A stretch of 38,389 bases of DNA from Nitrospirota bacterium (GTDB taxonomy: Bacteria > Nitrospirota > Thermodesulfovibrionia > Thermodesulfovibrionales > UBA1546): assembly GCA_016208875.1 (NCBI GenBank), contig JACQXD010000021.1, forward strand, positions 1 to 38,389, in the 5' to 3' direction. Below the pieces are notes generated by a model. That model did no database searches and was not told the origin of the DNA. It saw only the letters and a program-made list of their open reading frames with translations. The first letter of the stretch is position 1, and each line of letters begins with the position of its first letter. Below, piece after piece: positions 1 through 38,389 of this stretch. Both the position numbers and the translations under genes were made by a program.

Positions 1-953
1 CTTGAATAAAGATTATTTCTTATAAAAATTTCTCCTACAAGCAGCATCTTGTAACAGTCCTGACAAAGAATAAAATTCCTTGAAAATGCACCTGAAAGAT
101 TTGATGAAAAACCTACCTTATCGGTAATATAGCAACCAAGCGCCGATTTTGCCTTCGCAAACTTGGGACTATCAGTAAAAGGTTTATTTTTGTTACAGCA
201 AAAGCATATATTTGACCTGTCTTGAGCAAATAAAGAATCTATTTTTTCTTTTACAATTAAATCTTGGTATTCTTTTTCTTCGACCATTAGCTTGTCGTTT
301 ATTTTCAGCGTGTATAGGCGTATTTCTTTTTTAGTAAGACGTTTTTGGGATTTAATAATCTCCAATATTTTGGACTCAATCTCCGTTAATAGTTTCTCAG
401 CTATATATTTTCCTTTGTCATTTATTTCTTTTTTCCCTTCTTTAGCTGTCTTGTGCAATTTAGTATATTCATCGTATTCTTTTTTGAGGTTATTATTTAC
501 TTCACAAAAAATATTTAATTTCTCCCCGATGACATTAACTTTTGTCCAATCAATCAGATACCTGTTTCTTCCAGAAAACTCTAAGTCTTTAAACATCTCA
601 TTAAGCGATAGAGTTAATAGTTTATTCATCGGAGAATGTGTTTCCGTTATTTCAATAAGATTAGGCACCGCCTGAGAAAGAAGATAACTCAAATTATTAG
701 TCGTAAGATATTTCTGAGGACTATTAGCCGCATCGGCATTGCCGACCCATAAATATTTTTTGGCGGTGTTATCGCTTATCTCTTCAAAATCAATATCAAT
801 AACCTTATCAAATATCCTATAGTTTATTATTACAAGGTGTTGCTTTTTCCCTTTAATTTCAGGAGTAAGGTCTTCCCGGATTAGATTATCGAGCAAATTG
901 TCAGAGTTATCCGCCAAAATCTTTCCGCCTATCTCCCTAATCGCCTCTAACAT
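1..953 (-). CDS. cas8b: Cas8b (TM1802/Csh1-like) type I-B CRISPR effector large subunit, 3' end cut by the window edge
   Basis: An open frame starts with ATG at 953 and runs without a stop to base 1, giving about 317 residues of the N-terminal part. It begins MLEAIREIGGKIL, has a YLWVGNADAANSPQKYLTT segment near residues 68-86, and ends with two CxxC pairs: CFCC near residue 252 and CQDC near residue 300. Between them lies CYITDKVGFSSNLSG. This order (start motif, 'YLYxGNAxGxNP'-like segment, paired zinc-binding cysteines, 'CYxTDKxGF') is what I know of the Cas8b TM1802/Csh1 family, the large subunit of type I-B Cascade that takes part in PAM recognition. The start lies 7 bases after the stop of the nucleotidyltransferase gene, so both are probably co-transcribed. 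Other cas genes would lie beyond the left edge. The assignment rests on motif recall, not a search. Confidence 0.78.
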   Translation of the reverse strand, partial: MLEAIREIGGKILADNSDNLLDNLIREDLTPEIKGKKQHLVIINYRIFDKVIDIDFEEISDNTAKKYLWVGNADAANSPQKYLTTNNLSYLLSQAVPNLIEITETHSPMNKLLTLSLNEMFKDLEFSGRNRYLIDWTKVNVIGEKLNIFCEVNNNLKKEYDEYTKLHKTAKEGKKEINDKGKYIAEKLLTEIESKILEIIKSQKRLTKKEIRLYTLKINDKLMVEEKEYQDLIVKEKIDSLFAQDRSNICFCCNKNKPFTDSPKFAKAKSALGCYITDKVGFSSNLSGAFSRNFILCQDCYKMLLVGEIFIRNNLYS

Positions 954-960
954 AGTTATT

Positions 961-1623
961 TCATCCTTGCGATTGAAGTTTTGTTATGCTGTCTTTTGTC
1001 ATCCACAAATCAATTGTCTTGAAGTTTAGTTTTAAATTGTTTAATTCCTTTTCCAAAGCAATAATATTCTTTTTTGGAACGGCAATAACTCCGGAGCCTA
1101 TTCTCAATCCAGCCAGTTTCTGAACAAGTCCGGTATCTTCATAGCGATAGGTAACGCCTTTGATAATTTTTTTTGTCTTAAAGCCATAAAATACCCTTTT
1201 TACTTTCATTTTTTCGTTAGAGGTTAATTTCTCAAGGCTGAAGGTTACAAGCATATAGTGATCCAATTCCAATCCTTGAACATTAATAGATGGGGACTTT
1301 GAAAACAAGATGATCCCGTCTTTTAATACTTCTTCGATAAGATGTGCATCTAACCTTTCATATTTCTTGTTAGTAAAAATAACCTGTATATTCCTGTCAA
1401 ATTCTTTTTCGAGCGTAAGTGCAAGCTCAGAGATTCTTGTTTTTGCATCCATTTCTTCAAAATCACTGTTATCAGTATCGAGCACAATGAGGATATCCAC
1501 ATCCGAACGTCTGTCAGCTTCGCCTTTTGCCACAGAGCCGAATAAAAAGATATATGCTATTTCATCAACAGAGGCATGTCGCGCAAATCTAAAAATAAGG
1601 TCTTTAAATTCTTCCTGCATCAT
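961..1623 (-). CDS. MNT-type nucleotidyltransferase with C-terminal extension (HEPN partner)
   Basis: This 220-residue protein has an N-terminal minimal nucleotidyltransferase (MNT) fold with the signature FLFGSVAKGEADRRSDVDIL (GS, then DVD) near residues 27-46. In MNT/HEPN pairs the MNT protein is usually the antitoxin and can AMPylate the HEPN toxin. The position where many MNTs carry a third acidic residue reads NIQVIF here, so catalysis is uncertain. Residues from about 115 on form a basic extension (FYGFKTKKIIKGVTYRYEDT, then a LRIGSGVIAVPKKN segment) resembling the tail of some archaeal and bacterial nucleotidyltransferase-domain proteins; I know no function for it. Its ATG overlaps the HEPN stop by 4 bases (ATGA), showing translational coupling, and cas8b starts 7 bases after its stop. 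Confidence 0.82.
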   Translation of the reverse strand: MMQEEFKDLIFRFARHASVDEIAYIFLFGSVAKGEADRRSDVDILIVLDTDNSDFEEMDAKTRISELALTLEKEFDRNIQVIFTNKKYERLDAHLIEEVLKDGIILFSKSPSINVQGLELDHYMLVTFSLEKLTSNEKMKVKRVFYGFKTKKIIKGVTYRYEDTGLVQKLAGLRIGSGVIAVPKKNIIALEKELNNLKLNFKTIDLWMTKDSITKLQSQG

Positions 1624-1979
1624 TTGATATTACCGCAGTTATTTTCTATTATTTGAAATAGTTCAATAGTTCTCTCCAGCTTCTTGCCGTTTATTTGACC
1701 GCCGTAAATCTGTCCAGGTCTTATCTGATTTTCAATTTCATGGAATGCCCTCCAAACCTGCTCGGTCTTATCCCCAAATATTTGAGGGCTCTTTTCCAGC
1801 ATTGTCCTGACCTTCTGATGCTTTTCGATATGGATGGCGGTCTTTGCCGCCATCGCCTCGATAAGATGAAAAGCGGCATAAAAATACGCCTCGATCCTCA
1901 ATGGAACTGAATTTGTTTCGTTACTGGCATCGGTTTTGAACATTTCATATTTCTCAAAATGAGTTTTAAAATCAGACAT
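1620..1979 (-). CDS. HEPN-domain protein, probable toxin of a HEPN/MNT pair
   Basis: The 119-residue, helix-rich protein has the HEPN pattern: RIEAYFYAAFHLIEAMAAK near residues 28-46, then a histidine-rich IHIEKHQKVRTML segment. The C-terminal region reads ENQIRPGQIYGG. The usual catalytic motif of HEPN RNases is R-x(4-6)-H. Here the arginine is followed after four residues by tyrosine rather than histidine, so RNase activity is doubtful and the protein may be a divergent or inactive member. It is the first gene of a likely operon HEPN-MNT-cas8b, with a 4-base overlap to the MNT gene. A promoter candidate lies about 60 bases upstream. The HEPN call is moderately firm; toxicity is inference from family and pairing. 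Confidence 0.75.
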   Translation of the reverse strand: MSDFKTHFEKYEMFKTDASNETNSVPLRIEAYFYAAFHLIEAMAAKTAIHIEKHQKVRTMLEKSPQIFGDKTEQVWRAFHEIENQIRPGQIYGGQINGKKLERTIELFQIIENNCGNIK

Positions 1980-2039
1980 TTATTAACCCTTTCGTTTATA
2001 TGACATACAGAAATATAAATTTTTGTAGAGATTTCTTAT

Positions 2040-2068
2040 ATTATATTACGAATTGGCTGTAATATTAA
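2040..2068 (-). promoter_or_regulatory. Candidate sigma-70 promoter for the HEPN-MNT-cas8b operon
   Basis: Read on the minus strand, a TTAATA box (2063-2068) is followed after 17 bases by a perfect TATAAT (2040-2045). Transcription would start near 2033, leaving a leader of roughly 50 bases before the HEPN start codon at 1979. The -10 match is perfect, but the surrounding DNA is very AT-rich, so chance matches are likely. Confidence 0.4.
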
Positions 2069-2115
2069 TAAAGATATTGCTGTTTTATTCAAACACAAAG
2101 AAAAAGCTAAACTAT

Positions 2116-2254
2116 CCCCCCTTCTTCCACTTCACTCCAGTCGTGTTACAGTGACAGTTTTTCAGTGTCAGTGTCGGTATACAGACAACAGACTATCAAG
2201 CATCAGACATTCAGACTTCCAGACTACAGACTCACAGAACACAGACTCTCGCAT
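2116..2254. repeat. Intergenic low-complexity element A (CCCCCCTTCTT... lead, then CAGACT words)
   Basis: A pyrimidine-rich lead, CCCCCCTTCTTCCACTTCAC, is followed by TCCAGTCGTGTTACAGTGAC and then a stretch dominated by imperfect reiterations of CAGTGTC, CAGACA and CAGACT with irregular spacing of about 7-12 bases. The lead and the CAGTGTCAGTGTCGG part recur almost unchanged in element C (about 3889-4020), and the lead recurs in element B. The element fills most of the space between the HEPN gene at 1979 and the truncated HEPN remnant ending at 2283. It has no coding capacity that I trust, no transposase and no clear terminal inverted repeats. Confidence 0.75.
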
Positions 2255-2282
2255 GTTCTCCATATCTCTGTCTTTTCGATTT

Positions 2283-2372
2283 TCAAATCTTTATATTGTT
2301 TTCTATGGATTTAAGATCATTATCGGCTTTTCTGAACCACTGCTTAACAATCGAAAGCCTTTCGTCATCCAT
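2283..2372 (-). pseudogene. Truncated HEPN gene, N-terminal 29 codons only
   Basis: The ATG at 2372 overlaps the end of the upstream MNT gene by 8 bases and reads MDDERLSIVKQW followed by FRKADNDLKSIENNIKI, then TGA at 2283. The WFRKADNDL segment is the typical N terminus of HEPN partners of small MNT proteins, which normally run to about 120-140 residues. The helices with the Rx4-6H catalytic motif are absent. Low-complexity element A lies a few dozen bases downstream, so the rest of the gene seems to have been replaced or eroded. It was found by reading the frame after the MNT stop and is too short for ordinary gene calling. Confidence 0.72.
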
Positions 2373-2676
2373 AAATCACCTTTCCATGATGAAAGGCTTC
2401 ATATAAAATCGTGCCTGCTACTTCCTTTAATTTCTCAGCTTCTTTTTTTGTAAATGCAAATATATCGAGTGAAAAATTTCTTTTTGAGAAAAGCCTGCTC
2501 AAGAAAAGATTCCTCTTATGAGGATTTAAATCCGTATCCCATATAACGACTATATCTATATCGCTATCTTCTGTTGATTCACCTCCGGCATATGAACCAA
2601 ATAATATTATTTTTTCAGGTGACACTGCTTCTACAATTCTGTTTTTAATACTTTCAAGCTTTTTTTCGTCTATCAT
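2365..2676 (-). CDS. Minimal nucleotidyltransferase (MNT antitoxin type)
   Basis: The 103-residue protein is typical in size for stand-alone MNT proteins. It has IILFGSYAGGESTEDSDIDI (GS followed by DID) near residues 23-42 and a third acidic residue in FSLDIFAF near residue 74, so all three metal-binding carboxylates appear present. MNT proteins pair with HEPN toxins and usually neutralise them, in studied cases by AMPylating a tyrosine. Here the partner gene directly downstream is cut to 29 codons, leaving the antitoxin orphaned. An AAGG ribosome-binding match lies a few bases before the ATG. Family assignment is secure; current function is uncertain because the toxin is gone. Confidence 0.87.
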   Translation of the reverse strand: MIDEKKLESIKNRIVEAVSPEKIILFGSYAGGESTEDSDIDIVVIWDTDLNPHKRNLFLSRLFSKRNFSLDIFAFTKKEAEKLKEVAGTILYEAFHHGKVIYG

Positions 2677-2786
2677 AATGCTGCCTTATTGTTGTATCCT
2701 TTAAAATGTATTTTTCGCCATATTGTATCACGAATATGCCGATTTTATGGCTTTTCGCAATATTGTATTGCAAACGTATTTATTTA

Positions 2787-2870
2787 TCCCCTTCTTCCCT
2801 TTACCCCAGCCCATACGAGTTTGAGAGTTATAGAGTTTATAGAGTTCATGGAGTTCAAGAGTTAAAAATC
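2787..2870. repeat. Intergenic low-complexity element B (GAGTT words)
   Basis: A lead of CCCCTTCTTCCCTTTACCCC, clearly related to the leads of elements A and C, is followed by reiterated GAGTT words (GAGTTTGAGAGTTATAGAG, then further copies to about 2862) spaced about 8-10 bases apart. It lies between the AbiEii-type gene and the MNT gene. Short open frames across it on both strands are artefacts of the repetition. No hairpin followed by a T-run is evident. Confidence 0.65.
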
Positions 2871-2899
2871 CCAAAATACAGCTTACATTACTCTTAAAC

Positions 2900-3586
2900 C
2901 TATTTTTTTTCTTTCCGTGTTTCATCAATCAATTGCACTGCCTTTTCTATGAAAAGCCTCTTCAGTTCTTTTACATCCAAAGGCTTCAAGAGCCTGAGCT
3001 TTAATTCTTCGGATGTATCCGGTAGCTCCCTGACCTGTTCAAAGGCTATCGCAAGATAATATTTATCCATTCCCGGGTCTTTTTCCGACGCCTTATTGAT
3101 CAATTCGTCAAGATTAAACTTGCCTTCTTTTATCAAAAAATAAATATCTACAAAATCTCTTTCCGCTGCCCTGCCGAAAAGGGCAAGAAGTTTTCCAACT
3201 GCTATATCAATAAAGCTGTCCACTATCGTCCCTTCTATATTCTGAGTTTTATCAAGCCTGTATGGACTGTCAAGGGCAAATTGAATTTTCATTGATTCTT
3301 CCCCTCTTTTAGCTATCATTTCTACAAAACTTTTAAAGTTTCTTATTGGATTAACAGCTATGCCTTTTTTCTCCAGCTCAATTTTTAACTTTTTTGAAAT
3401 AAGTTGAATCAAGTCTTCTGTAGAAGTAAAAAAGTCTATGTCTTCAGAAACCCTGTGGTGAAGATAGTATGCTGATAAAGCAGACCCGCCTGTAAAATAA
3501 AATTCTTTTGCTTCTTCTATACCTTTGAGAGCATTAATTATTTCCAGCTGGAGTTCCGTCAATGGTCCTTCTTCTTTTCCACTCAA
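2900..3586 (-). CDS. AbiEii/AbiGii-type nucleotidyltransferase toxin
   Basis: The protein has about 228 residues. The family signature YFTGGSALSAYYLHHR, followed by VSEDIDFF, is at residues 30-53, and a later KLLALFGRAAERDFVDIYFL segment carries the conserved K, R, R-D and D positions. AbiEii proteins are nucleotidyltransferases; characterised members of the AbiE group act on tRNA or other cell targets and cause growth arrest during phage infection. The start is not certain: the longest frame begins at TTG 3586, while a second TTG at 3562 has GAAGGA just upstream and gives the more usual LTELQLEI start. Either start overlaps the upstream partner gene (29 or 53 bases), which suggests translational coupling. 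Family call firm; toxicity inferred. Confidence 0.87.
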   Translation of the reverse strand: MSGKEEGPLTELQLEIINALKGIEEAKEFYFTGGSALSAYYLHHRVSEDIDFFTSTEDLIQLISKKLKIELEKKGIAVNPIRNFKSFVEMIAKRGEESMKIQFALDSPYRLDKTQNIEGTIVDSFIDIAVGKLLALFGRAAERDFVDIYFLIKEGKFNLDELINKASEKDPGMDKYYLAIAFEQVRELPDTSEELKLRLLKPLDVKELKRLFIEKAVQLIDETRKEKK

Positions 3587-3800
3587 AGTAGTTCTCCCAT
3601 AATTTCTTTATAGGTTTAGGCAAATAAAGTTCAGGCAATAACCTTTCAACTTCATTAAAGTCGAGGTCTTTAATATCTTCCAGACGGCCTTTTAGAAGAA
3701 CCTGTTTAATCCACCATTTTCTATTTTGCTCTTCATTAAGGTTTAGTTTCTCAATGTCTGCAAACCAGACTATATGTTTCTTGTCATATGCAGTTTTCAC
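3534..3800 (-). CDS. Small partner of the AbiEii-type protein, probable antitoxin (DUF6922-like)
   Basis: The 88-residue protein contains WFADIEKLNLNEEQNRKWW and VLLKGRLEDIKDLDFNEVE, then a basic and aromatic C terminus. The pattern 'D-x-EKLx, then a VLxxGxLEDIxxL segment' is what I recall for the short proteins encoded just upstream of AbiEii genes (DUF6922-like). They replace the larger AbiEi regulator and are presumed antitoxins. Translation starts at GTG 3800, supported by a perfect AGGAGG 7 bases upstream. The 3' end overlaps the AbiEii-type gene by up to 53 bases in another frame. No DNA-binding domain is obvious, so transcriptional autoregulation cannot be claimed. Confidence 0.72.
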   Translation of the reverse strand: MKTAYDKKHIVWFADIEKLNLNEEQNRKWWIKQVLLKGRLEDIKDLDFNEVERLLPELYLPKPIKKLWENYFEWKRRRTIDGTPAGNN

Positions 3801-3806
3801 TTATTG

Positions 3807-3812
3807 CCTCCT
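3807..3812 (-). promoter_or_regulatory. Shine-Dalgarno site that fixes the GTG start of the antitoxin-like gene
   Basis: On the minus strand this reads AGGAGG, 6 bases upstream of GTG 3798-3800. It is the strongest ribosome-binding match in the island and decides the start of the 88-residue gene. Confidence 0.8.
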
Positions 3813-3888
3813 GATTTTGAGGTAATTTTAACAGATATCCGGCTCTTTATAAAGGACTATTCCGTTTAATACTAAATTGACAGTTTCT

Positions 3889-4020
3889 TCCCCCTTTTCC
3901 CTTCACTCCAGCCGTGTTACAGTGACAGTGAACAGTGTCAGTGTCGGTGTCAGCAACAGACTTCCAGACAATCAGAATACAGACTCACAGAAGACAAATA
4001 ATCTGACAATCTGACATCTG
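3889..4020. repeat. Intergenic low-complexity element C (second copy of element A type)
   Basis: It starts with CCCCCTTTTCCCTTCACTCC and AGCCGTGTTACAGTGACAG, a near copy of the element A lead, and continues with CAGTGTCAGTGTCGGTGTC and then CAGACT/CAGACA/CTGACA words to about 4020. It fills the 245-base gap between the AbiEii partner gene and the next nucleotidyltransferase gene. No terminal inverted repeats or transposase are visible. Confidence 0.75.
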
Positions 4021-4045
4021 TCATCTATGCTTTGCCTTCTACCCT

Positions 4046-4612
4046 TCACTTTTCTCCAACTCTTTTTTGCACAGCATCCCAAATTTCCACTAATCCCAGA
4101 CGTTTCGCCCATTCTTCAATATAATCTTTATCTATCTCATCTCCGCTGATCTTTAAAATGCCGGTAATATCACGAAGGTGTTTTTCAGAACCGCCCTCCT
4201 TGTAATATTGCATCTTTTTAATAATCACATCCTCTGGCGCGGCAAAATTCGCCTGATAAGATTCCGCAGGGAAAATCCGCCTTATCCGATTGAAACGGCT
4301 ATTATCGAACGGTGTATTTTGTTTTATTATGACATCTATCTTAAGGCCGGAGGCTGGATGAATGATATTAAACTGCCCCAGATTATGGATAGCGTCTCTT
4401 ATCATTTCTTCGGTTATAAAGAACTCATCCTGTGGGAAAGCTTTTAGCAAGCCGTCAATATGTCGCTCATTTATTGCAGCAACGATGTCAATATCATTTG
4501 TCAGTCGTGGCTCTCCATATGCCATAGATGCAACGGAACCGGTGACAAGATAAGGAATTTGAAGCTTCTCGGATATCTCGACAACTTTCTGTAATAACTC
4601 AAATGGCCCCAT
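4046..4612 (-). CDS. Nucleotidyltransferase-fold protein (DUF6036-like), toxin-antitoxin type
   Basis: The 188-residue protein has LVTGSVASMAYGEPR followed by LTNDIDIV near residues 22-44, giving the GS and DID positions of the polymerase-beta nucleotidyltransferase fold. Its C-terminal part, EDVIIKKMQYYKEGGSEKH and then RDITGILKISGDEID, is typical of a family of bacterial nucleotidyltransferases often found beside a 70-80 residue protein. The long frame opens at TTG 4630, but ATG 4612 has AAGG about 7 bases upstream and fits the family start better. The start overlaps the 75-residue gene by 14 bases. I recognise the family but know no member whose target is proven. Confidence 0.78.
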   Translation of the reverse strand: MGPFELLQKVVEISEKLQIPYLVTGSVASMAYGEPRLTNDIDIVAAINERHIDGLLKAFPQDEFFITEEMIRDAIHNLGQFNIIHPASGLKIDVIIKQNTPFDNSRFNRIRRIFPAESYQANFAAPEDVIIKKMQYYKEGGSEKHLRDITGILKISGDEIDKDYIEEWAKRLGLVEIWDAVQKRVGEK

Positions 4613-4826
4613 GAGAAAGCCTTTTTGCAACTTCTTTTACGACTATATCTTCACTCCATTCAGGATGAGTTTTTTGCACATAAGTCATCAACATGCTGCG
4701 CGCAGACAACCAGATATTAAAACCAATCCTAATTCTTTCAGCAGATGTCTTACTGCTTAATACGTTCGCCATTTGGTCATCCACGACCTCAATCTGTCCT
4801 TTATCGAGTCTTAGTGTCTTCTTCAT
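4599..4826 (-). CDS. Small conserved partner of the nucleotidyltransferase (putative antitoxin)
   Basis: The 75-residue protein has a helical C-terminal half, RIRIGFNIWLSARSMLMTY, followed by THPEWSEDIVVKEVAKRLSH. This is a pattern I know from short proteins encoded immediately before nucleotidyltransferases of the downstream type. Its ATG lies one base after the argB stop, so it depends on read-through of the argB transcript and probably on coupled translation. It overlaps the nucleotidyltransferase by 14 bases. The antitoxin role is inference from gene order. Confidence 0.72.
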   Translation of the reverse strand: MKKTLRLDKGQIEVVDDQMANVLSSKTSAERIRIGFNIWLSARSMLMTYVQKTHPEWSEDIVVKEVAKRLSHGAI

Positions 4827-4827
4827 T

Positions 4828-5721
4828 TCAAACTTTAAGGGTGTTGATGATCTCCGTGCCTATCCCCTCTTTTGTGAATATCTCAAGCAGGAGGCAGTGC
4901 GAAATCCTGCCGTCAACGATATGGGTTTTCGCGACCCCGCTCGCGATTGCCTTTATGCAGGCATTAACCTTTGGGATCATGCCGCCGGATATTGTTTCGT
5001 CCGAAAGGAGTTTCTTTATGTCTTTCCCTCTAAGCGTAGAGATTATATTGCCTTTTTTATCCTTTATGCCCGGCACATCCGTAAGGAGTATCAGTTTTTC
5101 AGCCATTAATTTTGAGGCTATTGCAGAGGCAACATAATCTGCATTTATATTGAAAGTCTCTCCAAGCTGTCCTATACCGATCGGGGATATAACAGGTATA
5201 AATCCCTCTTTCTCAAGGCTCTCGATAACCTGTGAATTTATATCCGTCACCTCTCCTACAAGGCCGAGATCGATTATCTCTTCCATTCCGGTCTCGGGCG
5301 TTGCCTTTTTCACAATTTTTTTCTTGGCCTTTATAAGTTCTCCGTCTTTTCCGCTCAAACCTATTGCCTTTCCACCGTGCTTGTTTATCAGAGAGACAAT
5401 TTCCTTATTCACGAGACCGCCGAGTACCATCTCTACAATATCCATCGTCTCTTTATCCGTGACCCTCTGACCCTGAATAAAGGTCGGCTTTTTCCCCATC
5501 TTCTCCATCGTAGAGCTTATCTTTGGCCCGCCTCCATGAACGATAACCGGGCGGACGCCTATAAAGCTTAAAAGCGATATGTCCTGTGCAAAGGCGTCTT
5601 TTAAATGATCCTCAACCTGTGCAGCGCCGCCGTATTTTATTACAAATGTCTTCCCTGAAAAAGTTCTGATATACGGCAGCGCCTCGATTAATATATTCGC
5701 CTTTGTGATTATGTCTTTCAT
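4828..5721 (-). CDS. argB: Acetylglutamate kinase
   Basis: ArgB phosphorylates N-acetyl-L-glutamate with ATP, the second step of arginine synthesis, in the cytoplasm. The 297-residue product has the expected length. It shows VIKYGGAAQ (phosphate-binding glycines and lysine) near residue 28, RPVIVHGGGPKIS near residue 57, NADYVASAIASKL, and ISGGMIPKVNACIKAI near the C terminus, all family hallmarks. The open frame extends upstream to a TTG at 5814, but ATG 5721 (MKDIITKANILIEALPYI) is the usual ArgB start. It sits fourth in a minus-strand operon after tyrS, the FmdE-family gene and a 60-residue gene, with the toxin-antitoxin-like pair directly downstream. Confidence 0.97.
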   Translation of the reverse strand: MKDIITKANILIEALPYIRTFSGKTFVIKYGGAAQVEDHLKDAFAQDISLLSFIGVRPVIVHGGGPKISSTMEKMGKKPTFIQGQRVTDKETMDIVEMVLGGLVNKEIVSLINKHGGKAIGLSGKDGELIKAKKKIVKKATPETGMEEIIDLGLVGEVTDINSQVIESLEKEGFIPVISPIGIGQLGETFNINADYVASAIASKLMAEKLILLTDVPGIKDKKGNIISTLRGKDIKKLLSDETISGGMIPKVNACIKAIASGVAKTHIVDGRISHCLLLEIFTKEGIGTEIINTLKV

Positions 5722-5779
5722 AATTGCATTTGATTTTAACGTGGAGTGCGAAATGTTTTCAAGCGAAAGCCGGTTAATA

Positions 5780-5962
5780 CTATTTCTTCTTTCCCCAAAA
5801 AGCCAGATCGCCAAGCATGAGTTTTAGAAGTTCGGAGAAAGATTTTTTCGAGACTTCCTTGCACCTGCATGCATCTTCGCTTCCGGATTCATGCTCACCC
5901 TCTTTTTCCTTCTTCACCGGTATCGGGCAGCATTCAGTCGCTTTTTGTCGATCCTTTTCCAT
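5780..5962 (-). CDS. Small cysteine-containing hypothetical protein
   Basis: The 60-residue protein is charged. It has a CC pair at residues 11-12, a CRC pair near residue 32, and a C terminus reading FSELLKLMLGDLAFWGKKK. I do not recognise the family. The gene is likely real because a strong AGAGGAG site lies 4-5 bases before its ATG. It overlaps the end of the FmdE-family gene by 29 bases and precedes argB by 58 bases in the same direction. The cysteines could bind a metal, but the spacing (CC, CxC) is not a standard zinc ribbon. Function unknown. Confidence 0.6.
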   Translation of the reverse strand: MEKDRQKATECCPIPVKKEKEGEHESGSEDACRCKEVSKKSFSELLKLMLGDLAFWGKKK

Positions 5963-6551
5963 TTACTCCTCTGTTTCCTTCAAAACATGAAATGCATACC
6001 ACTTTCCCGCCTTTCACCCTCAACCTCGGTTCCATTGTCTTTTCCTTGCATGTCTCGCAGCGTATGCTCGAATATATCTTTGCCTCCTCCGGCAAAGATA
6101 CCTTTATATGTTTTACCTTAAATAAATTCTTGTCCTTTGCCTTTAAAATAAAATCTATCTTTTTCGACTTCCTCCGATGAACTGCCCTTAATACTACACC
6201 TCCACGATCGCCCTTCACATACCTCTGCCACATCTCTTTTCCCTTCTCTGTCTCAGGCGGCGGTGTCCAGTCTATGGAAATCCTTATTGCCTTACCCGAA
6301 GGTCTTCTTATGAACGTATAAACCTGTTTACCATAATCTTTGAATATAAGGTTCCCTTTTCCGAATGTACATCCCGTCATGACCTGAACTGCATCAACGG
6401 CACATGAGTTGTTTTCTACTACTGCAATAATCTCCTCATCCCTTGCCTTCCTACCAAGCTCTTTCAACGCAAAGAGAGAGACCCTATATCCGAGCACAAG
6501 ACCCGGACATACATGACCGTGAAATCTAACTACCTCGTCCAGTTTTTTCAT
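5934..6551 (-). CDS. FmdE-family protein with C-terminal zinc ribbon
   Basis: The protein has 205 residues. The N-terminal FmdE domain starts with RFHGHVCPGLVLGYR, then ENNSCAVDAVQVMTGCTFGK (residues 46-65), carrying the conserved His and Cys of this fold. The C terminus has RCETCKE and VVCISCFE, a CxxC-CxxC treble-clef or ribbon. FmdE was named after subunit E of formylmethanofuran dehydrogenase, but in bacteria lacking methanofuran these proteins are stand-alone and often tied to molybdenum or tungsten enzyme maturation; the role here is unknown. The gene starts 4 bases after the tyrS stop, so it is co-transcribed. No formylmethanofuran dehydrogenase subunits are in the window. Confidence 0.9.
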   Translation of the reverse strand: MKKLDEVVRFHGHVCPGLVLGYRVSLFALKELGRKARDEEIIAVVENNSCAVDAVQVMTGCTFGKGNLIFKDYGKQVYTFIRRPSGKAIRISIDWTPPPETEKGKEMWQRYVKGDRGGVVLRAVHRRKSKKIDFILKAKDKNLFKVKHIKVSLPEEAKIYSSIRCETCKEKTMEPRLRVKGGKVVCISCFEGNRGVNGKGSTKSD

Positions 6552-6555
6552 TGGT

Positions 6556-7767
6556 TCATTTTGATACTACTCTCAAGAACTTCCTCTTCCCTACCTTGAA
6601 TAGATAGCTTCCCTTTCTAAGTTTGGCCTCGGGATTATCAAATTTTTTATCGTCAATCTTTAGCCCACCCTGTTTTATGATCCTCATAGCCTCACCTGTA
6701 CTTGGAACAAGGTCTGAAAGCTTCATTATCTTCGGGATCCACATCTCATCGCCTTCCCATTCGAGTTCAACAGAGAGTATATCATCCGGAAGCCCCTTAT
6801 CTTTGAAGATGTGCTCGAATTCTTCCTTTGTCTTTAATGCAGCTTCCCTCCCCCGATATCTTTCAACGATCTCCATTGCGAGATTTTCCTTGGCAGTCTT
6901 TGGATGGACGCTTCCCTTTTTTATCCCATCCTTAAGTTCTCCGAGTTCTTCCAAAGATATATGACTCAGAAGTTCATAGTATCTGAGCATAAGGGCATCG
7001 CCTATGGACATCAATTTCCCGAACATTTCCTTTGAAGTCTCCGTAATCCCGATATAATTCCCAAGGCTCTTTGACATCTTGTTCACACCGTCCAATCCCT
7101 CAAGGAGCGGCATCAGAACGACTGCTTGTTCCTCGACTCCAAACTTTCTCTGCAATGTCCTTCCCATGAGGATATTGAATTTCTGGTCCGTGCCTCCAAG
7201 CTCTACGTCGGCCTTTAGATAAACGGAATCATATGCCTGGAATAGGGGATAGTAGAATTCGAGTATGGTTATGTCCTGCTGGGTTTCGAAACGTTTCTTA
7301 AAATCCTCTCTTTCGAGCATCCTTGCGACCGTCTGCATAGAGCCGAGCCTTACAATATCCATAACATTCATCTTTGCAAGCCACTCGCTGTTGAATACGA
7401 CCTTTGTCTTTTCGGGCTCTAATATCTTAAATATCTGTTCTTTATAAGTATCGGCGTTTTTCAGCACGTCTTCTCTCGTCAACGGTTTCCTTGTCTCGGA
7501 CCTTCCGGTCGGGTCGCCTATCATGCCTGTAAAATCTCCGATCAAAAATATTACCTCATGCCCGAGTTCCTGAAACTGTCGCATCTTCTCAAGAAGCACG
7601 GTATGTCCAAGATGTATATCGGGGGCCGTGGGATCGAATCCTGCCTTAACCTTGAGAGGTCTGCTTTCTTTGCAGGATATTTCGAGTTTCTGAAGCAGAT
7701 CCTTCTCGATGATTATCTCAACCGCACCCCTTTTGACGATCTCAAGCTGCTTTTCCGGTTCCAACAT
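6556..7767 (-). CDS. tyrS: Tyrosyl-tRNA synthetase
   Basis: The 403-residue class I synthetase attaches tyrosine to tRNA-Tyr. The HIGH-type motif appears as PDIHLGHT near residue 49, the KMSKS loop as NKMSKSLG near residue 230, and an S4-like RNA-binding domain ends the protein ([17 protein letters not shown], then [18 protein letters not shown]). The spacing and the [13 protein letters not shown] form fit the bacterial TyrS group with the shorter N terminus (TyrZ-like). It is the first gene of the tyrS-fmdE-orf60-argB operon. No Shine-Dalgarno site is visible before ATG 7767, and a promoter candidate ends only 8 bases upstream, so the mRNA may be almost leaderless. No T-box was seen in the short upstream gap. 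Confidence 0.97.
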
Positions 7768-7775
7768 AGTTAATT

Positions 7776-7805
7776 ATGATAAAATTTAGCGGCAGGATAC
7801 GTCAA
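7776..7805 (-). promoter_or_regulatory. Candidate promoter of the tyrS operon with almost no leader
   Basis: On the minus strand TTGACG (7800-7805) is followed after 18 bases by TATCAT (7776-7781). Only 8 bases separate the -10 box from the tyrS ATG. If this promoter is used, transcription starts at or next to the start codon. The boxes are imperfect and the spacing is at the upper limit. Confidence 0.35.
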
Positions 7806-7840
7806 TTATACTGGAAGTACATTTGATGAAAGATTTTTTA

Positions 7841-8503
7841 TTAAGGCTTCACTTTCTCTATTAGGAGATGCAACTTAAACCACTCAGCCGCTAAGAGAGC
7901 TACCTTTTCCAATGCCCCGGTCTCCTCAAACAGGTGTGTCGCACCGGGAATAATTTTCATTTCCTTTTCAGCCTTAATCAGCCTGTATGCCTGTCTATTG
8001 AGCTCGATTACAACATCGTCATATCCTCCCACGATCAGGAGGATCGGAGATTTTATACGCCCCAACGCCTGCTCTGCAAGGTCGGGACGACCGCCCCGAG
8101 ATACGATTGCACCTATGACCGTACCGATATCCGCTGCAGCCTTTATGGCAGCAGCAGCCCCTGTGCTTGCCCCAAAATAACCGATATTGAGATTCCCTGT
8201 TTGCTTTTCACTTATGACCCATCGGGTTGTGTCTTTCAGACGATCTGCGAGAAGAGAAATATCAAAACGGGTTTCGTATACTGTGTCTTCCTCCTCGGTA
8301 AGCAGGTCAAAAAGAAGCGTGCCGATACCGGCCTCCAGAAGTTTATCGGCAACAAATTTATTCCTCCGGCTATGCCTGCTGCTTCCACTTCCATGGGCAA
8401 ATACAACAATAGACATTGCCCCCTCAGGAAGGGAGAGAAAACCTTCGAGAACAACGGTACCTGCAGGGATATGGACTAACTTTTGAGAAATATTATCAGA
8501 CAT
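7841..8503 (-). CDS. Alpha/beta hydrolase, dienelactone hydrolase-like
   Basis: The 220-residue cytoplasmic enzyme has the alpha/beta-hydrolase order. An oxyanion region HGSGSSRHSRRNK lies near residue 36, the nucleophile serine sits in YFGASTGAAAAI near residue 114, the likely acid is in VGGYDDVVIELN near residue 168, and the histidine is in GATHLFEETGALE near residue 190. The 'GSGSSRHSxRNxxVA' form is typical of a DLH-like group often found as stand-alone proteins or fused to phosphoribosyltransferases. The substrate is unknown. It is transcribed apart from tyrS (73-base gap) and purC (145-base gap in which I see no gene or clear terminator). Confidence 0.85.
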   Translation of the reverse strand: MSDNISQKLVHIPAGTVVLEGFLSLPEGAMSIVVFAHGSGSSRHSRRNKFVADKLLEAGIGTLLFDLLTEEEDTVYETRFDISLLADRLKDTTRWVISEKQTGNLNIGYFGASTGAAAAIKAAADIGTVIGAIVSRGGRPDLAEQALGRIKSPILLIVGGYDDVVIELNRQAYRLIKAEKEMKIIPGATHLFEETGALEKVALLAAEWFKLHLLIEKVKP

Positions 8504-8648
8504 ACGTTGACCTTCTCTTAACTCTTAAGATAAGTGCAGCATACATACGCGTCCCTCGACAGAACCCATCTTTTTTCTAAATCATATCAAAAAAATAAAA
8601 AAGTTCAAGTAGAGTTATGGGGAACAGCTCTTTGATCAAATCTTAAAC

Positions 8649-9611
8649 TCAAACCGTAAGGATAGAGAGTATCTCTCTGTATCTTCCGGCGGTCTTTTCC
8701 ACAATCTCATCAGGAAGACGCGGCCCCGGATATGTCTGGTCCCAGTCGAGGGTCAGAAGATAGTCCCTTACGATCTGTTTATCGTAGCTGTCCTGTCCCT
8801 TTCCCGGCTTATAATCTTTTATCGCCCAGAACCTCGATGAATCAGGCGTAAGGAGTTCGTCTATGAGGATTAATTTATCTTCTTCATGCTCTGACCCTTT
8901 GACACTTTGATCCTTTGATACTTCTTGACCCTTTGACCCTTTGACTCTTTGACCCTTTGACTCTTTTAATAGGCCGAATTCCATTTTTGTATCTGCGATT
9001 ATCACTCCCTTTTTCTCTGCCAACTCCCTTGCCCTTTTATAAACCGTAAGACTCGAATCCTTGAGCCTTACAGCCTTTTCTTCACCCACGATCTTTTTCA
9101 TCTCATCAAAGCTTATGTTTATGTCATGACCCTCCTCAGCCTTTGTGCTTGGAGTGAATATGGGCTCGTCGAGACGCGACGATTCTACAAGCCCTTTAGG
9201 AAGATTTATACCGCAGACTATACCCGATTTTTTATATTCCTTCCACCCCGAGCCGGAAAGGTATCCTCTGACAATGCATTCAACAGGCATGGGCTCTGCC
9301 TTTTTTACAAGCATACTCCTTCCTTCGAGAATATTTTTGTATTTGTGCAAGACCTGCGGATAGTCTTTTACATCGGTTGCAACAATATGGTTTTCGATAA
9401 TATCCTTCATCTGATTGAACCAGTATATGGAAATCTGCGTTAAGACCCTCCCTTTATCTTTAATCCCATTTGGAAGCACTACATCAAATGCAGATATCCT
9501 GTCTGTAGCAATAATTAGAAGATGATTATCAACCTCATAAACATCCCGCACCTTTCCTCGTCTAAGAAATTTTACATCCTCTAAATCCGTTTCAATCACC
9601 ACATCCGCCAT
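8649..9611 (-). CDS. purC: Phosphoribosylaminoimidazole-succinocarboxamide synthase (SAICAR synthase) with an in-frame repeat insert
   Basis: PurC joins CAIR and aspartate using ATP in purine synthesis. The 320-residue product shows LRRGKVRDVYEVDNHLLII at the start, AEPMPVECIVRGYLSGSGW, DELLTPDSSRFW and IVRDYLLTLDW. The frame opens at TTG 9623, but GGAGGAA lies 6 bases before ATG 9611, which is therefore chosen. Residues about 214-243 (KGQRVKGSKGQEVSKDQSVK, then GSEHEED) replace the short turn that normally links 'FEFG' to 'LIDE'. This insert is encoded by an 8-base tandem repeat. The core motifs on both sides are intact, so the enzyme is probably active, with a basic, flexible loop. Confidence 0.95.
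   Translation of the reverse strand: MADVVIETDLEDVKFLRRGKVRDVYEVDNHLLIIATDRISAFDVVLPNGIKDKGRVLTQISIYWFNQMKDIIENHIVATDVKDYPQVLHKYKNILEGRSMLVKKAEPMPVECIVRGYLSGSGWKEYKKSGIVCGINLPKGLVESSRLDEPIFTPSTKAEEGHDINISFDEMKKIVGEEKAVRLKDSSLTVYKRARELAEKKGVIIADTKMEFGLLKESKGQRVKGSKGQEVSKDQSVKGSEHEEDKLILIDELLTPDSSRFWAIKDYKPGKGQDSYDKQIVRDYLLTLDWDQTYPGPRLPDEIVEKTAGRYREILSILTV
8888..8968. repeat. 8-base tandem repeat inserted in frame in purC
   Basis: The plus strand reads repeated CTTTGACY units (for example CTTTGACCCTTTGACTCTTT near 8930-8950), with more degraded copies toward 8890. Read in the purC frame it has no stop and encodes Lys/Gly/Ser/Gln-rich residues. Because 8 is not a multiple of 3, gain or loss of single units would shift the frame. 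Confidence 0.85.
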
Positions 9612-9715
9612 TTCTTCCTCCAAGATATTTTCATACTATTCTTTGATTCATCCGAAACATATTTATCTCCGTGATAGCCTTTATCCGATATTCTGATTGC
9701 CGTTGAAGCGGGGTC

Positions 9716-11599
9716 TCATTCGTAATTTTCATTATCAAACAATGAAGGTTTCCTTGAAAATAATTTGTTTATTAGATATTGGGGGCTATAAGGCTTTCCC
9801 TTTCTGATTATATAACCGTCCTTTTCCAATCTATTAATCCTATATCTCATTTGTCTTTTAAATATGTCATAATCTTTAATGTTAGTAACAGCTTTTTTAT
9901 CTCTAAGATATAAATAGTTTCCGATAAGGTTAGCGCTAACTTCAGCAGTCATGCTGAATTCATTATGCTGGTAAATTGCCTCAAGAATTACTTTGTATTC
10001 ATTATTAAGATCATCATATGCTCCCCCGAAAATTTCCCTCATTTCTGTTGAGAATTCCCTTTTAGTTAAATTTCTGTCAACAATATATACAGGATACAAA
10101 GCAGGACTCGAAGAGAGTTTCATAATAATGCCATAAGCTTCTAAATCATTGATGACTTCGTAATGGTTATTATCAGGCGTAAGCAATATCGTGTATCGTT
10201 CCGATTTGTTTAACAATTCCGACTTATAAAAATAAGCAAGTACAGTTTTTTGTTCATTTGTCAATTCTCTTCCGCTCGTCTTGTGTATAATGTATTTTGA
10301 AAAGCTATTTATCCAAATAATCATTTCATCATCTAACACTTTACCCTTTTGAATAAATAAACCAATATCATTTTCAGCATATAATCTGTAATAGGGAATA
10401 TCTATAGAATTAGCAAGGGCAAAATTTGTTAGGGTAGACATGCCCCACCCTTTACCTTCCCATCGGTCAAAAGATTTCAAAACATCTGCCAGATTAGGAT
10501 TTTGGGCTTTTGGAATAGGTATAATCCTTCTTACCGGAATAGCCTCATCGGATCGCAATAATTGCTCTTGTTTAAATTTCCCGGGATTTCTTATTTCAAT
10601 ATGCTTATTGGGAATAATTGTTATATTGGCAAATCTGTCATTACTATAATCACGATGAGCTAAAGCATTGTTGACTGTTTCACGAATAACTCTTTCAGGA
10701 TATTCAAATAATACAGAGCCTCCTTTTTCTGTTTTAATGCCTGTACCTGTTTTGCCAAAAACAAAACCGATACAGTTTTCCATTAAACTAATTATATTGT
10801 CCTTATAAACCTTTTTGTCATTAGCTACTTCAATGCCCGTATCGAAAAAACAATCAATCTGACAACGACCTCCTACATAATCATATATGTGTTTGCCACA
10901 AACGAGCATACCTAATAAAGTGGGATTATTATCTCTGACAAATTTTTTGCGACTAAGAAAAGATAATGCGGAAGGAATATCGGGCTTTAAAGTTTCTACT
11001 TTGACATCTTTGTTTAATCTCAGAATGTATTCATTAAGCTTATCGATATCCAGTTCATCAAGGGTTGCATTTGGAATGAACTGCAATTCTCTTGCTTTTT
11101 GCAATTCTATCTTCAGTTCTTTTTGTGCCTTGATTTTATCTTCGGGAATACGCTTATCACCGGTCAGTTGCCTTTCATAAGCTTCCCTATTGTATAAAAC
11201 ATACTTTTGTTCGTCAGGTAATTTCTCAATAAATATTATGCACACCAGACCGTCCAAAAATGAGTGTAATTCCATTAGATCAGGTCTGATAAATTCACTT
11301 AAATCTAATTCTCTGTATTCATCATCGGTGAATCGGGCGGGCAGTTGTTTTACCTTACTCTCATTGTTAGGATTAAATTTGGTAAACCTAAATTGCTTTT
11401 GTTTAGTATCCTCTTTTATTCCAATCACAATTATGCCTCCCCTCGTATTGAGAAAGGCGCAAACCGATTTATAAAGTTCTTTCCAGTCATCACCGGTCGA
11501 AAGGTCTTTTAGTTCGATCTTATCGGTTTCAATTTGTTCATAAGTATCTTCTTTAATATGTTTTTCTATTTGCTGCAATATCCTGTCTATCTCTCTCAT
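9716..11599 (-). CDS. AlbA_2 (Schlafen-type) DNA-binding and GHKL ATPase-like protein
   Basis: The 627-residue protein matches the COG2865 type of 'putative DNA-binding ATP-binding protein'. The N-terminal 170 residues are an AlbA_2 domain (KIELKDLSTGDDWKELYKSV, then FLNTRGGIIVIGIKED). Residues about 300-400 resemble a GHKL ATPase: RETVNNALAHRDYSNDR for the N box, IEIRNPGKF, and GKGWGMSTLTNFALANSI for the glycine-rich lid. The C terminus (RQMRYRINRLEKDGYIIRKG) looks like a winged helix. Such proteins are often annotated as regulators and are frequent in accessory or defence regions; several AlbA_2/Schlafen proteins are tied to anti-phage functions, but I cannot show that here. It lies between purC and the ATPase gene. 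Confidence 0.85.
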   Translation of the reverse strand: MREIDRILQQIEKHIKEDTYEQIETDKIELKDLSTGDDWKELYKSVCAFLNTRGGIIVIGIKEDTKQKQFRFTKFNPNNESKVKQLPARFTDDEYRELDLSEFIRPDLMELHSFLDGLVCIIFIEKLPDEQKYVLYNREAYERQLTGDKRIPEDKIKAQKELKIELQKARELQFIPNATLDELDIDKLNEYILRLNKDVKVETLKPDIPSALSFLSRKKFVRDNNPTLLGMLVCGKHIYDYVGGRCQIDCFFDTGIEVANDKKVYKDNIISLMENCIGFVFGKTGTGIKTEKGGSVLFEYPERVIRETVNNALAHRDYSNDRFANITIIPNKHIEIRNPGKFKQEQLLRSDEAIPVRRIIPIPKAQNPNLADVLKSFDRWEGKGWGMSTLTNFALANSIDIPYYRLYAENDIGLFIQKGKVLDDEMIIWINSFSKYIIHKTSGRELTNEQKTVLAYFYKSELLNKSERYTILLTPDNNHYEVINDLEAYGIIMKLSSSPALYPVYIVDRNLTKREFSTEMREIFGGAYDDLNNEYKVILEAIYQHNEFSMTAEVSANLIGNYLYLRDKKAVTNIKDYDIFKRQMRYRINRLEKDGYIIRKGKPYSPQYLINKLFSRKPSLFDNENYE

Positions 11600-11602
11600 T
11601 AC

Positions 11603-11770
11603 CTAGTTCCTCTCATTACGCCGCCTTAAAAAATCTACACTGCATTCCGTATTGGTCTTAAGTTGGTCGTTACCCGTAAACAAAATGATTCTCCATTCAT
11701 TATCTTCCCCACTTATATTGCGTGACTGCTCTATGTTACCAAAAATGTATGTTTTTTTACTCCCTTGCAT
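11603..11770 (-). CDS. Possible 55-residue upstream protein (uncertain)
   Basis: An ATG at 11770 opens a 55-codon frame (MQGSKKTYIFGNIEQSRNIS and onward, ending SVDFLRRRNERN) whose TAG lies 3 bases before the ATG of the AlbA_2 gene. The placement suggests translational coupling, but no family is recognised and the ribosome site (AGGA right at the ATG) is poor. It could be the remnant of a longer gene or a chance frame. The rest of the 272-base gap at 11600-11871 holds nothing else I can name. Confidence 0.3.
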   Translation of the reverse strand: MQGSKKTYIFGNIEQSRNISGEDNEWRIILFTGNDQLKTNTECSVDFLRRRNERN

Positions 11771-11871
11771 TCCTGCGAAATCCGATTTTTCTCCCCGCTT
11801 CCGGGATCATAACTACTTTATCGAATAAAGTTTTAACCCTGTCTCGCCTTTAATACGCTCAAATCCGTCTT

Positions 11872-14616
11872 TTATCTCTTTCTCCTCCTGAATAATTTTT
11901 CTACCTCCACTGCAAAGAATACCACAGACGATATGCCGAATGTAAACAGCATTTCATTAAAACTCAATGACTGGGTCTTGAATATGGGATTTAAAAAAGG
12001 GACATAGATAGTTGCAAGCTGAAACCCGAAACTAAGGATAACTGCCCCGAGGAGAGGTTTATTCGAAAATATCCCGATCTTAAACAGCGATTCTTTTTCG
12101 GATCTTATAGCAAGGACATGACCGAGTTGTGTAAGGCATAAAACAGTAAATACCATTGTCTGCCAATGTGAATTGCCGATCTTAATCGCCCATGCCTGAA
12201 CAAATAAGACAACACCTGCCATTAAAAGACCTACCCATACGGCATGAAGCCCCAATCCACCGGCAAATATGCTTTCCTTCGGATCCCTCGGCGGCCTTTT
12301 CATCACATCGCTTTCCGCAGGCTCGACGGATAACGCCAGCGCAGGCAGTCCGTCGGTCATAAGATTTATCCAGAGTATATGGATAGGCAGCAGCGGGATC
12401 GGGAGTCCTACGAGGGGGGCGAGGAACAACGTCCATATCTCGCCTGAATTTGTCGAAAGGAGGTATTTTGCAAATTTCCTGATATTGTCGTATATCTTCC
12501 TCCCCTCCTTTACCGCTTTAACAATCGTTGCAAAATTATCGTCGAGGAGTATCATATGAGCCGATTCCTTTGCCACATCCGTTCCGGTAATTCCCATCGC
12601 TATTCCGATATCCGCTCTCTTTAATGCCGGTGCGTCATTGACGCCGTCGCCGGTCATAGCGACAAACTGCCCCCTATCCTGAAGTGCCTTTACTATCTTT
12701 AATTTCTGCTCCGGTGCAACCCGTGCATAAACGCTTATATGCTCCACCTCGTTTTCAAATCTATCGAGAGAAAGCCTTTCGAGTTCCCTTCCTGTTATCA
12801 CATCATCATGTTCGCCGAGCATCCCTATCCTCTTTGCAATCGCCCATGCAGTAATCGGATGGTCCCCTGTGATCATCACAGGCTTTATCCCTGCACTCTT
12901 GCACAACGAGACCGCATCTTTTGCCTCTTCCCTCGGAGGATCCATTATACCGACAAGACCGAGAATTGTAAGGTCTGCTTCTGCATTCTCCGGATTTATA
13001 TCACGTGGTAATGCATCCCATCCCCTCATCGCAAAACTAAGCACCCTCAATCCATCGGCAGCCATCTTTTCGGTTATGCGTTGAATCTCTTCTTTATCTA
13101 TTGCCTTTATGCCTTCGGATGTCAGGATACCGTTGGATTTGTCTATAAGCACCTCGACCGCACCTTTGGTAAAAGAGATAAAGGATGCATGATTCATGAT
13201 GCATGATTCACGATACCCCCCTTCAATTCCCCCCTTATCAAGGAGGGACAGAGGGGGGTGTATCGTGTATCGTGTATCCGGCATCCTGTGGAACGTTGTC
13301 ATGCATTTTCTATCGGAATCGAAGGGGATCTCTGCAACCCGCGGAAAATACTCTTCGATCTCTCTTTTATCGTATTCCGCGTCTTTTGCAAACGAAAAAA
13401 TCGCTGTTTCCGTCGGGTCTCCGATAACATTTCCGTCCTTATCAATAGCCACATCATTGTTAAGGGAAAGGGCAGTCATTAGTTGGTGAATGGGTGAACG
13501 ATTGCAGATTGCGGATTGCGGATTGCGGATTGCGGAATCAGATAGCTGATTGCTGATAACTGACGGCTGAGAGCTAATCACCTGACCGTTAACATAAATC
13601 TCCTCCACCATCATCTTGTTCAACGTAAGGGTGCCTGTCTTATCGGAGCATATGTATGTTACCGAACCGAGGGTTTCGACGGCAGGCAGCTTTCGCACCA
13701 GTGCATTCTGCCTTATCATCTTCTTTGCACCGAGGGCAAGAGAAATGGTAATTACGGCCGGAAGTGCCTCCGGTATCGCTGCAACGGCAAGCGATATGGC
13801 CGTGAGTAACATTAATAGCGGCGGTTCACCCCTCATAACCCCGATACCAAAAACAATCGCACATATAGCGAGAACGGCGATTGCGAGCTTTTGACCAAAC
13901 ACGGCAAGCCTTTTCTGAAGAGGCGTCTTCACCTCTTCTTCTTCCTGAAGCATTGTAGCGATCTTACCGAGTTCCGTATCCATACCTGTCGCTATAACCG
14001 TACCTATTCCCCTTCCATAAGAAACCATTGTGCCTTTATAGACCATGTTTTTTCTGTCACCCAGAGGCAGCATTTCATCGTGTAATGCCTTTGTATGCTT
14101 TTCCACGGCTACAGACTCTCCTGTAAGGGCAGCCTCTTCCATCTTCAATTGAGCAGCCTCTATAAGTCTCATATCTGCCGGCACGAATCTTCCTGCTTCA
14201 AGGGTTACGATATCTCCGGGAACGATTTCAGAGGCAGAAACGTTAGCATGTCTGCCGTCTCTTATTACGGTGAGTGTAGGGGTTGCCATCTTCTTGAGGG
14301 CTGCCATTGCCTTCTCAGCCCTGTATTCCTGAATAAATCCTATAACGGCATTAAGTATAACTATTACGATTATGGCAATCGTGTCGGAAGGTTCTCCGAT
14401 GATCCCGGATATGATCGCAGCAGCAATGAGGACAAGGATCATAAAGTCCCTGAACTGGTCGAGCAGAATCATGAAAACAGTCTTCTTCTTTTTCTCCTTT
14501 AATTCATTCGGGCCGTATTCTTTAAGGCGTTTCTGTACGTCCCCGGAAGAAAGTCCCTTTAACGAGGAATTCAACTGTTCTAATACGTCTTCTATCTCTC
14601 TCTGATGCCAGCGCAT
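11872..14616 (-). CDS. Calcium-type P-type ATPase (P2A-like) with two in-frame repeat inserts
   Basis: The 914-residue integral membrane pump has a cation ATPase N-terminal domain, actuator loop (LTGES), phosphorylation motif DKTGTLT (Asp about 325), MITGDHP, and the hinge [32 protein letters not shown] in M4 and [13 protein letters not shown] in M6 fit the SERCA/PMCA-like bacterial Ca2+-ATPases, though other divalent cations are possible. ATG 14616 is preferred to the upstream TTG 14658. Two inserts lie in the nucleotide-binding domain: about residues 345-378 ([18 protein letters not shown]) and about 442-477 ([19 protein letters not shown]). Both are encoded by repeat DNA and neither breaks the frame. 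Catalytic motifs are complete, so the pump is probably functional. Confidence 0.95.
13184..13286. repeat. Nested palindromic repeat inserted in frame in the ATPase gene
   Basis: The outer arms at 13209-13222 (CACGATACCCCCCT) and 13252-13267 (AGGGGGGTGTATCGTG, counting from base 13252 with an A/G offset) are complementary apart from a two-base bulge. Inside them TCCCCCCTT and AAGGAGGGA form a second stem around ATC. Flanks carry direct repeats: CATGATT three times on the left and ATCGTGT on the right. It resembles dispersed intergenic palindromes, yet it is translated as about 34 residues in the nucleotide-binding domain. Confidence 0.8.
13480..13582. repeat. 7-base tandem repeat inserted in frame in the ATPase gene
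   Basis: Five successive 7-base units, ATTGCAG then four ATTGCGG, occupy 13501-13535. Degraded relatives (GATAGCTGATTGCTGATAAC) follow to about 13582. Three units equal 21 bases, so a perfect array encodes a seven-residue repeat of the RNPQSAI type, seen here as [13 protein letters not shown]. The chosen frame is free of stops. Confidence 0.88.
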
Positions 14617-14670
14617 AACCTTATAAATAAACCTTCCTAATGTTTTATATGACCGCAAAAAATGCGATTG

Positions 14671-14726
14671 AAAAAGACAAAAAGACCCTTGCCGGAATAA
14701 TTAATCTTCGTGGTAAGGGCCTTTTT
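14671..14726 (-). terminator. Rho-independent terminator after the zinc-ribbon gene
   Basis: On the minus strand AAAAAGGCCCTTACC pairs with GGCAAGGGTCTTTTT across a loop of about 18 bases, with one mismatch and one wobble, and is followed by GTCTTTTTC. The stem uses one arm that belongs to the duplicated 184-base block, so only this outer copy of the block forms the full hairpin. Confidence 0.7.
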
Positions 14727-14879
14727 CGTTAAATCTACGTAACCTAATTTTTACTTTTTAAATACGCCGAACAACTTATCAATCCCTGATTTTTCAAGTG
14801 TTGCAACAGAATCCAGTTCTCCCGCATCGAGCCATATCCCTTCGCATTCCGAGCATTTATCTACCTTTATGCTTTTATA
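14696..14879 (-). pseudogene. Duplicated 3' end of the zinc-ribbon gene (downstream copy)
   Basis: This 184-base block repeats 14900-15083 with one difference (G at 14800 against T at 15004). It holds the last roughly 38-40 codons of the zinc-ribbon gene and its downstream sequence, but has no start. A 20-base unrelated spacer (14880-14899) separates the two copies. Near-identity implies a recent duplication. Confidence 0.9.
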
Positions 14880-14899
14880 CTGTGGGGTATTGAAAATTT

Positions 14900-15083
14900 A
14901 ATAATTAATCTTCGTGGTAAGGGCCTTTTTCGTTAAATCTACGTAACCTAATTTTTACTTTTTAAATACGCCGAACAACTTATCAATCCCTGATTTTTCA
15001 AGTTTTGCAACAGAATCCAGTTCTCCCGCATCGAGCCATATCCCTTCGCATTCCGAGCATTTATCTACCTTTATGCTTTTATA
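14900..15083. repeat. Direct repeat, gene-proximal copy of the 184-base block
   Basis: It lies 204 bases from the downstream copy. It includes the true 3' end and stop of the zinc-ribbon gene. The terminator arm in this copy has no complementary partner nearby, because the partner sequence lies only beside the outer copy. Confidence 0.9.
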
Positions 15084-15254
15084 ATCAATCTCGATCAATT
15101 CCATCCCGCATTTAGGGCATCTCATATAATGGAGTTCCTTCAGCTTTTTCTTTTCGTCTGTCTTAAGTTTTTTGTGTTTTTCTTCCTCAAGTTTCTTCTT
15201 TTTATCGAATTCCATCCTTGCGATATACTCTGCCTCTCTTTCACTCGGCTTCAT
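14955..15254 (-). CDS. Zinc-ribbon protein, zf-TFIIB family
   Basis: The 99-residue protein starts at ATG 15254, chosen over the longer frame (to 15317) because TAAGGAGGAA lies just upstream. The N-terminal half is a highly charged helix (MEFDKKKKLEEEKHKKLKTD, continuing), probably a coiled coil. The C-terminal half is the zf-TFIIB ribbon MRCPKCGMELIEIDYKSIKV with a second pair in CSECEGIWLDAGEL, the classic 'CxxC ... CxxCxGxWLDxGEL' form. The family is widespread and of unknown molecular role; zinc binding is expected. Its 3' end has been copied downstream. Confidence 0.88.
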   Translation of the reverse strand: MKPSEREAEYIARMEFDKKKKLEEEKHKKLKTDEKKKLKELHYMRCPKCGMELIEIDYKSIKVDKCSECEGIWLDAGELDSVAKLEKSGIDKLFGVFKK

Positions 15255-15361
15255 GGTTATTTCCTCCTTATAAAAGTTTTTATTTATATTCTTAATGTCC
15301 CATAGATATGGGGACATAGTAAGTAAAACTAACCCTTGTTATAGATTACCGTAATACATAA

Positions 15362-15389
15362 GTTATACGATACAGAAAATTTCTGTCAA
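15362..15389 (-). promoter_or_regulatory. Sigma-70-type promoter of the zinc-ribbon gene
   Basis: On the minus strand a perfect TTGACA (15384-15389) and TATAAC (15362-15367) are separated by 16 bases. The predicted transcript begins near 15355, with a leader of about 100 bases before ATG 15254. Confidence 0.6.
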
Positions 15390-15448
15390 GATATGTTAAC
15401 TCTTTTTTTCTCCCCTTAACTTTCACTTTTTGTTTCACCTTTTTTAAC

Positions 15449-15538
15449 TGGCGGAGAGGGAGGGATTTGAACCCCCGGTGGAGTCACCCCCACAACGGTT
15501 TTCGAGACCGCCCCGATCAACCACTCTGGCACCTCTCC
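15449..15538 (-). tRNA. tRNA-Ser (anticodon CGA)
   Basis: The 90-base minus-strand gene folds as a type II tRNA. The acceptor arm GGAGAGG pairs with CCTCTCC, discriminator G, and CCA is encoded. The D arm is followed by anticodon stem GCGGT/ACCGT around loop CTCGAAA, giving anticodon CGA for serine codon UCG. A long variable arm (GTGG...CCAC) typical of serine follows, then a T arm with TTCAAAT. It lies just downstream of ftsK. The open frames overlapping it are not genes. Confidence 0.96.
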
Positions 15539-15608
15539 ATTAATTGCACTATTACTCAGGTTGAATCTCAATAATTGTTTATTGTAGCAAAATTCCACAT
15601 CTCCCCGC

Positions 15609-17675
15609 TTACCTTCTCCGTCTTAAAAAATCCCTCGGTTTTCCGGCTCCCTTCGGAGTGCCCACCAAACCGTCTTCTTCCATAAGCTCCATAATGCGCG
15701 CGGCCTTGTTATAACCTATCTTAAATCTCCTCTGTATGGATGATATGGATACCTCCCCTACGGACTCTCCGTATTCAACAACCCTTTGGTACATCTCGTC
15801 TCTATCGGGAGATAGCTCGTCATCCGCAGGTTCTTCTATCCGTAAACTCTCGAACATGGAATAGTCCGGGGCCTCCTGCGCCCTGATAAAATCGGTGACT
15901 GCCTTTACCTCTTCTTCAGTCACCAATGCCCCATGCACGCGTACTATCTTTATCCCCGGAAGCATAAAGAGCATGTCACCCCTGCCGAGGAGTTGTTCCG
16001 CGCCCTGAGCATCGAGTATCGTCCTCGAATCTATTCTTGTGGTAACCTGAAATGATATCCTCGCAGGGAAATTAGCCTTTATAACTCCTGTGATAACGTC
16101 TACCGACGGCCTCTGCGTTGCGAGTATAAGATGTATGCCGGAAGCCCTTGCCATCTGTGCAAGCCTTGCGATTGCGTCCTCCACTTCGTTGGCGGATGCG
16201 AACATCAGGTCTGCGAGTTCATCAATGAAAACTATTATATACGGTAGTTGTTCTTCGTCCGGGACAAGTTTGTTGAAGGTATCTATGTTTTTAGTCCCCT
16301 TCTCTGCGAGCAGCCTGTACCTGCTTTCCATCTCGAACACCATCTTTCTCAATGCCTCTGCCGCCTCTTTAGGGTTTGTTATAACAGGAGAAATAAGATG
16401 GGGGATTCCCTCATATGAAGAAAGTTCGAGGAGCTTAGGGTCTATCATAAGCATCTTTACCTGCTTTGGAGTAGCCTTATAAAGGATACTCATCACCATT
16501 GAGTTTATAGATACACTCTTTCCGGAACCCGTTGCACCTGCGACAAGGAGATGAGGCATCCTTGCCAGATCCGAGACTACGGGATTCCCGAATATATCTT
16601 TACCCAGTGCGAGTGTCAGCCTTGAATGGCTTTTCTTGAAATTATCGGAAGATATTATATCCCTCAACGATACCGTCTCTCGCTGCCTGTTCGGCACCTC
16701 AATCCCTATCGCTGCCTTGCCCGAAATAGGAGAAACCCTCACACCCTGAGCCTTAAGTGCAAGGGCAAGATCATCCGAGAGTGAGACGACCCTATTTATC
16801 TTTACACCGGGAGCAGGCTCGAATTCATACATTGTGACCACGGGTCCTGCCTGCACCTGTATGACCTTCCCCTCTACATCGAAATCGCTGAGCTTCTGAA
16901 TAAGAAGAGAAGAACTTGTAAGGAGTTCATCCTTTGTCGGCCTTATCCCTGAATCATAGAGGTTCAAGATATCTACAGGAGGAAGTTCGTAACCCCCTGT
17001 CTTACTTTTCTTTAACGTCTCCGGCTTGAATAAAGACAAAGGTTCGGGATCGGGCTGAACAGCGGGTTCTATTAGAGGCTCTAAGGGCTCTGTGTCATAA
17101 AGAACAGTCTGTTCTTCGATTAATGGTTTTTCCTGTTCCTCATCTAATACCTTTTCCTTTTTTCTTCCCATCGCCATAGATATGAGTGAGACAGGACTCA
17201 GGAGTATTATGGAAGATAAGAATATCGCTAATGAGAATATATATGCCCCTGGAACCGATAGAAGATTCTTTATGAAATCCGCGATTAGAAGTCCTATCAT
17301 ACCCCCAGGATTGTCCTCTAACTTAAATCCGAACGTTGCCGTTGTGAGGGACAAAAGGATCGAAGATGAGAAAATAAAGAGTAATGCACCGATGGTATGT
17401 ACCCTATGTCCCTCTTTTCCAAGAAGTCTCCTAACCCCGTATACGCCTATAAGTACCGGTATCGCAAATGCCGTGATACCTACAATTACTAATACGGTAT
17501 CCGATAAATATGCACCTATTATTCCGCCGTAGTTTTTAACCGGAGAGGTAGTATATGTGAAAAAAGAAGGGTCCCATTTTTTGTGCGTTATAAGGCTGAG
17601 TAAAAGGTATATCCCCCCCATGATAGAGACGACGCCCAGAACTTCCTCTCTTATCCTCTTTATCCTTTCAACCAT
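15609..17675 (-). CDS. ftsK: DNA translocase FtsK/SpoIIIE
   Basis: FtsK is the septum-anchored motor that pumps chromosome ends and aids dimer resolution. The 688-residue protein has an N-terminal membrane domain of about four helices (residues 15-170), a short acidic and proline-rich linker, then the beta and alpha motor domains: Walker A GATGSGKSVSINSM near residue 380 and Walker B YIIVFIDELADLMF. The C-terminal gamma winged helix is present (VGEVSISSIQRRFKIGYNKA, then ARIMELMEEDGLVG), which reads KOPS-type polar sequences. The linker is much shorter than in E. coli, as usual for many phyla. It follows uppP on the same strand; tRNA-Ser is downstream. Confidence 0.97.
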   Translation of the reverse strand: MVERIKRIREEVLGVVSIMGGIYLLLSLITHKKWDPSFFTYTTSPVKNYGGIIGAYLSDTVLVIVGITAFAIPVLIGVYGVRRLLGKEGHRVHTIGALLFIFSSSILLSLTTATFGFKLEDNPGGMIGLLIADFIKNLLSVPGAYIFSLAIFLSSIILLSPVSLISMAMGRKKEKVLDEEQEKPLIEEQTVLYDTEPLEPLIEPAVQPDPEPLSLFKPETLKKSKTGGYELPPVDILNLYDSGIRPTKDELLTSSSLLIQKLSDFDVEGKVIQVQAGPVVTMYEFEPAPGVKINRVVSLSDDLALALKAQGVRVSPISGKAAIGIEVPNRQRETVSLRDIISSDNFKKSHSRLTLALGKDIFGNPVVSDLARMPHLLVAGATGSGKSVSINSMVMSILYKATPKQVKMLMIDPKLLELSSYEGIPHLISPVITNPKEAAEALRKMVFEMESRYRLLAEKGTKNIDTFNKLVPDEEQLPYIIVFIDELADLMFASANEVEDAIARLAQMARASGIHLILATQRPSVDVITGVIKANFPARISFQVTTRIDSRTILDAQGAEQLLGRGDMLFMLPGIKIVRVHGALVTEEEVKAVTDFIRAQEAPDYSMFESLRIEEPADDELSPDRDEMYQRVVEYGESVGEVSISSIQRRFKIGYNKAARIMELMEEDGLVGTPKGAGKPRDFLRRRR

Positions 17676-17767
17676 AACCCTATAATTATTGAGACCGCAA
17701 GCATAAATCTATAATACACAAAATGGTGTTTCCATTCCATCACGTGTTTTCTACGGGAACAGCCATG

Positions 17768-18577
17768 TCAGAACTTCCACCCCCTATACCAGTAAAAGGC
17801 CAGAACGAGCAGGCCGAATACTATTCGGTAATATGCAAAATACGAGAAATCATGGCGTGAGACATATTTGAGAAATGACTTTATAACGACCAGTGCGGAA
17901 AAAAACGATGTAATAAATCCTACGGCAAAGAGCGGGACATCCGAGGGTGAGAGGGCATGCAGGTTAGAAAGTAGATCGTACCCGGTTGCCGCAAACATGG
18001 TCGGGATAGCGAGAAAGAAGGAAAATTCTACTGCAACCCTTCTGTCAAATCCGATAAGCAGGCCGCCCATGATCGTAGCCCCTGAACGCGAGACTCCCGG
18101 AAAAAGGGATAGACACTGAGCAATACCCACCTTTATCGCCTGTGTCAGCGTTATCTTGTCTACATCCTTTGTGTGTGATGCATGGCTCATCCGTTCGATC
18201 AGCAGGATCGCAATCCCTCCTGCAATAAGAGCCGCTGCAACTGTAATCGGATTAAAGAGATAGGTCTTTATAGCCTTATGCGCCGGCAGGCCGATGAATG
18301 CAGCCGGAAGGAACGCAATGATTATATTGCTCACAAGGGAGCGTGCCTCTTTGCGGGTCGGAAGCTCCTTCACCACGCTAAATATCTTTTTCCTGTAGAG
18401 CCATAGTACCGAGAGGATCGCCCCCAACTGAATGAACACCTCAAAGACCTTTGCCTTTTCGTCCGCGAAACCGAGAAAGTCGCCGGCAAGGATCAGGTGG
18501 CCGGTGGCTGAGACGGGAATGAATTCGGTTATACCCTCCACAATCCACAGGAAGAGACCCTTTAAGAGAAATATCAT
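17768..18577 (-). CDS. uppP: Undecaprenyl-diphosphatase (BacA type)
   Basis: UppP removes a phosphate from undecaprenyl diphosphate, recycling the lipid carrier for peptidoglycan and other envelope polymers; it also gives bacitracin tolerance. The roughly 270-residue multi-spanning protein carries both family motifs: EGITEFIPVSATGHL near the N terminus and LFPGVSRSGATIMGG in the middle. The common variant of the first motif has SSTGHL; SATGHL is seen here. Start: GTG 18583 or ATG 18577; the ATG is listed, since neither has a good ribosome site. It relates functionally to the DgkA-PAP2 protein and YfhO cluster further right. Confidence 0.96.
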   Translation of the reverse strand: MIFLLKGLFLWIVEGITEFIPVSATGHLILAGDFLGFADEKAKVFEVFIQLGAILSVLWLYRKKIFSVVKELPTRKEARSLVSNIIIAFLPAAFIGLPAHKAIKTYLFNPITVAAALIAGGIAILLIERMSHASHTKDVDKITLTQAIKVGIAQCLSLFPGVSRSGATIMGGLLIGFDRRVAVEFSFFLAIPTMFAATGYDLLSNLHALSPSDVPLFAVGFITSFFSALVVIKSFLKYVSRHDFSYFAYYRIVFGLLVLAFYWYRGWKF

Positions 18578-18747
18578 ATCCACGCGGTGCTGCTGACAGG
18601 CAGAAACTCGGTCAGTCTCTGAACAATTCCGAGAATTATCACTTCAAACATCGTATGATTATAACAGATTTACGTCCGAATATTTTCTGAAATACTCATG
18701 CCGTATAGAATCACACAAAGGAGCAACCCTCTGTTGACAAACATCTG

Positions 18748-18777
18748 TTGACAAATACCTTGAGCAGGTGTTTTAAT
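18748..18777 (+). promoter_or_regulatory. Promoter candidate for the HD-GYP/hybrid-kinase operon, overlapping a 14-base direct repeat
   Basis: TTGACA at 18748-18753 and TTTAAT at 18772-18777 are 18 bases apart. The -35 region lies in a direct repeat: CTGTTGACAAA occurs at 18731-18741 and again at 18745-18755. The transcript would start close to 18784, giving a leader of about 25 bases to ATG 18810. Confidence 0.5.
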
Positions 18778-18809
18778 TATTTATCGTGACAAATCCTCCT
18801 AAATGTTTG

Positions 18810-19766
18810 ATGGAAGAGGAAAAGGATTCTATCCTCATTGTGGATGACCTAAAAGTCCATCTGGAGCTGACGGAGGCTATCTTTGAGAGAGAGGGCTACA
18901 ATGTTCTCACTGCTCAAAATGCCGCAGATGCCCTGCAAGTTGTCAAGGGTTTCTCCCCTGATTTAGCCATCCTCGATGTGATGATGCCCGGCATAAGCGG
19001 CTATGATCTCTGTAAAAAACTAAAAGAAAGTTACGGCACAAGATTCTTTCCGGTAATCCTTGTAACCTCCCTGTCCGAGATGGAAGACAAGATAGCAGGT
19101 ATCGAGGCCGGTGCGGATGACTTCTTGAACAAACCTTTCAACTCTCTTGAACTCGTAACGAGGGTTCGCTCACTCCTAAAATTAAAAAGACTTCAAGAAC
19201 AACTTGACCATTCGGAAAGTGTTATTCTTACATTGGCAGTGGCCCTCGAATCCAAAGATCCTTATACGAAGGGACATTCGGAAAGGGTTGCTGACCTCTC
19301 GGCTGAGTTTGCTGCATTTATCGGGCTGTCGGAGAAGGAACAGTACCTTATCCGAAAGACAGGCAGACTTCACGATATAGGCAAGATAGGGATAGGGGAT
19401 TATGTACTCAACAAGGCAGGCATTCTAACAAAAGAGGAATTAGAGCACATAGAGCAACACACTGTAATAGGCGAAAAGATATGCAGTCCGCTGCGGTCCC
19501 TCAGTGCAATTCTTCCGACCATCAGGCACCATCATGAAAGATGGGACGGGACAGGTTCCCCTGATGGACTAAAGAGTGAGAATATACCTCTTATGGCAAG
19601 GATATTGGCGATAGTGGACAGCTTTGATGCGATGGTCTCCGAGAGACCGTACAGGAAACCGGCATCTGTGGAGGAGGCACTCGGAAGGATGGATACCGAA
19701 ATGTCTTCGGGCCAATGGGACCCTACCCTTCTGCAGAGATTTATCGAAATGATGAGAAAAAGATAG
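18810..19766 (+). CDS. Response regulator with HD-GYP-type output domain (probable c-di-GMP phosphodiesterase)
   Basis: The N-terminal receiver domain has ILIVDD and phospho-acceptor ILDVMMPG (Asp 64 counting from the alternative GTG 18786), plus KPF. The output domain has the metal-binding HD of LHDIGKIGIGDYVL near residue 196 and HHHERWDGTGSPDGL near residue 247. HD-GYP proteins hydrolyse cyclic di-GMP; here the signature reads GSP instead of GYP. The HD metal ligands look intact, so activity is possible but partner binding through GYP may differ. ATG 18810 puts the receiver start (MEEEKDSILIVDD) at the usual distance; GTG 18786 would be almost leaderless. The hybrid kinase follows after 65 bases and is the likely phosphodonor. 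Confidence 0.92.
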   Translation: MEEEKDSILIVDDLKVHLELTEAIFEREGYNVLTAQNAADALQVVKGFSPDLAILDVMMPGISGYDLCKKLKESYGTRFFPVILVTSLSEMEDKIAGIEAGADDFLNKPFNSLELVTRVRSLLKLKRLQEQLDHSESVILTLAVALESKDPYTKGHSERVADLSAEFAAFIGLSEKEQYLIRKTGRLHDIGKIGIGDYVLNKAGILTKEELEHIEQHTVIGEKICSPLRSLSAILPTIRHHHERWDGTGSPDGLKSENIPLMARILAIVDSFDAMVSERPYRKPASVEEALGRMDTEMSSGQWDPTLLQRFIEMMRKR

Positions 19767-19831
19767 TAAATTGCTAATTTTCCAATGTTAACTTTGAACT
19801 GATTATTGAAGGGATTTTGGGAGGTGTTTAA

Positions 19832-22800
19832 ATGATTAAGATTGCCATAGTCGGTGCGGGTAAGGGTGGAAGCTCATTGCTCGATGTATTTCATACCAAC
19901 GGCGAGGTAAAGGTAGTCGGCATAACGGATAAAGACGGAAAGGCACAGGGCCTTCGCCTTGCAAAGGAGTGGGATATCTTTATTGCAGCCGATATAAAGG
20001 ATCTCTACAGCCGAAACCCCGAAATTATGATAAACGCCACAGGGAAACCGGAGGTGTCCGCACTTATTAAAGACACCGCCCCCCATTCCGTAGAGGTTAT
20101 CGAAGGCACAAGTGCTAAGTTCCTCTGGGAGATCGTGAGGAGACATCAGATGGCGAAAAATGACATGGATGTCCTTTATCAGAGTGGTCTCCTCCTTACA
20201 AAGGCCAGAAACCTGAAAGAGGTTTTAGATAAGGTGCTCCTGTCTGCTATGGAACTTACAGAGGCACATGCCGGAAGCATTGCCCTCGTTGAACGCGCGG
20301 AAATGGTAATGGTAGCCCATAGTGGTTTGAGTCCGGAGTTTTTTAAAGAACCGCGATGGAGACCGAGGGACACGGGACTGACATCTTATATCTTAAAAGC
20401 AACAGGGTGTGTTGAGTTTCAAAATATAGAGAAGGAACCTCTCTTTGCAGGCACAAAGATATTGAAGGAAGGGATAAAATCACTCCTTGCATGTCCGCTT
20501 TTTCTCGATGGCGGTGTGGTCGGCATACTTTACATAGATGATTTCAGGCCGAGAGAATTTACAGAGAGGCATAAAAACCTCATACAGCTTTTTGGGGCTA
20601 AGGCGGCACAGGCAATAGAAAAATCCAAAATCCTTGACGAGCTATATATGAACATCCATGAACTCGATAAAACAACGAGTTATCTTCAGAGCGTGCTCAA
20701 CGATTCGGAGGATATGATAGCTACGACCGATACCGAAGGCAGGATTGTGGAGTTTTCAATGGGCGGAGAAAGGATTCTCGGTTATAAAAAAGATGAGGTT
20801 GCCGGAAAAACGGCATCCGATTTTTATGTAAATGCGGATGAAAGAAATAAGATCGCCGATATCCTAAAAAAGATAGGCGCCGTACATAACCATGAGACTG
20901 TATTGTTGAGAAAGGATGGAACACAGGTTGATATAAACCTTACTATTTCACAGCTCAGGGACAGGACAGGAAAGATTATCGGCACAGTCGGGGTCAGTAA
21001 AGATATTACAGTCGAAAAACACCTTAGAAGAGAACTTGAAGAAAAGAACAGGGAATTAAGCGAACTTAACGAGAGGCTTGAAGATAAGGTTTTAGAGCGA
21101 ACAAAAGAACTCGATAAAATAAACAGAGAGCTTCGAAGGGCCAACGAAGTAAAGGCACGCTTTATTGCCAGTATGAGCCATGAACTGAGAACACCGCTCC
21201 ATTCCATAATGGGATTTTCCGAGATTCTCCTCGACAAAACATTTGGAGACGTCAATGAGAAACAGGAGAAATATATAACCAATATTCACACCTCGGGCAG
21301 ACATCTTCTCCATCTTGTAAATAATGTATTGGACCTCGCAAAGATAGAGTCGGGAAAGGTAGAACTTTCATATGAATCGTTTACGCTAAAGGATGTGATC
21401 GATGAAGTAATATCTGTGATAAAGCCCCTCGCCGATAAAAAGCTTATAGAGGTAAAAAGCGACATCAGCGGTAATGCGGACTTTACTGCCGACAGGGTCA
21501 AGTTTAAACAGGTTCTCTATAATCTTTTATCCAATGCCATAAAGTTCACACCGGATAATGGGAAGACAGGTATAAGGGCAGAGAAATTAACGAATAAAGA
21601 CATTTTCCCATGGGCCCCTCAGGGCACCGAGTTTCTTAAGGTCTCTGTCTGGGATGAAGGCATCGGTATAAAGCCAGATGATAAAGAGAAGATATTTGAG
21701 GAGTTCGAACAAGTCGACCAATCGAGATCAACCGAGGGAACAGGGCTGGGGCTGTCCCTAACCAAAAGGCTTGTCGAACTACACGGCGGACATATAGATG
21801 TAGAAAGCACCTACGGTAAAGGGAGCGTGTTTAACTTCTATCTACCGGTAGTCGTTCTACCTAAAACAGCCATTGGTAAAAAGCAGGTATTGCCTGAAGC
21901 AGTGTCTACATTTGCATGGGCGGACGAGAATGCCCCGCAGGTCCTTGTTGTGGAGGATGACCTGCCCACATCGGAATTATTAACCATTCATCTTACGAGG
22001 GCAGGATACAGAGTGGCACATGCATATGACGGCATAGAGGCTATAGAGAAGGCAAGGGAACTTCAGCCCTTTGTAATAACCCTCGATATAATGCTTCCCA
22101 AAAAAGACGGATGGGAGGTTCTGCAATCTCTAAAGGCAGACCCGAAAACAAGCGATATACCCGTAATCATACATTCGATAATAGATAACAAAGAGCTCGG
22201 CTTTGCCCTCGGCGCTGCCGATTATCTCGTAAAGCCTGTGGATAAGGCCGTCCTTCTCGGTAGACTGGGAGAGTTGTCTTTAGCGACAAAGAAGAGGCGT
22301 TTCCCCGTAACCATACTTACGGTTACCGATGATAAAAATACCCAGGATTATCTAAATGAGATATTCATCGGTGAAGGATTTCTTACGCAATTCGCCTCCG
22401 ATGCCGAAGGAGGCATTGATCTGGCCCTTGCAACTAAGCCTAATGTGACTATCATTGACTTGAATATCCCCGAAGATGGGTTTAACCTTATCAAAAATTT
22501 TAAAGAAAACCCTGCCACAAAGGGCATTCCGATTTTCGCCCTTACGTCAACTACGCTTTCATCTGATGAGAGTCTCCGTATGGCAGGACAGATCGAAAGG
22601 ATTTTGAGAAAAGATGCACTCAGTTCAAAAGAGCTGATAAACCATTTGAGAGACCTTGAGGTTTTACTACCAAAAAGGGCCGGACTGATAGACGAAATAA
22701 CAGGTCTCTTCAACCACAGATATTTTCAGATAAGGCTTGCCCAGGAAACCACCAGAGCCAAAAGATATAAATTTCCGTTAGTCCTTGCCGTCCTGGACGT

Positions 22801-23173
22801 AGACCACTTCGGCCATTATGTAGATAAACACGGAGAATACTACAGTAATCTCGTCCTTAGAAAGATAGGTGATCTTCTGAGGAAAAATATAAGAGGCTCG
22901 GATGTGGTTGTGAGATACGGAGGCGACGCCTTTGCATTGATACTTACGAATACGCTTCTCTCTTCGGGCGTGAGCCTCTGTAAAAGATTTCTTTCCATAA
23001 TACATGATTATCCGTTTCTTAAAGAGGAATCCCAGCCTAACGGCAAGATCACTGCAAGCATAGGGATGCTTGAGTTCAAAGGACAATCCCCTGAAGAACT
23101 GATCCAGTCGGCAGAGAAGGCACTATTCCTTGCCATTGAGAAGGGGAGAAATAAGGTAGAGGTTATTAGCTAA
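19832..23173 (+). CDS. Hybrid histidine kinase: Rossmann - GAF - PAS - HisKA - HATPase - REC - REC - degenerate GGDEF
   Basis: The 1113-residue, apparently soluble protein starts at ATG 19832 with GGGAGG upstream. Residues 1-110 form a Rossmann-like nucleotide-binding domain (IAIVGAGKGGSSLLDVF, NATGKPEV). A GAF domain follows (about 115-270), then PAS (about 287-400) and a coiled coil. The HisKA box SHELRTP has His 450, and the ATPase has the N box NLLSNAIKFTP near 564, DEGIGI and GTGLGLS. The first receiver has Asp 752 (TLDIMLPKKDG) and KPVD. The second has Asp 876 (IIDLNIPEDG) but an unusual switch region. The GGDEF domain carries GGDAF at 1030-1034 in place of GGDEF, so cyclase activity is unlikely. 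The partner HD-GYP regulator lies upstream. Confidence 0.95.
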   Translation: MIKIAIVGAGKGGSSLLDVFHTNGEVKVVGITDKDGKAQGLRLAKEWDIFIAADIKDLYSRNPEIMINATGKPEVSALIKDTAPHSVEVIEGTSAKFLWEIVRRHQMAKNDMDVLYQSGLLLTKARNLKEVLDKVLLSAMELTEAHAGSIALVERAEMVMVAHSGLSPEFFKEPRWRPRDTGLTSYILKATGCVEFQNIEKEPLFAGTKILKEGIKSLLACPLFLDGGVVGILYIDDFRPREFTERHKNLIQLFGAKAAQAIEKSKILDELYMNIHELDKTTSYLQSVLNDSEDMIATTDTEGRIVEFSMGGERILGYKKDEVAGKTASDFYVNADERNKIADILKKIGAVHNHETVLLRKDGTQVDINLTISQLRDRTGKIIGTVGVSKDITVEKHLRRELEEKNRELSELNERLEDKVLERTKELDKINRELRRANEVKARFIASMSHELRTPLHSIMGFSEILLDKTFGDVNEKQEKYITNIHTSGRHLLHLVNNVLDLAKIESGKVELSYESFTLKDVIDEVISVIKPLADKKLIEVKSDISGNADFTADRVKFKQVLYNLLSNAIKFTPDNGKTGIRAEKLTNKDIFPWAPQGTEFLKVSVWDEGIGIKPDDKEKIFEEFEQVDQSRSTEGTGLGLSLTKRLVELHGGHIDVESTYGKGSVFNFYLPVVVLPKTAIGKKQVLPEAVSTFAWADENAPQVLVVEDDLPTSELLTIHLTRAGYRVAHAYDGIEAIEKARELQPFVITLDIMLPKKDGWEVLQSLKADPKTSDIPVIIHSIIDNKELGFALGAADYLVKPVDKAVLLGRLGELSLATKKRRFPVTILTVTDDKNTQDYLNEIFIGEGFLTQFASDAEGGIDLALATKPNVTIIDLNIPEDGFNLIKNFKENPATKGIPIFALTSTTLSSDESLRMAGQIERILRKDALSSKELINHLRDLEVLLPKRAGLIDEITGLFNHRYFQIRLAQETTRAKRYKFPLVLAVLDVDHFGHYVDKHGEYYSNLVLRKIGDLLRKNIRGSDVVVRYGGDAFALILTNTLLSSGVSLCKRFLSIIHDYPFLKEESQPNGKITASIGMLEFKGQSPEELIQSAEKALFLAIEKGRNKVEVIS

Positions 23174-23192
23174 ATCCCCTTACAAAGGGGAT
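23174..23192. terminator. Small hairpin between convergent genes
   Basis: ATCCCCTT and AAGGGGAT pair perfectly around a 3-base loop right after the hybrid-kinase stop. No clear T-run follows (ATAGGGTTAGGGGATTA), so it may be a dispersed palindrome like the CCCCTT/AAGGGG element within the ATPase gene rather than a true intrinsic terminator. It lies between two convergent genes. Confidence 0.45.
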
Positions 23193-23204
23193 AGGGTTAG
23201 GGGA

Positions 23205-23903
23205 TTACGAAAAGAGCCGGAAAAGCAGAAAGGTCACTACTGCCCCCATGAGGCTGCCGAGAATTACCTCCCACTTATTGTGAACCTTTCTTACGATCCT
23301 GCTCTGTGCGATCAACACCGCAAGGATAAAACAGAGCAGTGACGCGATGAAGTTCTCCGTTATATACGTTATTGCAACCCAGGCTGAAAATGCGAGTGCG
23401 GCATGCCCGCTCGGCATGCCTCCGCTTAATGGATGACCCTTTCCGAAAGAGGCCTTCGTTATCACCACAAGTATAAGCACGATTATAAATGAGATGATAG
23501 CGATATCTTCCTTTGAGTGTTTTGTTATGTGAAGTCCTTTATCAAAAATATCACGTATATAAGGAAATAAAATGATATAGCCTATGAATGCAACTCCAAA
23601 TGCCGTTAAAAATACTGCACCGGCAGCTATGTCCTTTACCGCACGCACTTTTTCATTATGTCCCGGAGACATTATGTCGGCTATCGCCTCTATAGAGGTA
23701 TTAAACATTTCTGCAAGGAGCACGGCTATCACCGAAAGGGCAATTATCAGAAATTCCGTACGTGTGACACCTACGATATAACTCAAGAGAAGCACAACGG
23801 CAGCACTGTAGAAATGATACCTCAGATGCCGCTGGGTCTTCGCTGCATGAAGTATCCCCTCTATCGCAAAATTAACGCTCTTAATCCATTTTCTGAGGGG
23901 CAT
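23205..23903 (-). CDS. Diacylglycerol/undecaprenol kinase (DgkA type) fused to a PAP2 phosphatase domain
   Basis: The 232-residue membrane protein joins two lipid enzymes. Residues 1-115 are a DgkA/UndK domain with AEMFNTSIEAIADIM and KVRAVKDIAAGAVF, the acid and lysine pattern of the Gram-positive-type kinase that phosphorylates undecaprenol. Residues 120-232 are a PAP2 domain with GMPSGHAALAFS and SRIVRKVHNKWE. The central histidine and SR-H elements are there, but the final Asp of SRx5Hx3D seems replaced by Glu or shifted. Combined kinase and phosphatase activity would tune undecaprenyl phosphate. The start overlaps the upstream YfhO gene by 23 bases, so it is the last gene of that operon. 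The substrate of the PAP2 half is inferred. Confidence 0.9.
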   Translation of the reverse strand: MPLRKWIKSVNFAIEGILHAAKTQRHLRYHFYSAAVVLLLSYIVGVTRTEFLIIALSVIAVLLAEMFNTSIEAIADIMSPGHNEKVRAVKDIAAGAVFLTAFGVAFIGYIILFPYIRDIFDKGLHITKHSKEDIAIISFIIVLILVVITKASFGKGHPLSGGMPSGHAALAFSAWVAITYITENFIASLLCFILAVLIAQSRIVRKVHNKWEVILGSLMGAVVTFLLFRLFS

Positions 23904-26304
23904 TTTCCGGCTTAAGTTGTTCTCTATTGAGAAAATAATATACCAGGTACATTCCCATGCATAGATAAAAGATACCGTAAACCATTTTCACCGGATAGGG
24001 ATTATATATCCATTGAACGGTATGCTCACCTGCCGGCAACTCGATTGCCTTGAAGGTGAAATTGGCCCTGTGTACCTTTGTCTTCTTTCCGTCAACATAA
24101 GCAGACCAGAATCTGTCATAGTTGTCGAGGAAGTATAGAAAACCGTCTTTATCGCTTCTTATACCGATAACGACTTTGTTAGGCGTATATTCTTTTATCC
24201 CGTATCCCCATGCAACGGGTTCACGTGGGTCTGCATTTTTGAAATTTACCAATTGTTCATCATGCAGGTAAAACAGCGGCTGACTCCTTTGTATCGTCCG
24301 GTCGGTATCCAGTTCCTTTATCTTCATAAACGGCAGGTAATAACCATTGCGGAACAACATGAAGGCAGGATACCTTATCATCCTGCCTGCCTTTGAGCCA
24401 TTAGGCATTATTTCGGGTTTCCAATTAGGTAAAAAAATCTCACCCGTCTCCCTTGTCGCCAATGTAAGCCATTCTTTTGTTGACCAATTAGGCCACCACG
24501 CATTGTGATAAAGCCCCTGATAATTTTCAGGAAACATCCTTTCTGCCTCGGAAAAGATCGGCTTAAAGACCGAATCATCAGGGATATCCATACCCCTTGC
24601 TGCCAATTCCCTAAATGGGTATACTATGCGTTGTGCGTAATCTTCGAGAGGGACATTGCGCCTGTTTTCTATGTGGGCAGAAGTAGATGCATTTAAATCC
24701 ATAAAAGTAAGAGCGATCAGACATAAAGACAATACTGTCTTCACGATTTTGCTGTCCGACATAAACAATATTCTACAAATAAAAGTGAACATCAGTAGGT
24801 AGATGCCCATATGAAACAGCGTTCGACGCATCCAGTAAAACTGGGACGAGGAATCGTTTATAATGCCTGCTGCAATAAGGACAATACCCGTTCCCGATAG
24901 GAGCAATAGCGATTTTTTAAAGAAATACCCGACCTCAATGTAATCCGGATCCGTTGACCCGGTATCGGAACCGCTCCTCAGTAACCTATCAAGCCCGATA
25001 GCTGCAAGGAATATTAAAAATAAGAGAGGCCCTCCTCTCGGGAAAATAGTCGCCATATTCGTAATATTGCGAAATATATCGGAGTTATCCGTCAATACCT
25101 TATAAACTATATTGTCAACAGCATAAATAATAAAGGCATTACAAAGAAAATATGTAAGAAATAAGACGTAGATATAGCGGTTTCTTAAACATGATAAAAG
25201 TGCAGTAAGTATCAATGGCAGTGTTGCAAGGCCGATATACCTATTGTCGTGATTGCTCCATGCAAATCTTAGGAAAACGTCGTGCACCTCCGGGAAGGGT
25301 AACCAGCTTACCACCGCAGTCCAGCTTTCTGTTGTAGCAAAGGGGACACGAAAATCCTCTGTAATCCCCCCTGCTTCCTCATAAATCATGGGGTTTTTCC
25401 CATCGGTCCCTCCACGATACTTTAGAATATGACCTGCATTGTAATGAAAGGGGAGCCACGAAGCCGTAAGACCCGATATTATCAATAATATTAAAAGACC
25501 TCCTATAATTTTGCCCCTTAACGGTTTTATTAATCCAAGGAATAAACGATAGGCATCCCTTATCAGGCTTATGTTGAATATCAAAAGCAAAAAGGTGAAT
25601 ATCACGCTCCAGTAAAAGGCCGACATAAGAATTCCGTTCTGAAGGCTCGCAAAAAACAACCCGAGGAATAACAAAAATAATATCAGGTTGCCCTTAGTCC
25701 TATTGTTATTAAGACGTATTAATGCAAATAGATAAAAAAGAGGGGCAACCATTGCCTCAAATGCATAAAAGTCGTGAAAGTTCAATAACTGAAAATAAGA
25801 GAATGAGAAAACAAATACCGGCAAAATAGCCGCTATCCTGCTTGAAACCAGTTCCCTCGATATCAAGTAGACGGCTATCATATTCAAAAGAACTATATAG
25901 ATGGTCTGATGAAAGATGATATAACTGTTGATGCTCATATCGGTAAGGAGACTGAGAATTTTAAACAATATCAATGAGGGCAGGTAATAAGGCCCCAGAT
26001 AGTTACTCCAGCCTGAAAGGAAGTGATAATAAAGGGGATAACCACCCCAACTTGTAGGGTCCCACCAGGGCAAAGAATTGAACTGTTTGATCGAGTAAAG
26101 AATAAAATATTTAAACGACCAATAAATATATGTATCCCCTGCAAAAATATATTCTCCTGAAAAAAACCGCCGCGAGAAAACGAAATAATTCAATATTAGT
26201 ATGGAGGATATGACCAGAACACCGAAGATTAATTCATTACCAAAGATTTTGGAAGGCTCTTTTTTTATGCTATCCAGGATATTTTCTACTTTGTTTTTAA
26301 TCAT
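23881..26304 (-). CDS. YfhO-family membrane protein (paralogue 1)
   Basis: The 807-residue protein has roughly a dozen transmembrane helices (residues 25-540) followed by an extracytoplasmic domain and one last helix. Near the N terminus lies DPTSWGGYPLYYHFLSGW, and the C-terminal domain has FLYFLDNYDRFWSAYVDGK, ANFTFKAIELPAGEHTVQW and YNPYPVK. This is the YfhO hallmark 'D..W.A.VDGK ... N..F.A..LPAG.H.V...Y.P'. YfhO proteins are GT-C-like; the Bacillus member is linked to glycosylation of lipoteichoic acid. A role in polyprenyl-linked sugar transfer to an envelope glycan is inferred. ATG 26304 overlaps the stop of paralogue 2 by 4 bases. It is clearly a duplicate of paralogue 2. Confidence 0.88.
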   Translation of the reverse strand: MIKNKVENILDSIKKEPSKIFGNELIFGVLVISSILILNYFVFSRRFFSGEYIFAGDTYIYWSFKYFILYSIKQFNSLPWWDPTSWGGYPLYYHFLSGWSNYLGPYYLPSLILFKILSLLTDMSINSYIIFHQTIYIVLLNMIAVYLISRELVSSRIAAILPVFVFSFSYFQLLNFHDFYAFEAMVAPLFYLFALIRLNNNRTKGNLILFLLFLGLFFASLQNGILMSAFYWSVIFTFLLLIFNISLIRDAYRLFLGLIKPLRGKIIGGLLILLIISGLTASWLPFHYNAGHILKYRGGTDGKNPMIYEEAGGITEDFRVPFATTESWTAVVSWLPFPEVHDVFLRFAWSNHDNRYIGLATLPLILTALLSCLRNRYIYVLFLTYFLCNAFIIYAVDNIVYKVLTDNSDIFRNITNMATIFPRGGPLLFLIFLAAIGLDRLLRSGSDTGSTDPDYIEVGYFFKKSLLLLSGTGIVLIAAGIINDSSSQFYWMRRTLFHMGIYLLMFTFICRILFMSDSKIVKTVLSLCLIALTFMDLNASTSAHIENRRNVPLEDYAQRIVYPFRELAARGMDIPDDSVFKPIFSEAERMFPENYQGLYHNAWWPNWSTKEWLTLATRETGEIFLPNWKPEIMPNGSKAGRMIRYPAFMLFRNGYYLPFMKIKELDTDRTIQRSQPLFYLHDEQLVNFKNADPREPVAWGYGIKEYTPNKVVIGIRSDKDGFLYFLDNYDRFWSAYVDGKKTKVHRANFTFKAIELPAGEHTVQWIYNPYPVKMVYGIFYLCMGMYLVYYFLNREQLKPENAPQKMD

Positions 26305-28697
26305 TCTGCTGACGATGCGTCAGGGATTGTTTCTATTTTCTTTCGCCCTTGAGACCCGGAATAAAGCAGAACAACAAAGAGTATTATAAGAATCAGATAA
26401 AAACCTAAATAAGCCGATTTAACGGGATAGGGATTATAAACCCAAACAATATTATGGGTCCCGGCAGGTAATTCGATAGCCTTATGGGTAAAATTAGCCC
26501 TATGAACCTTGACCCTTTTGCCGTCAACATATGCAGACCAGAACCTGTCGTAGTTGTCGAGGAAGTAGAGAAAACCGCTCTTATCCGTACTGCCTTGCAT
26601 AACAACCTTATTAAACGTGTATTCCTTTAATTCGTAAGAACCAAAAACCTGTTCCCTCGGATCTGCATTCTTAGACCTTACCGGTTGTTCATCATGCAGA
26701 TAAAATAATGGGTCAGCATAATAAATAGACCTGTCACCGTCTAATTCCTTTATCCTTTCAAAGGGCAGATAATAGCCGTTCCTGAAAAATCTGAAATCAG
26801 GATACTTTGTCATTCTGATAGCCTGTGGATTCCAATTTAATAAAAACCTTCGGCCGTCCTCTCTCGAAGCCAGGAACATCCACTCCTTTATAGTCCAGCT
26901 AATTCTATTGGAGTTATGATAAATCCCAAAATAATCTTTGGGGAACATGCTTTCCGCCTCGGAAGTAATAGGCTTAAAAACAACATTGTCGGGAATGGTC
27001 ATGCCTCTTGCCGCCACGTCCTCATAAGGGAACGCGATATGCACGCCGACGTACCTGCCTTTCTCCTCGGGAACTTGATCCGGCTGCTTTAGAATGTAAG
27101 ATGACGCGGCTACCGTTAAATCGGTAAAGGTAAAAATAAACAGACAGGATATTACGGCCCTTCTGATAACCTTATCATTCGATATAAATAATATCCGGCA
27201 GAGAAAGGTGAATATCAGTAAATAAATGCCTATATGCCCGAGCGAATGTCGAACCCAGAAAAGCATCGGCGACAGTGCACTCAATATGTTGGCGACAATG
27301 AGAATACATCCGGCTAATAGAAGAACCGTCAAAAATCCCTTAAAAAGATTTTCGAATCGGATACTTCTCTCGTGTATGGATAGTTCATTGTGCGCAGAGA
27401 TTTTTAATAATTTGTCCAGTCCAATGACCGAGAGAAAGATTAAGAATAAAGGTGGTCCTCCTCTGGGAAAGATAGTTGACATATTTGCTACATTCCGAAA
27501 GATATCCGAATTATCGGTTAATATCTTATAGACAATGTTATCGGTAGCATAAATAATAACGGCATTACAAAAAAAGTAAGTAAGGAATAAGATATAAACG
27601 TAGCGATTCTTTAAACACAGTGTAAGTGCGGTAATAATCAACGGAAGCGTTGCAAGACCGATATAACGATTTTGATGTCCGTCCCATGTAAATCTCATGA
27701 AGGCATCGTGTATTTCGGAAAAAGGCGTCCAATTAAGAAATACGCTCCAGACCTCCGATGAAACAATAGGAAGATAATAATCCGTAACCAATCCTGTAGC
27801 GTCATAAGCTAAAGGCTTGTTACCCTCACCGCCCCGGTACTTAATAACGTGCCCTGCATTGTAATGAAAAGGTAGCCATGAAGCAACGAATCCGGATATT
27901 ATTAATAATACCAATAGAACGGCGATTATTTTGCCCCTAAACGGCCGTATCATTTCCATGAATATACGGTAAGCATCTTTTATCAGACTTACATTGAATA
28001 TCAATAACAAGAAGGTGAATATCACGCTCCAGTAAAAGGCCGACATAAGAATTCCGTTCTGAAGGCTCGCTAAATATAAACCGAGGAATAACAAGAATAA
28101 TATAAGGCTGCCCTTTGTCCTTCTATTGTTAAGTCGTATGAGAGCAAATATATAGAATAATGGGGCCACCATTGCCTCAAATGCATAGAAGTCGTGAAAA
28201 TTCATGAGTTGAAAATAAGAGAATGCAAAGATAAATACCGGCAATATGGCAGCTATCCTATTTGTAACCAATTCTCGTGAGATCAGGTAGACGGCTATCA
28301 TATTTAAAAGAACTATATAAATGGTCTGGTGAAAGATTATATACCCGTTAATACTTATATCGGTGAATAGGCTGATGATTTTAAACAGTATTAACGAGGG
28401 TAGATAATAGGGGCCAAGATAGTTACTCCAGCCTGAAAGGAAGTGATAATAAAGGGGATAACCGCCCCAGCTTGTAGGATCCCACCACGGCAGCGAATTG
28501 AAATACTTGATAGAGTAAAGGATCATATACTTGAAAGACCAGTAGAAATATGAATCCCCGCCAAAGGCGTACTGCCGAGAGAAAAAGAGTCTGGGGAATA
28601 CCGGATAATATAATACCATTATTCCGGATATGACCAGAATACCGAAGATAAATTCATTCTTCAGCCCGGCTCTGAGTCTATCTAAAATATTTTTCAC
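26301..28697 (-). CDS. YfhO-family membrane protein (paralogue 2)
   Basis: The 798-residue protein is the tandem sister of paralogue 1. The two share long identical stretches (LPWWDPTSWGGYPLYYHFL, QNGILMSAFYWSVIFTFLLL, TIFPRGGP, FWSAYVDGK). The membrane part again has about a dozen helices, and the C-terminal region has the YfhO beta domain with ANFTHKAIELPAGTHNIVW. Divergence is concentrated in the extracytoplasmic segments, for instance the part with VPEEKGRYVGVHIAFPYE, which may decide acceptor or donor. The start is GTG 28697. The stop overlaps paralogue 1 (ATGA). The SDR gene ends 37 bases upstream. Confidence 0.88.
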   Translation of the reverse strand: MKNILDRLRAGLKNEFIFGILVISGIMVLYYPVFPRLFFSRQYAFGGDSYFYWSFKYMILYSIKYFNSLPWWDPTSWGGYPLYYHFLSGWSNYLGPYYLPSLILFKIISLFTDISINGYIIFHQTIYIVLLNMIAVYLISRELVTNRIAAILPVFIFAFSYFQLMNFHDFYAFEAMVAPLFYIFALIRLNNRRTKGSLILFLLFLGLYLASLQNGILMSAFYWSVIFTFLLLIFNVSLIKDAYRIFMEMIRPFRGKIIAVLLVLLIISGFVASWLPFHYNAGHVIKYRGGEGNKPLAYDATGLVTDYYLPIVSSEVWSVFLNWTPFSEIHDAFMRFTWDGHQNRYIGLATLPLIITALTLCLKNRYVYILFLTYFFCNAVIIYATDNIVYKILTDNSDIFRNVANMSTIFPRGGPPLFLIFLSVIGLDKLLKISAHNELSIHERSIRFENLFKGFLTVLLLAGCILIVANILSALSPMLFWVRHSLGHIGIYLLIFTFLCRILFISNDKVIRRAVISCLFIFTFTDLTVAASSYILKQPDQVPEEKGRYVGVHIAFPYEDVAARGMTIPDNVVFKPITSEAESMFPKDYFGIYHNSNRISWTIKEWMFLASREDGRRFLLNWNPQAIRMTKYPDFRFFRNGYYLPFERIKELDGDRSIYYADPLFYLHDEQPVRSKNADPREQVFGSYELKEYTFNKVVMQGSTDKSGFLYFLDNYDRFWSAYVDGKRVKVHRANFTHKAIELPAGTHNIVWVYNPYPVKSAYLGFYLILIILFVVLLYSGSQGRKKIETIPDASSAE

Positions 28698-28734
28698 TAT
28701 TTAAATATAACAAAAACTATAACCGTTTTTTGTT

Positions 28735-29526
28735 CTACCTTTTGCATTTCTTTTTGGACTCGAGCTTTAAATATAATCCGAATATCCACGAATATGCAAT
28801 CTCGGGAATGAATCTCAGCACATAATTATAAATAAAAAAATGCCAGAAAGGGTAATTAATAACCCGCGGAGGACGATCCCTGAGAATTGCAGCGACTATT
28901 TTTTTCGCGCCCATAGAATAAGTTGGAATAAACCACTTCGGTAATCTTACATCTCCGTCATTTTTTATATTGCCGATATTCACTGCCGTAATCTTAACGC
29001 TCTTACGCCATGCAACCCTTAAACATTTAAGTGCCATATTAAGATACGCCTTTGATGCGGGATATGCGAGATAAGGCAGATAAAGAGGCGGTACATTACC
29101 CCACAAAGAAGATATTCCCACAAAAATGCCTCCATATTTCAGCAAGTGCGGTTCAAAGGCAAATAGAATATTCCCGATGCCGTTAATTCCCACGCGGTTT
29201 ACATTATCGAAGGCGGTATAATTAATAGTTTGATCTTTATTAATATCCTTTTCTATATGAGCGGAATTGAAGATAACACACACAGAGTTGGGAGATAACG
29301 TCATAGAAATATCTTTTAAAACCTCACGGCATAGTGGAGAGGCAATATCCATTTCAATATGGCGGTATCTGCCCGATGCAATCCATTGTTCGTGATTTTT
29401 TATATTCTCAAGTTTTGTCCTGGCGATACCGATAATCCGATACGGGGTTTGTTTGAGAAATTCTTCAACAAGGGCAGCCCCGAGTCCTCTGGATGAACCT
29501 ATAATGATGCAATATTTAATTTGCAC
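28735..29526 (-). CDS. Short-chain dehydrogenase/reductase
   Basis: The 263-residue protein has the SDR cofactor motif CIIIGSSRGLGAALVEEF at the N terminus, and the catalytic region has GISSLWG and YLAYPASKAYLNMALKCL with the YxxxK pair. The RTKLENIKNH region suggests NADP(H), because basic residues follow beta-2. The NAG motif reads FNSAHIEK, which is unusual. The C terminus (WHFFIYNYVLRFIPEI and on) is hydrophobic and may touch the membrane. GTG 29526 is the likely start. Its position within the YfhO group suggests it makes a sugar or lipid substrate for this system, but the substrate is unknown. Confidence 0.85.
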   Translation of the reverse strand: MQIKYCIIIGSSRGLGAALVEEFLKQTPYRIIGIARTKLENIKNHEQWIASGRYRHIEMDIASPLCREVLKDISMTLSPNSVCVIFNSAHIEKDINKDQTINYTAFDNVNRVGINGIGNILFAFEPHLLKYGGIFVGISSLWGNVPPLYLPYLAYPASKAYLNMALKCLRVAWRKSVKITAVNIGNIKNDGDVRLPKWFIPTYSMGAKKIVAAILRDRPPRVINYPFWHFFIYNYVLRFIPEIAYSWIFGLYLKLESKKKCKR

Positions 29527-29568
29527 AGTTGACTTTTAGTATCCGTTTTAAAAAGCGATAAATCTTAA

Positions 29569-31998
29569 TCAACGGTATCTCGGATACCGCATTATCTTCA
29601 ATAATATATCTTGTATAAATATTATACTAATTACTGAAACAATAAGCACAATTCCTAATATATAAAAGAAATATGCATGCTTTACATGTGCAGGTTCATA
29701 TGAAAACTTAACAATATGCCGCCCTTTTTCAAGAAAAACAGACTTGTAATTGTAATTAGCAATTTTTATAGGCAATTCCTTGTTGCCGTCAAAAGCTTTC
29801 CAGTGTTTGCTCCAGCTATCATTCAGATATACGTATCCATCATTATCCGCTGTAATTTTCAGGCTAAAAGAATTATTAGTCATAGCAATATCACTGATTT
29901 CATGTATATCTGATTTAATAAATCTTATAGACTCTGCACGCCTCCGTTCAATATCAGCCCTGTTCATCATATAGTACTGCCATATGTACTGTGGCTCCAA
30001 ATCATATGTTGTTTCATACGAATCAAGATCGGCAATAGCGGTGTTACTGCCGGGGGCAATTTGATTGTTCTCCGTTTCAATAAACAGTTTTTCAGCAACC
30101 GATGGATTCGGGGTCGTCAATATATTGAAAATGTCCCGCTTTGTCGCCTTCACTACGGACTCAACCGGATAGAATTTTACGATTGGATCTGTAATTCCGG
30201 TTAGCACAAAAAGATTTTGAGTAGGCGCATGGGTAATCAGATCGTAATATCTCTTCGTGGTAATTACGGTATGTTCAACTACTCTCGACAATGCTCCAAA
30301 CTCTTGCTGAAGATATTCCTGAAAAGTAAACGGCTTAAAGTACTGCGGGAATGAAAAAGGCTCTCTATAGAGGGGCACATTTTTGAGATAGCTGGGATAA
30401 TCAGCATCATAATATTCAAAGCTCGGTTTTTTATCATACAGTAATACATACTTAAAATTACTGTCCTGATACATCAGATTGTAAAAGCCTAAATCAAAAA
30501 AAATCATTAAAATTAGTGTCCAGGTGAGCAAATGCGGGTTAATTCTTTTGAAAATGACTGTTATTCCCATAATGACTGCTAAGGACAGCAAAACCAATAG
30601 ATCATATCTTGATACTATATATACGCTTTCGTAATAATAGGCAATTACCAGTTTGGTTAGTAAAATGAGAAAACCTGAAATATATATTAAAGGGTTATTT
30701 ATCTTGTCTTTTTGCGAATGATAGACTTCCTTCATTCCGAGAGCCAATAATATAGCTATATACAGCATAAAAAAAGCCATTTCTGCATTTCTTGACCTGA
30801 TCATACCAAGGGGAGGGAAAATAAAATTGAACGCTTTTTGAATTACATTATATTGTTGTGACCATATCGGATTATAAATATTTACAAACATGACCAAAGC
30901 ACAAAATACAGCCAGTTTCTTGTATTGAGAATTCGATTTTGCAATACCATAGATAATAATAATAAGTGAAAGTATGCCTATATAGACGTATACGTCTGCT
31001 ATTTCATATTCAAGCGATGGAATACTTTTCAATAGATCCGGGAATAATACATTTACTATATTCGCCTTTGTTACGAAGGTCGCCTTATTATTTGCCAGAT
31101 TACCTGAAAGCATAGATACTTCCAAATCTGATGCAATTATTTTTTTGAAGCCGCCCGATTTAATACATGAGAGAACCCTACTACTGGGAAATATTTCAGA
31201 ACCTTTACCCCCGTCATTCAATATCAAGGCAATTGCAGGCCAGCTGATCATCACGAAACATACGAATCCTCCAAAGAGCGAAAACAGAATTTTTTTATCC
31301 CTGATTATCTTATTCATTACTTCCATCGGCTTAACCATTCCAAACAGAACGAGAGAAAAACAGAAAATCAGGACATTGAAAAAGTAGAAAGACGGGATGT
31401 ATATATTTACACTGATGCCTGCAAAAAGCGCCAATGACAGTATTGATAAAATAACTGTTCGCCTGGTCGCATTCCCATTACTCATCTTAAGAATTAATAG
31501 CATGCTCAATGGCGTTAATAATACTACATAAAGACTCCATGCCTGCCTGTAGAAAGATGGGAAAAAAGCACATAACATAACTCCAGAAGCAAATAACGAA
31601 GAAAATTTGCATCGAGATATTTCATAAAGAAGGAAATATAATCCAATAACAAAAACCACACATCTCAGAAATATGAACAGGACATATGAATTTGTTATGG
31701 ATAAAACCTTCGCCCAATGGAGGATCAAACCCGGGATTATTAATGGATCCAGCAATCCTATATGAGACACTACTGGATAAAATGGCATACCAGTTATTGA
31801 GTAAAAATTCCAATAGGGTATCTCTCCACCTATCAAACATTTTACAAAATAATGATATCCCCCATAAGACACAAGCGTATCATATGAAAAAAATTTTTCT
31901 CCAAATATTAGCCCTTTATTTAAAAATAAGGCTAATATTATTAATGCTATTGCCATCGGAACAAAATGTTTGATTTTATTATTACGCACAACTATCAT
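29569..31998 (-). CDS. YfhO-family membrane protein (paralogue 3, divergent)
   Basis: The protein has about 809 residues, with multiple transmembrane helices through residue 510, an extracytoplasmic domain and a C-terminal helix. The YfhO end pattern is present in a variant form: DGYVYLNDSWSKHWKAFDGN, then NYNYKSVFLEKGRHIVKFSY and EPAHVKHAYFFYI. The N terminus has YDTLVSYGGYHYFVKCLI and IPYWNFYSITGMPFYPV, the first-loop element where donor-binding acids sit in GT-C enzymes. Start ATG 31998 is chosen; a TTG at 32028 also fits the frame and neither has a convincing ribosome site. Sequence identity to paralogues 1 and 2 is much lower than between those two. Confidence 0.8.
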   Translation of the reverse strand: MIVVRNNKIKHFVPMAIALIILALFLNKGLIFGEKFFSYDTLVSYGGYHYFVKCLIGGEIPYWNFYSITGMPFYPVVSHIGLLDPLIIPGLILHWAKVLSITNSYVLFIFLRCVVFVIGLYFLLYEISRCKFSSLFASGVMLCAFFPSFYRQAWSLYVVLLTPLSMLLILKMSNGNATRRTVILSILSLALFAGISVNIYIPSFYFFNVLIFCFSLVLFGMVKPMEVMNKIIRDKKILFSLFGGFVCFVMISWPAIALILNDGGKGSEIFPSSRVLSCIKSGGFKKIIASDLEVSMLSGNLANNKATFVTKANIVNVLFPDLLKSIPSLEYEIADVYVYIGILSLIIIIYGIAKSNSQYKKLAVFCALVMFVNIYNPIWSQQYNVIQKAFNFIFPPLGMIRSRNAEMAFFMLYIAILLALGMKEVYHSQKDKINNPLIYISGFLILLTKLVIAYYYESVYIVSRYDLLVLLSLAVIMGITVIFKRINPHLLTWTLILMIFFDLGFYNLMYQDSNFKYVLLYDKKPSFEYYDADYPSYLKNVPLYREPFSFPQYFKPFTFQEYLQQEFGALSRVVEHTVITTKRYYDLITHAPTQNLFVLTGITDPIVKFYPVESVVKATKRDIFNILTTPNPSVAEKLFIETENNQIAPGSNTAIADLDSYETTYDLEPQYIWQYYMMNRADIERRRAESIRFIKSDIHEISDIAMTNNSFSLKITADNDGYVYLNDSWSKHWKAFDGNKELPIKIANYNYKSVFLEKGRHIVKFSYEPAHVKHAYFFYILGIVLIVSVISIIFIQDILLKIMRYPRYR

Positions 31999-32050
31999 TT
32001 TATTAAAAAGTTGCCGTTGAAACAACAATTTCTTCTCTCAATTTGTTCTC

Positions 32051-34318
32051 TCACCGCACGCGTTCTACAGCAACAGATACACGTTTGCGCACACGCTGGA
32101 CAACAAACCATCCCACTATGATCAGAAAACCCGCCAGTGACAAAATGCTGATCGTCTTTCCTGCCGCATATCCCTTTGCACTATACGAAAACTTAATTCT
32201 ATGAACTCCTGCCGGCACTGCAACCGCACGGAAGGCATAATTTGCCCTTATAATCTTCGTTTTATTTCTGTCAATAGACGCGGTCCAGCCATCGGCAAAG
32301 CTGTCGTTCAACAGGAGAAGGGAATTCCCGGGCGCATCCGTTTCAAAGGCAATATCGTTGAGATTCTCCGCGACAAGTCTTACTACCCCTCTTTTCCCTG
32401 TTTGCCGGATCTCCAGTTCCGGAAGATCACTCAGAACTACCTTTTTTTGCGCATCGATGTCACCAGCAGGCCCGAGCAACGCCTCCAACGCAGCCCTGTC
32501 GTCCTTGAGAACGACAAAATCGTCATACAACGAATATCTGGGAAGGCTCCCCTGTATTTCATATATCCCATCGTTTTCGACAACAAAGCGCGTGGCGGTC
32601 AACTGCAGCGCCTTTGGATTATAAGGCCTGAGCTGCCTTGCCCTGTCCCTCGGGACGACATACGGATAGCCGTAAAGCATCTGAATATAATAAGGCAGAA
32701 TGTTATCGTATCCGGAGTTGTTGTACAAGCCTAAGGCTATCCCACGGTCATCCAATGTCCCGTCGCTCAATCCTAAAATACGAAAGTTCTGTCCGCTTGA
32801 TTTGAACGCCGAGGCAACAGCTCTTTCTCGATCTGAGGTCTTGAACAAAGTCTCCTCTACCATAAATGGGTTCTGGCCTTTCTTATCGCCTTTAGCAAAA
32901 ATGAGCAGGTCCACAGCCAGGAAGATAATAAACATCAACTTGAAAGCCGCTTCTCTCCATTGCCATTTTATCCTCAAGACAAAGAACAGTCCCATAAGAA
33001 TAAAAAAGAACGTGATGAAATGCATAAGAGCGGCCTTACCCCCGGACCTTAAGGCGTCTCTCTCCATATTGTAATAACTGATAAAAGCAAAGAACAAAAC
33101 AAGGACAAATAGAAAGGAAGAGAAAAGGACAAAACGGCGCACGTGCCTTTTGTTTTCGAAGATTATCTTGCCTGCGTACCCTGCCAGGACGGAAGTGCAC
33201 AGTGTTATAAAGTCGACTATGACGTTAAAAGAAAGATTGGTTTTGCCAGTCAATACAAAATGGATGTAAGCAAGAGGAGTCCCCAGCACCGTCAGGATAA
33301 TAAGGAGCGTTGCTAATTTATAGAATAGGGTTTTTTTGGCATGGATGAACAGAATCGAATATATGCCTAAAAAAGCAAAAAATACTCCTGAATATGTGTT
33401 AAAAAAATGCCATTCGAAGAAATTCGGCATAAAATAACGCAACAGGGCTTCCGGAGGCGTAATGTTATCTCTTAAGAATGTCTCATAAGATACCGTCAAT
33501 AAGGGATTTTCGACGGTTGTGAAATAGAAAGGGACATAGCGAACTGCGGCGATAAAAAACGCCGTTACAATGCTGGCTGCGACAATAAACCAGAGCCTAC
33601 GGTCTGGTTTATCTTGGATACCGTCGCCGATAGTTCCGCTATAGACCACAAAGAGAATGATGAAACCCAGACAATATATGATGTATTGCGTCATGCCTGC
33701 CAACAACAGGAGCGTCCATAAAATTGTGTGGAGTATAAAATTGGCAATCGGTCCTCTTTTATGAGAAGTTGCCGCAACATACAAAATAGCCGGCAGATAT
33801 AAAAAAGTAGAATAACCTTCCAAACTATGAAGTAAGTGTATGGTCGATGTTGATGAAAATAGATAGGACACTGCGCCGCAAAAAGCCCAGAAATCATCCT
33901 GAATAACTTCTCGAAATAACAGGAAGGCAAAATATCCTGCAAGAAAAAAATGGCCAATCGAGGCTGCGGTTGTCGCGTATTCAAAATATTTTACAGGGAA
34001 TGACCATACGATCCAGTTTAGGGGATAGAAAAAGGTATATGCAACTCTGGAAAAAAGCGTGTTACCGCAAAAAATAAATGAATTCCACTGAGGAATTTCT
34101 AAATTCTGAAATGCCTTTTGAAATAGTATATTAACCGGTATTATGGTATCGCGCCTGTCATAAGTACCGCCTAAAACATAACCCTTTGTAAAAAAATCAA
34201 GGAATAAAAAAAAGATCAACAGAAGCAATATAAAAATGTATATTGTTTGTGATGCCTTGTTTGTCGCAGTAAAAACTTCCGAGCAATACTTCCTCATTAT
34301 GCTTTTGCCATTTATCAT
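32051..34318 (-). CDS. YfhO-family membrane protein (paralogue 4, divergent)
   Basis: The 755-residue protein has the membrane architecture of the YfhO family and the C-terminal module NDSFADGWTASIDRNK followed by ANYAFRAVAVPAGVHRIKF. The N-terminal loop has YDRRDTIIPVNILFQKAF and IPQWNSFIFCGNTLFSRV, comparable to the first-loop acids of GT-C enzymes. Base composition is visibly less AT-rich in its 3' half than in its neighbours, especially paralogue 3 and the MORN gene, which may point to a separate origin. It is followed after 22 bases by the frame of paralogue 3. A second in-frame ATG lies seven codons in. Confidence 0.85.
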   Translation of the reverse strand: MINGKSIMRKYCSEVFTATNKASQTIYIFILLLLIFFLFLDFFTKGYVLGGTYDRRDTIIPVNILFQKAFQNLEIPQWNSFIFCGNTLFSRVAYTFFYPLNWIVWSFPVKYFEYATTAASIGHFFLAGYFAFLLFREVIQDDFWAFCGAVSYLFSSTSTIHLLHSLEGYSTFLYLPAILYVAATSHKRGPIANFILHTILWTLLLLAGMTQYIIYCLGFIILFVVYSGTIGDGIQDKPDRRLWFIVAASIVTAFFIAAVRYVPFYFTTVENPLLTVSYETFLRDNITPPEALLRYFMPNFFEWHFFNTYSGVFFAFLGIYSILFIHAKKTLFYKLATLLIILTVLGTPLAYIHFVLTGKTNLSFNVIVDFITLCTSVLAGYAGKIIFENKRHVRRFVLFSSFLFVLVLFFAFISYYNMERDALRSGGKAALMHFITFFFILMGLFFVLRIKWQWREAAFKLMFIIFLAVDLLIFAKGDKKGQNPFMVEETLFKTSDRERAVASAFKSSGQNFRILGLSDGTLDDRGIALGLYNNSGYDNILPYYIQMLYGYPYVVPRDRARQLRPYNPKALQLTATRFVVENDGIYEIQGSLPRYSLYDDFVVLKDDRAALEALLGPAGDIDAQKKVVLSDLPELEIRQTGKRGVVRLVAENLNDIAFETDAPGNSLLLLNDSFADGWTASIDRNKTKIIRANYAFRAVAVPAGVHRIKFSYSAKGYAAGKTISILSLAGFLIIVGWFVVQRVRKRVSVAVERVR

Positions 34319-34422
34319 TTTATATCTCTTCTTTAATATTCAAAAAATAGTCAATAATAGTACCACTGCCGATAAAACAATTTGACCCGTTCTACTGTTT
34401 TTCATCCACCATCCCCTCGCTT

Positions 34423-36543
34423 TCATCTAACCCCGATCGATACAAACAATATAATTAATTTTTCATAGAAAGTCAGATAATTTGTATTTTGAATATTTGC
34501 AATAAGAGTATAAATCAATTTAGAAATTGGGCCTACGGTAATAATAAAAAATAGAGCAGCTATTAACGTATTCGCTACAAGTCTTCTTCCTATCTTAGAT
34601 ACAAGACAATTCGTTGATATCACAAAGCACATCATACCACATAGAGAACCCGGATAGAGAAATCTTGTCATATTCGATTTAAAATCCCAATCATACTCAT
34701 TAAATACGAAAGAAAAAGCTATTATATAACCAAAGAAAAAAATGATTGCAACAGAATGCACAAAAAATCTCCAGTCATCTTGCATTGAAGATGCTTTTTT
34801 GTTCAACAAAAAATAGAGCGATAGCACTATCCCGGCTAAAGGGAAAAATATTGTTTTCAGTGACTCAATAAAATTTCTCTCTGCAATCAATATCAATTTG
34901 GACAAGCTTAAAATATCCGTCTTTCGTTCTGCAAATGCACGTACGTCTGTCTCATTCCAATTAACAATTTCATCTCTAAAGCCAGCATGATATGTCAGCA
35001 AAGGGAGAATTAAGACTTGTCGTTGTTGGGCATACCTGTCGGCCATTGAGAAAGATCTACTATCCCCGGTAAAAGGCAATTCCGTCTTTTCTCTAAGCTC
35101 ATAAGGGGTTAATAATCCTCCCTGCCTGCTTCCAAAAAGTGTAAAAATTAAAAAAATCATTAAGACAATTACTTGCGGTTTAAATGATTGCCCTTTCCTG
35201 ATCGTGTTGAATAGAACAGTTATCATTAATATTCCAAAGAGAATGATATTCTGAGCGCCGGTTATATGCCAGGTTAAGGTCATACAACAAATGAATGCAA
35301 AAAAGATTGTTTTTGAGCGGACGCCTCCCAAAACAAGATGATATGCCCATATTATGGCAATAACAAAACTGGCAAAAGTAAAAATAATATCCGTATAACT
35401 GGTAAATAACATCGGTTCAGCAATATTGTAAGGTATAAATGAGAGGGCAGGATTACCGATCCATAAAATGCCAAGACCGATCTTATCCCAAACGGCCGAT
35501 AACTTAAAATGCCTCAAAAACCCCAAGACCATAAGAGAGCAAATCAAAATAGATAAGCTTAGCCAAAGATATAATGAAAAAAACGGATGCATGAATCCCA
35601 TAAAACCAGGGATTGCAGCCAATAAACTTTGAGCATAAGACATCTGAGAAATAGGAATTCTATCATGGTCATTAATATATCTTGCGAAGTTGGCGTATGC
35701 GCCGCTGTGCAAACTGCTGATATCTCTTCCAGGCATATCAACAACATACCCAACCGGCTTAAAATGAAATGAGAAAACAACCGCCCCAATAAACACTGTC
35801 AGCAATACAAACATGGTTAATGCACGTAAAGAAAATATATATCTATGCTCTACGAGAAACATCTTTATCGTTTTTGCTTTGAATAACACAAAAATCAGCA
35901 TTGTGGCCAGGGTTAGCGCCAACATTACCCCACAATGACCGAATAGGTACTCAGACGTTCTCCATGTTGAAAGAAGGACACTTAAACCGATAAAGTAACC
36001 GGCGCCAACAACAAAATAAGGGTGTTGAATTCCACCTTGAATAGCAAGCAAATAAATTATAGCCCCCATTAAAATACATAAAAAAGAAACACAAATGATT
36101 ATAAAAGTGTTTAGCAGTATCCTTTCGAACATTTCGCGTTGAGTGTATCTTGTATAAATTGTGGTAACCGGATCAAACTTATCCCGGACCATATATCTGG
36201 CAAATCCTGAGGTTAGATAGCCGGAATTGAAAATCCCCTTTATAAGATCAACTCCCTGTTGAGAATACTCTCCATATCCGTCTGGCAGCCCATTTTTCCA
36301 TCCCCCAAAATATTCGGCGCCATCGATGAATTTTATATTCCCTTGCCCATTTGCATTAAAATCCTTCCACTGGCCAGAATATAAATAGTTATCAGCAAAT
36401 AGCGCAGTTCCATATCCTTCCTCACAGTTTCCAACTACACATTTAACATCTAAAAAAGCATATGATTTGGAAGACAATATGTTCACACTGACAAGTAAAA
36501 CAATAATCAATAGCAATATCTTCCCCAATTTTGTCAAAAACAT
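34423..36543 (-). CDS. MORN-repeat multi-spanning membrane protein
   Basis: The 706-residue protein starts with a hydrophobic signal-like segment (residues 5-29) and a short extracytoplasmic region with MORN-type repeats: YLYSGQWKDFNANGQG, AEYFGGWKNGLPDGYGEY, and a third degenerate unit (residues 35-100). About a dozen transmembrane helices follow. One loop, YVVDMPGRDISSLHSGAYA and on, is of the size seen in the first loop of GT-C glycosyltransferases, but no signature of a named family is certain. ATG 36543 has GGAA upstream. It sits between a lipoprotein gene and the YfhO genes on the same strand. Function unknown; a glycan polymerase or transferase role is inferred from context only. Confidence 0.8.
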   Translation of the reverse strand: MFLTKLGKILLLIIVLLVSVNILSSKSYAFLDVKCVVGNCEEGYGTALFADNYLYSGQWKDFNANGQGNIKFIDGAEYFGGWKNGLPDGYGEYSQQGVDLIKGIFNSGYLTSGFARYMVRDKFDPVTTIYTRYTQREMFERILLNTFIIICVSFLCILMGAIIYLLAIQGGIQHPYFVVGAGYFIGLSVLLSTWRTSEYLFGHCGVMLALTLATMLIFVLFKAKTIKMFLVEHRYIFSLRALTMFVLLTVFIGAVVFSFHFKPVGYVVDMPGRDISSLHSGAYANFARYINDHDRIPISQMSYAQSLLAAIPGFMGFMHPFFSLYLWLSLSILICSLMVLGFLRHFKLSAVWDKIGLGILWIGNPALSFIPYNIAEPMLFTSYTDIIFTFASFVIAIIWAYHLVLGGVRSKTIFFAFICCMTLTWHITGAQNIILFGILMITVLFNTIRKGQSFKPQVIVLMIFLIFTLFGSRQGGLLTPYELREKTELPFTGDSRSFSMADRYAQQRQVLILPLLTYHAGFRDEIVNWNETDVRAFAERKTDILSLSKLILIAERNFIESLKTIFFPLAGIVLSLYFLLNKKASSMQDDWRFFVHSVAIIFFFGYIIAFSFVFNEYDWDFKSNMTRFLYPGSLCGMMCFVISTNCLVSKIGRRLVANTLIAALFFIITVGPISKLIYTLIANIQNTNYLTFYEKLIILFVSIGVR

Positions 36544-36690
36544 GGTTCCTTCGGTTTAATGTCATATTTTTTCAAACGGTATAAATTCATAAGTCACTTC
36601 TTATCAGATTTCCCTGAAGGAGTTGAATTTTATTATCATATTTTTTAAGTCAAAAGGATCATCAGGTTTAAAATCAAACATTCCAAAACC

Positions 36691-37053
36691 TTAATCCTTG
36701 AAATGCACTGCAATACCTATAGCCGTCGGACTTCCCCACATACCTTCATGTCCATAGTTAATGCGAATTACCGCATCGGCACCCAGTTTCCCGGCGGTCT
36801 TTCTCAACGTTTCGTTAATTTTATCAATCTTAGTCCATGACGATGACCGAACATTTATGACTGCAATTTCTTCATAGTCCCTTTTTATATCTGAAGACGT
36901 AAGCAAGATATTGAAATCCGGAGCCTTCGGCGAGTATCTACTCGAAGAAAGTATAGAGAATTCGGGATAGGTGATCCCATCACAACCACTCAAGAGAAAT
37001 ATAATCTCTACAATTAAGATAAATGAGAAATATCTTATACTTTTCTTCTTCAT
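36691..37053 (-). CDS. Small lipoprotein
   Basis: The 120-residue protein has a lipoprotein signal peptide: KKKSIRYFSFILIVEIIFLL followed by the lipobox LLSGC, with Cys 24 as the likely lipidated residue. The mature part has YEEIAVINVRSSSWTK and LRKTAGKLGADAVIRINYGH, then a glycine-rich AIGIAVHFKD end. This recalls small YbjQ- or RcsF-like folds with 'GADAVI' motifs, but I cannot name the family with confidence. ATG 37053 overlaps the stop of the radical SAM gene by 4 bases, so the two are co-translated. A 147-base gap separates it from the MORN gene. Confidence 0.78.
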   Translation of the reverse strand: MKKKSIRYFSFILIVEIIFLLSGCDGITYPEFSILSSSRYSPKAPDFNILLTSSDIKRDYEEIAVINVRSSSWTKIDKINETLRKTAGKLGADAVIRINYGHEGMWGSPTAIGIAVHFKD

Positions 37054-38389
37054 TTCTCCCCTATCCGACTGGTCACTTTGTCTCCAAATATCTTTGTAAT
37101 CCTTTCAATAATTATTTCCAACAAAATTCTAAATCCTCTGAATAGTTTTTTAATATCATCCATTGTGCGAAGGGCTGGATTAATATAAACAGGATTGTTG
37201 TAATTAAAGGCTAAATAATCGGCCCACTTACTGGTTGCGCGCAGGGAACCTTCTTTCTTGCAAACTTCAAAGAGAGCCGTTCCGGGGTAGGGAACGGGAA
37301 TCCAGAATAGGGCGATATAAGCACCAAGTTTTTTTGCATAATGTATGGTATTACGGACCATATCTTCATCTTCGCCCGGAAGACCGATAATGAAATTATT
37401 TATATATCGCATGCCGGCTTTTTTAATTAATTCTACTCCCCTTGTCTGTTTTTCAACCGTTGTTTTTTTGTTCACTAAATCAAGTGACTCCTGATTGCCG
37501 GATTCTATTCCAAGAGAAATCTGTCTGCATCCTGCTTTATACATCAGTTCCAGAAGTTCGGAATCGACACAATCTGCACGGGTATTACATACCCAGGACA
37601 AACCGAGGTCTTCTTTGATCATAAGTTTCATAAGTTCTACGACAAATTTCCGGTTTGTCGTGAATGTCGAGTCCTGAAAGTAAAATCCTCTGGCCTTTTT
37701 CTCATATTTCAAAATTTTTAATTCCTCTATAATCCTCAATGGACTATAATACCTGAATTTTTTTCCTAAGATTTTTGAAGCGCTGCAATATAAACAGCTA
37801 TAGGGACAACCCCTCTGGGTGAAAATCGGATAATGTGGAAGCCTTATGTATTGGGTAATCTGAGGTGTGTAACGTATAATGTCCAGATCATTATAGAATC
37901 CGAGAGGCAGGACATCGAGATTTTCGATCAAGGACCGGGAAGGATTAATAATAATAATATTGCTGCCGTCTCTATAGACAATGCCTGAGATATCGGCCCG
38001 GTTATTACCATTTGCCAGTGCATATAAAAGTTCGTCCATAGTAAATTCACCTTCCTGCATGACAATGAAATCGAGTTCCGGACATTGATTCATGCTCAAT
38101 TCGGGAAGCAATGTAACATGTATATTACCCATTACAACTTTACACTGAGGCAATGCCTCTTTTACGAGCTTTGCCGTTTGAAAGGCATAATCCGCAGTCG
38201 GGGTAAATACCGACATGCCGACAACATCATATCTCTTATTTTTCAAATGTGCCTTTAATGTTTCGGCATCGAAATCTCCAAATTGTGTATCAAGGAAATC
38301 TACATTGTAACCCCTCGTTTTAATCCAGTTGTAAATAGAAATAATACCCATCGGAGAGAAAAATCCCCTACGTGACTTAATATTCCCCC
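37050..38389 (-). CDS. B12-binding-type radical SAM protein, N terminus cut by the window edge
   Basis: The frame stays open to base 38389. The codons before the internal ATG at 38351 read GNIKSRRGFFSP, as in the usual 'RG.FSPMGI' start of this family, so the true start lies outside. About 446 residues are visible. The N-terminal part is a cobalamin-binding-like Rossmann domain (DVVGMSVFTPTADYAFQTAK, VVMGNIHVTLLPE). The radical SAM core has the 4Fe-4S motif in RGCPYSCLYCSA, then SLGIESGNQESLDLVNKKTT and NFIIGLPGEDEDM. Such enzymes often methylate or rearrange lipids, sugars or cofactors. The substrate is unknown; the gene order places it first in the envelope cluster. Confidence 0.92.
   Translation of the reverse strand, partial: GNIKSRRGFFSPMGIISIYNWIKTRGYNVDFLDTQFGDFDAETLKAHLKNKRYDVVGMSVFTPTADYAFQTAKLVKEALPQCKVVMGNIHVTLLPELSMNQCPELDFIVMQEGEFTMDELLYALANGNNRADISGIVYRDGSNIIIINPSRSLIENLDVLPLGFYNDLDIIRYTPQITQYIRLPHYPIFTQRGCPYSCLYCSASKILGKKFRYYSPLRIIEELKILKYEKKARGFYFQDSTFTTNRKFVVELMKLMIKEDLGLSWVCNTRADCVDSELLELMYKAGCRQISLGIESGNQESLDLVNKKTTVEKQTRGVELIKKAGMRYINNFIIGLPGEDEDMVRNTIHYAKKLGAYIALFWIPVPYPGTALFEVCKKEGSLRATSKWADYLAFNYNNPVYINPALRTMDDIKKLFRGFRILLEIIIERITKIFGDKVTSRIGEK

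Follow-up and report, generated by a model that had tools for sequence, protein, structure and literature searches.

In bacterial signaling, input from NAD+/NADH is known mainly through Rex-type repressors and through flavin or quinone sensors. Rex is a winged-helix DNA-binding repressor in which a C-terminal Rossmann domain reads NAD(H). Among characterized kinases, the closest to the protein described here is SgmT of Myxococcus xanthus, a cytoplasmic hybrid kinase composed of an N-terminal GAF domain, HisKA/HATPase domains, one receiver and a C-terminal GGDEF domain (PMC3509222). The GGDEF domain of SgmT has a degenerate A-site (GGGVF) and an intact RxxD I-site, and it binds c-di-GMP (PMC3509222).

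The window, meaning the whole 38,389-nucleotide stretch of Nitrospirota DNA that was analyzed, encodes a hybrid histidine kinase next to a response regulator. The features of the two genes are as follows.

18786 to 19766, + strand: response regulator with an HD-GYP-type domain, 326 amino acids, predicted partner of the kinase (Pfam REC and HD_5)
19832 to 23173, + strand: hybrid histidine kinase gene, 1113 amino acids (open reading frame, Pfam)
19832 to 20179, + strand: N-terminal Rossmann input domain, aa 1-116 (AlphaFold, Foldseek, profile against the PDB, conservation over 81 homologues)
20105 to 20194, + strand: long helix, aa 92-121, leading from the Rossmann sheet to GAF (AlphaFold secondary structure)
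20204 to 20620, + strand: GAF domain, aa 125-263 (Pfam GAF_2, E 7.5e-17)
20684 to 21010, + strand: PAS domain, aa 285-393 (Pfam PAS_9, E 1.8e-16)
21152 to 21355, + strand: HisKA dimerization and phosphoacceptor domain, aa 441-508 (Pfam, E 1.5e-21)
21491 to 21850, + strand: HATPase_c kinase domain, aa 554-673 (Pfam, E 1.3e-27)
21941 to 22261, + strand: receiver 1, with Asp752 and Lys801 (Pfam Response_reg, motif positions)
22313 to 22651, + strand: receiver 2, with DD, IIDL and K motifs present (second Response_reg stretch, boundaries from sequence)
22688 to 23155, + strand: GGDEF domain, aa 953-1108 (Pfam, E 7.6e-31)

A GGAGG-type ribosome site lies immediately 5' of the kinase ATG. The H-box histidine, ATPase domain and receiver aspartate of a hybrid histidine kinase were all present (motifs SHELRTP, LDIMLP and YLVKP), with the phosphoacceptor His450 placed by motif position within SHELRTP at aa 449-455. 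Pfam matches together with a model of the N-terminus gave the order Rossmann-GAF-PAS-HisKA-HATPase-REC-REC-GGDEF. No transmembrane segment was found in the kinase, whose most hydrophobic 19-mer (aa 217-235) lies within the GAF core, and the protein is predicted to be soluble. An initial annotation, made from the DNA letters, had read a Rossmann-GAF-PAS start without a transmembrane segment, and Pfam, AlphaFold, Foldseek and hydrophobicity bear this out. Like SgmT, the window kinase ends in a GGDEF domain with a degenerate A-site and an intact RxxD I-site, for which c-di-GMP binding is predicted. Unlike SgmT, which as described has neither a Rossmann nor a PAS domain and only one receiver, it carries both domains and two receivers, and its predicted partner is an HD-GYP protein rather than the DNA-binding DigR.

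The structure of the Rossmann domain was predicted with AlphaFold from an alignment of 37 sequences (pLDDT 85). The modeled elements occur in Rossmann order: beta-1 (aa 2-7), alpha-1 (11-21), beta-2 (26-32), alpha-2 (39-46), beta-4 (65-68), alpha-4 (73-82) and beta-5 (88-90), followed by a helix (92-121) that runs towards GAF. Model confidence drops in this last helix, which is likely, at correspondingly lower confidence, a signaling linker. The motifs of the domain are G8-A-G10-K-G-G13, D33, N68-A-T-G71 and W99. Neither Pfam nor NCBIfam provided a family name, only generic or sub-threshold matches. For aa 1-116 the Pfam matches were all sub-threshold (GFO_IDH_MocA, E 0.0024; PglD_N, E 0.021), whereas some family members just pass the Pfam cut-offs for Gfo/Idh/MocA and DapB (PF01408, PF01113).

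A profile built from 24 relatives matched acylating acetaldehyde dehydrogenase best in the PDB (E 1.2e-5), with DapB (5.4e-5), Gfo/Idh (2.9e-4) and Rex (0.016) further down. The best Foldseek matches likewise came from acylating acetaldehyde dehydrogenases, in their NAD domains (7z3s, E 8.9e-6; 1nvm, TM 0.62-0.63; 4lrs, TM 0.65); the NAD-binding domains of PheF, DmpF and AmnH ranked near the top, and Gfo/Idh enzymes, DapB and a Rex-family repressor (3wg9, E 7.4e-4) came after them. With the acylating acetaldehyde dehydrogenases (DmpF/AmnH/PheF) the window domain shares the glycine loop, the acidic end of beta-2 and a GLxxAxxxGIPTT-like stretch, but the catalytic domain of the enzyme is missing from the kinase, where a signaling helix follows the sheet. 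Gfo/Idh/MocA enzymes and DapB differ from the window protein in that the latter has no substrate domain. Because no catalytic or substrate domain stands behind the Rossmann domain, aa 91 being followed by the helix and GAF, catalysis is not expected. The Rex likeness, a Rossmann domain as NAD(H) sensor, is accompanied by weak sequence similarity and a different construction: the window kinase has its Rossmann domain at the N-terminus, carries kinase domains and was found to contain no winged helix.

Conservation was assessed over 81 non-redundant homologues. G8, an acidic residue at position 33 (D/E) and N/D/E at position 68 were present in 81/81, and A44 in 80/81. In the model, beta-1, beta-2 and beta-4 have G8, residue 33 and residue 68, respectively, at their C-terminal edges, and these conserved residues of the glycine loop, beta-2 and beta-4 correspond to the positions with which dehydrogenases hold the dinucleotide. 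By its glycine loop, acidic beta-2 end and topology, the modeled N-terminal domain is a genuine Rossmann fold of the NAD(P)-binding superfamily. It matched no known sensor family in Pfam or NCBIfam and retains nucleotide-binding residues in its model, the two points on which the initial annotation had made its reading depend. The domain is short, with five strands and about 90 residues ahead of the last helix, and given this length the nicotinamide half of the predicted pocket may be incomplete. It is conceivable, if unlikely, that the domain is a fossil that binds no small molecule and instead holds the kinase dimer together or offers a docking site to a partner. In one hybrid-kinase sub-clade the loop reads GGNIGAS or GGNIAGS, a weakened GxGxxG, and the motif ending in W99, a residue outside the glycine loop that is kept in 75 of 78 homologues, could form a contact surface. 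Yet G8, an acidic residue 33 and a polar residue 68 stay invariant at the cofactor edge however much the outputs diverge, as would be expected of ligand binding and not of scaffolding.

The Rossmann domain was not confined to this kinase. A single-sequence search recovered it in 31 of 61 related genomes, and a profile search at a lenient cut-off (E<=1e-3) in 266 of 396 Nitrospirota genomes, the weakest matches of which may be ordinary enzymes. At E<=1e-8 it was carried by 100 of the 345 genomes of a second phylum, that of one deltaproteobacterial MAG. Since searches for this domain alone find it in 31/61 and 266/396 genomes, its presence in the window is not a matter of chance. Named carriers include Nitrospira moscoviensis, Candidatus Manganitrophus and deltaproteobacterial MAGs. 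The outputs fused to it comprise GAF-PAS-HisKA-REC-REC-GGDEF hybrids, HisKA_3 kinases, sigma-54 AAA+ activators with a Fis HTH, GAF-GGDEF proteins, LuxR-HTH with GAF-GGDEF, PAS-HisKA kinases (some with two Rossmann copies), GAF proteins with a divergent C-terminus and an MCP signaling domain; stand-alone forms also exist. The Rossmann domain is thus a portable, widespread modular input domain found on at least five kinds of output. The initial annotation had named no characterized kinase with the full domain order, and SgmT, the nearest characterized kinase, does differ. The idea that the domain itself is unique to the window's kinase is ruled out by its wide occurrence on other outputs. In a tree of the domain, which has too few columns to resolve the deep forks, outputs cluster and several switch repeatedly (13 changes in all; the lowest number possible is 7, and shuffling gives 38).

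This reuse bears on the possibility that the window protein is a hybrid kinase of the ordinary sort, with GAF or PAS doing the actual sensing, GGDEF locating the protein through c-di-GMP and the Rossmann domain contributing minor modulation. Both GAF and PAS are intact in the window kinase, and in SgmT sensing falls primarily to the GAF domain, with localization driven by the I-site (PMC3509222). The HisKA_3, sigma-54 and MCP forms, however, have no GAF or PAS domain, and the Rossmann domain is the only recognizable input there, so that an ordinary sensor arrangement of this kind is rather improbable.

The MCP form comes from a third setting, Acetoanaerobium noterae (Bacillota, Clostridia), in which a 260-residue protein joins the Rossmann domain to an MCP signaling domain (L177:2507-3289, NZ_CP154629.1). 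Its domain aligned with the family at an hhalign probability of 99.7% and a profile E of 2.2e-25. Because this protein was the sole match in a 2.6-Mb record, the profile does not merely collect Rossmann enzymes. The A. noterae protein is soluble and chemoreceptor-like. NZ_CP154629.1 (2.63 Mb) is filed as a plasmid and is chromosome-like, with 25 MCP-like places; a search of plasmids with the window's own Rossmann domain gave no match. Tandem Rossmann domains ahead of PAS-PAS-HisKA were seen twice (L157:5133-7436 and L158:5158-7494), and the first of these genes adjoins heterodisulfide-reductase-like genes. The stand-alone forms of 130 residues (L068:9776-10174, L069:9642-10028 and L174:5147-5542) bear a conserved extra C-terminal helix (HELIVRLIM or PEVIAFLIW), and no telling operon was found around them, their neighbors, named by eye, being groEL/ispG-like or leuS/moaA-like.

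The gene neighborhoods of the relatives point to NAD(H) as the ligand. In all 11 loci of the sigma-54 form (two of them the same contig) the gene immediately 5' to it is that of malate dehydrogenase, and in 9 of those 11 a NuoF-like NADH-module gene lies downstream; all 11 loci belong to one clade, and the linkage may represent a single ancestral event. The order in Manganitrophus-type Nitrospirota is malate dehydrogenase, Rossmann/sigma-54 activator, NuoF-like gene and Fe-S biosynthesis protein (L033:8699-12798, L071-L079). The activator probably controls the adjacent NADH genes in these organisms. Independently of the malate dehydrogenase link, one GAF-GGDEF form in the window's own class heads an operon of NuoE-, NuoF- and NuoG-like genes, from which 57 bp separate it. 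No NAD enzyme adjoins the kinase in the window's own locus. NAD(H) is favored because of the malate dehydrogenase and Nuo neighbors and the NAD-type acidic residue 33, both circumstantial. NADP(H) is less likely, and a preference for NADP is disfavored, because position 33 is acidic in all 81 homologues.

An acidic residue at the end of beta-2 also occurs beyond NAD binders, which counts towards a different nucleotide-type ligand, such as a UDP-sugar (as in PglD/NeuD), ADP-ribose, acyl-CoA or an amino-acid or aldehyde intermediate, with the kinase reading the corresponding pathway. Weak matches to PglD_N and NeuD, a CoA_binding match for the stand-alone form and a length about as short as that of PglD_N are consistent with such a ligand, of which a PglD-type nucleotide-sugar is the main possible case. 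That NAD-dependent dehydrogenases top both the profile and the fold searches, and that relatives adjoin malate dehydrogenase and NuoEF-type NADH modules, argues against it, and a ligand of this kind is considered improbable. Of the sensing roles proposed in the initial annotation, NAD(H)/NADP(H) or a nucleotide-sugar, the first part gains from the NAD-type glycine loop and acidic beta-2 residue, NADP(H) recedes, and the nucleotide-sugar is a possible but less likely ligand.

The link to the HD-GYP regulator that had also been proposed is supported by relatives. The REC-HD-GYP gene was immediately upstream in 21/31 hybrid-kinase loci, the regulators in other loci were 47-76% identical to that of the window, and an overlap of 4-8 bases with the kinase gene was common. 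This adjacency and frequent overlap make regulator and kinase a conserved two-gene unit. The regulator keeps the HDIGK and HHERWDG motifs, and GYP is replaced by GSP in the window and by GFP in most orthologues; judged by these residues, phosphodiesterase activity is probable, though short of certain.

In the GGDEF domain of the window kinase the A-site is degenerate (GGDAF at aa 1030-1034, positions 22919-22933) and the I-site RGSD is intact (22892-22903). Of the hybrid kinases whose GGDEF domain could be read (n=28), 28/28 retained the RxxD I-site and 1/28 an intact A-site, GG[DE]EF; the short GAF-GGDEF relatives mostly retain GGEEF. The guanine-contact Asn of active forms, at the position which we take to be PleD N335, is Val in the window (VDK as against ND). 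An active diguanylate cyclase is ruled out by the A-site and guanine-site residues, and GTP sensing at the A-site is disfavored by the degenerate A-site and the loss of the N335-equivalent Asn. Of the earlier proposal that GGDAF marks a c-di-GMP or GTP sensor rather than a cyclase, the lack of cyclase activity therefore stands, c-di-GMP is likely and GTP is unlikely. The C-terminal GGDEF domain is likely an inactive c-di-GMP receptor, following the SgmT/PopA pattern of a domain that has c-di-GMP as its ligand but does not synthesize it (PMC3509222). The window genome contains 12 further GGDEF matches.

Beyond the computed fold, cofactor-edge residues, absent catalytic domain, reuse on outputs, A-site/I-site pattern and gene pair, we infer which ligand binds, in which direction it throws the switch, that phosphate passes to the HD-GYP protein and that there is feedback. 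The glycine loop and Asp33 would most likely bind NAD+ or NADH, or register the ratio of the two. Binding would alter the set of the helix at aa 92-121, which runs into the GAF-PAS-HisKA dimer, and His450 would then autophosphorylate and serve as phosphate donor for both receivers of the kinase and for that of the neighboring HD-GYP regulator. The phosphorylated regulator would lower c-di-GMP, and the C-terminal GGDEF domain, cyclase-dead with an I-site, would probably read c-di-GMP and feed back on the kinase or localize it. This scheme as a whole, in which a catalytically bare NAD-type Rossmann input acts through the kinase on receivers and HD-GYP protein while GGDEF reads c-di-GMP, we consider marginally more probable than not to be correct.

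A search of the open literature, with subscription journals, CDD and InterPro outside its scope, returned nothing specific on a Rossmann-GAF-PAS kinase, Nitrospira Rossmann kinases, NAD sensors or Rossmann chemoreceptors, and the word Rossmann is absent from two broad sensor reviews (PMC8846402, PMC8534201). The kinase as a whole is a variant of SgmT-like hybrid kinases, and its portable Rossmann input domain is the part with the best claim to being new. The reuse of this domain across signaling proteins suggests that it serves cells to gauge internal redox or metabolic conditions. If kinases, sigma-54 activators, c-di-GMP enzymes and a chemoreceptor share such a dehydrogenase-like input, redox state would have a direct route to phosphorelays and c-di-GMP. 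More tentatively, and at somewhat less than an even chance, it may be a general-purpose intracellular NAD(H)-reading domain that arose from a dehydrogenase cofactor domain and was placed on nearly every signaling output in several phyla, connecting redox to phosphorelays and c-di-GMP, with the window's kinase adding a c-di-GMP feedback sensor. The domain appears to be present in most sampled Nitrospirota genomes, including nitrite-oxidizing Nitrospira.

Beyond the 3' end of the kinase gene and convergent with it, the window encodes a fusion of a prokaryotic diacylglycerol kinase and a PAP2 phosphatase domain (23205-23903, - strand), and this position is retained in genomes of the same family.

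Follow-up and report, generated by a model that had tools for sequence, protein, structure and literature searches.

YfhO-like genes on a Nitrospirota contig as a probable part of a surface-glycan island beside a conserved DAGK/PAP2 gene

Results

A row of nine genes at the end of the contig

The stretch of DNA that we analyzed (the window) is the entire contig C86, 38389 bases long, of a 2.93-Mb draft genome of a Nitrospirota bacterium. Numbers beginning with G, C and L are our handles for genomes, contigs and loci; the source genome is G000. A first-pass annotation of the sequence had described an envelope cluster with four YfhO paralogues, a MORN membrane protein, short-chain dehydrogenase (SDR) and radical SAM enzymes and a kinase/phosphatase fusion, and we confirm these genes on the minus strand at the coordinates in Table 1. 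The row comprises nine genes with operon-like spacing in the ORF list, eight of them intact frames and one cut at the contig end. They are transcribed in the order B12-radical SAM enzyme, lipoprotein, MORN membrane protein, Y4, Y3, SDR, Y2, Y1 and DAGK/PAP2 fusion, and the gaps between them, counted from the end of the fusion gene to the end of the radical SAM gene, are -23, -4, 37, 42, 22, 104, 147 and -4 bases, none of which contains a listed minus-strand terminator-like site. Measured in 2-kb steps, the G+C content of the row lies between 0.35 and 0.44. Since the window is the whole contig and ends at 38389, the sequence upstream of the row cannot be read; the last 120 bases match nothing elsewhere in the genome, so there is no overlap pointing to a neighboring contig.

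Table 1. Genes of the row, listed in the direction of transcription
Feature	Coordinates	Strand	Basis
B12-binding radical SAM enzyme	37050..38387	-	Pfam; frame open at contig end, start may be missing
Small putative lipoprotein	36691..37053	-	ORF; lipobox-like LSGC read from sequence
MORN membrane protein	34423..36543	-	phmmer to solved MORN protein, hydropathy
Y4, YfhO-like	32051..34318	-	PF09586 over cut-off
Y3, YfhO-like, own clade	29569..32028	-	Relatives and profile match to Y1/Y2
SDR, between Y3 and Y2	28735..29526	-	adh_short
Y2, YfhO-like, tandem copy of Y1	26301..28697	-	Homology to Y1
Y1, YfhO-like	23881..26304	-	PF09586 over cut-off
DAGK_prokar-PAP2 fusion, lipid kinase and phosphatase	23205..23903	-	Pfam

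The four YfhO-like proteins are unequally related

Measured against the PF09586 (YfhO) gathering cut-off of 28.5 bits, Y1 (31.6 bits) and Y4 (57.5 bits) are members of the family, while Y2 falls below it at 22.4 bits and is YfhO-like by homology to Y1, with which it shares 65% identity over 783 columns. Y3 gave no PF09586 match by hmmscan at E 0.1 and 22.9 bits in a six-frame search, and its placement as YfhO-like comes from homology to Y1 alone: the two proteins align near both ends (3e-9 and 1.5e-10), and a profile comparison joined them over 701 columns (98.9%, 1.1e-17), the profiles being thin ones of three and two sequences. The identity to Y1 is 24% for Y3 and 23% for Y4. The description of four paralogues thus holds, from Pfam for Y1 and Y4 and from the homology of Y2 and Y3 to Y1, but it conceals a very unequal set of one close pair and two remote members. 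Y4 also shares 58% identity, over 118 residues, with the C-terminal part of another YfhO protein of the same genome, whose gene is truncated where contig C165 ends. In this region (L054, 13804-17970) the truncated gene lies near epimerase, RfaE-like and SIS genes, which were named by eye.

The PF09586 matches mostly cover the last ~80 positions of PF09586. In Y1 the last predicted helix spans residues 774-792 and the preceding one residues 520-538, a predicted topology like that published for Bacillus subtilis YfhO, which, in the available part of PMC5836110, has many helices and a long loop before the last. Structure models were unusable, with a mean pLDDT of 35.0 for Y1 (modeled with its three paralogues) and 42.9 for the MORN protein (modeled alone), and a profile of the Y3 clade matched no solved structure at E 1. 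We infer that Y1 to Y4 are candidate GT-C glycosyltransferases of the YfhO-like type.

Identity between Y1 and Y2 is 83% in residues 24-298 and 76% in residues 701-772, compared to 38% in both 299-350 and 446-548. The first part of GT-C enzymes forms the donor and catalytic site. If residues 24-298 are that part, the two proteins would share a donor and differ in acceptor, because it is there that they are most alike; Y1 and Y2 thus probably use a common donor and differ in the acceptor or in the position that they modify. The proposal that each YfhO adds a different sugar is therefore doubtful for this pair, which differs least in the presumed donor/catalytic region. The pair offers a natural test of donor versus acceptor choice in YfhO-like enzymes.

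Y3 belongs to a clade with recurrent glycosylation neighbors

When a profile of Y3 and two relatives was searched against 229 other genomes of the class, with at most four candidates scored per genome, 11 full-length relatives were recovered from 9 of the genomes. All of them belong to another family of that order, f13, and the 15 other genomes of the source's own family yielded none (partial matches at G269:C82 and G260:C98 were left out of the count). These relatives are 25-30% identical to Y3. Across the resulting 12 proteins, H59, W73, D94, D272 and E278 are kept in all and D50 in 11, with E in the remaining one; Y3 keeps every one of them. D50 and D94 come after the first hydrophobic helix and may correspond to the conserved acidic residue that GT-C enzymes carry in their first outside loop. 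PF09586 was reached at E 0.01 by 2 of the 12 members. One member (alignment A6) matches DUF6541 (8.8e-07), a possible link between DUF6541 and YfhO-like proteins.

We read ten loci that hold Y3 relatives. Six of them contain a GT2 gene whose product we term CsbB-like because of its GT2 domain, its size and its one or two predicted helices, and two more have an SDR gene directly upstream of the Y3 relative. In G294 and G232 the GT2, GtrA and YfhO genes are consecutive, and G350:C126 carries two B12-radical SAM genes followed by GT2, YfhO, GT2 and YfhO; Pfam confirmed the identity of the GT2 (four), GtrA (two) and radical SAM (two) proteins at these three loci. At G265:C35, G056 and G350:C85, which are the loci L182, L185 and L186, the GT2 gene lies 3-6 kb from YfhO with other genes in between, and its product is 26-29% identical to the queries. 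The SDR genes of G379 and G241, also identified by Pfam, encode proteins 26-27% identical to the window SDR. Four of the ten loci, L178, L179, L183 and L184, have no GT2 match at the threshold used; the two SDR loci are among these four, and three of the four lie at a contig edge. Neither GT2 nor SDR was seen at the Y3 relatives of G269 and G038:C65, both at a contig edge, and in G269 a second, cut YfhO gene lies upstream. The clade thereby provides, within Nitrospirota, a sequence-supported partner set (GT2 and GtrA, found beside some members) together with residues for testing.

Runs of YfhO genes and distribution of the row

YfhO-family proteins had been described as usually occurring singly or in pairs; our comparison does not support the view that four in one run lack precedent. 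We defined a run as at least three PF09586 frames (E 0.001) within 20 kb of one contig and looked for it in 61 genomes in which every candidate was scored; 3 of the 61 had one, namely the source genome, G004 and G011. In G004 a radical SAM gene lies between the first and second of three YfhO genes. Among 17 further genomes, picked mainly for their many candidates and so giving no frequency, G293:C140 (L156) has five and G382:C71 (L157) four consecutive same-strand YfhO genes, the outermost in each being cut by a contig edge. These two runs resemble ours as same-strand YfhO-like genes but differ in having no SDR, radical SAM, GT2 or GtrA match at the thresholds used. Runs were counted in the 61- and 17-genome sets only, because no more than two candidates per genome were scored when PF09586 was searched across the phylum. 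Runs of four are thus uncommon, yet the phylum offers precedent for them, and given the similar runs we see in the YfhO row a large representative of a known kind and not a new system.

Individual members of the row are patchily distributed. Among 60 related genomes Y1 had no full-length match at E 1e-10, two genomes giving C-terminal matches only, and a scan for Y1 and Y2 by two short peptide patterns confirmed nothing, which is weak evidence of rarity. In the 15 same-family relatives that we searched we found neither Y1 nor Y3, and the SDR in one. Joint conservation, which the first-pass annotation had named as the check on its reading, applies to parts of the row: the exact row was not found elsewhere, but pieces of it recur. 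The patchy spread and the uneven G+C suggest lateral arrival of the row.

SDR, radical SAM, MORN and lipoprotein genes

The SDR matches adh_short (Pfam, 4.2e-14). Full-length relatives occur in 2 of 60 genomes, G011 (45% identical) and G038 (40%), and in both a radical SAM gene adjoins the SDR relative, with both Pfam domains confirmed in G038. A contig scan with the SDR returned 25 loci; the only full-length match was L076 from Nitrospirae bacterium RBG_19FT_COMBO_42_15, and the 24 partial matches in other organisms were dropped. We found no radical SAM gene like the window's in L076. The SDR of that organism is 79% identical to the G011 relative, and the genes next to it in L076 share 66-70% identity with genes from two contigs of G011. 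These similarities point to Nitrospirota as the most likely phylum of the source, with mild caution because G011, which belongs to the source's family, has 9% contamination.

The radical SAM protein contains B12-binding (2.6e-17) and Radical_SAM (1.7e-28) domains by Pfam. None of the best 25 of its 48 NCBIfam matches reaches the cut-off, HpnJ being the best at 216.1 bits against 577.6 and BchE scoring 206.4 against 481.35; the start of the protein may be missing. The putative lipoprotein matched nothing in Pfam or NCBIfam.

The MORN protein scored under the Pfam cut-off (MORN, E 0.003), and its residues 41-91 match a solved MORN protein in phmmer (9.8e-11). Hydropathy indicates a hydrophobic N-terminus, MORN repeats at about residues 41-93 and then many hydrophobic helices; the stretch after one helix has several Asp residues. 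In 345 genomes of the phylum, with at most three candidates scored per genome, the membrane part was matched only by a copy on contig C11 of the source genome (31% identity). That second copy, in the region L075 (G000:C11, 136-10391), is cut by the contig start and is followed by four radical SAM genes. Two of these have a B12-binding domain above the cut-off, a third has one below it, and in the fourth none was seen; the region also holds a GT2 gene and an AsnB-like gene, the latter named by eye.

The DAGK/PAP2 fusion is a conserved neighbor

The fusion protein of 232 amino acids contains DAGK_prokar (4.8e-29) and PAP2 (8.4e-13) domains, both over the Pfam cut-off. Its kinase segments E-x-x-N-x-x-I-E and K-D align with solved DgkA, and the letters PSGH and SR-x5-H, read from the sequence, are what we take to be the catalytic motifs of the phosphatase domain. 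The gene had been proposed to serve the row as a dedicated part of the pathway. We rejected this role: 95 of the order's 121 genomes, the source genome included, carry the fusion, and at the thresholds used we saw no match to YfhO, GT2, GtrA, SDR or radical SAM queries at any of 12 fusion loci read elsewhere. The fusion is probably a conserved neighbor.

In 4 of 8 same-family loci (G005, G001, G014 and G012) the fusion is adjoined, as it is here, by a hybrid histidine kinase gene, and in 6 of the 8 a lumazine synthase-like gene (ribH, by eye) lies on the other side, once with a frame between. In the source genome, ribH is on contig C248 beside parAB-looking genes (also by eye). With these neighbors kept elsewhere and ribH here on C248, we place the YfhO row at the edge of a rearrangement, where it adjoins a gene that is itself conserved. 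The fusion and the YfhO row may be co-transcribed, as Y1 overlaps the fusion by 23 bases.

Glycosylation genes recur at some YfhO loci

We read 27 YfhO loci, which were fetched for holding YfhO, are of unequal lengths and form a part of those found (L158 was omitted as part of L187), and used as controls the 12 fusion loci from elsewhere. A GT2 match was present in 10 of the 27, a radical SAM gene like the window's in 6, and GtrA and SDR in 2 each, compared to 0 of 12 control loci for each of the four at the thresholds used. Several queries came from the same YfhO loci; leaving out same-locus queries alters only the GT2 count, which becomes 9 of 27, and 8 of 27 loci have a match to the set of three CsbB-like queries. 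Of the 6 loci with a radical SAM gene, 5 have a B12-binding domain above the Pfam cut-off, and the sixth, L161, is just under (29.9 versus 32.1 bits). Because both locus sets were hand-chosen and differ in gene content generally, the counts show that these genes are associated with glycan regions and do not amount to a test of whether they are direct partners. The recurring B12-radical SAM neighbors hint at a modified sugar.

Discussion

Comparison with known systems

Taken together, the available portions of PMC8035078, PMC10584680, PMC11127046 and PMC5836110 give the CsbB-GtcA-YfhO model of transmembrane glycosylation, and the function of YfhO is known there from Gram-positive teichoic acids. 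The row resembles these systems of B. subtilis, Listeria and Staphylococcus aureus in the Pfam family of Y1 and Y4, in topology and in the side-by-side GT2 and GtrA genes at some Y3 relatives; it differs in having four YfhO-like genes, an SDR and a B12-radical SAM gene. The visible part of the row is not a complete CsbB-GtcA-YfhO system. It contains no cytoplasmic glycosyltransferase, in agreement with the first-pass annotation, and neither a GT2 nor a flippase gene (ORFs, Pfam); the GT2 and GtrA partners are present at the Y3 relatives in G294 and G232. Because the source is a Nitrospirota bacterium, we know of no reason to expect teichoic acids as the acceptor.

A second parallel is the three-component pentofuranose addition of Citrobacter, in which, as far as the accessible text of PMC11127046 goes, the SDR epimerase ORF13 works alongside a GT-C enzyme and edits the sugar, thereby setting which one is added from the lipid carrier. 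That system has a transferase of family GT136 and an entry enzyme that uses PRPP, and its ORF13 is likened to GalE, while the window SDR matches adh_short. The accessible text of PMC10584680 also describes a YfhO-like 'component 27', bacterial membrane proteins labeled YfhO and distinct from the reference YfhO, which Y3 and its clade fit loosely, by description alone. Among the literature matches listed, we found none on YfhO in Nitrospirota or nitrospirae; the only ones on YfhO with radical SAM were Acidithiobacillus/cold work, and the only ones on a tandem YfhO family were group B Streptococcus work.

A proposed route for lipid-linked sugar

We consider it fairly probable that the row belongs to an island for surface glycan upstream of the conserved DAGK/PAP2 gene, in which Y1 to Y4 would act as YfhO-like GT-C glycosyltransferases using lipid-linked sugar. 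By analogy with CsbB-GtcA-YfhO, we infer that GT2 enzymes encoded elsewhere in the genome would charge polyprenyl phosphate with sugar in the cytoplasm, that a GtrA-type or other flippase would turn the lipid-linked sugar over, and that the YfhO-like enzymes would transfer the sugar, outside the inner membrane, onto a polymer or protein of the cell surface. The SDR would most likely edit the sugar while it is attached to nucleotide or lipid, in the manner of ORF13 from the Citrobacter systems, and the B12-radical SAM enzyme would probably make a further change to sugar or lipid. A GT2 query from G011 matched six places in the source genome, on C2, C236 (two), C1, C179 and C11, five of them at E 7.5e-22 or better and the one on C11 weakly (1.7e-8). 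One of the C236 genes is adjoined by a DUF2304 gene, which we take to be of the helper kind known from GacJ. A separate membrane protein that works with a glycosyltransferase is described in the available part of PMC8035078.

The core of what the first-pass annotation had proposed, lipid-carrier-dependent extracytoplasmic decoration by YfhO-like enzymes, is likely and has gained support, from the GT2 genes beside Y3 relatives and the consecutive GT2-GtrA-YfhO genes of two genomes. Weighing against this route are the lack of GT2 and flippase genes in the visible row, the lack of a solved-structure match for the Y3 clade, the low number of its members that reach PF09586, the four Y3-relative loci with no GT2 at the threshold used and the distance and low identity of the GT2 genes at three others. 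The island is real and operon-like; the oddities attributed to it (run length, a dedicated kinase/phosphatase, one sugar each) fail or are unproven.

Alternative explanations

The full version of that earlier proposal, in which the four YfhO proteins add different sugars stepwise and the fusion is a dedicated carrier-recycling part, appears unlikely to us. The remoteness of Y3 and Y4 from Y1 fits different donors for these members, as does G350, where each of two Y3 relatives comes with a separate GT2, but the Y1/Y2 divergence pattern is the reverse of what different sugars would lead one to expect, and the wide occurrence of the fusion, with no YfhO at 12 loci elsewhere, speaks against a dedicated role. 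We regard as very improbable a reading in which the YfhO-like proteins are membrane scaffolds or binding proteins, not transferases, and their conserved C-terminal domain holds glycan. The concentration of PF09586 matches near the end of that family would suit such a role, and the available part of PMC5836110 reports a lack of conservation for two potential DXD motifs in the B. subtilis protein; the same source nevertheless reports that yfhO is needed for LTA glycosylation in B. subtilis. Moreover, the Y3 clade has nearly invariant acidic and aromatic residues, some close to the first helix and others further along the protein, and GT2 and GtrA adjoin some of its members.

There is likewise little chance that the row merely brings together assorted glycan genes with no one shared product. 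The uneven G+C, the confinement of full-length Y3 relatives to another family of the order and the source genome, and the break point upstream of the fusion are what a mixture would produce, but the one-strand arrangement of eight intact frames and a cut one with small gaps argues against it, as does the recurrence of an SDR beside the Y3 relatives of G379 and G241, remote though those SDRs are from the window's. A more elaborate variant of our preferred island, a periplasmic workshop, is a speculation to which we give a rather slim chance. Here the SDR would edit the lipid-linked sugar and the B12-radical SAM enzyme would C-methylate or rearrange it, several YfhO-like transferases with a common donor core and different acceptor loops would use it, and the MORN membrane protein, itself possibly a GT-C enzyme given the Asp residues after one of its helices, would present the acceptor or anchor the set. 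If true, one island would attach a single kind of unusual sugar at several different sites.

Other genes of the contig

The left part of the window has features of its own. Beside the fusion, a plus-strand gene (19832-23173) encodes a hybrid histidine kinase of 1113 amino acids with GAF, PAS, HisKA, receiver and GGDEF domains; its N-terminus has no Pfam match and, judged from the sequence, resembles a nucleotide-binding fold of the glycine-rich kind. A BacA/UppP undecaprenyl-diphosphatase gene (17768-18583, minus strand) lies at a distance of about 5 kb from the fusion. The left contig end cuts a gene for a Cas_TM1802 CRISPR-associated protein (3-953, minus strand, 2.1e-41); we saw no CRISPR array among the direct repeats of 900-4900. 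Nucleotidyltransferase (Polbeta) and AbiEii-like genes, kinds that are frequent in toxin-antitoxin or defense regions, occupy low-G+C DNA at 961-3586 (minus strand), and two direct repeats at 2125-2243 and 3896-3996 (34 nt, 91%, and 45 nt, 82%), ~1.77 kb apart, flank the AbiEii-like gene.
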